Source of the DNA: Ceratodon purpureus
Lineage: Eukaryota; Streptophyta; Bryopsida; Pseudoditrichales; Ditrichaceae
DNA: 64,000 nucleotides
Direction: 5' to 3'
NCBI GenBank assembly: GCA_014871385.1
Contig: CM026426.1
Location: forward strand, 88,100,886-88,164,885
Part shown: one piece after another, positions 1 to 64,000 of the stretch
How positions within the stretch are numbered: the stretch's first letter is position 1
Layout of the letters: each line of letters starts with the position of its first letter
The notes under the pieces: generated by a model
What the model was told of the DNA's origin: nothing
The model's database searches: none
The model's input: only the letters and a program-made list of their open reading frames with translations
Position numbers and translations under genes: made by a program

Positions 1-2210
1 TTGGGGCAGAGAAAGGTGTAGGTGCAAACGTCGCGGTATCACCAGTGTTGTGAAACTCAGGAACTGGGAGCGAGTATGGGGCATCGGCCGGGGTCTGATG
101 AGCCGAAGGAGGAGCAGGGTTTATTAGTTGGAGCAGGAGTTCTTTCACTTCACGGATGGAATCCTTACTGCTACTGAGGTCCAATGCCATTTTCTGGACT
201 GTATTCTCCAGTGTATTGATCCTCGTGGAATCACGGATGGCATATGGTGGAGTTCTCGGTCTCTGCCAAGGTGAGCATAGGCATCAGTTCCCTCATCTTA
301 TTGGCATGGAATACACAATCAATGGGTGCATTACTGAACGAGGTCTGCAGATATATTTTGATACATGCGAGTACAAGTAGTAGCAAGATTTTGTGAGCAA
401 AGTTGGCAAAGAGTGAGACCCCATTTTAGGGTTTACCTGTGGGCAGCTTGGAGTATTGTCGTCGTTGCGGGGTCCCTGTGTTGAGACGCATGTGGTAACA
501 TAGTTGTACCCTGCTGTAGGCGTGCTATACTGAAAATCGTTGCTAAGGCTTGCAGTGGAGTCACTTACGTATGCTGAGGATATGGGTTGCCGACCAGCTA
601 TGTTCTGATTCGAAGTCCCTGTGTTTGGTTGTAACTGAAACGGGGTAGAAGATAAGCATTAAGTATAGCAAAAGCAGCATTAAACGATAATTTCGATGCG
701 ATAGTTGCCAATCACACAAGGCTTTAAATCCAGAATGCATACTGGGATTTAGGGTCAGAAAGCACCTGATTTCGGATGTGAGAGCGTGACCCGTCATCGG
801 TCGACGATGGGGGACAATCTGTACGTTGTATTTTATTTTTTCCCTTCCTCATCTCTGTCATGTGTGCAGATTCCTCCTGGCCGGCTGCACTCACCCAGTA
901 TTTTCTCCATTCCGTGAAGGCCTCCACTGGGCAGCGGGGGTGCCTCAAACCACTAGTTCTGATGAAGTATTTCTTCCATAATTTTCTATCGTTCTTCAGT
1001 GAGTTCTTTAAAAATTTGGCTAGGTATTTGATATCTAGGGGTTGACTGTATGTAAATTTTTGAGCTAACTTTTCGGCAATGCATTCTACTTGAGACATCC
1101 ACAACTCATGTTTTGCTTTATATGATCTGACCTTGAAATTTAAAGTCAGACGGGCAGAAAGACGAGCAGCTCGATGCCAAGGGCTTTTTAGTCCAAGTAC
1201 AGTACCTGAGTTGGAGACTGGAATTTCGATGATGGGCTCACGGTTCTGAGCGTGAGCTGCAGCCATTTCCTTGAGGTATGGTCTCTGAAAATTACTTGAC
1301 GCTGCACGTTTCCTGTTCTGTTCAATTCGAATTTCATCGGGAGGGGTTCCACATGAAGATCGCCATTCTTGTCCAGACATTTCTGGCTGTCCAAGGGTCG
1401 AATGCGGTCGAAGGTTACCTACTGCAGGCGAAGGTCCTGGTCGACAGGGTGGTCGATGTTCAGAAACGACAGGATGAGCCGAAGGATGCTGATCTGCAGT
1501 CCATGGCATCTGAGGAGGAGATATACCTGACTGCAAAGGGAATTGGTGCGCAGGGGCTACGTAATGGGCGCCTGGGATAGAAGGTGTCGATCCAGGATGG
1601 CGACCGTAGGGATTAGACGGCGACGGCATTTGGGAGGATCTAGTGTTCTGCAACAAACGAGATTAAGGCAGATAAGCCCATCGTGATCTACTAATTAGTG
1701 AACTGCATTCGTGTACAGAAATCTGTAACGTAACTTAGGTACGAACATTACGATTAATCAAATAGTTGAGCCGAGTATACGGTTCGAGGCTAGAGCTGTA
1801 CTATGAAGCATTGATGTTGTGCACGCTCGCACACCTAAAATTTCACCCTCTTCGGAATGCAGAGTAGGTAATCTTTCGTTAAAACAGCCACACCATTGCG
1901 TACCAAGTTATCACCTCAGATCAAGTTCAACATGCTCAGAGAAATTGTGTCATGACAAGCCACTAAGGGTATAAATGATTGTACTTACCAGTTCAGGTGT
2001 CTGCGAATCCTCTAAGTGTCCATCCAGTACTGGTGTGTGCGAAATCCTCGCTGGAAATGCCATGGTCTCTTGAAGCCGGTCTTCTTGGAGTCGGAACGAT
2101 TTCAGTGACTGAAATTGAACTGTGGAGCAGCTGCCTTGTGATGAGGACGGGGACTCCGGAGCTTCACCGTCGTAGTACTCACCAGTGCAAAATGCCCTTG
2201 AAGCCGCCAT
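1..2210 (-). CDS. CACTA accessory (Transposase_24/TnpA-like) protein, partial, leftward
   Basis: I read four exons on the minus strand: 1989-2210 (ATG at 2210), 766-1647, 437-634 and 262 down past the window edge. All junctions are GT-AG and phase 0, giving at least 521 residues. The second exon starts with a proline/serine-rich segment. It then has a basic conserved block including YLAKFLKNSLKNDRKLW, followed by KKYFIRTSG and RHPRC, like the plant Ptta/En/Spm accessory proteins that pair with tnp2. The last exon has a probable helical heptad stretch (RINTLENTVQKMALDL). Such proteins bind subterminal repeats in En/Spm; that role here is inferred. The donor at 765/766 (CAG|GTGCTT) is weak. If it is not used, the frame runs to a stop at 724. 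The gene diverges from the 2,707 ORF and the transposase. Confidence 0.6.
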
Positions 2211-2706
2211 TAGGGTTTTAAGGGCTGCGATGTAGACTCTGCCTGAACCTACTACAACCGATAAATTAAACACGTCGATAAGTAGAGTACCTGAATAGAT
2301 CTCAAAAAGTGTCCCGATCGCTAAAGTTGAAGCTCCTTGTGTCCTCTGAAGGTTGGTCGCTCTGAATCTAGTGTTTTGGTTGTCTATTTGTGCAAGGGGC
2401 CGCTGAGTCGTGGTGCAGTGGGAGAAGGAGGACAGCATCGTGCGCCGCCGTCTCCTGCACATTTCAGATTGCGATATTATTTGAAAGTGTGAGACGATAA
2501 GTTCTCATGTATGAAGGACAATTATATAGGGGAACGTCAAAGAAACATTACCAAGTTTTCATTGGGAACGCAGAGTATAAGGTAGGGGGCTGAGTGGCGT
2601 CTTCTCCATGCACTGATCGGTGACTAGAAGGTTTGAGTGCTGCCTGGGGTCGTCTCTTTGACTTCAGAACCGGGAAGTGGATTCCTTAGCGTGACTTAAA
2701 GTAGCA

Positions 2707-3681
2707 ATGGATTGTTGGAGTCCTGAAACGAGTGTTCGATACGGGCTCAGTCGTGTAGATTCTCACGGTAAGATCGTTAGTATCTGGAACTTCTCGGATA
2801 TGGATTTCCACCTGAACAGTATTGATTCAGGGGCGTCTACACAGACGGATGATCAGATCGGGGACCCTGAAGAAGTCAGGCAGTGGACCAGTGACGTGAC
2901 AATGCAGATTAGACCGAGAGTATTAGCTGATCATCCAGTCTTTGACGGAGAAGATTACAAACTGGATTTCAGTAGTTCCGTCGTGGACGTGTCCTCGACG
3001 ATAGATGACGGGTGCCTTGATCATGAGAGGGATCCGAGTTTGGCAGCGGAGTTTAAAGTGTGCGTCGAGGACTATGCTACTCAGGGCTCCGGCGATGCAT
3101 CCACTGACAATTTCCGTCGGTTTTATGAGTCGGATATGCCTCGCCAAGTAGTTTCTCATTCCCCCCTAGTTCCCAGGTTGCAATCGATGTTTGCTACCCC
3201 AGGTTCGGCGTCGTTTATGACCACGCCAGTGAGTCATAGGAGTGAAAAGGGCGTCATACACTTTGATTTAGACCCTGACCAGAGCATGCCGGCGCTGGAA
3301 AAATGCACAGCGACGGAGCTCGCTGATCAGGAATGCCTTGAGCAGTTGCCAGTATTGGAGCCACGGTGGACGGACGATTATGACGACGAGTTTTACAGTG
3401 ATATGCCACATCTGGAGACGCAGGAGACACTGAGATGTATCTACAGAGGCATTTCTGGTATGCTGAAGTGTACACCAGACTGCCAGTTTTGCGAGACGGA
3501 CTCTACCAATGAAGACCATTCCCATTTGGACAGGCATTTCACACATATTCGACGGTGTCTCGACCTGGCTGCGAACATGCTGTTGCTGCATCTCCTACTT
3601 CTCAAATCAAAAATATGGAAGAAGTCATATTATGACCTCTTTTCGATATATTTCCATATCCATTACGGTCTGTGTGCGTAG
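2707..3681 (+). CDS. Hypothetical CACTA ORF containing a tnp2-like segment
   Basis: This is an uninterrupted 324-aa frame beginning at ATG 2707, between the leftward accessory gene and the transposase. Most of it is acidic and unrecognised. Around residues 140-185 it has HSPLVPRLQSM and ASFMT followed by SEKGV, which closely parallels HFPLIPRLQRM, ASFMT and SEDGV in the neighbouring tnp2 protein (around 5,138-5,235). A Cys-rich stretch (CTPDCQFC) follows near residue 258. It may be an accessory protein built from a duplicated transposase fragment, or upstream exons of the transposase transcript. No donor site joining it in phase to the 4,049 exon is obvious. Function unknown. Confidence 0.45.
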   Translation: MDCWSPETSVRYGLSRVDSHGKIVSIWNFSDMDFHLNSIDSGASTQTDDQIGDPEEVRQWTSDVTMQIRPRVLADHPVFDGEDYKLDFSSSVVDVSSTIDDGCLDHERDPSLAAEFKVCVEDYATQGSGDASTDNFRRFYESDMPRQVVSHSPLVPRLQSMFATPGSASFMTTPVSHRSEKGVIHFDLDPDQSMPALEKCTATELADQECLEQLPVLEPRWTDDYDDEFYSDMPHLETQETLRCIYRGISGMLKCTPDCQFCETDSTNEDHSHLDRHFTHIRRCLDLAANMLLLHLLLLKSKIWKKSYYDLFSIYFHIHYGLCA

Positions 3682-4048
3682 GGTTAGGATCGTGGTAGCA
3701 TTGACTAGTGCAGTAGGAAAATCAGTTCCGTCCAGTACAACGCATTTGCCACCTGTGTCACTTAGACTGACATGTATTGACGGTGGAAACCTGTGTAATC
3801 CGGTTTTACAACCTCTAATATATACATGACAATTTTCACAATTCGGCTCATTTTGTTTTCTATCTCTTGTCTTGCAATTGATAAGTTTCTCATCCATGAA
3901 ATATTGTAGCGTAAAAAATGGATGTGGATGAAATGCGTTGTCGTTAATATCTGAAGCATTGCTGAGCGGCCCGACTCTACTCAGAGTTCTTTCACTTCAG
4001 ATCCTGCTGTCGAGACTGCGTGAACTTCGATGCATCAGTGCCCAGAAC

Positions 4049-7000
4049 ATGGAGGAGGAGAGGCGATTGTCGTTGGGTGACAAACGACGGAAGGACGCGC
4101 GTGATGCGAAACTCCTGTTCCGGGAGGAGCTCCTAGCCGATAGGACACGCGCTGAAAAAAGGGTTTGCCCCTGCAATGTATGCCTCGGAGAAAACAGATC
4201 ACTGAGGTATCGTGCTATTGTGCGAAGGCATCTTAGGAATTATGGGCGCCATCCATGTCATCGTGGATCAACTCAGGTACTGTTAAGCATTTAAATCACC
4301 ACCATTACCTTTGATTTCAAGTGATTGTGGAGAAATGTTGAGTTCTAGCGTCCATAGCCACTTCAAATTAATTGTAACGTCTGTATGGCTGAATTAGGGT
4401 TTCGATGAGGATCATTCAGATATAGAGTGGGACACGGACATACTTGAGGAATTTGGGTCAAGGGACAGATTTTTTCAAAGAAACAGACGTCCTACACTTG
4501 ATGTTGGAATGGACATGGCCGGCCTGGTCCATCATACACTACACATGTATGATGGATTAGTAGCTCGGCTGGGGAATGTGAGGGACGAAGGGGTAGACGG
4601 ATTGGAACAGAATTTACCTGATGAGGAAGGCGAAGTCGGAAGGGGGCCGAATGAGCAGCGTCCTGCAGAAGACGAGTATGCAGCTCCTGAAGATGAGTAT
4701 CCGGCTGAGGAGGAGATGCTTGACGATGACTTGCCAGCAATGGAGGAAACCGCACCGACCAGGCAGCAGCTACTGGAGGAGAGTGCAAAAACGCCGCTGT
4801 ACGCGGGATCAAGCATGACTCAGTTAGGCGGGACGCTCATCCTCCTCAACTGTTTACGAACTCATGGAGCATCGAACATGCTCGTCAATGAGGTATTCTC
4901 AATCTTGAGCAAAAGTATGTTGCCTTCAGTGAATTCATTACCCACAAATGAATACTATGCCTCCAAGGTTCTCAAGCAGTTGGGCTTGGGCTATGAAACC
5001 ATACACTGTTGTTCTGCACCATCAACTTGTATGCTTTTTAGAGGCGAAGAATTCAAGGATATGACACATTGCCCAGTGTGTCAGGCGCCACGGTACAGGC
5101 AATGTGGGAAGTCAAAGGTGCCTATCAAGGTATTAAGACATTTCCCCCTAATTCCCAGATTGCAACGGATGTATAGTACCCCAGTTCAGGCATCGTTTAT
5201 GACTTGGCATGCGCGTCATGGAAGTGAAGATGGTGTCATGAGGGGAGCTGTAGACTCTTATCAATGGAAGTTTGTCAATTGGAAGTGGAATGCAGAATTT
5301 GCATTTGAGGATAGGAACTTGAGGTTAGGACTAGCCACGGATGGTGTTAATCCATTTTCAATTAAGAGATCAACATGGAGTACATGGCCTGTGCTGATCC
5401 TAAATTACAATTTGCCCCCGTGGATGACGACAAAAAAACATTTCATAATGTTAAGTCTCTTAATCCCGGGAAAGAAATCCGTTACTGGGGAGAATTTTGA
5501 TGTCTACTTGCAGCCATTACTTGAAGAACTACAGACACTATGGCATCATGGAGTACCCACAGACGATGCTTCGATGTACCAGGGAACATCACGGTTTAAC
5601 ATGAAAGCGATCCTCTTATGGACCATGCATGATTTTCCCGCTTACGGTATCGTAGCCGGCTGTGTCACCAAGGGCTATCGCGGCTGTCCAATCTGTGCCC
5701 AGAACACTGTATCACGACGTTCCTTATCCCTTCACAAAAACGTTTATGATAATCAACATCGACGTTTTCTTCCCTGTGACCACCAGTGGAGATTGCCTAG
5801 GCCAGAGTTCGGTGGGGTAGCTGAGAGGAGAACCCCGCCTGTTAAAGCCACGGCATCTGATGTTTTGAGATGGGGTCAGCTCCGGGAGAGTTGGGTTTCG
5901 CTGGGAGCAACACCAGCCTCTTCAGATCCTGCGAGAATTTTTGGGATTAAGAGAGTCTCTTCCCTCTTCGATCTACCTTATTGGCGGGTATGGTGCTCAA
6001 CTAAATCTTTACGCTAATGTCTGAACATAGTGGATACCAATGGATTGTTGGGTGCATTGCAGCTGTACGTTGAACTCTGTTCTAATGATTTGCATAAGCA
6101 TCGGTCTTAGTCAGGGTCATGCCCACTGAGTAATTTAACGTGAATTCGGAAAATAGTTCCAGCTGAAGTGTACCTGGCTTCGTGAAGAGGTCGCGGCTTG
6201 TCCAACTGGTTGCCCGGTGGTCGACGTTTTTGCCTACAGTATCCTTGCGTCGATTTTTGGTATTGTAAATAGAGCTGTGTTTGACTATGGAAATGGCGAT
6301 TCAGTTCAGGTAGAAGTCTATTAATCATGCTAGTTAACAGATCACTCGGCCATTGGAATTCATGTAGAATCCGGTTCAATTATACACTGTTATAATCATG
6401 TGATAGATGGCTTTAACCTTATGCATTACGTGTGTCGGTTACAGGTTTAGGATATACGCATGATTGAGGTACCGAACGATCTTAAGTACTGTGTCCATCA
6501 GTCGTCGTGATTGGACAGTAGCTCAATAGTAAGGCGTGATAGATAGAGGGCATGTGTTTGGGACTTGAGCTACGCTTCCTACTCTGTCTGGTCCGTCGAT
6601 GTGCCTGTAAAAGGAGTAGTCGTTCATTTCTGTCATTATATTTGGGTGTCATGGGAGTGGCGATTCAGTTCACGTAGATGTCTTCGGCAGCTATGTTTGA
6701 CCACGGAAATGGCGATCCAGTTCAGGTAGATGTCCATTAATCATGATAGTTTCTCATAACTGGGCCATTCGAATTCATGAAGAATCCGGTTCAAATCTAC
6801 CCTGTACATTGCAGCTGGTAGGTGAGTTTAACCTTGTGAATTACGTTTGTCGGTCCCAGGTTTAGGATATACGTAAGTTTGCTAAACCGAATAGTGTTAA
6901 GTACTGTGTCCATCAGCCGAATCCTGGATTTACTTCAATAGTAAGGCGTGATACACAGGGGGCATGTGTTTGGGACTTGAGCTACGCTTCCTACCCTGTC

Positions 7001-9198
7001 CGACATTGCTGGCTCTTGTAAGAGGAGTAGTCGTTCACGTCTGTCACCCGACTTGGGTGTATGGGAGTCCAGGTCCAATGTGATTTACAAGTTCGAATTT
7101 GATGATGTAATGTCATTATGGAGGCTGCGATGGCATTCGTGATAAATGTCCACTTATGTGTGTAATTAGCGTGGCTGCTAACAGGATCGATATGACGTAG
7201 GGCGTGATAGACAAAAGATATCTGTTTCGGACTTATACATCTACGGCAACTGACTTGGCATTCTAACCGTTATGGTCTGTGAATCCAGGAACTTCCAATA
7301 CGCAACACATTAGACGTAATGCATATAGAGCGCAACGTATCAGACAACATTCTCAAACATCTGTTCGGTGACAAAGACACCTTGGAAACGCGTCGAGATA
7401 TGGAACAGGCAGGTGTGATGCAAGAACTGCATTTGGTGCAAACTTCATCAGGTAACTATGTGAAACCTAAAGCACCATATGTATTCTCGGAGCGGGAGAA
7501 GCGTCAGTTTCTCTCTTTGGTGTCTTCCACTAAAGTTCCTAGTGGTTTCAGCAGCACTCTCACGAAGCATATTGGGGAACGCCGGTTGAATGGGCTGAAA
7601 AGCCATGACCACCATGTCCTTCTTCAAGTAATTCTACCTGCAGCTGTCCGTAATTCTCTCACACGCAGTGTAAGGGAAACAATTATCAGATTAGGAAATC
7701 TATTTCAGCGCATATGTGCGAAGGTTATAAGAACATCTGAGATTAATTCACTACGAACTCTAGCTGCAGAGGTATTGTGTTTGCTAGAGATCAATTTCCC
7801 GCCTGGATTTTTTGACATTATGACCCATCTCGTGATCCACCTGGTAGATGAACTGGAAATTTGTGGACCCGTTCATGCAAGATGGTGTTATTCAATAGAA
7901 CGCTATCTAGGTGTTCTAACGAAATATGTCCGTGATAAATCTAAACCCGAGGCGGGCATGGCGTCGGGTTACATGATTGACGAGAGTTTGGGCTTTTGCA
8001 CCGAATACTTTGAGCTATATGAACATAGTCGAAGTAGAGTTTGGGACGCTGAGGAGGAATTAAAGGACTCCGGAGAGTGTTTGCTTGGGAAACCCAAGTT
8101 AAAACGACTAACTGACAGAGAAATTGACTTCATTCACGACTATGTTCTACAACATTCAATTCACACTGAGGAATTGCTCGGGTACGTATTCAATTTGCTC
8201 TTATTTCAATTATACTCCCTTCATTGTCCGAATCATACTCAAATTACCATGGTCCATCAAGCCTTCACCTTCAGTCATCACAGTTGCTGTTTCAGTGGAA
8301 TATGATGCATAACGAGAGATTGGAATGTTTCAGAGAGTGGAGATTTCAGAAGGACACGTTCAAGCAGCAAAGGGTCGACTATCTCAATTCGCTGGTCAGA
8401 CTACCCGGAGATCCCATACAGTACCCCCCCCATTTAGCTACGCCCTTTCCCAATTTTGCATCGTGGCTGAATGATCACGTTCGCGAGTTGAAGTCGGAAG
8501 GTTTTCCCGTTTCCAAGGAATTGGATTCACTCCACTGCCCACCTTCCCCGCATGCGTGGAGTTTCACCTCCATGTGGGCATACGGTTGCCACTACACATG
8601 TAACTCAGAAATTGTTCCCACAACAGTTGCTTTTGACTGTGGGATCGCTACTATACCTCCCTCCCAGACTTGCACTGAGATAGACGTGGGGATATTGAAG
8701 AGTATTTACCTAATCCAGTACCTTGATCTAAACTGTGTAGTGATGGAAGGGTCCTGGATCCGGTCAATTGATCAAGGACGCCGTGTGGTGAAAAAAGATT
8801 CGAGTGGTTTCTGGACTGTGCATTATACGTCAAGAGAGCGGGGCGACAAGGACAATCCTTTCGTATATCCAGGTACGGTTTCACAGGTTTTTTTTATTGG
8901 AGACACCATAGACCCGGCATGGAAGGTAGTTTTGAGGCACGACCCTCGGAGCAAGCGGTATCAGGGTGAGCAAGAGATCAACATCTTCGGTGCAGCCGGG
9001 TCTACTAGGCCGACACTGAGCACACGCCCAGAAGCCCGGCCAAGCACGTCAGAAGTTCGACCTCCAGAGGAACAGCCCGAAGTCGTACCAGCTGAACAGT
9101 TCAGGGCGTTTGTACTTCACGAAGAACAGGCCGACGACGAAGATCATCTAGATGATAATGAGTATCAAGACGCAGTGGACATTCAGTATGTTGAATAA
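4049..9198 (+). CDS. CACTA transposase, tnp2/TnpD type (Transposase_21)
   Basis: Four exons, 4049-4276, 4398-5987, 7289-8185 and 8284-9198, join with GT-AG introns in phase 0 to give about 1,209 aa without a stop. The N-terminal exon carries the tnp2 start signature CPCNVCLGENRS followed by a basic HLRNYG segment. The second exon has the Transposase_21 core: FPLIPRLQRMYS, RLGLATDGVNPF, and later CPICAQNT. The third opens with NTLDVMHIERNVSDNIL, the hallmark tnp2 block, and continues into a DUF4218-like region. The fourth is DUF4216-like (WKVVLRHDPRSK). Its acidic tail is low complexity. The enzyme would bind the CACTA ends and cut them. The 5,988-7,288 intron (1.3 kb) is long and contains duplicated sequence. 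ATG 4049 is chosen because upstream in-frame sequence has no ATG; an earlier exon is possible. Confidence 0.88.
6270..7075 (+). repeat. Diverged tandem duplication inside the tnp2 intron
   Basis: Two copies of about 390 bp, roughly 6,270-6,656 and 6,690-7,075, lie within the third-exon-side intron of the transposase. Both share blocks such as GAATCCGGTTCAA, CAGGTTTAGGATATACG, TTAAGTACTGTGTCCATCAG and GGGACTTGAGCTACGCTTCC, with scattered substitutions and small gaps. A short third trace is visible at about 7,150-7,245. No open frame runs through either copy. Confidence 0.8.
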
Positions 9199-10405
9199 TT
9201 TTCATTGTTCTAAGGTAAGCATAATCACAATACTCGTCATAACTTTACGTTGAGCAATGTGTTGCATGGTGTATCATCAGCATGACTTTCAAAGTCTGCC
9301 TCACATTCAGATTGTGAAAATCAAATGTGTAGTATTCGTTGAGTTCCCCAGGCTTTTCAGTGAGCCCTACCGAGAGACCTCTGGTGTTTTCATGACGAGA
9401 CATGCACTTGGTATGGCAGTGCTCATTCATTTTAGTTCGAAGCGTGATGAGCACAGGTTTGCCTTATACCTTCTTTATCGGCAACCGCCATGTCAGTCGA
9501 GGTCAGCTAGGAATCGTGTATTCGTAATCCTGACGGGTTGTTTGAATTTCTTGGCACTTGATATTTTGCCTTAATAGGAAATTTGCATTAGTACTGTAAT
9601 AAAATACAGCTATCCAGCTAATGATCTGTTATTTTTTTTATTTCTGCAGAGACAGGACGGTGCAACGAGTCATGACCCAATGTCGAATACTGTGTGTGGA
9701 GACCACGTGAAGTATGTCCTCGTAACGTACCGCTCGGGTGGTTTGAACTGTAAGTCCATCGATGTGTTCTACTGTAATTCCTGCATGTTAATTCGGACTT
9801 TATTCTAGCCCGAGTGAGTAGTTAATTATCATCACGGAGTTCGGTCTCAGAATTGGAGCATCTCATATGACCATGAGGCTTAATTCTCACGGATAATGTC
9901 AATGTTATTCGTGTTTTCGATATTCAAAGTGTACAGAACGTTTTCGTCATTTTTGGAGCACATTGTTATAACATTTGATCCTTACGTATGTTCTGTCTGA
10001 TCTCCACCCGTGTTCATGTCAGTATCTTCTCATTGTGAGCCTACTGGGTAAGGGATACAAGTTCAGATACAACGCTGGATAACTGCATATGCATTACGAT
10101 GCCCCAACCTCTGCAGGTCAGCCGCTCTTTTGTGATTAAAGATTCTGATTGGGTTAATATAATGGTTCTAGTTCCCACACAGTATTCTCCATCCATTAGG
10201 TTTTAATTTCTACTTAGTAACATGGTATAGTCATTTTACTACTGATGTCACTATTAGCTGCTGAGATGAGTCCCCACAGCGCCATGTCTAATCAGTAATC
10301 AAATTTCACACTACTGAAGAGACAGACTGATACGCAGAAAATCCTTGTTCTGAGCGATCTATTCCAAATCCACTAATCATGTTTTTTCCTTCACTTTTCC
10401 CCAGG
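9199..10405. other. Intergenic part of the CACTA element, no gene seen
   Basis: This stretch follows the transposase stop. A 105-aa frame at 9,257-9,574 overlaps an equally open frame on the other strand and shows no recognisable motif, so I do not call a gene. It probably holds the transposase 3' UTR and spacer. Confidence 0.5.
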
Positions 10406-10539
10406 ACTTGAGCATCACCCATCACATAGCTCACCAGAGTGGGCGGCCGCGTTTCTGAAGCTGTCGAGTCCAACTTGAGCATCACCCATCACATAGCTCA
10501 CCAGAGTGGGCGGCCGCGTTTCTGAGCTTGTCGAGTCCA
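10406..10539 (+). repeat. 67-bp near-perfect direct tandem duplication
   Basis: Unit one is 10,406-10,472 and unit two 10,473-10,539. Both start ACTTGAGCATCACCCATCAC and contain GGGCGGCCGCGTTTCTGA. They differ by one short AAG-to-AGC change near the end of the unit. The duplication lies about 300 bp upstream of the next gene. Confidence 0.95.
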
Positions 10540-10835
10540 ACTCTGGGTATCATCAACTTTTGTAGCATTTCACATCAAAAAGGACGGCCACATTCATGCA
10601 TGTAAGATGCCAAGCATAACATGCGACATCCCCTCCAAAATGCTCATGCTGCATACCTTTGTTGTCTCCTACATTTGTAGCACACATTCTCTGTTTCTCG
10701 CATTTTTGTTTCATGAGAGTCTCAGGAGTCTCTCGGTCTGTAGCGAGGTCGATTTTGTCGTTGGAGTATTGTGGATTACTTGACCCTCGCAGTATTGATC
10801 ACCCGTTGTCCCCCAGCGTTGTCTCCGTGTTCACC

Positions 10836-12347
10836 ATGGCTGTCCCAGAGACCTCTTCGCTCGAGTGGTTTGTTACCTACATGCGTCTTGACAACGAGGG
10901 TGTTATTCCCACTGTTACGCCGTCGGAGTACATGCCCTCTCGTGTGCAGCTGTTGGAATTTATGGGTCCGAAACAGAACTCTGGTTACGTATTTGACAGC
11001 CATGGATCGCCAGAGTACGCGGAGTATGTAAGAGAGCTTTTTGTCCGAGTTCTGCAGATGAAGTGGCCCCAGAACAATGTTATGTCTTTTCATTTTTCGA
11101 GAGGTCTGATGTCGGAGGCTATGGGGAATTCGGTGAACTGGGCGGAGTTTGCTTTCAAGCAAACCCGCCCCCACCAGTCCCGCACACGTATTCCCCGAGT
11201 TCTCGAAGACTTTGCGCAATTGGAGGTTCCGCTTCATCCACTCATCAAGGTTATTCCACTCAACTTCTCGGCAATGGTAAGTCTATTCCGCACACCCAAT
11301 TCGTCTTGGGTGTGTTCGATTGTACCGGCAGTCTGTTTTGTTTTTAGTACTCCTTGTGCATTCGAGATTGAGTAGAACTGTTTTCACGAGTTTAGTGCTG
11401 CCTGAATTCGTCATTTCATTGATATGTAGCATACTATGCTGCTGGATCCTATTTCCCCCATTTCTGAACACTGCACACGCAGATTGTAGAGGGTGTTTAC
11501 AGAATTAAATTTAACCATCCCCTGTTTTTGCCCATGTTAGCAGAGAGGAGCTCCCATACAAGTGGATAGGTATTTCAATCGTGCCACATTTATTACAGCG
11601 CAAACACAGAACATCACGACTCCTGCAACAGTGAACGCAGCAGTGGTGGGAAACGCAGTCGCAGCATCAACCCCACGCAGCGCGGCAGCGGGCCCCCCTC
11701 GCTTCAAGTACGCGACGAGGTCAGATGTTGAGGTCAATCTCGAAGTAGGGGAGCCATCTGTACGTAGATCCGAGAGGAGTGGCACTCCGAAACCTGTAAG
11801 CACCGACACCGGCCTGGTTACTATACTGCCAGGTCTGTGTGCATTACGTCCGGGGATAATTCCGCTAGTACAGACTGAGCAGAAGAGGCTCCAGGACACT
11901 CGCCAATTGGCTTATGACGTACTGAGCAAGAGGAAGGCAAGGTGTCTGGAGGAAATGGAGAAGGCGGGCGAGATTAGCAGGAAGATAGAGGAGAGGATGA
12001 CTATCCACACTAGGGCCGTCGAGGCGTATGAGCATGCGCGCCGGGTTTTAGTGACAGCCATGAACGACGTGGGAAACACTGCCGTCGTTGATGGGAAGGT
12101 GCCGACAAATAATATTGTGCGAAATTGCGAGGCCTTGGTGAATTCCTGGTACGAAAATGTACGTACGGCCCGTCAGGGACTGGAGGAGTGGGAGTTTCAA
12201 TTGGAGAGCCACAATGTGATTATGGGGAGACTCAAAGGGGAACTGAAGCAAGCTGAGACTGAGTATCGCAACACTTGTGAGTTGGTGGATGTCCAAATTG
12301 CTAATCTCCGGGCTGTCACTAATGTGCTGGAGGACGTGCGGAGATGA
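10836..12347 (+). CDS. CACTA accessory coiled-coil protein, unrecognised family
   Basis: Two exons, 10836-11276 and 11544-12347, join in phase 0 (ATG|GTAAGT donor, CAG acceptor) to give about 414 aa. The start ATG has the context CACCATGG. The first exon encodes a globular-looking segment containing YVRELFVRVLQMKWPQ. The second begins with a Ala/Thr-rich linker, then a long Lys/Glu-rich helical segment (QLAYDVLSKRKARCLEEMEK and QAETEYRNTCELVDVQIANL) typical of a coiled coil. The gene sits between the transposase and the right terminus, the usual place for a second En/Spm-type product. I do not recognise the family; DNA binding or oligomerisation is a guess from position and composition. Confidence 0.55.
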
Positions 12348-13189
12348 TCGCCATCGTCGACTGGAGAGGTTAAAGTTCGAACTATGAGCAAACGACTAGC
12401 AAATGTGTGAACAGTAGATTACATGTGCGTACGCATTATAAATTTTGATAGGCATTACCAGACAGTGTACTCGGTTCTTTCATTTCGATGCTCAGGTGTT
12501 ACGTAGCGGTTTTCTGAATTCGAACATGGAGATTTCAGTTAGACTCTAGATATATATCGGTGTAGTGAAGACATTGACTGACGTTTCAGTTCCACATAAC
12601 GGTAGGGCGCTTCCGGTTTCCTTCTGGAATTGCAACGGACAAGGGCACCGAGATCTCTGATTATGTTTGGTGATCCATTTTTCAAGTAAGCCCTTGGCGC
12701 AAGTTCCACAGTGATTCCCCTCTGTTGATGAAACAACCGGCTTAATCTGCACCTAATACACCTTATCATATCCTCAGCGTGGACACGTCTCCTTAATCCC
12801 ATATTTTTCTCATCAATTTCTTAAATCATAACAGAATCCGCCACAGATTTCATGAAGTTGCCATTCTGTACATCACATGTTCGTTCAGTAGTTACCCGGT
12901 GTATACCCGGATCTTCTTCCTGTTTACAATGCCTTCAGTGAAATACGAGTTACCTAAGGACATGAGTGGTGAAAAGCTAAACCGTCATCCAAGTAGTTTT
13001 CTGAACGATCATCCAGGCTGCACTATTCACATGTAAGGTGACTGCGGTTTCCCCAAAGGAGTTAAACACTTTCCCACACCGGAAATGAAGGAGTGAAACC
13101 CAAAGCTCACTATTCATTCTGACAACCACCTTCGTTCTCATTGGATGCGCAATTACTGTGAACAGTACGCAGATTTTTTTAGCGATGGG

Positions 13190-13320
13190 CAAAGAATGAA
13201 CACCGAGGTGAACACCGGTGGCCGAACTGAACCAATGAGAAGAGAGACTCGTTTTAGAGTTAACACCAGTGATTGTTTTCGGTGTAAACCGCTGGTGTAA
13301 ACGATGGCCTTTCCTACTAG
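13190..13320 (+). mobile_element. Right terminal inverted repeat and subterminal region of the CACTA element
   Basis: Read from the end inwards (reverse complement) the sequence starts CACTAGTAGGAAAGGCCATC. Immediately inside are ACACC-type motifs in both orientations, near 13,202, 13,211, 13,265, 13,280 and 13,292, spaced 9-55 bp apart. The partner left TIR is not in the window. Confidence 0.75.
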
Positions 13321-14026
13321 TGCAAATTCACCATCTCTAGACAACCACATTCATATTTCAAATACAATGGAAAAGAAACACATCTTCTTTTGTAAAGGAA
13401 GCGCCCCTACTCGGAGGGGCTCACAAGTTGGAAGGGTGCCCAAGGCAATGGATGAGGACAAAGATATCAATCTTTCTCTTTCGTAATACCCGTGCTCTCA
13501 CCATGCTACCATGTTGCCCATCTACCCAGGTTTTCTTACGTGAAAGGCTTTTGAACATGGAGGAAATTATTCCATCGAAAATTCAAGAGAGGGGACTTGA
13601 ATTCCTTTACAAGGACATCCCAAAGGCTGTTACAAATGAAAAAGATGAGAGTTTGAATCAATGTTGGTGAAGTAATAACTTCAATCCCCAGGATCCAACA
13701 AAAGATTGGTGTTGAAGAGCAGAGCCACCTTCCACTTGGGTATGTGCGAAACAAGCACACACTATTGATGAGCCTTGAGTTCTACTACTTGTTTGAAAAC
13801 TATGGAAGAAAAACTACTCCATGACTCAGTCGAGAGTCACCATTCAACAGTGGGGCTGGAGAGGCTGTGGATATGGGGGACGAGCTGACTAGATACACAC
13901 TCGCCCACCTGAGCGCATCATGTACCGAGTGGGTAGATCCGGGAGGGAGGAGGGGGGCCATTGGTGGTGAGAAAGGAGAAAGAGAGAAGTCGGTATATAG
14001 GGTGGAGTGCTAAAATAGAGTAGTAC
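13321..14026. other. Flank right of the CACTA element, no confident gene
   Basis: Short open frames occur at 13,428-13,670 and on the opposite strand, but none has a recognisable motif or splice support. GC content falls towards the following AT-rich block. Confidence 0.4.
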
Positions 14027-14138
14027 CTGGAAAGGTGGCTGGAACGAGAGCCAGCCACTTCTCTCGATGAACATGGTAACCTATCACAGCTCCACCCAAA
14101 AGTGCACCAACAAGACCTAATTTGGCGCCCCTGTCGGT
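14027..14138 (-). other. Possible isolated exon encoding a small hydrophobic segment
   Basis: On the minus strand a 112-nt interval is bounded by an acceptor-like ACACAG and a donor-like CAG|GTACTA. It reads GAKLGLVGALLGGAVIGYHV followed by HREKWL, a plausible membrane helix with a basic flank. No neighbouring exon that continues it could be identified, so it may be a gene relic or chance. Confidence 0.25.
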
Positions 14139-14210
14139 CTGTGTTGTCAAAAAAAAACAATCTAAAATAACTACAAATTTCAAAATAATGTGTCTGCTTT
14201 TCCTTTCTAC

Positions 14211-14292
14211 TTGAAGGTTCTCTCATATGGAAGGTAGGATTCTTGAAGGTTTTCTCATATGGAAGGTTGGATACATGAAGGTTTTCTCATAT
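14211..14292 (+). repeat. Imperfect triple repeat, about 36 bp
   Basis: Three copies of a unit containing TGAAGGTTTTCTCATATGGA (first and third copies slightly altered) lie head to tail just before the foldback element. Confidence 0.7.
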
Positions 14293-14302
14293 GATGATGT
14301 AA

Positions 14303-14491
14303 AAATCGCCATTGTTCTAAAATCGCTTGAATGTATTACGTCTACTCATTTCAGGGCTGAAATGTAGGTTTTTAGTATATTGCTTTTTTTTTAAAGGTTG
14401 TAATAAATAAGGGATGTACTAGTGACCTACATTTCCGCCTTGAGATGAGTCAAAGTAATACCTTTGAGTGATTTTAGAACAATGGTAATTT
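14303..14491. mobile_element. Small foldback/MITE-like inverted repeat
   Basis: An arm at 14,309-14,368 begins CCATTGTTCTAAAATC and ends GAAATGTAGG. The interval 14,426-14,485 is its reverse complement with about 10 mismatches in 60 positions. A spacer of about 57 bp separates them. The arms can extend a few more bases outward. No coding potential and no clear target duplication is seen, so MITE status is inference from the structure. Confidence 0.65.
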
Positions 14492-17400
14492 TGGGTACTA
14501 CCTTATGTCTATGTTGTGACTTTATCGTAGTTTAATTAGTAATGATTGGTTATCTTTTATTGTGTATTGTATATGAAAATAATTTGGGTGAGATTTTTAA
14601 TTGTGTTTGTATGTTTATTTCATAGATTTTTTTAGATGCTCATATTTTTATGTTGAATTGTGGTTATTCACTTGAATAATCTTTTATCTTGTCATATATG
14701 GCTTTTGTTGTGATCGACGTAATTTACTAGGAATGGTGTTATATTTTATTTTGATATAGTCATCAACCTTGATTTTCCATGATTCTTCAAAGTTGAATGG
14801 GTCGAATGAAATCTAAACCTTTGAAGAAATCATGTATTTTCAAAGAATGAACAAGAGATATTAAGAAAATAAATAAAGGTGTGCTGATTGTAGAGTCGCT
14901 CTAATGTTTGAACCAGAGTTATTGCCTTCCATCAGTATCAATCACTAAAACCATTTCTTTCTACTAATCATCTATCCTATGTAAAATCTCATAATCCTTG
15001 ACAATTTTTGAAACTTCCAAGATCCAATTCCATTGCAAAGACACAACTACACACATGTCCCTCATTTGCACCGAGTAGTTGATTTGCCAAAACTTGGAAG
15101 ATGGAAACATGCACACAGGAACAGTGAACCCAAACTGAAGGATAGATACATGCACACAGGAAGGAACAATGAACGCAGGTGAAAGATGGGAACATGCTGG
15201 TTGTGATGAATGATGCATGGATTGTTCCTGGATAGACAGACAGAGGGAATATGTAGCTCAAATCTCGAAGTAAGTGGGTGTACACTGTACAGTACTAGGC
15301 TCTAGTTGTGCTTGAGTTTCTCAGTTGTGTACACAGCGGGCACTGGGCAGCCGTCCCCTTTGTGGGAAAAAAAAGGATTATTGATTTAATAGCATCTCCC
15401 TCTGGCCCCACACTTTGTCAGGTTACATGTGACAAGTCCCCCTCTCAGAAGCTTCTGCTCTAAATACAGGGGGCTCTAATATGGCTCCCAAAGAAAGAAA
15501 TCACTCTGCTTCCTTTTGAGGGGCCAGCTTTGAGCCTTTAGTCCCCAACACACACATACACCCCATTTTGTTAAAAAGAGTCTTCTCAATTCCATGACAA
15601 TACCAGTACAGAAAATTACATAATCTAGGCAAATCGAATGATCAAATTTGAAGGAAACGGTTCATTTTATTTGTGTACTGTTGAAAACCAGATGAAAACT
15701 TATGATCACTCATGGGAGCCCTTTGAGAATACTCTGCAATTTTGAAGAAGATGAAGAAAAAATTGATGACGTGGAGAGGAGCCTGCATAAATACAACATC
15801 TTTTGGCACTAGATTCAAGTCTATATCGACATGACAATTCAATATTATGACAATTGTCTTATTTCCCAAATCCGTCATATCATATTGTATATATACACCA
15901 ATATACTTTAAGATGTATGAAGCACCATATTTCATGTATTCATATTACAACAATGATCTTATTTTGAAATTAGGTAGAAATATCAAACTGTTACAAGGTC
16001 ATAATCAAAGATCTTATTCTATAAATAAAAAAAAAAAACAATATTCACCAACGTCTAATCAAGTTTTTGCAAACAAATCAACTTCTTGCATATGTTTTGA
16101 TTGGAATAAAATGATGAATTAGCCCATGTATTAACTTTGAATTAGACCGTATACATTTGTTTAAGAATTCTTGAACAAACTCCCCATTTCATTTCATTTC
16201 CAAATTGTGGTGTACAAATCTGGGTTGATGGTATTTCTACCCTAGGGTTGGAAGTTGGAAATGATGGCAATTAGGATGGCAGAGGCATGAAAAGGGTTGT
16301 TGGAGTAAATACCCGTTGAAACATCCCAGAAACGAGGGGATATGATATAGGGAATTATGGGAGGGGCAGAGGATGGGGAATGGATCCAAATGGATCCAAA
16401 GGCACACAAAGGGCAGCCGCATTTGAGCCAAGAGGGCCAATGGGAAGCCCTGCCCTAGCTACCAGGGGATAAGCCAAGTGCAAAAAGTGGCTACTTAATT
16501 TTAAATGCCCCTCCAAGTGGCACCTCTATATGTATATATAGACGGACTGTACTACGGCACTAGATTTTCGCCCATTCATTGTTTAGCTCAACTCGGTTAT
16601 ACCACCCCCATCCTGTATGTAGAACCTACTAGTGGTTTTAAGGTGACCAGCCTAAGAGCGCCATAACAAGGAATGCTGTCTTTTGCAAGTGTTTTGAGAA
16701 ATACCCAGTATTTTTTTATGAGAGAAAATGAGGATTAAAGGATAATATAATTTGAGTCATAATTTTTAGATAAAAGTTGAATTGGTTGTGATTTTTTAGA
16801 AGATATTTGAACGAGCGTCGCTAGGTTATTATATGCAAAATCAACATTTAAGTATTTATGATTATTGTATGGAAAATTAATGTGGTTTCATTCAAATACT
16901 ACTATGTATCAAACCTACTATCACCACATGAATTATGTTAAAATATATAAGTTAAAATATTCATATTTTCACTAGCACCATTTTCTCATGGTATTCATCA
17001 GAATTTTGGCCCACAACCACCACTCTTGCATTAATTGTCATCAATGACTTGAGTTTGATAGCTAATGAATGTCTTCTTGGTGGTTATAAACATTTTTCGT
17101 AGATGGCGCCTTGGGGTCAGTGGCCATCATATGCTTATTTGCTTTGTTACCTACATAGATTGCCTCCTAAACTTCTAATGACACCAAATATCATAGTTTA
17201 CCACTTTGAATGATTAAAACTTGAAATAGCCATATTTTTAATCTAGTATTCGTTTTTCATGAAGTTGTTCAATTACACTTAATTTTAAATCAAGTTTTAA
17301 AGACAAAAGAATTGTTAGTAAAGGCATTTAGTATTTGACTTAGATAATAAAAAAATTCATTAAACATAATTTTTTCTTTAATTTTAAATAGTTTATAAAC

Positions 17401-19130
17401 ATGTAAGAGAGTGGTGGTTTCTTCATATTTTGTATGTTAGAGAGTCGTAGTTTCTAAAGTAAGGAAAAACTATTGTTCAAGTATGGAATGATACCAAAAT
17501 TTGTTTTTATTTTGAATTTGGAGACCAACAAAGTGCTACTAAGTTGTGGATAATGAAAGCACCAAATTCTTTTATGCCTTTCAACTATTTAGAGGAAAAA
17601 ATAACAATATAATTAAGTAAAGTTCATGGTATCTTTTAAAAACTCAAGGTGGTTTTGAAGATAACTCCAATACCTCAACTAACTCAAGATATTGTGTAAA
17701 TTTGACAAACATTTATTGTGGAGAAATATCAATTTAGCTCTTCTTGCTTTATTTGTCTTCAATATGGAGTTTCTTCTTTAAGGCCTCTTATACTTAAAAG
17801 CCATTTTTATAATGCCTGTATCCAAAAGCCTTCTGAAGGTCCCCACTTCAAGACCATTTGCCGTTTTTGGGAAGAAACAACAATTGAAAGTTGCATAGTG
17901 TCTAAAGAAATCATGATGAAAACCAAACCATTCATTACTCATAATAGAATTATCAACTTATTCACTAATGATTATTTCAAAATTAAATTTCATAATAAAA
18001 GTTGACATTGATTTCATTAGAGTAATCAGAATGAGTGTGTATAAGTATTATTTTTAACTACTTAAAGAAAAATGTTCTATAATTTGCATCCAATCCACCT
18101 CAATGAAATGGCCTAGATGCAAATTTTTGGAAACAACTATCTAAAGCATTTTTTGTGCCATGTGGAAAAAACTACTTGCTACCTCATTTTTCATTGGACA
18201 TCTCTTCTCATGGCTTCTCAAAGATGGCCTTTAAGTACCACGAACATTTATGATGATAGTAGTAGAATGATTGTTTTGTGCGGTTAAATTAGATCCAAAT
18301 TAGCTACTTTATTTCTTTTTCACTTCCATCTATGTTGACATGTACACATATTTTTTTGGACTTATTGCATGATGTGGATTTTTTAATTTGGTTATGAAAT
18401 AGAGGTAGGAAATTACAAAAAAAACATCTAAACATATGGAATGATTTATTAGGGGTCTTTTCAATTAACAATCAAAGAGTATAGTGAAAATCTATGCCTC
18501 AATCTCATAAGCAGGAAATAACCTCCTTGTCATGTCTTTTCATTCCCACTCTCAAACATGTAGATTAGGTGTTTTGTAGCAAAGCATTTAAACCAATGGG
18601 AGTTCTTCAATAAAAATAACAATCACTTGGAAGGAAAGGTGTCAAAGTAACAAGGCCTCCCATGTTTTTCCAAACCCAGTTTGGATGTTCCCACTATGCA
18701 TTCCAAGCTTATGATGGAAGTATTTTGTAAAAACATTGATGGCAAGGAAAAAAAACTTTTTATTTTTAAAACTAGATGATGCAGAAGAAATCATTGGAAT
18801 ATAAGAAAGTGGTCAGCTTTGTCTTTGGACTTTTGGAACCACTCCAAGAGAATGGAAACAAAACCTCAGCTAAGCACAGGTCAGCATTTACAAATCCTGC
18901 ATGGTTCCTTATCATTCTTGTAAGGTATTCTGCAACAACAAAGAGGCAGCCAAACAAGTGGCTGGTTCTTATGACACCTGAGAAATGCAAGCAGCAGCAT
19001 GATCATCCCACACACAGATAATCTGCGTGTTAGTATCAATTGTTGCCAGCAATTACCAGAAGCTTGTCTGATGAAATAGACTGCACTAGACTGATAGGTC
19101 ATGTCCTCCATGACCAAGTGGCTAAGGAAA
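14492..19130. other. AT-rich non-coding DNA
   Basis: About 4.6 kb with only short, unmotivated frames on both strands. It contains homopolymer and AT-rich runs and a short stretch around 15,330-15,560 of more balanced composition. I see no RNA gene and no recognisable protein fragment. Confidence 0.5.
16480..16600 (+). promoter_or_regulatory. Promoter-like segment with TATA box
   Basis: A GATAAG motif near 16,468 is followed by CCAAGTGGCACC and then a TATA-like run TATATGTATATATA at 16,527-16,540. No credible coding exon follows within the next kilobase, so this could be a relic promoter or chance in AT-rich DNA. Confidence 0.2.
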
Positions 19131-19372
19131 CCAAATTTTGGTTTCAGTGACCCAGACGCCCACCAGACTCTTCAGCCCAAGTGAACACCTCTCCCTGCTT
19201 CGTCACGAGTGCCGCATGTTTGCCCCCAGAAGCAATGAATTGCAAGGTGATTTCTGTGCGGGTTTCGATCGATTCTTAATCCCATTTAGTGAAAAAGGTA
19301 AAAGGTACCCTTGGCACAGCCACCTCCATCGAGATCGACGGTGGAGATCGCATCTCAAAGATCGACGGCTGA

Positions 19373-19618
19373 ATGATGTCTCAGCCAGACCTCGAATTCG
19401 AGGCGCCATCTCCATCGCCATCGCCGCCACCGTCGACGCTCTCTCGCCTCACCCTCGCCCAGATCCGCGCCTCCCGCATTCCCCACATTGCCAGCCTCGT
19501 CTCGACCTTCGACGGGATCGCACGCTCAGCACAGCCGTGGTTTCGGGGGAGCGTTTTGTTTCGGTGCGGAGCTTTGTTAGTTTCAGTGGAGGACGTTTCA
19601 ATCTCGTTGCGGGAGTGA
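19373..19618 (+). CDS. Short GC-rich ORF, possible first exon of an unidentified gene
   Basis: A GC-rich island follows the AT-rich block, and ATG 19373 opens an 81-aa frame. It has a Ser/Pro run (SPSPSPPPSTLSRLTLAQ) and then a segment including IRASRIPHIASLVSTFDGIA. The composition shift and the absence of stops in a GC-rich context suggest a genuine exon or a captured one. I do not recognise the protein. No donor joining it to the pyruvate kinase exons downstream was found. Confidence 0.35.
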   Translation: MMSQPDLEFEAPSPSPSPPPSTLSRLTLAQIRASRIPHIASLVSTFDGIARSAQPWFRGSVLFRCGALLVSVEDVSISLRE

Positions 19619-20455
19619 GGGTTCGTGCATTGGAGTGGGAGCTTCTTTCGGCGACAGCGGGTTGGTGGAGTCGGTGGAGGGGGCGCCGTTTTTGGAGTAC
19701 TTTCTTGGATTTTGAGTGGAGAGTTGAGGAGCTCCAGTTTTGGTAGCGGCGGTTTCAGAGCTTGAGGAAGGTTTTTCTCGTTCAGTTGGAGGAATTAGGA
19801 CCTATGCACAGAGAGAGCCATTGCGCGCCGTCAACTCTCAGGGTTCCTGCATCACCATAATCATCGCCTCAACTCCACTTCGCGGCTGCCCTCGCACTGG
19901 AGTGCAATCCACGACGCTGAGATTGTGTCACGAAGCTGACCTATCAAACCTACGAGGAGAGTTTTGCAGGGAAATCAGCATTTCCTTATCGTCTTTGGAT
20001 ATACAACCTTACGTTTCTTATCAGCAACCGTGTGTACTCGGGTTACAAATTTGCGTCTTTTGGGTGAGGATTTTCTGCAAGCTCGTACAGATTGCGTATC
20101 CTCATTTTTATGGTCTTTAAGTCCAAATCGCTTCTTAAGCGCAGTGTTGATCGGTGATGCTTTGAAGGTTAACACGTGCTTTCAGAATGTAAGACATACT
20201 TTGATACAATGAGGTTTAAGATTCGATGTTGCAGGGAGCTGTTTGCCTTCTTAGATCAGCGCAGAGGTGAATTGCGATGGCACATCAACTTCAACATGGG
20301 TATGATATAATCCCTCTGATCGAGTTTTCTGTGGTTGAGTATTTCTTAGTCGCAGTCTTTCTTTTGCTGTTCGGAGGTAATCAAGGAAGTTTTTGGAGAT
20401 TCTTATCAATCAAGGAAGTTTAGGTGTGGTGATTGTGTTCTCCTGTGGGGTTTAC

Positions 20456-21155
20456 AGAGAAAGATTGGGAAGATATTAAGTTTGGAGTGGAAAATAAGGT
20501 GGACTTTCATGCATTGTCTTTCGTCAAGGACGCCGAGGTGGTGCACGAACTCAAAGCCTTCCTTAAAGGTACAGTGTTTATTTCATCTCTGTGGAGCTAT
20601 TACTTTCGTCTAGGTTTACGAGTCTGGAATGTGTGCAGAGCTTGCTGTTTGTGACCTATTAAATAGTGAATGTATTATTTTAGTTTAATTTGACCACATT
20701 GGGATGGATGCATGTTGTGTGGGTGCTCCTGATATTCTCCATAGTCTGACACTCTTTAACGAGTTTGGTCTTAATTTCGCATTTACTGACGAGTGTTGTG
20801 GGGAACACAGAAAAATCAGCCGCCATTCATGTGATCGTGAAGATTGAAAGTGCCGACTCAATTCCGAATCTGTAGTCCATTTTGGATGCAGCTGATGGTG
20901 TAGGTCTCCGTTACTCTGGCCCTTAGTTGGTGTGGGTCTTTCATTCATGGAACTCTGTGCCCATATTTTTAAAAGTAGGTCGGCTCAGAGTTCGAATTTC
21001 TTCATATGTTGCGGACTACGAAGGATGTGTTTATATTGACTTTCTTTTTTTAGGATGCAAATGGCATTACCTAATTTCTAGCTTTCTGCTTGCAGGCTAT
21101 GGTTGCTCGAGGTGATCTTGGAGCTGAGCTGCCAATTGAGGAAGTGCCTCTAATG
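20456..21155 (+). pseudogene. Plastid-type pyruvate kinase fragment, three exons with a stop
   Basis: Three exons, about 20456-20568, 20820-20899 and 21096-21155, encode contiguous parts of the pyruvate kinase barrel: EKDWEDIKFGVENKVDF, IHVIVKIESADSIPNL and AMVARGDLGAELPIEEVPL. The wording matches the plastidial beta-type isozyme best. Exon phases agree across both introns (phase 1, then phase 0). An in-frame TAG at 20873-20875 replaces the residue after PNL. N-terminal exons with the K+/phosphate motifs and all exons after PIEEVPL are missing. It is therefore a truncated genomic copy that kept its introns, not a retrocopy. It could be an old segmental duplicate or a gene piece captured by a DNA transposon. 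Confidence 0.8.
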
Positions 21156-21618
21156 GTAGTGAGGACAACAATGTTCTCTGGTCATTGTGATTAATTTGAC
21201 ATCTCTAGAGCTTTTTCGTCCTTCTTTTGTTTCTGACTGACTTGCAGTTCTAAGTTTACGAGTGATTGAGGAAACTAGAGTGGTTGTTGTAGAGATGTCT
21301 TTGTGGGGTGCTACCAGTGAATGAGAACGTCCATATTTGGAAGGTCTGATCATTCTGGATGGGAGTGTTTGCAGTGATGTTGCGAATGCTAAGCTTTGGC
21401 CTTGACTATCATTGGGCGTGAATTTCTCGACCTTCGACTGTCAATTGGGAGGTCTGTCCTCTCTTCCTCCTTCATCCATGAACTGGGAGGTTGGTTGCAG
21501 TGCCCCTCCTTTGCTTGATTTAGGAGTCATGTGATTCTCCTTAAGAGAGAGTGTTACACGTCTCATAATCCAGCTAAATTTTTGTTCTCTCTCTCATGTG
21601 AGGCTAAGATTTCTGACC

Positions 21619-22020
21619 TTAAGGGAATGTTCTGGCCTCCAGCGGAGTTGAGAAATCGGAAGAGTGGGGGGTATTGAGATGCTGGTGTGAAGTCTTACTG
21701 GGCAAGGGGGAGTCGCTGGTGATGCTTGAAGAGGACTCTGCTCCGTTTTTTCCGGAAGAGATCACGTCGACATTGAAGGTTAAGTCGGGGCTACGCTTGG
21801 TTCTGAAGAACAGCACCATCGACAAGAGGGTGGCCGAAATTGAAGGTTCGGCTGGGTATTGTGAGTGAAGGTCGGTGGCTGCGGAAGTGTGAGGAGATCG
21901 AGGAGATTTGGTGCTGGCCGGAAGGAGGTTGTGGCTGCGAGGAATGGGGCTGTGAAAGTCGGAGAGGTGGTATCAATCAAGACTGCTGCAGCCGGAGTGC
22001 AGGAGCTCATAGTCCCCGTG
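21619..22020 (+). pseudogene. Unidentified coding-like fragments
   Basis: A plus-strand frame to 21,868 reads EEDSAPFFPEEITSTLKVKS and then LRLVLKNSTIDKRV. About 50 bp further, in a shifted frame, comes EVVAARNGAVKVGEVVSIKT ending in a GTGAGT donor-like site near 22,019. The frame change and stop between them suggest a broken exon. I do not recognise the protein. It may belong with the 19,373 ORF. Confidence 0.3.
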
Positions 22021-22307
22021 AGTATTCTCTCTTGAGGAAGCCACTTGATTGCAGGTTTTGACTGAGCGTTGATTGTGATGGCTGGGACTGTTTAGGAAAT
22101 ACAGGCTTTGCACTTTCGTCATGGATGGTTTATTTGAATGCGTAAGTGGTCCCGTTCTATCTATGATTTGTCTTACCGTCGACCGAGGTTCGGAGTTCAG
22201 TTGCAACTCTTATTGAGACTAAGGGTTTGAAGGTGGTTGCAGATAATTGTTTGCTAGGTTGGGTAGAACAAAGACTCTGATTGCTTTAATTTTTTTCGGT
22301 TTAAAAA

Positions 22308-22477
22308 TTGCAAAGGTGTGCCATACAGAGCTACCTTATCAATTTTGTCACTAGGCAAGTTGCACCCTGTAGTGCTGTGGAATTTCAGTAAATTGCAAAG
22401 GTGTGCCATACAGAGCTACCTTATCAATTTTGTCACTAGGCAAGTTGCACCCTGTAGTGCTGTGGAATTTCAGTAAA
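22308..22477 (+). repeat. Perfect 85-bp tandem duplication
   Basis: The unit 22,308-22,392 is repeated immediately at 22,393-22,477 with no difference seen by eye. It starts TTGCAAAGGTGTGCCATACA and ends TTTCAGTAAA. No coding frame runs through it. Confidence 0.95.
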
Positions 22478-22974
22478 CTCGCCATCATCGTTTAGCCTTT
22501 AAGGGCAGTGACAAAATGTGCTTGCAGGACCTGTCAATCTTTGAGAATTTAGTTCAGCGTTAAATTGTTAATCAACTGTACTTACTTGCGGCTGTTTTGG
22601 TTAAAACCACTTCATTCACCGTTGAGATCATTCAAGTCTAGCATTAAGCCATTTAACTTCTTCCTCGTGTATCAACCTATCCGAGGAGTAGCGACAACAC
22701 CAGTTTAGACAGCAGTCACTCACTACACCGAATTGGAACTGGAACTCAACTCACTCACGCAACCTGGCATCGGGTGGAGTTGGGGTTGTATGTTGGGCTT
22801 TAGACTTTTGGGGTTAGTGTTGCTTCTGATGGAGTTTATTGAATGTATACATTGTTGTACATATGTGAGCAGTGGGTTGTCAGGAGGTAACGTGATGTCA
22901 TTTCTCGGTTTGTTAAGCCTCACCATGTCGTTGTGGGTTGTTCTGTGGGCCTAGGAGGAGCTAGTCCAGTCGCC

Positions 22975-23166
22975 GAAGTTACATTGGCTGCTACTGCGGA
23001 AGTTACATTGGCTGCTACTGCGGAAGTTACATTGGCTGCTACTGCGGAAGTTACATTGGCTGCTACTGCGGAAGTTACATTGGCTGCTACTGCGGAAGTT
23101 ACATTGGCTGCTACTGCGGAAGTTACATTGGCTGCTACTGCGGAAGTTACATTGGCTGTTACATTG
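22975..23166 (+). repeat. 24-bp minisatellite, seven full units plus a partial
   Basis: The unit GAAGTTACATTGGCTGCTAC (first 20 of 24 bases, then TGCG) repeats exactly from 22,975 to 23,142, with an eighth partial unit and a degenerate edge. Because 24 is a multiple of three, frames stay open on both strands: EVTLAATA on plus, NVTSAVAA and SQCNFRSS on minus. The open frames are therefore a consequence of the repeat and not evidence of a gene. It lies 220 bp upstream of the dioxygenase gene. Confidence 0.95.
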
Positions 23167-23389
23167 ACTCTGATAGTGAGCACTGAATTTCAATAGGGCT
23201 GAGATTGAGAGGCACAGCATCTTGTTCATTACCTTTGAATCTTGTGCCATGGGATAAAGACTTCTACCTCGGCTTATGTTGAGTAGTTGTTTGAAGCTCA
23301 TGGTGTATGCTTTGGGATAAAGATTGTTACATCGGCTTTAGCTAAGTGATAATAAGAAGCCCATAGACTTGATATCTGGTGTATGATCG

Positions 23390-25006
23390 ATGGCTACCTC
23401 CTCTAAGTCCCTTGAATCAGACTATCTGACGTTGTTACCAAAAGGCCATGCAAAGCAAAAAGTTCGACAATTTTTTTGTATTTTGTGCAAAAAAACATTC
23501 AGCAATGTCAAAGAACATTTGAACAGCTACCGACATGGGCGTTTGGCAGCTGTTGATGACATCTTACCACATTTGCAGGAGCACGGTGTAGGTAAGAACT
23601 CTTTGAAACATGTGTACTTATTGATTGAGTGTTTTATTGATTGAGTGTTTTATTGGTTGAGTGTTTTATTGATTTCTCTTCTTATTTTTTCATTAGTTTC
23701 ATTACTGATGGCTTTGCTGGCTTTGCTAATTTTGCAGATTGGGTGGATAAATCTAAACAGGTTATCCACTGTTTTTTTTGCTCTGTAAATTTGAGCATTG
23801 AGTGTTCAAATTTATTAGAGCATGCTTTAAAACATGCGTCCATCATTTCGGAGCCACCCAATCCGTCCCAAGCATATTGGGTAAATGGTGTAAAACCATC
23901 AATCCACCATGTTACACAAAGCATCCAAACTAAAAAATTTTGGTCTGCTTTTGTGCCTGAGGTGATGGGCGCACACCATGATGAGGTTTTCGCACCTGCA
24001 TCCTTGGTAGACCCAACTGGTGAGTTGGTCTACCTTACCAATGGTGTTTTTACACCATTCGAGTTGGATTTTATTTCTAAGGAAGCTCAGTGGCTTGAAA
24101 AGCATGCCAAACCAACTCGACGCGGTATGCACAAGTCTGGGAGCCGTATGGTCACATTTGGTATTCGTTATAAATACGGTACCCTGTCATGGTAAGCATT
24201 TTGCATTCTACTTTCTTCTTTAGTTTCGGTGCTTTTGTTTATTGTTTACTTCTTTAGTTTCGGTGCTATTGTTTATTGTTTACATTGTTTACATTGTTTA
24301 CATTGTTTACATTGTTTCTGCGTGTGCTGTGCAGGTACAAACACCCCAAACCTGAATGTTATAGAAGATCTGAATTGTTGGTGGCTGCTGTCTGTGCGGG
24401 TTTGGAGAGGTGCTTCAAACCCATTTTTCAGCATCTATTCAAAATACGAGAAGTTGAAGGGGTGGCCAAAAGGGAAGGCTGCATGGGTGGTTCCCCTTTC
24501 ACAGGTGTCTCTATTACTAGAGACTACAACTGTGGCGTCCACAACGATGCCAATGATTTCTCATATTCCTTCTTTCTTTGGCTTGGAGATGGTACGCTAA
24601 TATCATCTCTTCTATTCTATTGTGAATTATTTAATTTCATAAATATTTAATAATGTATTGTACATAAACTTACACATTGTGGGTGTACTTTGGCATAGGT
24701 GGTGTAGTAGATGGAAAAGGAGTGCGCTTCCATTTACCAGAGCTTCAAAAGTATTTCATACCCAAGGCTGGGGATGTGATGCTTTTCAAAGCTAGTTCAG
24801 TGCAACATGCAACACGCACAAATGGCCCACGGGGTCAGTTTGCTTTATGTGTGTATATGCAGGCTTCTTTCTTCCCTATGTGGCGCACTGTGCAGGAAGA
24901 TCTGCGGTTGATTCAGAGTGGTAAACTGGTATCTGAATCAAAGATGAAGTTGGTGAATCATTGGATTACCAACAATAGTGCATATGAGAAACATAGCAAG
25001 AATTAG
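23390..25006 (+). CDS. Zinc-finger 2OG/Fe(II) dioxygenase, TET/JBP-like
   Basis: Exons 23390-23591, 23738-24191, 24335-24591 and 24699-25006 join across GT-AG introns with matching phases (1, 2, 1) to give 406 aa ending at TAG. Residues about 29-49 form a C2H2 finger (CILCKKTFSNVKEHLNSYRH) and about 79-100 a second one (CFFC...HALKH). The C-terminal half has the double-stranded beta-helix dioxygenase signature: H288-N-D290 (HxD) iron ligands, GDVMLF at 329-334, distal iron ligand H341 and 2-oxoglutarate-binding R349. The order and spacing, with FHLPELQ between, fit TET/JBP nucleic-acid-base hydroxylases better than plant small-molecule or AlkB types. That family call is mine, from motifs. If correct it would oxidise modified bases in the nucleus. 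Start ATG 23390 (CGATGG) is the first in frame. Confidence 0.7.
23612..23672 (+). repeat. Short tandem repeat in dioxygenase intron 1
   Basis: A 19-bp unit around GAGTGTTTTATTGATT is repeated about three times inside the first intron. Confidence 0.7.
24209..24318 (+). repeat. Tandem repeats in dioxygenase intron 2
   Basis: A 34-bp unit (TTCTTTAGTTTCGGTGCT...) occurs twice, followed by five copies of TTTACATTG directly before the polypyrimidine/acceptor region of exon 3. Confidence 0.8.
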
Positions 25007-26836
25007 TTATTTGATCGTACCATGTGATCAATCAATCTCCTTGTAGATTGAATGGATTGTGATTTTTTGGGCTACTGTTATACTTTTTTGAAACTTTTAT
25101 GCAGAGGTAAACTAATTAGTTATGTATTATGCCAAGTGGGCACCTTGTGGGAGTTTTGGCGGTTTAGGCCTGAAGTTGTGGTGGGCTGTCACAGTGAAAG
25201 TTGGAATTTCTGTCACCTAGAATGCAACTTCTTTGCTGCTCCTGTGATGAGAATACTGTATAATGTTTGCAAGACTGTAAGTATTAGCTCTTTAGGCATG
25301 TGTTAATGTACAATATAGACTCGATACTTTGGCTGTAGAAGAACTTACCACAAATCATGGATGGACCTGTGCAAAGGAGATGGATATTTGCTCTTATTGT
25401 GATTTTCAGGCATGTAACATCTGGTATGGTAATCATTTTCATCTGGTAATAACCTTTGGGGGAATTTTGTCTGCACTACCACATTTCAAGCATTGAAAAC
25501 GTCCAAAACTTGTGGAGGCACCTTCCCCAGGGACTTGGGATGTGCCACATTCGTATTTTAGGCAATGGGCGGCTGCAATATATCCTGAAATTGCTCCTCT
25601 GCAAAGTAAATTTTTAGATCACTCAGTAATTATTTTTTTCTACTACTTGCTTTCAGGCTTTGGCATAATTCAGATTGCAATGCAGATTTGAGTTCATGAA
25701 AATAATGAATAATTGGTGAGAAAAAGACACCAAGCATTGGAAATTAATTAGAGGTCAACCGTAACCATCCATTAGTCCATGACTTTTTGTCCAATCATAT
25801 ATTTCATTTTTTCCCCTGAATTCATGTTAGATGATTCTTTTTACAAGCCTAATGCTGTGGGTACCTTTGTGCCCCAAGTCAACTATAGAAGTAAGTCAAG
25901 AACTTCTCCTCAATTTGGCACATCAGTGTGAATATATTTCTCTTATGAAACATGAAGTGCTTTACCGTGCAGACTAGTGAGAAAATGTGTTTGTCCATCA
26001 AATTCTCCTTTAATACTATTAAAAATGAGAGATTAGAAATGACTCAATTAAGAAGATTGAAGACCAAAACTCTATACTATGTAGCTCATTCAGAATCAAT
26101 ACTTTGCATACTATTATTGTCATGTACAGTCAGGTACACCATGCTTACGAATTTCACTTTGGAGGTAGTTTTTATGAAATAATTGGAAATTCAATGTGAA
26201 CTCAAACTCATCAGATTTAAAAATTGTAAAGTGTTTTGGAATCACATCAAAGTGTACCACAATATTGTGATAAAATATCAATACCTTCTTGTAATATCAT
26301 CCATCATATTACAATTATTTTATACAACATTTACTGTTGAATACTTCTATCTTTTGTTTTAGTGTACATTTCAATTGTACATCTTCAATGTACATTTCAA
26401 TTGCAAATTGAAAATGACTTTCAGATTTGTTCTTTGAATGATGTCTCAGTCTCAGCAGTTATTAACTGTACAACAAAATGATATTAACAGACAACTTCAT
26501 ATTGCCTTTTCCAAAGCCACAATAGCAAACATTTAAGTAATTTTAGAGTTTATTTATAAACAAATTCAACCCTTCATTTGAATTAATTAAAAATTCCAAA
26601 TAAGTTACATTTCCTTTTTTGGTGATCCTTTTTTGGTGATCCTATCTCACTACCAAGCCTCCTTAGGGCATCCTTAATGCACACGGCAAAATAGCCCTCT
26701 ATATGAAATGTTATCTTTGGTCTGCCTTAAAATTAAAATTAAAATTAGAAGCGTATGTGAAGAAACGTGAGATATTTTTCAACCAAAAAAAAAGGTAAAA
26801 TTGGTGACATTGTTGACATTGGTGACATCTCTCATT

Positions 26837-26915
26837 GAAAATATAGAAATATGGAGGGAAATCTAGAAATCCTAGAAAATATATAGGGAATTCTAGAAAA
26901 TATAGAAAATATAGA
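26837..26915 (+). repeat. Purine-rich TAGAAAATA minisatellite, block 1
   Basis: Short variants of TAGAAATATGGAGGGAAATC and TAGAAAATA repeat. The 34 bases 26,837-26,870 recur exactly at 29,343-29,376, in the same orientation. Confidence 0.8.
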
Positions 26916-29342
26916 AGTATGGTCAAATTCCTTCAAAGTTTACAATAATTTCTTCTTGAAATATGAAGAATAATGAAATTTTGGCACCCCGACTTTTAAC
27001 AAAAGAACTGTAGCCTATTACAATCTTGAACATATCACCTGATGAGTTGAAGGTATTAATATTAAAACAAAAGCAAATATAAGAAGAAAATCAATTGATA
27101 TTAATTGTTTTATAACTAAAAAATAAATTTGAATACTACCAATGATAAAATATAATTCCTTTAGAAAAAGAATTAAAATAAAAAAGGTATTCTTTGAAAT
27201 GAATTTTTAAAGTTCTTAAAGAAAAGTGAAAAGAAACTCAACAATTCCTTTCAAATTAAACTTTATCATTTTAGTTTTTTAAGATGACTTTGTATGAGGT
27301 AAAATTTAGTACCATCTTTATTTGGTAACAAAATTTTGATAAAATATCATAAAAAGTTTTATTTTAAGGCGTTAAAATTTATTGACTTAATAAAGTTCTC
27401 TAGCTACGTTTTCAACTTATATAACAAAAGTAATTAGGATGGATACATAGCAACACCTAAAGATAATCAAAAGCCTTGTGAACTTGAAGCCATATAGGTA
27501 TTATGATTATGAACATTAAATTTCAAATTAGTTATTTTTAATCTTTAATATTTTTTTATAAAAAGAACTTTCAAATATCACAAATTAATATTTATATTAA
27601 TTATATATTAATATCTAATATTTTAAAAAGGTACACAAACATAAGTAATATAATAATTTCTTTTGTATGTGTTAAAAGTACGAGCTTACAGAAATTGAAT
27701 GATCAGAAATTCTTTTCATTGTTATCATAATTTATAGTCATTTACTCAACATCAATTCATCTATTTTTTTTTTATCTATTTAAATGTTTTCATATACACT
27801 TTTTTCAACAGATGGCAAATGTAAGGTGTTCAATATGCACTGAACATAATGTAGGAGTTATTGACATCATTCATGTCAATTACGGAGATCTCTATCAAGT
27901 ATGTATGATAATTTTGTATTTAAATATTTATAGATTAATTTAATATATCCAATTCATTGTTCAGGCATCTTTGAGGGAATGTTTACTTGAGCTTTGTATG
28001 AAGCTTTGAAATCGCAATGATTTTCTACATTAAAGCTTTGAAATTAAGTTTAAAGAATTCGATCCTTTAATAGATCATTCCATTTATAAGTGCGTTATTC
28101 ATTGAATTGAGATATATAAACACATAATCAAACTCATATGACTTAGAATTAATTCATTTGGACAATTAAAGCATCTATTAAATATTGTAGAATTTTCATC
28201 CAATAGCCTTCTTAATTTGTATTTGTAATGAAAGAGATAATGGGTTACATACAATTTCTTATATACTTTTTGAGAAAATAATTATTATCAATCGATATAT
28301 GTATTAAACGTAAATCTTTGATCATCATGCTTTTAAATTTTTCTTGGAAAAGAAAGAAGTTTGGTTTCATTTCACATTTAATTGAATTACATAGTAATTT
28401 TTTTTTAAAATTACACATTTAAAAAAAATATAAAACATATTATGATAATCAAATATTGAATTAAAATAAAGTGGTTAAAATCAAAATTCTATTGGTCTTC
28501 TCAAGATTTCTCTATTTAATGTCTATAATAGATTTTTTAAATTTTATTTTGTGGTTTATTTTTGTGAATAAATTTAATAATTTATACAGAATAATAAAAA
28601 GTAAAATAAATAATTAACCAAAAATAACCAGAAATTTGTGTAGTTGGAGTGTCAAATTTGTGTAGTTGGAGTGTCTAAAGTGAGGCAACACATGGTACTC
28701 AACAGGAGAAGCTGTATCATCATTGGTAACAAATTCAAAACAAAAACTTTAAGATAAATGTATGAATTCCAAGAAAGTTATTACTCAGGAAAATGATTTA
28801 TTTCCTTCCAATTTAATAAATTTTATTTTTAATAGTTCTTTTTTTGAATTACAATAGATTGTACGTATAAATTTCCATATTATAAAGAAGGTTAAAATAC
28901 ATATGAATTGCTTGTATTTGTAATAATTTTATTTTGAAGAATAAATAATTTATATGTGGATATTCAAATTCTTAAGAAATCATTCAAATACTATGCGGTT
29001 TTGTTTGCAAAGGGATGCTAATGATATCCATTGATATATTTTGATGAAATACAACATTACGATGGTTTTTAATTCATCGAAAGGCTTCTGTTTTTAATTT
29101 TTGGAATTCGATTTTTCATGTGCATTAACAAATTTTATAAGTAAAATAACAATTACAAGAAAATTCATATTTAATGTATGGTTGTTTTTACTTCTGGAGA
29201 TTATAATATTATTTACAAAATTTTGTAAGGTACTACAAACTAATAGCAATTTCAAATGTTCTTTAGTGCTATTCTTTGCAAATTTAGTAAGATGCAGTTG
29301 TTACATCATTATAATATGATTATCACCATATTGATAAAGAGG

Positions 29343-29460
29343 GAAAATATAGAAATATGGAGGGAAATCTAGAAATATAGAGGGAAAATATAGAGGGAAA
29401 ATATAGAATTATAGAAGGAAAATATAGAAATATAGAGGGAATTCTAGAAATAGACTCAGA
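29343..29460 (+). repeat. Purine-rich TAGAAAATA minisatellite, block 2
   Basis: This is a longer run of the same motif as block 1, with TAGAGGGAAAATA variants. It is followed by a 28-bp duplication (TTTGGTGCACTCTCTTTAAA...) at about 29,461-29,488 and 29,507-29,534. Confidence 0.8.
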
Positions 29461-30210
29461 TTTGGTGCACTCTCTTTAAATTTTGATATATAAAAATAGA
29501 GGGAATTTGGTGCACTCTCTTTAAATTTTGATAGTATAGTATTTTCAATTGAACATTTCACCTATGTGCTAATTTCACAATTCTTTTTTCTTAAAAAATA
29601 TCTCACCTTTACTTGAATGCGCTTTTAATGATGGTAATTTTGATCACTAATTTTTAGCCACTCCAAAGATAGATTTAGTTTTAGAGGGCTCTTTTTCAGA
29701 GACGAGGAATATCAAAGATTGCCGATGATGGTGACATGGCGGATGAAGATGCCAATATAGTGTTGCCTATGCATTAACTTTGCCCACCAAAAATGATCGA
29801 CAAATGGACAGAACTTCATTGACGGCGTACTCTCTATGGCTGAGTCCTAAAAGAAGCGGCGGGTCATTTAAGATGGAACCTTTCGATAACTGTTCTGCAT
29901 GGCACTGTTCACATGGTGATACCATGCCACATATGGCATTGTGATTCAGATTGTGCTGCGCTTTTCATAGTTTTGTGTCTGTGCCTCGATATTTCCCAAA
30001 TTTCCCACACATCTTGGATGCACCAATTCATTCAGTAGACGTTGGCCACTGATTGCATGCCAACCGAATTCCAGGAGGCCATTTCCTCATTTTCCCATGC
30101 TGAAGCCTCCATGGGTTCATGGCTGCACCCGTTCTTCCCTTAGGTCACCTCGGTTTAGGGTGCATGCCCTTCTCTCTTCTCCCCATACGAGTATGTGTTC
30201 TTCTGTATGA

Positions 30211-30274
30211 TTGTTCTTATCTAGCGTTGTTCTTATCTAGCGTTGTTCTTATCTAGCGTTGTGCTTATCTGGCG
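30211..30274 (+). repeat. 16-bp tandem repeat, four units
   Basis: TTGTTCTTATCTAGCG is present three times exactly and a fourth time with two changes (TTGTGCTTATCTGGCG). It lies 340 bp upstream of the next gene start. Confidence 0.95.
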
Positions 30275-30613
30275 TTGTCGTTGTCTTTTCCGAGAGAGAA
30301 ACTGTGGAGCGATGCTGCGCGAAGGGAGTCTAGGCCCACGTTTTGAGCGTCCGGTGATTGCATGAGCAAGTACTCGGATCAGGACCTGCAGGTACGGGTT
30401 TCTCTTGTACCCTTCTAGCACCTTGTTCTAGTTCCTGATTAGGTATATTCAATCCACTTTGTATTGCATATGGAGCTTCCTAGAAGATGGCACATTCCAA
30501 GAAGACGATGACCCGTGGTCTTTTCACATTTCAGGAGCATTTTAATGTCAGCGTGTAGTACCTAGCACCGAAGTCAACAAAGTTCGTAGAGGAAGTGCCG
30601 CCGTAGTTCCGTG

Positions 30614-33203
30614 ATGGCCTCCCGCGGTAAGCCGAAACGTGCCCCTGAGACGTGGGCGTTTAAGCCTCCGAGCAAGAAGAGCAACGTAGGGCCTGACCGT
30701 CGGGAGACAAGCATACGTGAAGGGGAGAGTCCCCAACCATTGAAGACCTCAGCGGCGCCCAAGTCAGGTGCATCCTCGGCGTCTAACCAGGGCAGAGTGA
30801 CCAAGAGACTCCCTCCCCCCCAAGATGTCTGTGAGGAGGTCCTCGCGGAGTTCCAGGCCATGTCTTCTAGGACTTCTGTGCCGACGTCTTCGTTAGCACC
30901 GTCTTCAGGTCCTGTATCAAAGAGCTCTGGTAACTGCAGTCGTCCAGGTACGTAGATTTCGTGGGTCATTGCATCCACGTCTCATTGAAATTAGGCCAGT
31001 GTTTTTTCGGGACTCCAAGGAAAAAAAATAACCTAGAAAAAAAATTACTAATGGAAGTTCTCGTCTCGCATGGCTCGTTCCCTTCGTCTGTTGCACCCAA
31101 TGCAGATTTTGCAGAGGACGACGGTGCTCCTTATGACCTTGGGAGCGCCGAAGAACCGTGGCCTGTATTGAAGGGCGTGTCACTTGAATTGCCAGCAGGC
31201 GGACTAGACAGTCGCCTGGATTTCCCGGAGAAAACCGCACGTGGAGGGAATGTTCCCCCTGGACACATGCCGGATCTGCACTCACCCGCCCACAGAGATT
31301 ACGATGATGACGTAAGCCATATCCGCACCCATTCATATGCCTGGGTACTACTTAATCACTTACAGTACCTGAGGACTTGCTTCATTTCCATCACTGAAAT
31401 GTTTCATGTTTAGGACAAATACGTTGTTAGAATCTCTCCATGTACTTCTCACCTCTCTCCGTTTCCTCTCAGAGAGGACGCCACCGAAGCCAAAGCCGAA
31501 ACCGTCGCAAAGAGCGGAGCTACAGTCCCTCGGATTCCTCGGCAGAGCGCAGACGTCAGCGACATGGACTAAGCTCCAGCCAGAGCTCCTACCGCCACCG
31601 ACGTCGCAGTGATGAGCATCGGGGTCGTGACTTTGATTTCAGTGACGAAGATCTTGATCTACGACACTGCTGGCAGCGCATCCGACGAGACGAACGTCTC
31701 AGTCTAGGCGCATCCGCTCGATCACATGGTTCCCCACCACCCAGAACCCCGACCCCTTCTCGCACTGGCGCGGCGTCGACCTTCAATCCCTCGTCCTCAT
31801 TAGACTCGTCGCGTATGAGGAGGGAAGGGGGCGTTCCCCCGGAGCCCGTCAACCTTGGTTTACCTGATAAACGGTCAAACCGACTGCTCCAAAGTCTGTC
31901 ACTGAACCGGGAGTCGGCTGCAAGGAGAGAACGACGTGCACGTGAGACAGAACGCGAGGAAGATGCGGACAGGAGGGAAGCCGAGGGAAAAAAGCCTCAT
32001 CTGGTCCATGTCAATTCAGAGGGGAGACCGTACGGCCTGGGCATACAATTCTGGAACGAAGCCCTGGCGAAGCTGGTTCGCGGTCTCAATCCTTCATATA
32101 TAGACATTCGTCATCAGCCATTCCAGCTCTTGCAGATTCTCTTCAAAAGACTGAGTGACGACTTCGAATACACCGCCGACGTGAATCAGTCGTGGCTAAG
32201 ACGTCGGATAGGCAATGCTCTATGCTCATACAGGCATGAGCTGATGAAGATGATACAGGCGTCTGAGCCGCGTCCGATATGGGTCTCGGAGTCTGTCTGG
32301 CAGAAATTAGTGAAGATGGAGAGCAGCGACAAGTTTCGCGCCAAGAGCGAACAGATGAAATACGCCAATTCGTGTAGGCGCAGTAAAGGTCGAACAGGCC
32401 CCATCGGAGAAGTTGGAATCCGAGAGAGACTTCGGGCACAGCTGGGTAGATCTCCGGAACCTGAGGAGGTTTACGAGGAGATGGCAAGGGACAAAGGTTA
32501 CTCCGGTAAGAGTAAGCGCGCCCCCCTCCGACCTACTTCACAGTCGGCATCTGAAGCAGATGAAACAGACGCCCAAGAAATCGATGTGGTCTCCTCTCAC
32601 CTCCACAGGCATGCTGTAGACAACTCAGGCATTGCACATGGAATAGCGCTTGCAGCCTCTGCTGACCCTCCTCCCCTTGTTACAGCAATTCCTAACTCTC
32701 CACCTGCAGGTGGAGCATGCAACCCGTCCGTTCCTCCATCTGTTTCTTCTAATCCTATGTACCTGGTCATTAGCAACCACATGAAGGAGTTACGCAGCAG
32801 TTCAGTGGGATCAACGGCGGACGGAAGAGCTCTACTAGCGGCATTAGAGGCACAACTGTCCACGCTTGTCCAGAAGGACCTCGAAGTCGTTGCGGCCCCA
32901 GTGCCACCCGTTGCTGTACCGACAGAAAACCAAGAGGGGAATGTACATGCCAACGAACATCTTAAGGAGACCATGCCCGCAAAGGTACCCCCCCCCGTCT
33001 CCACCTGCTCTACATCTCCTGAACTGAATTCACTGTTTCCCACTCTCCGGTCTGACGTTGTAACTTCTGTCTAGGTCCACTCTGGTCCTCCCCCTACTGC
33101 TGCACGAGAGGACCCGGCAACGTCTGCTCCTCCACCGCCTCCTGCGAATACTCGAAAGAGCGGGAGGAAATTAAAATGGAATACCCGGAATGATTTCAGT
33201 TAA
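30614..33203 (+). CDS. SR-rich Transposase_24-like (Ptta/En/Spm accessory) protein
   Basis: Exons 30614-30947, 31106-31311, 31473-32984 and 33075-33203 join in phase (1, 0, 0) for about 726 aa. After an acidic N-terminus, exon 3 opens with an Arg/Ser-rich stretch (RGRHRSQSRNRRKERSYSP). A conserved block follows in the middle: WVSESVWQKLVKM, KSEQMKYANSCRRSKGRTGP and LRAQLGRSPEPEEVYEEMA. This is the layout of the plant transposase_24 family (W..L, Lys/Asn-rich, then GR.P...E). The C-terminus is proline-rich and ends KLKWNTRNDFS. The last intron (32985-33074) removes an in-frame TAG. The family accompanies tnp2 in CACTA elements and is thought to help recognise element ends. The RS tract is unusual and might target nuclear speckles; that is a guess. 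Confidence 0.65.
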
Positions 33204-33958
33204 TCGGTCGATTACACCTCCATCGAGAGTTTTCAGGTACTCTTCCTTGCACTTCCAATAGACATGTCGCCACCTTCTCAACAACCGTGACTTCTTTGTG
33301 CTAAAATATGGTCAGTCATTGTAAGTCAGTCAGGTTTGTACTATTCCTCCGTTCAGAGGACTGCATTTCTCTTAGTTGTCATTCTTGCTAAGCGTGACTA
33401 CTGTGTGTGTCGCTTATGTTATGTATTTTCAGGTGTCCAGGAGTATGGCATGGACATCCCCTCGATTGCGGTGCACTTTACTATACGTCGTGCACTTCCA
33501 ACATCGAAGTTGAATTGCGAGCTGCGTAACGGTTGACCAAGGTTTCCTCTGATTCTGGGAGAGAGCTGGCTGGGAAGTAGGGGCTCACCTCCAACGTCTC
33601 CAATTACATCAGCAGTTTTTGCAGGACTTAGGTAGATAGGAAGAGCAACAATGGACTCAACTTCCGAAGACACGTTGTGAGAACAGGACCTTCCTCAGTG
33701 GGGGACACGCAGTATGCATTTTTGTAGGTTGAAATCGGCTGCTGCTCTCCCAGTGCTTTGTGCTTTGCATGAGGCGTGATGTCTTTGTTAACCAGTATGT
33801 AATGCACGTTGAATCCGTCAGGCGACATTGCAGGACCCTTGCACATTCCAAATCATTGCGTAATTGCACACATTGATCGGAACCGAATAAAACCTCAGAA
33901 GAAGTGCAAGGATATAGTAAAATTTAAAACTCTGCTGTTGTGTCACGGGAGGACCTGC

Positions 33959-34034
33959 GATGCATGATGCATGATGCATGATGCATGATGCATGATGCAT
34001 GATGCATGATGCATGATGCATGATGCATGATGCA
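33959..34034 (+). repeat. Heptanucleotide microsatellite (GATGCAT)n
   Basis: About eleven exact copies of GATGCAT occur. The unit is nearly self-complementary (ATGCAT core), so it can form hairpins on either strand. Confidence 0.95.
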
Positions 34035-34080
34035 ACGATGTTTTTGATGTCATGCAATTATTCTGTGCATCCGCAAACGC

Positions 34081-34560
34081 CATCCATAGAACTTAATACC
34101 CGCCGTGAACTGTATCGGAAGTGCACCGACGAGATACCCGTCGGCAACGTTTTCAACACCCGGATACCCAGTTGCAAATACCCGGCAGTATGTCCGTCGA
34201 TACCCAGAGAGAGATTGAAGTCCGCCGCAGACAACGTCGACAAGTATACCCACCGACCCGTACCGGATGACCGCCTCCCCAGATACCCGACCCCTCCGAA
34301 GTCCATGAAGCGAGTGATACCCGGCCACGGAGACCCTGCCCGAGTCAGCATCCGAGGTGGCCGCATCGTCAACGTCCCAACCAGGTCAGCACTCCGTCGT
34401 GGAAGACCACCAAGAGCAGAGAACTGCATCAACTGATACATCTTCCTCGCGTCCGAATCAAGACGTCCAATTCAACATCACTGAACAACACTTTTCTCTT
34501 CCCCAGCAGTTGATTAGGGCCCAGTTTTTCCTGTAGTGCGGGTAATCCTGGATCTTGGTT
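34081..34560 (+). other. Coding-like segment with eight ATACCC motifs
   Basis: A frame to 34,436 is open but rich in Pro/Arg. A second frame continues coding-like (EDHQEQRTASTDTSSS, QDVQFNITEQHFSLPQQ) to about 34,540. Eight ATACCC hexamers fall between 34,095 and 34,322. It may be broken upstream exons of the FCP1-like gene, or subterminal repeats of the element. Confidence 0.35.
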
Positions 34561-34604
34561 TGTGAATTTACCTTGTCCTCTGGAGGCCCCTGGTAGTTCC
34601 ATCA

Positions 34605-36142
34605 TCGGCGGGCAGCCGACTGATTAGGGCCTATACCAGCGGCGCCACTTGTTTTAAAAATCACATATGATACTCTACACTCTTTAGTTAAATACGCTAA
34701 GACTGTTCCCTTTCTGAACTTCCTTGCACCACACATTTGTTTCCAGTGCTGCAATTTGGTACTTCTTTTTGTAGATCCATGCATGAACATTTCCCTTGCT
34801 GCACATTGACCTTTGAGGTTTCTTCAATGCATCGTTTTGTCGGCAGTTCGCCGACGACTTTGAATATAGTCCATTTTTTCATATACTTCGTCCTGTTCCT
34901 TGATTTCCTTCACTGATTGCATTTCATATTCTTCAGGGTTCCTCGTTTTATTTCAAATGCCTTCACGGTCCACCCCATCATGTCAAGAAATGTATTGTCC
35001 TATGCGTCAATGGCCTTCTCTGCTATGTGGATCCCAGGACAGAGGCTTTGCCATGGGATACGCATCGGATTGTAGTGAAGCGCCCAGGTTTGAAGAAGCT
35101 TTTCGACATGCTTTTCTTGCATTTCCATGTTGGTCTGTGGTCGAAGATGCCCTTGGGAGAACTGAAGCCTTTACTCACACATATTCTGCCGGCCGATGTA
35201 ATGGAGAGGCTGTCCTTCGTGTATAGCAGAAGTGACCTTATCGAACGGGAGAATTTCCCCTGGAGTTATAAGACGTTAGGTCAAGTTTGCTCCAAGGTAC
35301 AGTCTCGTAACGTCTGCAAACTAGATCAAGTTCTATTTGTGGATGTTAACCCGAGGTCATTGAGGAAGACACCAAACTGTATGTGCTACATTCCTTGGCC
35401 TTTTCGGGGTCATCTAAATTTTCCAAACGATGACGGCGTTATACCTAACATTGCTACAGATACCCTTCCTCTGGTATATCCCTTGCACAAGTTCGGATCT
35501 GTACCGGAGTATATGGCGCAGGCGTGGAGGCCGGGGCAAGTGCACTGGGCAATTGAAGCTGCAAGAAAGTTTGGACGTGCACGAGTGGACTGGACTGAAG
35601 TTTGCTGGGACTGAGTTCAGCGGACTTTTTCGCCTACAACTTGCACTTCTTCCCTCCTCCTGACCAACAGAACACCTTCCATCGGCTGCCCGCCGACTTG
35701 GTCGATCCGTTTGTGCGGCCTTCAAATATATGATTTACTCATTGACCTTACGGCTATGCTTTCAGGGAAATAGTTTCCCGAGTAGGTTATAATGTGATAG
35801 GATTTACGTCAACTTGGTACATAGTGGTGGGTGTAGACTTAATGTTGTAGGACTTAATGACTCAAAGTGCTATGGGACTAGTTAGTTTAGCGTGTTCTAT
35901 TATCGGCGGGTCGCCGACTCTGTATTGTACATTTCATTACTTGAATCAACATGATATTCTTTAAAGTATTCATTGTAACTCTTATTCTGCATCATATGTC
36001 GCAATCTTCGGGTTCATATATCCATCACTGGCAAATTCCGCCCATGCACATCTCGATGTCCAGTTTTGCATTCCATATTCTGTGATATTCATGTACAAAT
36101 ACAGTGTTCATCTGTGGTCTCCATCCATCGGCGGTCCGCTGA
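34605..36142. repeat. Five dispersed 15-bp palindromes, TCGGC-N5-GCCGA
   Basis: Copies are at 34,605-34,619, 34,840-34,854, 35,682-35,696, 35,903-35,917 and 36,128-36,142 (the last with one mismatch, GCTGA). The arms are constant while the centre varies. I noticed none outside this interval. They bracket the FCP1-like exon. Such inverted motifs are typical transposase-binding sites of CACTA elements; that function is inference. Confidence 0.75.
34937..35614 (+). CDS. FCP1/NIF-like HAD phosphatase domain, nucleophile missing
   Basis: An acceptor (TTCTTCAG) precedes an open exon of 226 codons ending in TGA. It follows the FCP1/SCP (NLI-interacting factor) layout: a beta strand and loop IVLCVNGLLCYV, where the family has a DxD/DxN signature, then VVKRPGLKKLFDMLF, then FHVGLWSKM (family: vGvWSS), and near the end LFVDVNPRSLRKTPNC with WPFRGHLNFPNDD. 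The first catalytic Asp is Cys here and the late VDD motif is VDV, so phosphatase activity is unlikely. It would be a pseudo-phosphatase or a binding module. Upstream exons are uncertain. Placement between a CACTA accessory gene and palindromic motifs suggests a host domain captured by a transposon. Confidence 0.6.
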   Translation, partial: GSSFYFKCLHGPPHHVKKCIVLCVNGLLCYVDPRTEALPWDTHRIVVKRPGLKKLFDMLFLHFHVGLWSKMPLGELKPLLTHILPADVMERLSFVYSRSDLIERENFPWSYKTLGQVCSKVQSRNVCKLDQVLFVDVNPRSLRKTPNCMCYIPWPFRGHLNFPNDDGVIPNIATDTLPLVYPLHKFGSVPEYMAQAWRPGQVHWAIEAARKFGRARVDWTEVCWD

Positions 36143-36161
36143 GTTCGCATTGGTCATTTTT

Positions 36162-36190
36162 GAATTCTGGACTTTTTTTTGTCCAGAATT
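36162..36190. terminator. Perfect 10-bp hairpin with T8 loop
   Basis: AATTCTGGAC, eight T, then GTCCAGAATT. This is a perfect inverted repeat just beyond the last palindromic motif. It is classed here only for its stem-loop form; in a plant genome it is more likely an element end or chance structure than a terminator. Confidence 0.4.
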
Positions 36191-36394
36191 ACCTAAATAT
36201 CCCTTTGATATTTTGAGATGATTTTGCATGATATGGCATATATAGGACCTATGACCGTGGAAGGTGTTTTATGTTTTTTTCCAAAGAGAATGGTTTCTAA
36301 ATTGATAAATGTAAAAATTTACACCTGATTCATATCCAAATGAATTGTGATTATTTTAACATATATCCTAGCAATTCCATGCCATGAAGTTGAA

Positions 36395-36690
36395 GAGGAA
36401 AAAATTATAAAATTAAAAAAATAAAAGAGAAATAAAATTAAAAATTAAATAAATGAAAGAAAGAAAGAAAATCAAAATTAAAATTAAAAAAAAAATTAAT
36501 ATAGAAAAAAAAATTAGAGGAAATAAAGGAAAATAAGAAGAAAATTAATCAAAAATTAAAGAACAAAAGAAGCAAAACAACGAATAAATAAAATAAAGAA
36601 AAACAAAGTAACAATAAATAAATAAAAAGGATAGAACGAAGAACACAAGAATTTTAAATTAAAAAAGATAACATACAAAAAAACAACAAT
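36395..36690 (+). repeat. A-rich low-complexity tract
   Basis: About 300 bp are almost only A with scattered T and G (runs of AAAT, GAAA). An abrupt switch follows to a C/T-rich strand bias at about 36,690-36,900, a region free of coding frames. Confidence 0.85.
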
Positions 36691-36899
36691 CCACGCCCAT
36701 TTCCCCTCCCTTCGACCCTCTCTCCCAACACCCTCCTTCCAGTCCTATGGACCGACCTGGACTCTACTTCAGCCCCCTTCTCAAAACCACGACGACTTAC
36801 TGCCAAGACCCCGCTCAATGACCCTCAATCCCGATCCACCTCCCAACCCCGATCCACATCCCGACCCCCTCCACCAACTCCCCTCCCTTCATCCTCCAA

Positions 36900-37314
36900 A
36901 TGACATCCATTTGTCATCCAATTATTTGGATGACTGATTTTGAAGGTGCAGAAGTAATTAAGTGAAAGTTAATAACTCCTAAAATAATTAGTATTTTTGA
37001 AAACCGACTTTGGATTTGAGTTCGTAGAGGGATTATTTAGAAATGGAGAAGGTTAAAAAATGATGAGAATTGTTTTCTCATTTTAATGTGATGCCTTCAA
37101 GCTTTAACCAAGGGATGTTCAGCTTATGAATAAATTAGTACCATCTCGAAGATTAAATCATGTATGTAGTCAATTTAAAATGTATGGCCGGTAGAGAAAT
37201 TTAAACAGGAGTATGATAAAGTGAGGTTAAGGCAAAATATAAAATCCAAAGCCAAACCTATTGTATGATATATAAGTAGGGAAAACATAACAATATACAG
37301 TAAATATGCAATGA
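36900..37314. other. Non-coding spacer left of the methyltransferase relic
   Basis: About 400 bp of AT-rich sequence with no coding frame. It should contain the left boundary of the MULE-type element, but I could not match an inverted repeat with the right side. Confidence 0.35.
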
Positions 37315-40300
37315 TCAAGTAGACATGTCGTCATGGCTACAAGTACCAATCCAACCATGTGAAGAATCACTATCACTAGACAATACCACTCTGGCAAGTT
37401 TTGCAGCTATATCAAGATAAATCTCAGCATCACGACAAATGCTATCTCTATCAGATGAAATAGAGGGAGAAGCAGCAGCTTCATAGGCTTGAGCTTGCAT
37501 CTTCCCATAATGTGGAAGCTCAAAAGGTCTAATTGGACTCCTTATCTTACTAAGATGGCGCGAGATAATAGAGCCACCAATGTCATTCTTCATCGCTTTT
37601 TTCCGACTGCACAGGACAATTTAACAGTTTCAAAAGTATTGAACTAAAATTTAAAAATCAAATTAACAAATGTCAAATGAATGTAAAGACTTACTTACAA
37701 GAACGCTTGGGGGCAGTCTTCCTCTGAGGCTCATCGTCTGACTTAACAGGACGATTCTTCTGCGGAGAAGGAACAGGAATTGGAGTAGACTCAACCTCCT
37801 CCGTGCTTAGAAGAAGAGGCAACAACACCTGCTTGTACAAAGTGGTGTCATACTCAAAGCCTATGACATGACGCTGGAGACTCTAGGATGCTTGAAAGGA
37901 AGTACCTACACATAAATTAAAGCTCCAAGGCATAAGTAAAAATTATAAATTAAAATACAAAATTCAATATACAAAAAAAAAAAAAAAAACTAAAAATACC
38001 TATAGAAGCTGTGAGATCCATGACAATGTCATTCTCAACCGTGCATAGATCAATTTGAGCCTACAAAAGGTTAGAAGTCTTCTCCCTAGCGCCTCTGAAT
38101 GGCTTACCATTCTCTGAATTAACTGTTAGAGAATCAACAGCATCCAATTAGTGCAATGTCCATTAGAGGAGAGCTTGATGCCTTCGGCACCAAGCTTAGC
38201 CCTACCATGAAACTGAAACTTAGACACTGGAACATCCTCCTCCACATTCTCCATCTTGATGAAGCACTTTACTTGATAAAGGTCTTGTGCTCGCGTGGAT
38301 AACGATCTAGTTGAGTCAATGGCAGACCATTGCTTGCAAACCATTTTGCCTCCTCCTAAAAGTTAGCCTACTCTACCCAGGAAACAAGCTCATTCAAAAT
38401 GAACTTCGAGTCAGGGTAAAAAACAATCAAGGCTCCATCATCCTGCAGAAACTGCATAGCAAACTCAAAATGGGCCTTAATCCAACTAGACTTGATTTTC
38501 TTTCCTGCTAAAATCTTGGGGTGCCTGTTCCAAGAGGGAATCTCACCATCCCGGCCTAAATATGGAACAGGTAAATCCTCTGGAACATCAAAAATGATGA
38601 GGTCCACAGCAGCCTCGGCCTCTTCACCTCTCAAATTCCTAGCCTTGCTATCGTGATTCTCCTTGATCCAATCCTTGATCTTGCTCCAAACCTTAGGTTC
38701 ATTTCCCTCCGATTGATCAGTAAACAACTCCAAAATGCCCATAGGGCAATTATTGATGATCTCAACACTAGTGTCTACCTCATCCAACTGTGAGCATGGA
38801 ATCTTGTAGACAGTCTGAGAAAGCATGGGGGTAGAAAAATGAGGCACCTGAGGAACTAGAGAAAGTATGGCAGCAGGCATGCTCCTCCTTGAAGGAGAAA
38901 TGCCAACATGAGACATCAACTTCTTTGGCCCTTCCTTTAGAACAAGTTTTGCCAAATCCTTGTTCCTTGCTGCCACTTCCTTCTTGAGCTTGACTTATTG
39001 CTCCTTCTCCTTCTTCTTGTCCTCCTTCTCCTTCATCCTCGCCTCAGCCTTAGCCTTCCTCTCAGCCACCTTCTTCTTCTGTCACTCAGAAAGGGCTACA
39101 TCATCACCAACCTGGGAGGTATCCTCCTCCATATCTACCATGCTTTCATCCACAAGCTGCTTCATCAAATTCTCATAACTTGCTTTAAGTCCTCTTTCCT
39201 CCCTGGGACAAATATCATTCTTCTTGAACTCAAGGTACCAAGGACACTGAAGGAGATGAGGAGCTCCAAAATGCCTCCTCTTATAATCTGTAAAATGCAT
39301 TCACTGCTAGAGACATCCGCCCACTTCTTAAAATGCTGAGGAATATCCTTCTTGTCAATGGCACCCTTAACAACCAACTCCCTCCAAAAATACCTCAAGA
39401 TAGCCCGCTTCATAGCATTCTCAGCACCAGCTTGGTGGAGAATTGGCTCTTTCTTGGTAAAAGTTTCAGCCTTAGGAAAAAAAGTCTTTAAGGCTTTCCC
39501 CCACAAAGTGATGGAATGAGCCTCAATCCATGAGCCAATATCTTCTACAGAATTGGGTAAATCCTCTGTCCTCAAAATTATGATGTCCTCAGGCTCTACA
39601 ATCTTGGCATAACGAATGACTGCCTCCTCCTCTAACTGCAAAAAAAATCAATTACAAAACACATAAGAATACATGACGATTCTTATGATAAAGAGTTATG
39701 TAAAACTGCAATAAGCAACAACCGTGAAGAGAAGTGCTAAAGCTTAAGAATTAGAAACTTACCCCAGCCCAGAAGGCAGCCTGATCAACCTAAAGCCAGA
39801 GAACTAAATCAGAAGCTGGTTGTGGAGGAAAATTGTACTCCTGCCGACTCTCCTTGCTCATGTTCCACCACTTCAACTACCTCTCTTTGTACTTGGCAAA
39901 AACCTTAGCACTTGCAATAAGTTGCAACTTCATAGGCGTCATCTCAGGCTTTGCGTTGTAAATGTCAAAGTGCTAGATGATCTGCAAACAAGTCAAGCAT
40001 CATCTCAAAATAAGTTCATATCATTTCATATAATCTAATTGAAATTAAAGAACAATTAAGCACAACTATGCATTACGAATATAAGGGAGACTAGAAAACA
40101 ACATACTTTAAATGGAAGATGTATTGAGGCAGCATACAATTTACTCGAAAACGAATAAAGCTCTTTAACGATTGTCTAGCATTTCATGCAGATCGCAAGC
40201 CTCCAAGTGAGGCTTGCCACGAAATTAAAAAATTAAAAGGAAGTCCTTGTCAACTCAAGGCAAGCAATATCCACGCAAACACTCACAAGCAATGAACACG

Positions 40301-43300
40301 AATATGATAATCCCAAACAAAATGCAAAAAACATTGAGCCTCCAGCACTGGGCTGGAGCTCATGCAACAGAAAAAGTGAAACAGGAAGCGAGCAAAGGGG
40401 CACCCCTCGAATCCGAGGGATGGATCGGGGTGCCACTTCAACTTAGTTTTAATCAAACAGGGCAAGCAAACCGCAAGCCTCCAAGTGAGGCTTGCGTCAA
40501 AATAAAAAACAAACAGGAAGTCACTACCTAGTGGATGCAGGCAGTTTCCAGCACGAGTCAATGGCAAAGCACATTGATCATTTAAAGCAGTTAGAAAATA
40601 CAAGAAACGAAGAGTCTCCAGCACTGGGTTAGAGCTCATGGGACACAATAAGTGAATGCACAATCGAGCAAAGGGGCACCCCTTGGATCCAAGGGATGGA
40701 TCGAGGGTGCCACCTGAACTCACTTCCAACCAAACATGGCAAGCAAACCGCAAGACTTCAAGTGAGGCTTGCTTCAAAAAAACAAAAATCGCAAGTCCTT
40801 GACTACTTGATGCAGGCAATTTACACCGTGAGTCACAAGCAGAGATGGACCGTTTAATCTCAAAGTAAATACCAAAAATAAATAGTCTCCAGCATTGGGC
40901 TCCTTGTAAATAGTGACATACCTCTTTGATAAATCCATCACCGTTAGCTGGATTAGCGATCGCAACGAAACGATCCAATTGTGTGGATAGCGATGTTTTC
41001 CTCACTTCAACAGCCTTTTTACTAGCAGTAAGGAGCTCAGAGGGACTTCCATCCCTATCTTCTCCCAATCCAATTATCAGGGAGTCTTTGTATGCTCGAA
41101 TTGCCTTTTCCTGAGCGGCTAAAATCTCCCTCTAGATGCACAATATCATATAGTTAGTTGTAGAGTAATTACAATATTAGAGAACAAGGCAAGGATAATT
41201 AAATAAACTTGCTTACCTTGTATAAGAAGTTGATGAATGTATGATGTGTAAGATGATACCATTTCTTGTTTTTAGTGCGTGTCCACTCAAGAATGCTTGC
41301 CTCCAAGTCCTTGTCCTTCACAACACCTTTCAGTTGGTCAAAGTCCAACAAACCCAGTTGTTGGACACGCTTCACCTCATGGGTCCAGTGCTGTGCAACG
41401 TGGTCTACCTGATTCTTCTTAGAACACATTACAGAGAGATTCATAGATATTTAACATAAAAAAATTTGACATTGGCAATGAAATCAAATGGATTAGTTAA
41501 AGGAGACTCTACAAAACCATTATTGAATATTCAGAAATGTTTGGAGTACTTACTTGTTCCAATCAGTCATGGCGTGCAACAACATATTGCAATTCTCGCG
41601 TGTGACGTTGATTATAACTGAGCAAACAAAAATATGGAATTTTGCATCATGTTGATGAAGTGTGTTGATGCTTTCTGACCATGCAATGTGTCGATGATTC
41701 CCGTCCCAAACATAGAAAAATCGGTTAGAGAATTTCTCCAACCCGGGAGTAGAAAGCAAGCGCTCCTCAAACTCACAATCCTCCTTGCGCCATAACTCTC
41801 ACCACGATGCCCTGTCCGTCTCTGTGACAAATGATTCCTCCATCCTAAAACTCTTTAACGAAAGATAGAAGCATACCGAAGCCCGCCTGTATCCACGCGT
41901 GAATTTGGCCTTGAGTATTTGAATGTTGTTATTCAATGGCTCCCTCACATCCTTCCTCGAAATCATTCTGCAGAGTGGCACGTCAATCTCCATACGTGGC
42001 AAGTCTACCACATTCTAAAGTGCAAGGTGTGAGGTACCCATGACTTCCTTGCGTAGCATATTTTCCATTGCTGCCATGCCTCCTAAGCTATTGTCCATGT
42101 CAGCAGATGTGCAAGGTACCTCTCCCATCCCATGCTCGGTGCTCATCTGCAAGCCATCCAAATAATCAGTGAGAAGTTTACAAAGCAGCATTAGTGGCAT
42201 CAGAATTAGTCCCCAACAATTGCGATACTGCAGGTTGCAGCCACGAATATATAGTTGACATCCTAAGCATTTCATTTTGTGGTCAAAGATGCATTCAGCT
42301 GAATGTATTGAACTATTGGAGAGTATGATGCACCCTCAAATAATATCACCGAATTGACTACGCAGCAATCTGATATGAGTCAATATCCTCGAGTGTAAAG
42401 AACTAAGAGAATGTCAAACAAAGATTTTAACTTACCTTGTTGAATTCTACAGACTACCGAGCTGCTGATGGAAAATCCGGGAGCTGACTGGAGTGGTCTT
42501 CCTCGACGTTCCCGATCTCTTTGATTCTCTACCTTGAAGTATCAGGGAGTTCAGTCACATGCGAGCAACCACTATAAGTACCCAAACAAGAACTTAATTT
42601 GAATTGAAATCGAATGATCAAAGTATCCTAGTGCAGTTTTGCATGAATCTCAATTTGCAAGATTTAAAATCTATCAAATGACATAGCTGAACAATTTGAC
42701 AAGAAAATCGCACTTACCAGTGTGATTCCGTGGACCTTCTCATACTCCAATGAGCATCCAACCGGCAGTATAAAGCTAACTTCTCTTTCCTCGGAAAAAT
42801 CCCGACGACCCTCGCACTCAATTCCACCGCATGGAATCACCTGCAAAAGAACCCAAGATCTTGAGCCATTGAGAGTGCTATCCTAGGGTTTCTACCTGGT
42901 AAGATGAACACCAAACAGACTGAAATGTTTGAATAAAAACATGTTGATTTCTTTAATTGAGCCGAGAACTTGCGATGGGTTTCTGTCACAAAACTCTACC
43001 TGCGATGGATTGTTGACGGCAGCAAGTGAATCGGAGAAGCATGCCCTTGGTGCTGGTTCAACTCCCTCGCAATGAAGGTTGCTTCTAGTGTTGCCTAGTG
43101 AGCTGACCTGCAAGAGGCCCGTACACATGTCGTGAGAGTCAACGGGGTAACCTGAATGACTTACTCTTCATTCTTACTTTGTCATCCCTCAATGAGTTCG
43201 CATATTTAATGTAACCTTCACAGTATGCCTATTTCATATACAATACCCTTAGATTTGAGACGCCCTATACCAGTGTTCAGAGACATCGCAGTACATATTG

Positions 43301-43502
43301 CTCAGGTATAAGCAAAATGAAAAACAAATATGCGTACAAAAAATATATACGACCATTAGTAAGTAGGCACCAAATAAGACATACCTCACATATGGCTCCA
43401 AATGCTTTGATCTTGAGATTGTCAATTTTGTTTGATGAGAAATCCACTTCTGCAATACTACTAATAGCCTCCTTTTCTTTTCTTCTCTCCTGAGCTTTCA
43501 CC
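37315..43502 (-). pseudogene. ParB-like domain fused to a beta-type DNA methyltransferase, decayed
   Basis: Exons read leftward include about 43385-43500, 42999-43106, 42718-42840, 41553-42146, 41217-41420, 40922-41131, 39763-39981, about 38350-39636, 38000-38060, 37699-37905 and 37315-37606. The 41553-42146 exon has the ParB/sulfiredoxin-type motif FYVWDGNHRHIAW after LKAKFTRGYRRASV. Further on come a Lys/Glu-rich helix, then LIIFDVPEDLPV (motif IV, DPPY-like), KAHFEFAMQFLQDDGALIVF, and lastly DIVMDLTASIG (motif I) and HVIGFEYDTTLYKQVL. Motif IV before motif I is the beta-class amino-methyltransferase order. Breaks: in-frame stops at 42015 and 41798, three TAG in 39763-39981, stops near 39,079 and 38,995, and frameshifts near 39,300 and 38,270. 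A DNA N6-adenine or N4-cytosine methyltransferase guided by a ParB-like module is the likely ancestor; substrate unknown. Confidence 0.6.
40195..40860 (+). repeat. Tandem repeat of about 277 bp with an internal hairpin
   Basis: Three hairpins of the form GCAAGCCTC-CAAGT-GAGGCTTGC lie at 40,195-40,217, 40,473-40,495 and, slightly altered, 40,750-40,772, so the spacing is 278 and 277 bp. Between them TCCAGCACTGGG, GAGCAAAGGGGCACCCC and GAGGGATGGATCG recur. The array lies in the interval between two exons of the methyltransferase relic. It interrupts no coding block, so it sits in an intron or arrived there as an insertion. Confidence 0.85.
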
Positions 43503-44389
43503 TGCTTCGGATTACTGGAATGACTACTTCATCTCCTCCCTCTACCTCTAGTCGAACATGATCTAGGAGCCCTAGGCACTCTTGGACTCGTTTCTTCCCC
43601 GTCCCTCATGTGTCTCACTAGCACGATCCCGTATACATACAACTAACAAGGAAGATAATCATGAAAGCAAGAAATGTTTAGTCTAGCGTCATTTAGCAGC
43701 CTTTGTGTATGTTCAATTTTCCTCTTACTAATACTGGCATCGTCAGTGCTATGTGTTTTTGCTTTTGTCAGGATATAATTTAATTATAGTATTAGCATAC
43801 ATCTGGATTAATTAGGATAAATATTTTTATTAGCAAAAAGATCCATTTGTAAAGAATATGAGATGTTTGATATTTAAATCGTAAATCCCTTGAGATTGGC
43901 TTTGCATGACCTGTACGTGTGTTAAATTGTCAAAATTTAAAAACTGACCAAAATCCAAATCCCTATTTAAATTAAAGGTCATTCCTTGAGGATTATATTG
44001 ACGGCTAGTTGTTATCATTGTATTAGCCCCACATGACATGGTTGGCAGTCTCTGCCGCCTAATCACTTTAGCATGTCAGATATATTCTAACTTAAATTTG
44101 TATTGTACAGGTCATATGATTTCCACAAGTACACTATATTTATTTTAAGAAAATATTAGTTGGCGTTCTATTCAGTCCACTCAGAACTATATAATCTCTA
44201 CAATGTTATGGAGACACAACTCATCTTCTTCTAGTCTTCCGACTCCACCTCTACTACAATGCATGATTGTACTTCTTCCATCTTCTATAGTACGCTTAGA
44301 ATGGCCTCTCCTCGCTCTCATGACGGAGGTGTTCCATTTGTAATGTTGTAGGTCTAGACAACAGGGTAGTTGTCTAAGAGCAGCTTCTG
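43503..44389. other. Divergent intergenic region of the MULE/methyltransferase element
   Basis: About 0.9 kb of AT-rich DNA between the oppositely oriented relics. It would hold both promoters if the genes form one unit. A TATA-like run TATAATCTC near 44,190 is weak evidence. No coding frame is seen. Confidence 0.35.
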
Positions 44390-47300
44390 AGTCTGAGATT
44401 TGAATTTAGAGCAGGTACCATTTATGTAGAAGAAGAGATCTTTGATGATAATGGAGAGATTCGTGAGTGTATTTTTCAAGTGAAGGATAGTACTGCCGAT
44501 GGTTACTTCCGGACTCTTGCGAGTGGAACTTTCAAGGTTTACGGGATATCAGATGCACAGATGTCTGGGTCGACAATACTCTTGACCCCCCCTCCTTCCA
44601 CGTCAACTTTCGGACTCCTAAGTCTCAAGAGTCAAGTTGTCCATCTCAACAGAGTAGTCGTTCTCGTATGTCTCTTTCATTGTCTATAGGCCGTCCTCCT
44701 ATTCACCCTCCTTTAAAAAAAAAAATAGAAGTATCCTGTTTGCCATTAGGATGGCGGCGTCAAGAAGAGGCTCCCGCTCAAAACTGTCGTAGATTGATTC
44801 TGACACCATCAACCATGAACAAGTGAAGTATTTACCGCCACTTTACGACGGGGACAAGATTTTTGAGCTGCCACCTCTACCCAAAGGAGTTCGAACTCCA
44901 TTTGGAGGTGGCATGGGCGGGATGAGCAAGCAGTATGATGGCCACACCTGGTGCAAGACGATAATCACAAACATCAAGAAAGAGTATGGCCTCACATACC
45001 GTAAGTCCTCCTGTACTGGACACTTATGATGTCCAAATGTGAGTTGCGATTACATTTGCAGGAATAATGGGGAGGTAAAGAGCACCGAATGGTCAAGTGT
45101 AGCTTTAGTACCATTTTCTGTGGGAGAATCTTCCTCGGAAAAATCCACTTTAACATGCAAAGTATCCCAGGCACCTCCTGTTTGTCTCGCATTGTGCGAT
45201 GCTAGGATCTATCACGTATCGTCTTCGGATAATGATGTTACTCGTGCGGCCATTCATTTAGGACGTCATAGACATCTTGTATCTCAAGGTAGATGTCAAG
45301 ATTCTATGTACATAATGTTTGATTGCATTGCTAAGGAAGTTCAGAAGACACTTAACTCCAAGAACTCTGCTATTGTTTTAGCGGCCAGCAAGCAGTGCCT
45401 TACCGATGCTTTAATCCGTCCTACTGCAGGAGGCAGTCATCTTCGGGGAGCATCTATGGATGCTGTAATGGACAAATTTGAGACTCTTACTTCACCATAT
45501 ATACGGAATTTTGTTTCTGGATCGAAGAGATTTTTCCATCAAGGAAGGGGAGTTACAGATAGCATCCTGGAGCTGAAGGACTACTCCAACTTTGAATCCA
45601 TCCATCGAAATCAATTCCCTGGACAGAATGAAGGCAAGGTATTTCGGTTCAAAATGTCAACTAATCGTCCAGGAAGCGAGGTGGATTTGGTGAAGCGCAT
45701 GCAGCCTAAAGGTGATCTTCAAGACTGCTGGATTGTGTTCGACCATGTTAGGCGTGTTGCTGATTGGACCACCATGGCATGCCACGTTTATGACAGTACG
45801 TACTGTAAAGTTATGAAAATTGCCCTTTGTAACATGCAATCTCAATATGCTGCTGCTCAGGAGTTATTTTGGCTCCAGCTGAATGAAGTTGTGCGGAAGA
45901 ACGACCTTGAAAATACAAATTTCAAAGGATTCATGGCTGACAATGCTAGAGCCAACTAGCACGCTCTTTGTAAGGTATATGGGAACGGAGATCCCAATGA
46001 TCCTATGGAAGACCGGGCTCGCACGTGTCTTTTCCACTGGACAAAGTGCCTTCAGAGGGCAATGTCCCGCAATATCTTGCCAAGCTATCAAGACCAACGC
46101 AAAGCTTTATGCAAAGTATGGAAGGATGCAAAGACCCAAGTGGAAGCAGAAGCATAGTATAATGTCATCCGCGGGTGGTGGCTTTCGTCACGCGCTACGA
46201 TTGAAGAAGGAAGGCGTCACCTAAATGATTGGATGGCTTTTTGGCACTTGCGATACAGACAATAGGGAGGCTTGATGCGGTTTGTAAGTTCAATTGTCTT
46301 CCAACCTTCCATCAACTGTTAGTATACCTTGAATTTCATTTATAATCTTGGAAATCACATAATTTTTTTTTTATTTTTTTTTTCTTGGATCTTACACTTG
46401 AGGAGAGAGCCGACATACCTTCCAGCAACCTTGCGGAAACCGTCCACAATAGATAGCTTCAACAATTAGGAAATACAATGACGTGTTTGTACGAGGCAAT
46501 AGTCGATGATATGATCCGAGCATTCATGCAGATCACAAGTTACCGCTCTTGGCTGAAAGGAGGAAAGGGCGGTAAAGGTCCGGATAGAGCAGAACTTTGT
46601 TTACGCCACGCTCAACGCTCTGGTGATCCCAAGTTGATTGCTGAGGCAGTGAACTCCTACCCGGGAGCCGAGGATATATTGATGAAGAAAGGAGGCTTGA
46701 AAGGTGCTGAGATTTATGGATCTACGAAAGAAAAGTTAGATTTGCCGCCCAATTCCAATCATGTCTCTCATCACTATGATGCACTGAATTATTCCATTCC
46801 TCGTGGTGGTAAGAGGTCCACAAGAGCATGCATTGAGGAGGCCCTTTTTCAGCCTCACTCGGGTATTAAACACTCTACTTTAGTTCAAGAGACAGATTGC
46901 GACCCGTCTAAGTGGCACATTGCCAGACTATCCGGCAAGTCTAACCGAAAATGCCAAGCAATGCAAGCTCATACAAATGAGAAGTGCGATACCCAAGTGC
47001 ACCGAGGTACACATAGTACGCTTACTCCTACCTATGTAGGGCTGAAGAAGGAGTTTAGAACCGATCGCCATATTTCTACAGACTTCTGGTTTTGCGCCGA
47101 TGACATTGATAGATATGTGAAGGGCACAAAGAAGTCATTTGTGATTGATTTTCCATCTATCCCGCAGACTTGGCCTGTCAAAAGGGGCACAAACCTAACC
47201 ATCAAAGAGATTTTGGCTCTTGAAGAGGCCAGCTTCCAACTCCAACAATGTGGAGCACTATCACCTCGTCGTCAGTTCCAAGTTGCTGCTAATATGCCAC

Positions 47301-47747
47301 TTCCAAGGAGTCATTTCCCGGTTCCTTTCAATCCGGATACACACCCGACGACTCGAAACGGATATGCCATTAGGAGAAGTTCTAAAGCTCCTACCTCCGA
47401 CCACCGCAACAAGTAGAGCAGCGCGGGTCTTATAAACAACTATTGGGTGACAAGTGTCACATTGATCCCATATCCAGGACATCTCCTTAAAGAGTCCAAA
47501 TGAAACGATATACTGTATCACCATCACGGACTTCCCTCGATGTACTTGCCCCGACTTCATGAAAATGACTTCGGAAACCCTTGGAAAAAGAGGCCAGTGG
47601 AAGTATTGCAAGCATGTTTATTATATCTTCCGCTATCTATGTGAGATGGATAACAAGGTTCATACTTTTATGCATGCCCCTAGCTTCAGCTTCAACGAAG
47701 TTATGTGGGTACTGGAGCTAGCCAAACTTACTGAACCGCTTGAGTAG
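44390..47747 (+). pseudogene. MULE-type transposase (zinc finger, DDE region, SWIM finger), decayed
   Basis: The reading order is: an N-terminal exon about 44,400-44,600 (DSTADGYFRTLASGTFKVYG); a WRKY/GCM1-like zinc segment with CTGHL, a stop, then CPNVSCDYICRNNG (44,960-45,070); the catalytic-like region 45,700-46,270 (WTTMACHVYDSTYCKVM, FKGFMADNARAN); a downstream region 46,478-47,416; and a SWIM finger at about 47,545-47,625 (CTCPDF...CKH). Finger, DDE region and SWIM in this order are typical of Mutator-like transposases. Stops are TGA 45027 and TAG at 45957, 46155, 46263, 46454 and 47414. Several replace what context suggests was Trp or Gln. A GT donor follows MRF near 46,281. It is non-functional as it stands. 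MULE membership is inferred mainly from the zinc and SWIM modules. Confidence 0.65.
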
Positions 47748-48599
47748 TTTCTTATGGTTGGAGTGTGATATTGAGTGACCAATACAATTCAAGAATACAT
47801 TATATGAATAGCGGAATTGATTTGTTTTGGCTTTGTATTGAATTTGGAATCCGCAGAACATAAATAAAGGTCATTGTTTTGTTTATTTATTGTTCACCCC
47901 TCAAATGTGTTTGTGGTAAAATTAAGAAGGAAGCAAATATCCTTCTATACTTTTGGAATATTCTTCCCTCCGATCTGAGGAGAGAATATTTCCTCAAACC
48001 TTGGAAATGTTCTTTTCTTGGATCCAAGACCACAAAATTGAGATAAATTTTTAAAAAAAATAAAATTGGATTTCCATTCTCTATGTGACTTAAACAGCTA
48101 GATAGTACCTCAAACCATGCACATTTCATTCATTCCACGGTTATAGGGTCTACTTTTTTTGCATTCATATATTCCAACAAATATGTCCCAAATTGCTCAT
48201 CATTGTGTGATTGCTCTCAAAAAAATTCAAAAAATAAACTAAAAATTCAAATTTTTACACAGAAAATGAATTTTTTTGGGCTCACTGCTCACTGCTCAAC
48301 ACTCACCGCTCACAAGATAGCGTTACTGCATGTATAATTTATAGATGATAAAAAGTGTCACATTTCAAAACAAAACCAACCTATAGTTATAACAAATACT
48401 GCCTCCAATGTATTACACATCCATAAATCTAATGCTGTAAAGACTCTGTAAAACATGGTCCCAAGAAATAAATATCCTTTTCAGCTATCAAAGCATTCTC
48501 TCCAAAAGGGGTTGCTTTAGCTACAGAATTTTAACCTCAGTTAATTCGTCCTCATTGAGACCAACAACCTTATATCTGCCATCTTCTGAATTTTCTCCT
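47748..48599. other. Spacer with no gene seen
   Basis: AT-rich sequence between convergent relics. A minus-strand 80-aa frame at 47,887-48,129 has no recognisable motif. Confidence 0.4.
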
Positions 48600-51433
48600 T
48601 CAGTGCGGACTTCAACAGATGGTAACTGAGGTTTAGGGGTACATAAAATGGTGGAGTCTTCCTCACCAATAGCTTCAACGATTTGTTTTTCCTCACTTAA
48701 TGATGAACTCCCTCATTAATACTTCTTTTGCGTTTATTTGTTGGTGATGAACTTTCTTCATCACTCTCTTCAGAATCAGAAAGACTGTCTTATCAAATGA
48801 TTCACTTCCTCTTTCCAACCAAAGAGGATATTTGATTGGACACGGCCCTCAAACCTTATCAACATAAACTTCTTTCCACGTCTCGAGCCATAGATGCATT
48901 TCTACATTTCCTTCCATAAGAATGAGTTGTTCAACTCTTCCACTGACGTTTTCTATTAGGTGAGAGAATCCCTCCGTGATTATCATCCAATCTATTTGAT
49001 AAAAGTGACTAATCAAAGCTTCAATAACGGCTAGACAACGAGCCCACCAAAATTTGGAACACATATTCCATCCATGTACTGGCTCAATATAATAAGAAGC
49101 GATATTTTGCTTGTCTTTAGCAAATTTATCCTCTAAAAATGATTTAGGAGGATGGCGTAAAACAATAATATATTGTCCAAGTGGAGAGAATTTGCCAACA
49201 GCTTTTGGTCCATCTTTGACAACCAAACTAGTATTCTTTGATTAAGAACCAAAGATATATGTTCCAACCTCAACATAATATTCCGCAATATTATCCAAAC
49301 ACATCAAATTCTTGATGAAATCTACATTCTCTACACCGGGTAGCATAAAAAAGCACATTCTATCTCTAGACTTCTCCCATCCATAACTTGATCTTATCAA
49401 GTACCAATGAGTACTCTGCCTTCAACCAATAACCACCTTCAGGTCTATATCAACAATCAAACACCCACAATGCTCTTCTTCCCAATGAACCTTCATTGAT
49501 TTTAAAAATGAAATCACCAATCTTCACATCAGTATTAAATCCAAATCCACTTGCTCCTTAATAACTCAATTTCCAAGCACCATCTTCTTCCTGTGGAATG
49601 GCTTTTCATTGAAATAAAACCCCAAACCATCGCGTGAAACTAGGATATGATGGTGAATCACATTACAAGGAATCAAATCTACATGTGTGCGTTGTTTACC
49701 ATAGGGTGTTTGAGGATTGATATGGCTCCTGTGCTTCTGAAAATCAGGACCTTTTGGAATATTCTTTGCAAAATAATCTATTGCATCCTTGCCTCCAAAC
49801 TTCTCCACATCTACTTCTAGCCAATTCTTGTTCTCACCAAGTAGATTTTTGTGACCAACTTCCAACCATTTGAAGGCATTTTGAATTCCAGCTCGAAGTT
49901 TTGCTACTTCACACCAATGTTGTAATTATTTTCCATCATCTCCGCCAGCAAAATAAATTTCTTGCTTTGTATCCAGAGAATCCACCGTTGCCAATTTACA
50001 AAGCATGATGTGTTCATTTGCAGTTAAACCTTGACGAGGCCGGTGCCAACCAATAGACATACTTGGACGGTCTCCACTGGAGGTTTTGGCTTTTTCCCAC
50101 TGTACATTGTTGGAACAGCAAGCTTTGTAATTCATTGCTTCTTTGACTTGAAAGTAAGTCCATTATCATAGGCATCACACATGACCTTCAATGCTTCCCA
50201 ACAAGTATCTGGTAGTGTGATCATAGAAACATAATTACAAAACTTGATTCTCATATCTTTGTGAGAGGTCTCACCTACAACCAACCGTTGGCTTGTAATT
50301 CCTGGCAAACAACGCAAAAAATCTTTTCTTTTGTCATCATCTGCATTCCGACGACCAAAAGTATCCCACAATAATCTTGCTTTCTCCAACATTTCACCAA
50401 TAGTACTGTGGTACTTTTTTTTTTTGTAATGTCATTCAATCTTGTTGATAAATATAAATACGTAATATCATCATCATAAAAAACAAGCGTTGGAGGCCGT
50501 CTTGATAATATACTTTTATAGTTTTTTCCGCATTCTTCACATTGAGGATGCGTTGATTACTGAATCTATTTGTTGGAGCTCTCACATGATGAATATGAAT
50601 CATAAAAGAAAAATCTCTTTTGAAGATATATCCTTTGTCAATTTCATCTTGAGATGGAGGATTTAATAATTTCTTCCCCATAGATTTTTCATTACTCTTC
50701 TTAGAGCTGACAAGTTTTTTTCTTTTTCTTTTAGAAATAGCTCAAGAGGGTTCTTGAGTAGATGAAACAAGATCATCAGCTGTTAGTTCAAAACGTGAAT
50801 TTCCTCCACAAAGCTCTCCAAATTCAAATGGAGTAGGAACTTCACGGTGTGATTGATTTTGAACGCGTGAATCCTGATTTTGAGAATCGTCATCTGAAAT
50901 GAGAATGCTCCATAACATTTTTTGTCTGATGTTGGACGGTTTGGCTTCTCCAAACCTAGAATATTCAAATTATCTCCAACTGAGGCAAAATGCTCATGAG
51001 CATCCACGAACTCAGTCAACTCCATCTCCTCTGATTCAGTCAAATTCATGAATACATTCAACATAGAAGTACAAAGATTTTGCCTTGTCTCCTTCAACTC
51101 TATCCACCATTTCCGTGCTTTCAATAAAACTCTAATTTTCATGCCAACCAAATCATCTAAACTTCCAATAATATTGGAAGTTTTCAGAACAATAGAAGTA
51201 ACACCAGTTCTTGCATTTGGTATAACAGAAATCTTGCATGAACCTTCTTCCCCTGTAAAAGCTAGAACCACAATTTTTTGATTAGAAGCTCCTCTTTTCC
51301 ATATCTTCAAATATAAAACCTTTCCTTCTTCCCAAGAATAATGAGTGATTTTCAAAATAATGTGTTTGTCATCTCGTGTAAGATACCATCCATAATCTTT
51401 AAAAGCATCCAAAGGCTTCGAAGTCTTTGACAT
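48600..51433 (-). pseudogene. Decayed unknown gene, several frame breaks
   Basis: Minus-strand coding-like segments run almost end to end: 51433-50783 (ATG start, 216 aa), 50681-50436, 50392-50132, 50135-49926, 49865-49566 and 49226-48849, with coding-like sequence between them in other frames. The first segment has GVTSIVLKTSNIIGSL and KARKWWIELKETRQNL. The last has SPLGQYIIVLRHPPKSFLED and NIASYYIEPVHGWNMCSKFW, followed by VEQLILMEGNVEMHLWLETW. Nearly continuous coding potential without large introns, broken by stops, points to a single-exon ancestor of about 900-1,000 aa, probably TE-borne. I do not recognise the family, and no catalytic motif is evident. Confidence 0.5.
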
Positions 51434-51549
51434 TTTTGCAAATTCTTTCTTTCATGGCGGTGGCATTGCAAATTTGCCTCATAAATCCTACAAAATAGTA
51501 AAAAATTAAAAAAAATTAAAAAATTGTATTTTAAACGCAAAAGGATAGT

Positions 51550-52140
51550 AGCACATGCCTCACTTCTACAATAAACTATATAATTGAAACTTGAAAGCAA
51601 TGTTGGTGTCTCACATGCCACATGAAATTCTTAAACAACAAAGGTGTGGCACATGGCTCACCCCCTCCTTTTATTCAAAGACTTTGTGGGTAGAATTTAG
51701 AAAAAGAAAGGGATGTGGCATATGCCTCACCTCCCCTCCTATTTCAAAGACTTAGCGCTAGAATTTTATAAGTAAAGAATTTTGGCATATGTCTCACTCC
51801 TCTCCCCCCCCCCCCCCCCCCCCCCTCTTCTTCCCTTCCCTTCCAATAATAGTGTATTGAAAAACTAAAAAGTAAAGGGGCGTGGCACATGCGACACCTT
51901 TTTCTTTCCATTAAACCATATTGTACAAATTGAAAAGGTAAAGGGGTGTGATATATGCCACACCCCCTTTCCCTTCAATGAACTATATTATACAAACTAA
52001 ATAGGTAAAGAGGTGTGGCATATGCCAACCCCCTCCCCCTTCCATATTTTTTTACATTGACTTTGTGCTAAAAACTGAAATAGTGCTAAAAGAATTGTGG
52101 CATATGCCTCACCGCCTCCCTCTTCATACAGAATAAAGTG
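51550..52140 (+). repeat. Degenerate tandem array with CATATG core, period about 68 bp
   Basis: The core GGCATATGCCTCACC (variants CACATG, TATATG) occurs near 51,649, 51,718, 51,785, 51,882, 51,950, 52,017 and 52,093. Each core is followed by a C-rich run and AT-rich filler with a GTAAAGGGGTGTG-like lead-in. A run of 22 C (51,804-51,825) expands one unit. More cores are seen at about 53,823, 53,943, 54,113 and 54,184, and again right of the gypsy element near 63,448 and 63,512. Confidence 0.8.
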
Positions 52141-52850
52141 TAAAATCTATCATTGTGGAACATGTGCCTATGTCAAGCATATTATATATTAAAAAAAATT
52201 ATGACGATTGGAAAGAAATAGAATAGAGAGGACATAATTATTGCGATGATGTTTGTAAAGAAAAATAATGGATGTAATTAAACGTTGCTACACCATGTCA
52301 ATTCATACCATCTCGGTGAAACCTTCCAAATTTTTGACTTAAACCAAAAAGAAACCCCAAAACATTAAAGAAACCCCAAAGCATGCCCCTCTGAAATGAT
52401 TACCTGAAAACGAGCAGTACTTGCGGCTGCACGCTGCGGAAGAAGCATAGAAACCGACACAAAAATTAGCAACGTAATTAGCCAAACCTCACCCCATTCA
52501 CCAGGACTTGTTCCAAGGGATTCCACTTTTACTTCAGCCTAGAATGCTCTTGGAGACTAAGACAGATGGCGAGTCTTGCAAAACTCAACTTAGGTTTGGT
52601 AAACGTAGTGAACAAATATATTTAGGCCATTACAAAACTGAAACAAAGTATTGCGCGGCACAAAGGATTATATCCCATTGCAAGAAAGAACTTCAGAAGT
52701 CTCTAGTAATTTTTGAAGCATCCCATAATCCATAGGTGAATTCAGATGTACTCCTGACAAATGTTCAACATGCTAGTACCTTGGAGGTGATTCCTATGCG
52801 GAAAGGGACCTCTTCAAGCCTTCTTCAGTGAGCTCCACACGTCCGAGCCC
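52141..52850. other. Spacer with no gene seen
   Basis: AT-rich sequence. A 75-aa plus-strand frame at 52,508-52,735 lacks any motif and is not called. Confidence 0.4.
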
Positions 52851-53125
52851 CGAATCTCATCGCTGGCATAGTCGCAATGGAGAAGGTAGCTCTCAGCGGA
52901 GTGCTGCGGAGAGGGGGCGACAGGGGCGACCCTTGCAGCACCACCTTTGTTCACTGTCAATTGCGGAGACAACAATGAAGGATGCTCACGAATCTTAGCG
53001 CTAGCGATGTCGAAGTGGAGAAGGTGGTGCTCTTGAGAAAAGCTCCGGAGACGAGGGTGGCAGGGGCGCCCTTCGCCGCACCACCTTTGTTTACTATCGG
53101 TTGCGCGGACAATGACAAAGGCTGC
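52851..53125 (+). repeat. Imperfect tandem duplication, 138-bp period
   Basis: The unit beginning CGAATCTCATCGCTGGC at 52,851 is repeated from 52,989 (CGAATCTTAGCGCTAGC). Shared blocks are TGGAGAAGGT, GGCAGGGGCG-like and GCACCACCTTTGTT. The region is GC-rich compared with its surroundings but has no convincing gene. Confidence 0.8.
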
Positions 53126-53999
53126 GGAGACAAATCTGAGCGCTGGCGGTGTGGAAACTTGCCCTAGACTTTCCCGCTTCGGGAGTGTTGAAGTGGAGCT
53201 GAGTTGTCAAAGTGGATCTCCGGTATCGAAGTTTGCGGCTGTGGAGTCGAAGTCGAGCTGCGATATGGAAGTTGATGTACGTGTCTAGGTTTGAAGTGCA
53301 CGTTTGTATTGCATTCACTTACATGTCTAGATTTGAGGTACAAAAACATATGTTCAATTTCAGTTTCTTAGAAGTAATATAAGTCTGGATTTGATAGATT
53401 TTAGGAAAACTATAAAAATCTAAAACTATTGCAAATAGGCTATATTTTTATTTTTTTAAATATGTATATTTTAAGCATATCAATGGCTATATTGCATGTG
53501 TATACCAAAAGTCCATAACTCATACTATTTAGGAGTTACTCATCATAGTTTGATTAAAAAACCATGATGTCATTGATTTTGTTGCTATTCCGCAATTTCA
53601 AAGATTTCGGGATTTTTTTTTACTTATGTTAGCATAAATTTTTTTCTTCTCTTAAGGCACAAAAGTATTAGAATATGTCATTTGTTCCATGTGCACTTAA
53701 ATTCTTATTTTAAGCATAATTTATTTTATTTTATGAAATATGACAAAAGAGGACATGCAATTGAAAAAGGTCTTATTTAATATTTCTCTCTCTATAAATA
53801 AGTGCTTCATCAATAAAGTTAAACATATGTCGCACCTCCTCTCTTTTTAGTAAGTATAATAACTTACAAAGAACAGAAATTACAAAACCAATCCCATTCA
53901 TCACCGTTGCATTAATTAAATTCATTAAGTGGATAGAAAAAGTCATATGTCTCACCGTTACCAGTTTGGAAATTTATACTTCTATTATTGAAGTTTATC

Positions 54000-54003
<4 letters not shown>
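53126..54003. other. AT-rich spacer with dispersed CATATG-type cores
   Basis: No gene is seen. Two units of the CATATG-core repeat are recognisable near 53,823 and 53,943. Confidence 0.5.

Positions 54004-54065
<62 letters not shown>
54004..54065. repeat. (AT)n microsatellite
   Basis: About 31 uninterrupted AT dinucleotides. Confidence 0.98.
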
Positions 54066-54068
<3 letters not shown>

Positions 54069-54199
54069 ATTTGAGCCTTAATTTAACGATTTGAATAAAA
54101 GGTACAGTGAGAAAGGCATATGTCACACCCTATGCCTCCCTCCCTCTTCACTCTTATGATTATTTCAGGGCAAGACCGTGGGTGTGACATATGCCTCCC

Positions 54200-54873
54200 T
54201 GTTACTGCCCCAGCAAGACCAGCGAGGATAGCCTAGGATGGTGGAACTGATAGTGCAACAAGGAGTTACAAGGAGAAGTCTAGTTAGATTAGTATAAACA
54301 AGGTATCCAGGGTAGAGAACTCACTCCTCAGTTTTGTGGTGAGAGTCGAGTCCGGTCTCAGAGCAGCTGGTTTTTCCTAGGACAGCTTGCCCCTTCATGT
54401 AAGCGCCTGAACCTTGGTGTTCATGGACAGTCCTGGGTTACTCCGCTAATACTACACTATGCCTTCTCTACTCTCTGCCCTCCCCTATCTCACTTGTATG
54501 CATCCTGCTTGCCGATTGTCATTACATGTCTAAGCTCACGAGTCTTTGATCCTTACCTTGCACTGTCCCCGCTACCGAACCCTTCTCGAACTCCCTTTGC
54601 TTCTCTCCCTCTCTTGGTGTTCACGGGGTCTTGGTTGTGACTTCACCTGTCTGTCTTCCCCGTCTGTCTTGGAGTTGAACCGCGTGCCCGTGGAAGACCC
54701 AACGGTCTCAGGACCGGTACTCAAAGGGACACCCTGCTAGCCCTATGACCGTGTCCCGAGACTAACACCCACGGTCAATCTTCAGTCTGCCTGTGTAGCT
54801 ACTCTCAAACTTCTACCCTTAGCCCCCTCTAACTCTCACCTCAGGCAGCTCCATGTTATGACCCAGGTTAACA
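54200..54873 (+). repeat. 5' LTR
   Basis: 674 bp, TG...CA termini, same length as the 3' copy. An ORF inside (54,546-54,740, extended in the other LTR) is considered incidental. Confidence 0.96.
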
Positions 54874-54876
54874 TTT

Positions 54877-54893
54877 TGGCGACCATGCTGGGA
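54877..54893 (+). other. Primer-binding site
   Basis: Three T follow the LTR, then TGGCGACCATGCTGGGA. It starts with the TGG complementary to a tRNA CCA end. I cannot assign the tRNA with certainty. Confidence 0.75.
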
Positions 54894-54943
54894 ATGGTCT
54901 GCTGAGGTTATTCCAAATACTCCTTGAAAACTAAACTCTCACC

Positions 54944-56118
54944 ATGCCTCGAAGGAAACTCCCTTTGGAGCGAATTAATGAAGCAGAAGACGCTGCTCAA
55001 CAAGAGGACGCCGAATCCACGAAAGAATTCCTAGTATGGATGAGGCAACAAATGACTGATCTGGTAGCCAAAAACGAGGCTACTAACGCCAAGTTAGAGC
55101 TACTCAGTGCACAATATCACACACTACAAGAAAGCAGGACACAGGAGGCTCTCCACCCCATGGCTCAGGTTTCAGAGTCCCTCCCTGAAACTATAAGGTC
55201 CACAACGTTACCCCGAGAAAATCATACTGCTGCCACAGGACCTAGCCAAGGGGACCTAGGTAAACATACCAAGTATCCCAAAATCTCATACCCTGTGTTT
55301 GATGAATCAAGAGATCCAGATTGGCACATCAGACGTTTCAAAGTTATTGCCCGTACAAATGGGGTCACCAGCACCGAAGATCTCCAAAACATTTTCGGCA
55401 CCACACTCCAAGGAAACCACATTAATTGGTACATTGATTTTGAAACTGAACACTCCCACGCAACCTGGGAAGACATGGAACGGAGTTTTCTACATAAATT
55501 TAGAAAACTTAAAACCAGTTCTTAGGTCCTAAGAGCTTTGGGTAGCATTACTCAGGACAGAAATGACCCCTTGACAAGTTCTACGATAGATTCAAACAAC
55601 TGGCTGACAAAGTAAGTCAGAGACCTGAGGAAGATTATCTTTGCGAATGGTTTAAAAAGGGACTGTTACCATGGATTCAACAAGGCATTGTAATCCGTGG
55701 GGTTAAGACTTTACAAGATATTCTGAGTGCGGCAAATGACATTAGCCGAGAGTTAGGGGCCTTGAACAAAACCCAAACACCCTTGCTACCTTTGCCAAAT
55801 TTACGACCAGAAAATAGATCACCAGTAACTCCCTGCTCCAGCTGTGGAAAAATCCATGGAGGACGTTGCTGGTATGCTAATACCCCTTCTAGAACTGAAG
55901 AGAACCGCCGTCCCCGTCCTACCACGGCAGCCGTGTATCCAGAGGAAATCAATGTTGATGCCTTCCAGCCCTGCCGAAGCGATGCCTGCTGGGAATGTGG
56001 ATCGGTAACCCATCGACGAAGAGAGTGTCCACAGCTACACCAGAGATGGGCCCAGTACCGTACTAACCCAAGGAATCATGGCACCGGAGAACATCAGAAA
56101 GTTCCTGGAACCCCTTGA
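54944..56118 (+). pseudogene. gag: gag (capsid and nucleocapsid), broken
   Basis: ATG 54944 opens a frame with an acidic N-terminus and the capsid-like segment YPVFDESRDPDWHIRRFKVI. A stop at 55523-55525 and a shift near 55,570 break it. The remainder (FYDRFKQL-type text shifted, then RPEEDYLCEWFKKGLLPW and IVIRGVKTLQDIL) continues to 56,118. Two Cys/His knuckles are visible near the end: CSSCGKIHGGRC (irregular spacing) and CWECGSVTHRRREC (C-x2-C-x4-H-x4-C). Gag packages the RNA in virus-like particles; this copy cannot make a full protein. Confidence 0.85.
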
Positions 56119-56172
56119 CGAGGAGGAGTCACACTTACTGAGGTCCATGGAGTCGAAACTAATGTATCCACA

Positions 56173-58869
56173 ATGAGCACGGCCCTGGTAACCACTAGAT
56201 CCAAAGCTACTCCAGACGACCATGTGGTTGAACACAGAAAACCATTTTCGGAAAATCATTGGGAAAGGCTGCATAGAATCAGGCAAGACCTACAAGAGGG
56301 CCTAGAAGGTTCCCACGACACCTCGTCATTACAGCAGATTTTAAATGACACCAATGTCACCATCACATTGTCCAAGTTAATCAAATTAAGCCCAGAACTT
56401 CAAAAATACTTACAACAAACAGCCTCACCGGATGAACCATCCAATCCAGAGGTTGTTGAAGTTAATGCTACTACCTTGGATCCGGATGCTGCAGTGATAC
56501 ATTTACAACTTGGAAACCATGAATTAACCAATGTATCAGTAGATGGAGGATCAGAGGTTAATGTTATGAGCAATTATTTAAGAAAACAATTGGGATTACC
56601 ATCTCCCAAGTTAGCCCGGTTTATCCTGCGCATGGCAAATGATGCTCCAGTAACACCCTTGGGCATAATATCAACCGTAGCCATTACTACACATGGAGTA
56701 TCTACCCCAGCTACCTTCGTAGTAATTGATATGCCTGATAGCAATAACTTCCCTGTCATCCTGGGAAGACCATGGCTGAGAGATATAAATGCTGTACACG
56801 ATTGGTCCAGGAATCAGATCCGAATTCAGCAACAAGGAAAAACCGTGGTCATCCCAGTGGATAGCTGCATCACCAGGGCAAAAGCAAACCAGATTCGACA
56901 CAAGGCAGGAACAAGCTGGGAAGATGGTCTTTCCCCATCCCAAGAAGCCTTGGTTTTCCAAGCCAATCCTGACTTGATTCCAGTAGCAGAAATTCACTTG
57001 GCCAGCATGGTAGCTGAGCAAGACAAAATGGACATACCTCCACATTTTTCCCAGGAAACTCAAGAAGCAGTAACCGTAAATGCTATTCCTGCAGACCAAG
57101 CTCTGCAAAAGGAAGTGCTTACTGGTTGGTCTCATGGTGCTAAAGACAAAGTAGAGTTAGTAAACTTGGGAACCATAGAAAACCCCAAGTATATCAAAAT
57201 CAACGCTGATGCCCCTGAGCAAATCAAACAGGCCGCGATAGCCCTGTTCCATGAATACCAGGACATTTTTGCATGGGGCCACGAAGATCTAAAAGGGATA
57301 CTTCCAACGCTAGCAGAACACACTATAGACCTAATCCCAAATGCAACACCAGTCCAACTACGAAGATACAGAATGAACCCGAATTACGCAGTACGAGTCA
57401 AGGCTGAACTGGACAAACTCTTGAAAGCCAAGTTCATTTCACCAGTAGACTCTGCACCCTGGTTATCTCCCATGGTGATTATTCCCAAGAAAAATGGAAC
57501 CTTGAGAATATGCGTAGATTTTCGTAAATTAAATGCGGCTACCAAGAAAGATCATTACCCCCTGCCTTACATGGAAGAAATTATTGATGAAGTAGCTGGT
57601 CATGAGATGTACTCTTTCTTAGATTGTTTTTCAGGATATTACCAAGTAGCCATGGCTGAGCATGATAAAAATAAAACGGCTTTCTCTACCGAGTGGGGAC
57701 CTTATCAGTTTGAAAGAATGCCTTTCGGAGCTAAAAATGCACCCATGACTTTCCAACGTGTCATGGAATTAATTTTAAGACCCTATTTGAAAAGATTCTT
57801 TAGAATATATCTCGATGATGGAACGGTTTATGGACAGATTAAAGATCATGTGTCACAACTCAGGCAAATATTCGAAGCTTGCCGAGTCAACGGGGTTAGC
57901 TTGAATGCAGAGAAATGTATGTTTCTCTTCTTTGCGGGTGTGATCCTTGGCTACATTGTATGCAAATACGGAAAAATCCCGGATCCCGAGAAAATCAAGG
58001 ATATCCTAGCCATCACCCCTCCCACAGATCAGAAGGGGATACAACGATTATTGGGCTTATCTCAGTTTAACAGAATATACATAGAGAAGTTAGCCCATAT
58101 CACTACCCCTATCACAGCATTGAACCACGCAAATTACAAGTACCCTCAGGACTGGACCCCGGCAGCCCAGGCCGCCTTGGAAAAAATCAAGATAGCTTAT
58201 TCTCGGGCCCCTATTCTCATAGCCCCAAATTGGTCCAAACCATTCCATGTTCATACAGACGCCTCCAATATCGCTGTGGGCGTCATGCTTGCTGAAAACT
58301 TGAATGGAAAATATGACCAACCAGTAGCATACGCTAGTCGCCTGTTGAATCAAGCAGAAAAGAATTATTCTACCACCAAAAGAGAAGCTTTGGCCATGAT
58401 TTATGCTGTCAAGAAATTCCGCCATTATCTACTAGGCAACAAGTTCCGTTTTATGGTTGATCATCACAGTTTATCTTACCTGGTAAATCAACCCTTGGTC
58501 ACAGGGCGAGTAGCCCGCTGGACCATGATTCTCCTGGAATATGATTTTGAAGTAGTTTATGTACCAGGCAAACGGCACATAGAAGCTGATTTCCTATCCA
58601 GGGATTCCAAGGCAACCGAGGAAGGCATTGATGATTCATTTAATGAGCCGTATATCCAGACTGCTAGCCTTGAAATTAGTATTCCCACGGACTGGCGTGG
58701 AGACATCATACGCTATCTAACTCAAGGCGTAACCCGAGAAAGCCTCTCAGGGAAGTCAGTTTCGTACGCACAACCTTGCCATATACCGTGGTTAAGGGAC
58801 AACTCTACCGCCTCGGGCCAGACCAGGAAACCCGCCTCTGCGTGCCCACAGGAGAGGAACAAAACATAA
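56173..58869 (+). CDS. pol: pol, protease-RT-RNase H part
   Basis: The 898-aa frame carries an aspartic protease with VDGGSEVNVM near residue 123 (DGG in place of the usual DTG/DSG, as in many plant gypsy elements). The reverse transcriptase has MVIIPKKNGTLRICVDFRKL, FGAKNAPMTFQRVM and YLDDGTVYG (near residue 546). RNase H has FHVHTDASNIAVGVML and KREALAMIYAVKKFRHYLL. The frame is open through VPGKRHIEADFLSRDS. It is lost by a frameshift near 58,755, so the last 40 residues are spurious and integrase lies in another frame. The start codon is uncertain because gag-pol fusions are usual. Confidence 0.93.
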   Translation: MSTALVTTRSKATPDDHVVEHRKPFSENHWERLHRIRQDLQEGLEGSHDTSSLQQILNDTNVTITLSKLIKLSPELQKYLQQTASPDEPSNPEVVEVNATTLDPDAAVIHLQLGNHELTNVSVDGGSEVNVMSNYLRKQLGLPSPKLARFILRMANDAPVTPLGIISTVAITTHGVSTPATFVVIDMPDSNNFPVILGRPWLRDINAVHDWSRNQIRIQQQGKTVVIPVDSCITRAKANQIRHKAGTSWEDGLSPSQEALVFQANPDLIPVAEIHLASMVAEQDKMDIPPHFSQETQEAVTVNAIPADQALQKEVLTGWSHGAKDKVELVNLGTIENPKYIKINADAPEQIKQAAIALFHEYQDIFAWGHEDLKGILPTLAEHTIDLIPNATPVQLRRYRMNPNYAVRVKAELDKLLKAKFISPVDSAPWLSPMVIIPKKNGTLRICVDFRKLNAATKKDHYPLPYMEEIIDEVAGHEMYSFLDCFSGYYQVAMAEHDKNKTAFSTEWGPYQFERMPFGAKNAPMTFQRVMELILRPYLKRFFRIYLDDGTVYGQIKDHVSQLRQIFEACRVNGVSLNAEKCMFLFFAGVILGYIVCKYGKIPDPEKIKDILAITPPTDQKGIQRLLGLSQFNRIYIEKLAHITTPITALNHANYKYPQDWTPAAQAALEKIKIAYSRAPILIAPNWSKPFHVHTDASNIAVGVMLAENLNGKYDQPVAYASRLLNQAEKNYSTTKREALAMIYAVKKFRHYLLGNKFRFMVDHHSLSYLVNQPLVTGRVARWTMILLEYDFEVVYVPGKRHIEADFLSRDSKATEEGIDDSFNEPYIQTASLEISIPTDWRGDIIRYLTQGVTRESLSGKSVSYAQPCHIPWLRDNSTASGQTRKPASACPQERNKT

Positions 58870-60080
58870 TCGCCATTCTCCATGACGGACCTGCAGGTGG
58901 TCATTAAGGCCCTGACACCACGATCAAAAAAATTTTGACTGCCCGCTATTGGTGGCCAACCTTACACAAGGATGTCCACGAGTACGTTAAGCACTGCCAT
59001 GCATGCCAAATTTCTACCACGAATTTTCAATATCAAGGCCGTGTACCATTAAAATCCATCCCACCGTTGGGACCATTCCAGTGTTGGGGACTAGATTTTG
59101 TTGGCCCCATTAGACCCGCAACCAAACAGGGGTACAAGTACATCTTGGTAGCCACGGATTATACCACCAAGTGGGTTGAGGCAAAACCTCTCAGAACGAA
59201 CACGGCCATGGTCACAGCAACTTTCATATATGAAAATATTATTACCCGTTTTGGCTGCCCCATGGAGATAATGTCCGATCAAGGAAGCCATTTTGTAAAC
59301 GCAGTGATAGAAGACCTCTTAGATAATCACATCATCAAACACAGAACTAGCACAGTCTACTACCCCCAAGGAAATGGACAAGCAGAGTCTACCAATAAAA
59401 CCTTGATCAACATGTTACGCAGGTTCATACATGCAAATCAGAGTGATTGGGATGATTGTCTGCCTGCAGCCCTGTGGGCATACCGTGTTGCCACAAAAAC
59501 AGCTACCCAGGTAAGCCCCTTCGAAATGGTATATGGTACACAACCTCTATTACCTACCGAATACATAGCCCCCACGTTCCAATCCCTGGATCCCAAAGAC
59601 TACACGCCCCATTGAGTCCTGGCTGCTCGTCTGAGGGACATCCACCATCTAGAGGAAGTTCGAGCCTTTGCACTTAAAAACATCCAAAACAAACAGGAAA
59701 AAACTGCAAGATATTTCCAAGCTTCCAAACCAATCCGGGCTTTTGAAAAAGGCGACCAAGTTTTATGGTGCCCCCGAGACCCAAAAATTAGGAAGACTAA
59801 ATTTGAATCAATATGGCATGGGCCGTACCGGGTTCAGCTGGTGCTTCCAAATAATACTGTCCTATTGGTAAATAACGATTACTTTGACAAACATGCTACC
59901 ATTGTTAATTCCACCAAACTTAAGCATTATCATTCGGTCACCACGGAAACCGCCCCCACGCTTAGCCTTGGGGAGATTTATAAAACCATGGCCACTGAGG
60001 CACAAAATGATGAGGAACCCGAGGAAACAACTCAGCCCAAGGAAACAACTCAGCCCAAGGAACCCATGGATCCCATGGAA
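58756..60080 (+). pseudogene. pol: pol, integrase part, with two stops
   Basis: After the frameshift the frame has a His-His-Cys-Cys zinc region (ILHDGPAGGH ... CHACQ) interrupted by TAA at 58905-58907. It continues with the catalytic core: D in [11 protein letters not shown] in IMSDQGSHF and E in GNGQAEST, with 35 residues between the second D and E. A TGA at 59613-59615 separates a C-terminal segment (VLWCPRDPKIRKTKFESIWH), a GPY/F-like module, that runs on to about 60,080. The element integrates through this enzyme; both stops look like C-to-T changes in Gln and Arg codons. Confidence 0.9.
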
Positions 60081-60499
60081 ATCCACATTAGCCTAGTTCA
60101 GGTATGCCTACATGGTAGCCAAGACTCCATGGATAGTCACATCGAGGGGACACTTCAAGTTCCCCTTAGCCCCCGCACTCATAGGCCTCAGCCGCCACAA
60201 TCATCGCGGGGCAATCAGCTAGGTAGAGTCCAGCCAGACTGTCTCCTCCAGCTCCCATCTATCCCGTCACGGCCACCAAGGTCCCATGGAGCTGCCTCAG
60301 CTCACCATCCAATTCCCTCCCTCAGCTCTCATTTCCCTTTGCGTCTGTCCACCTCTCTGTCTTCATGGTGTCTCGGTGCACCATTCTCCACGCATTTCCC
60401 TGAATACGCGCTGAGTGCATCCCAAGGCCTTGACTGCTCATTGTCTTCTTCCTCATCTCTTCAGCTCCCTGCATTGCGCTCTCACTGCCACTGCTACGT

Positions 60500-62654
60500 A
60501 CCTGCGAGCCACTGCACCGAATTAGCATACATGGAGAGCCGCAAGGTCCAACCGCCATTCCATGTCCCACGCATGACCATGGAATGGAAGAGGCAGCCGG
60601 ACCTCATCTGGCTCACAGTGACAGGGTTAGCACGTTACTGGACCTCGCCCAATGGGAAGGTTAACATCAAGCATTGCACCAAATTCGTGAACTCTATGCG
60701 CACTCAGAGTGAGTCAGCAACTCACCCGGCTGGTGTCGTGGAGGGCGTGCTTGTGGAGTATACCAGCAGGTATCTCCACAAGTTCTTCGGCTAGGACAGA
60801 CTAGGCGCCACCGCGTGGAACAAAGGCTCGCGCTACCCCCAACCGGACGTCTTGGCTCGCGTAGGCAGCTTGGAGCCCCGGAAGGATACAAGGTATGATG
60901 TCTTCGCATTAGGCAATCACATGAAGGATCCATGGTTTTCCAGAATGCGTGGTGTTCTCTCCCAGGTATACTTCCAGAACAATTGCAATGGCATCCTGCC
61001 ATCGCAGTTGTCCCTACTGCTATTGGCTGACCTCGGAGAGAAGATTAACTGGGGCCTCATGGTGGAAGAGAATTTTCTCATCCAGATGCGTGGGTACCGG
61101 CAGCGCCTCGATTACAGCAGCCCCGTGGGTCCGTTTTTAACAGCCTACATTGCCCATTTCTTCGCCTTCCACAAGAGATACAACAGACCGCCACTCATGG
61201 GAACCTTCTTTGACATCCAGAGGGAGATCGCCACGGCCACGGCTCGAGACCCCGCTCTCCCAGGTCCCAGCAAGCGCCCCAGGAGCGAGGAGCCGATCAC
61301 AGCAGCAGCAGTAGCAGCAACAGCCTGGGGACCCATGGCCACCAAATTCCACACCAAAACCACCGCGCTCACGGGCTGCATGACAGAGATGTTGGAGTGG
61401 ATCCGCACTCCAGAGAAGGAAAAGGAAGAACATCAGGGCCTGGAAGAACGGTACAAGCGTCAACTGACTGCTGCAATCTAAGGAGCCAAGGAGCAAGCAC
61501 AACGCCTGCTGGAGCAGGCCCGTACAGAGCATCGCAAACAACAAGAGGAAACAATGCAGACACTATCTAATTTCCGAGACCAGGTTGCTAATTTGGAACT
61601 AGAGTTAGCCGCCACCCATGCAAGCGTGGAAATGCTTACCAGGGAGAAGGCGACCGCGTTGGAGCACACCAAGCAGTTGGAGCAGCAGAACCAAGAGTAC
61701 TTGGCCAGGTGCAAGACCTTGGCATCACAGGGGATGAGTTCACATAGCAACGAGGAGGTGGCGCAGATCCAAGAGCAGAAAATCGCTGCAGAACTCGCAA
61801 TGCAGACATTCGAGGCCAACAAGGTCGGGTGGGTGCACAATGCAGCCAAATTGATTGCATCCAATGCATATCAGTGGCTGCGCACCCACCTCCAAACAGC
61901 CATGGATCCCCCGCAAGACTTCTTGAACCAGTGCATCAATGAAGCACTCATAGCCTTGGAGTTAGAGCAGTCAGAAAACGATTGGGACAACATGGAGCTC
62001 GAGGCCATGTCTCCACTACCGCACATGGAGCTTGCACCCTGCAGCCCTGCCACACATCCACAGGAAGACCATCAGTTGGCAGCCATCTCCGACATCGAAA
62101 CCCAAGATGACCGAGTCCATATCCCTGAGCATTTCACGGATCCCGAGGATACTCCACAGCCGTCACCTCGTCTGCCTTCTGCAACCCAAGCTTCGCCAAG
62201 TCTGCCCCCTGCAACCCACGCATCACCAAACCAGGTTACTACACGACCCAAATCCTTTAAGAAACATAAAGAAGCATTAAAAAAGCTAGAAGAAGAGTTC
62301 GGTCTTGAAGATCAGGCCAGTGATGAGGATGAAGCCAGGGACGAGTTAGAAATTGCTGTTGAAGAAGTTAAACGTTATTTTTCTGCAAATCTGGATTTGA
62401 TCAACCTCTACAGAGATCCTGAAGCTGACCATGTGCAATGCCCTGCTTGCAACAAAATCCTAGGAAAAACCGTTTATGACGTATATCAGCATTCCATTAC
62501 TTCCCGGTCTAAACATAACCTAATCCATAAGGGGGTGGGTGCAGCCATAGCAGCCATATACGGAGACCAAGCACCTCCTCGTCGACAGGCACAGGTACCA
62601 CGGGAGGAGACCAGGCCGGATCGGAGACCTGCTCATCGACGAACGCGTGGCTGA
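60500..62654 (+). pseudogene. Extra 3' ORF (plant transposon protein-like, coiled coil, zinc finger)
   Basis: One frame runs from about 60,500 to a stop at 62,652, interrupted by TAG at 60792 and TAA at 61479. The first part (YDVFALGNHMKDPWFSRMRG and ILPSQLSLLLLADLGEKINW) resembles the putative plant transposon protein found in extra ORFs of Tat-type gypsy elements. The middle (QVANLELELAATHASVEM onward) is a strong coiled coil. The acidic C-terminus has VQCPACNKILGKTVYDVYQH followed by spaced His, like the zinc finger of SGS3/XS proteins. Its role is unknown. Its location between pol and the 3' LTR in the sense strand fits Tat-lineage elements. Confidence 0.6.
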
Positions 62655-62686
62655 AGACCAACAATTCGGGACGAATTGCACTCTCC

Positions 62687-62700
62687 GAGGGAGGGCAAAA
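62687..62700 (+). other. Polypurine tract
   Basis: GAGGGAGGGCAAAA lies directly before the 3' LTR, where plus-strand DNA synthesis is primed; it is purine apart from one C. Confidence 0.85.
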
Positions 62701-63374
62701 TGTTACTGCCCCAGCAAGACCAGCGAGGATAGCCTAGGACGGTGGAACTGATAGTGCAACAAGGAGTTACAAGGAGAAGTCTAGTTAGATTAGTATAAAC
62801 AAGGTATCCAGGGTAGAGAACTCACTCCTCAGTTTTGTGGTTAGAGTCGAGTCCGGTCTCAGAGCAGCTGGTTTTTCCTAGGACAGCTTGCCCCTTCATG
62901 TAAGCGCCTGAACCTTGGTGTTCATGGACAGTCCTGGGTTACTCCGCTAATACTACACTATGCCTTCTCTACTCTCTGCCCTCCCCTATCTCACTTGTAT
63001 GCATCCTGCTTGCCGATTGTCATTACATGTCTAAGCTCACGAGTCTTTGATCCTTACCTTGCACTGTCCCCGCTACCAAACCCTTCTCGGACTCCCTTTG
63101 CTTCTCTCCCTCTCTTGGTGTTCACAGGGTCTTGGTTGTGACTTCACCTGTCTGTCTTCCCCGTCTGTCTTGGAGTTGAACCGCGTGCCCGTAGAAGACC
63201 CAACGGTCTCAGGACCGGTACTCAAAGGGACACCCTGCTGGCCCTATGACCGTGTCCCGAGCCTAACACCCACGGTCAGTCTTCAGTCTGCCTATGTAGC
63301 TACTCTCAAACTTCTACCCTTAGCCCCCTCTAACTCTCACCTCAGGCAGCTCCATGTTATGACCCAGGTTAACA
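62701..63374 (+). repeat. 3' LTR
   Basis: 674 bp. By eye it differs from the 5' LTR at about ten positions, mostly transitions, i.e. near 98.5% identity. Confidence 0.96.
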
Positions 63375-63748
63375 CTCCCCCCCTCCCTCCCCGCCCCTTA
63401 ACTCTAATGAATTAATTGGGGCAAGGCCGTAAGGGGGGGGGGGGGAGGCATATATCACACCCATGGCCTTTTTTTAACAAAAGAATAAAGAATTTCCAGA
63501 TGATGCGGGAGACACATGTCTCATCTTTAAGCCTCTATTGAAGAATTGGATAAGCGTAGGGGTCTGTCTAAGGAAAGCATGTATCTTACACTCATTTATC
63601 AAAAATGAATAAAAATGAAATTTGTGATGAATTGTTATTATGTTGAATTAAAATAAATTTTTATTAGATATTTCATTCAAATCTCACATTCAGTGGCTGC
63701 TTCTTTTTCATATGTGCCGGAGTCTCTTGTAAGGATTCACACTAATCT
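63375..63748. other. Right flank, continuation of the CATATG-core repeat
   Basis: It starts with the target duplication and a C-rich run. It has a run of 13 G at 63,433-63,445 and the cores GGCATATATCACACCC and GACACATGTCTCATC, which continue the pattern left of the retroelement. No gene is seen. Confidence 0.6.
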
Positions 63749-64000
63749 ATGGAAGTAGATACCGGATGGGAATGGGATGATGTTGATGTTGGCTTTCCTT
63801 CATCTGAAAGATTTACAAGCGGTACGGATGGTCAATATGAGCACATTAATCAATGGATCCACCAAGAACAAACTACCACTGCTAATGGGGTCATTCTTCA
63901 AAACATTTATGGTATCATAGTTGTCGAAGGAAGCAAAGGGGGACCCATCAAATCCTCCATAACTCTTGCAAGTGATAGCCTCCTCGTGGGGTCTTTGTGA
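63749..64000 (+). CDS. Short hypothetical ORF
   Basis: ATG 63749 to TGA at 63998-64000, 83 aa, including YEHINQWIHQEQTTTANGV and IIVVEGSKGGPIKSS. No family is recognised. It may be an exon of a gene or TE continuing right. Confidence 0.25.
   Translation: MEVDTGWEWDDVDVGFPSSERFTSGTDGQYEHINQWIHQEQTTTANGVILQNIYGIIVVEGSKGGPIKSSITLASDSLLVGSL

Follow-up and report, generated by a model that had tools for sequence, protein, structure and literature searches.

Relic of a multi-exon moss gene joining a putative ParB-like domain to a methyltransferase domain with an altered catalytic motif

Gene structure and decay

The window is the whole 64 kb stretch of Ceratodon purpureus DNA that was analysed. 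Three short peptides picked out in an earlier note (DGNHRHIAW, DIVMDLTASIG and FEYDTTLYK) were all located in minus-strand frames within 37315..43502. The exons around them were mapped by comparison with 21 relatives and with L038 and L039, two contigs that carry open copies of the gene. The features are listed in gene order, with the evidence in brackets.

42481..43113, minus strand: 5' exons (about three), start of the Ceratodon purpureus protein P0011, variable tail (tblastn with P0011)
41554..42146, minus strand: exon D, putative ParB/Srx-like domain (13 stop-free relatives, tblastn, exon borders)
41217..41417, minus strand: exon E, linker region, 5' border approximate (P0011, which spans D and E; L038)
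40922..41131, minus strand: exon F, 210 bp, identical in length in L038 (tblastn to L038 and L039)
40150..40900, no strand: repeats in the F-G intron at a spacing of about 277 bp (repeat analysis)
39763..39981, minus strand: exon G, 219 bp, identical in length in L038, with three in-frame stops (L038, L039)
38000..39635, minus strand: exon H, conserved domain and methyltransferase core (8 relatives, tblastn 1e-161)
37695..37905, minus strand: exon I, remaining motif I region (TSFQAS, HVIGFEYD) and tail, with one stop (P0003, P0007)
37315..37606, minus strand: exon J, C-terminal tail and stop codon (weak L038 match)
44402..47746, plus strand: transposase-like relic with several stops, limits set by eye (translations)

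Exons D to I were recovered in order by tblastn with the 21 relatives (E up to 1e-3), and no second locus was found elsewhere in the 64 kb. The best E value was 1e-161 in the methyltransferase exon, and 4e-106 when the ParB exon is taken by itself. Because the exons map in order and at one locus only, the three peptides are parts of one gene and not a chance assembly, and their strand and place are as the earlier note had read them. Upstream of exon D, residues 1-105 of P0011 match the 5' exons at 31% identity (tblastn, E 7e-18), the start of this protein corresponding to about 43113. A further candidate exon at 43385-43600 is backed by no relative and was rejected. Exon D contains FTRGYRRAS and WDGNHRHIAW, together with two in-frame stops. 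Exon E matches L038 1327-1515 at 48% (E 1e-21), exon F matches L038 and L039 with E values of 5e-23 and 1e-23, and exon G matches both at 64% (1e-29 and 2e-29), while exon J has a weak match to L038 4320-4523 (33%, E 6e-4). In exon H a C..H..C pattern (PHLLQCPWYLE) is followed by a predicted Lys-rich helix, and the methyltransferase core has DVPEDLPVP at the motif IV position and DLTASIG as motif I.

The introns are of plant type, as the earlier note had suggested, since GT-AG junctions are found at the equivalent exon borders in L038. The H/I intron has the same position in L038 and L039. The F-G intron bears repeats in the window, as against 86 bp in L038; the repeats at 40150-40900 have a palindromic GCAAGCCTCCAAGTGAGGCTTGC core. 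At gathering scores, Rfam found nothing in the window.

Eight stops lie opposite residues of the relatives (42015, 41799, 39082, 38995, 38368, 38356, 38061 and 37883); intronic stops, stops close to the frame breaks and a single one in the poorly aligned 5' region are left out of this count. Exon G adds three more. Five stops and three frame breaks, near 39292, 38275 and 38141 by tblastn, fall in exon H. Because of the eight plus three stops and the frame breaks, it is concluded that the window copy is a dead relic of a multi-exon moss-type gene, which bears out the word relic in the earlier note.

Relatives and selection

The read-through of the methyltransferase exon has eight relatives (32-61% identity) and the ParB exon has 13 (47-80%), all of them ORFs without stops. 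The eight were found with the Lys-rich stretch of the exon masked. The full-length protein as query found no relatives, probably because this stretch filled the candidate list. One of the 13 ParB-exon relatives, P0011, is a Ceratodon purpureus protein on a 16.8 Mb record, and the gene therefore occurs in a moss nuclear genome.

L038 and L039 were matched by the methyltransferase alignment in a scan of prokaryote genome contigs, and are CADCWO010000058.1 and CADCWO010000134.1, filed under a cyanobacterial MAG. Both contain GT-AG introns, and they are probably plant DNA that contaminates the cyanobacterial bin. P0004 matches L038 and L039 at 98% and 93%, and so is not independent of L038. In L038, exons D to J lie in window order on one 4.7 kb contig. 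The frame stays open through the GT-AG joins, which places both halves in one predicted protein of 1136 aa, counted from the first ATG in exon D; the contig may lack exons that lie further upstream. Exon H differs in length by 6 bp (1636 against 1642 in the window/L038 comparison). L039 is without exons D and J.

Between L038 and L039, dS is 0.32 and dN 0.025 over exons E-I, a ratio of 0.08; the ratio is 0.11 for the methyltransferase part and 0.06 for what precedes that part. The test covers exons E-I, the ParB exon being outside it and absent from L039. At least one intact paralogue pair is thus under strong purifying selection over these exons.

The surroundings of the gene and the transposon question

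The relic at 44402..47746 has the patterns YDSTY ... MADNARAN ... CLFHW and, late in the sequence, a SWIM-like CTCPDF ... CKH. We take it to be transposase-like from these presumed DDE- and SWIM-like patterns; Pfam found nothing in it except SWIM at E 3.9. It is oriented opposite to the fusion gene, its start and the supported 5' end of the gene being about 1.3 kb apart, and the two may be parts of one element. No terminal inverted repeats above random were found around the locus, and one hand-picked terminal pair was equalled by 2 of 300 random pairs.

A precedent is provided by the Sola1 transposon of Ectocarpus, in which a gene for a ParB-like/methyltransferase protein of 1104 aa runs opposite to the transposase gene (PMC12477816). 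The authors of that paper propose that proteins of this kind attach to the DNA of the very transposon that encodes them and mark it, and they cite further algal cases of the layout, including Petroll 2025. The Sola1 protein is like ours in being eukaryotic, in its two domains and in its length (1136 aa in L038), and the orientation opposite to the transposase would also be shared by the window. The window gene is unlike it in coming from a land plant, in having the motif D[VI]PE and in having no transposon ends that we could find, the algal protein being compared by description and not by sequence. The acquisition by a plant transposon proposed in the earlier note thus has a precedent and a neighbouring transposase-like relic on its side, but no terminal repeats above chance.

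A different reading is that the fusion was captured long ago by mosses and became a domesticated, now cellular, host gene family, the window copy being an ordinary pseudogene among transposons. The low dN/dS at a dS of about 0.32 between two open-frame paralogues would fit this, as would the intron positions common to the window and L038/L039 and the lack of terminal repeats found at the locus. However, low dN/dS is also expected from selection between active transposon lineages, the layout occurs in a published algal transposon and in others cited with it (PMC12477816), and the oppositely oriented transposase-like relic adjoins the gene. We consider domestication possible but less likely.

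Several other elements lie in the window. A CACTA-type transposon remnant is at 4398-8305 on the plus strand (Transposase_21 (tnp2) 3.5e-70, DUF4218 6e-35). An LTR retrotransposon is at 54200-63000, also plus, with 300-nt direct repeats at 54200 and 62701 that are 99% identical, and reverse transcriptase and RNase H between them. At 31431-35614, plus strand, there is a Transposase_24-like ORF (2.5e-4, below the cut-off) and, after it, an NLI-interacting-factor-like phosphatase domain (24.5 bits against a cut-off of 21.8); the phosphatase may be carried by a transposon. There is an array of 24-bp tandem repeats at 22924-23210. Two ORFs of 130 and 222 aa lie at 48849-51451 on the minus strand; in Pfam the longer had no match up to E 10 and the shorter none up to 0.01.

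The methyltransferase half

The PF01555 cut-off of 26.7 bits was passed by two of four assembled sequences, the window read-through (38.7) and spliced P0003 (31.4). Spliced P0007 (25.3 bits) and L038 (20.5 bits) fell below it, and so did all eight unspliced ORFs (best P0003, 16.2 bits), which except for P0003 and P0007 stop short of the last motif. A Rossmann-type methyltransferase fold was found, with motif IV preceding motif I. These results support a methyltransferase of beta-class order, which the earlier note had proposed and had suggested checking by profile and by fold; the fold agrees, and the profile agrees for the two assembled sequences that passed.

CcrM and other beta-class DNA amino-methyltransferases (PF01555) have the usual motifs DPPY, TQKP and DPFxGxGT, whereas the moss proteins have D[VI]PE, RE[KR][ST] and mostly DLTASTG at these positions. 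The catalytic [DNS]PP[YFW] is absent from all seven relatives that cover motif IV: the aromatic residue is Glu, one Pro is Val or Ile, and the Asp and the other Pro are retained. The TQKP position is RE[KR][ST] in 7/7 as well. The earlier note had left DVPE as either decay or a real variant. Decay is rejected, as the relatives share the motif, and it is a real variant.

Because D[VI]PE replaces DPPY and RE[KR][ST] replaces TQKP in the relatives, ordinary N6-adenine or N4-cytosine methylation by this domain is doubtful. An enzyme whose catalytic motif is merely divergent, and which places 6mA or 4mC on transposon DNA, would account for the beta-class fold and motif order, for the dN/dS of 0.11 over this part, and for the retained Asp and Pro of motif IV, but it has to accommodate both 7/7 replacements and a motif I that departs from DPFxGxGT, and we consider it unlikely. 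Changed or lost catalysis, which we favour, has a parallel in METTL14/MTA9-type proteins, whose DPPW-type loop is altered and which pair with MT-A70 enzymes without being active themselves. These resemble the moss proteins as a selected methyltransferase fold with a changed loop, and differ in belonging to another clade; no partner is known for the moss protein.

The ParB-like half

WDGNH is present in 12 of the 13 relatives, and GxxR (Box II) in 10, the exceptions being P0011 (Gly lost) and P0014 and P0016 (Arg lost). The predicted strand-helix order, of low confidence, agrees with what we take to be that of ParB_N. No match to ParB_N (PF02195), for which the earlier note had recommended a search, was found in L038 or in the 10 of 13 relatives that were scanned, and Pfam, NCBIfam and PDB gave no support for a ParB identity. 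The AlphaFold model of the domain is poor (pLDDT 43), and a structure search with it matched no ParB structure. A PHROG scan of six relatives gave one faint match, of P0012 to a ParB-like partition family (E 0.16).

An exact DNA-pattern scan of IMG/VR for WDGNHRxxA gave 19 stretches. One, L026, has a ParB_N-like protein (excerpt E 1.2e-4, below the cut-off). Another, L017, combines a ParB-like start, HTH-family traces and N6_N4_Mtase (3.7e-35), with no ParB_N match, and contigs L029, L030 and L035 are related to it. The remaining open frames are not ParB-methyltransferase-like, and several are short and chance-looking. Viral contig L009 has a 3360-residue open frame with WDGNHRVEA and an RNase_T domain, and is polyvalent-protein-like. 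The viral fusions of ParB-like and N6_N4_Mtase domains (L028-L030 and L035) share the domain order of the moss proteins, and L028, on the contig shared with L017, carries WDGNHRxxA. Unlike the moss proteins, L028-L030 keep DPPY or DPPF and TQKP, and L017 has the HTH trace. The moss proteins have introns, another middle part and, ahead of the motif, a stretch of 40 residues to which nothing corresponds in the alignment.

With this stretch cut out, profile comparison to phage ParB domains placed the pre-motif region in register (Prob 92.5). Column-shuffled controls reached the score in 38 of 200 cases with the motif kept and in 19 of 200 with it masked, and most of the score is the shared motif itself. 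A first hhalign comparison was circular, its targets having been picked by motif.

We consider the N-terminal domain probably ParB-like, calling it from motif and layout. The ParB/Srx-type domain of the earlier note is thus plausible at the level of the motif and agrees with the layout. A fold unrelated to ParB/Srx, in which GNHR occurs by chance, would explain the silence of Pfam, NCBIfam and PDB and the non-significant shuffle controls, but it is improbable given WDGNH in 12/13 relatives, the alignment in register, the PHROG match in one of six, the strand-helix order, and a layout shared with a viral ParB-like/methyltransferase protein carrying WDGNHR and with the published algal protein.

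Other searches and the literature

Weak matches to a T7-like gp13, to a Listeria-phage-labelled contig (a hydrolase-like ORF) and to a Sinorhizobium plasmid stretch were taken as chance, and the PDB match list for A3 was dismissed as low-complexity. Scans with two short patterns found no confirmed relative of either half in viral contigs and no ParB-half relative in genome contigs; both absences are weak, given the short patterns and given that the genome-contig scan missed the ParB exon of L038.

Published work reports that ParB folds bind NTPs via the GxxR arginine and that ParB-N6_N4 methyltransferase fusions are commoner in phages than in bacteria (PMC12704722), and that a bacterial ParB-methylase nicks DNA (PMC5512222). 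The layout is already known from phages and algal transposons. Among the matches listed in the open-access literature there was no land-plant ParB-methyltransferase, nor any family of land plants in which the loop is fixed as D[VI]PE; this does not prove that none has been described. Neither 'plant' nor 'moss' occurs in the main text of PMC12704722, and six terms for plants or for the family are all absent from that of PMC12695648.

Discussion

On balance we favour the view that the window holds a dead copy of a moss-type gene whose protein has about 1100 aa, with a ParB/Srx-like N-terminal domain, a Lys-rich helix in its middle part and, after that, a methyltransferase domain of the beta-class N4/N6 type. 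This protein most likely assists a DNA transposon as an accessory factor. The ParB-like domain could provide nucleotide-dependent DNA binding, and the SAM-fold domain could mark or read the element's own DNA. The altered loop would mean that chemistry or substrate has changed, or that selection keeps the domain as a SAM/DNA-binding module without catalytic activity. More speculatively, the selected moss family may combine a phage-style ParB-like DNA clamp with a methyltransferase that no longer carries out amino-methylation, and so be a SAM-dependent reader encoded by a transposon, or represent a new chemistry on chromatin, long kept despite the loss of the canonical loop.

At stake is whether bacterial-type DNA methyltransferases occur in land plants, and to what use transposons put them. 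The L038 type is an open, selected plant gene suited to expression and testing, and the conserved change in the catalytic loop leads one to expect that the answer may be something other than 6mA.
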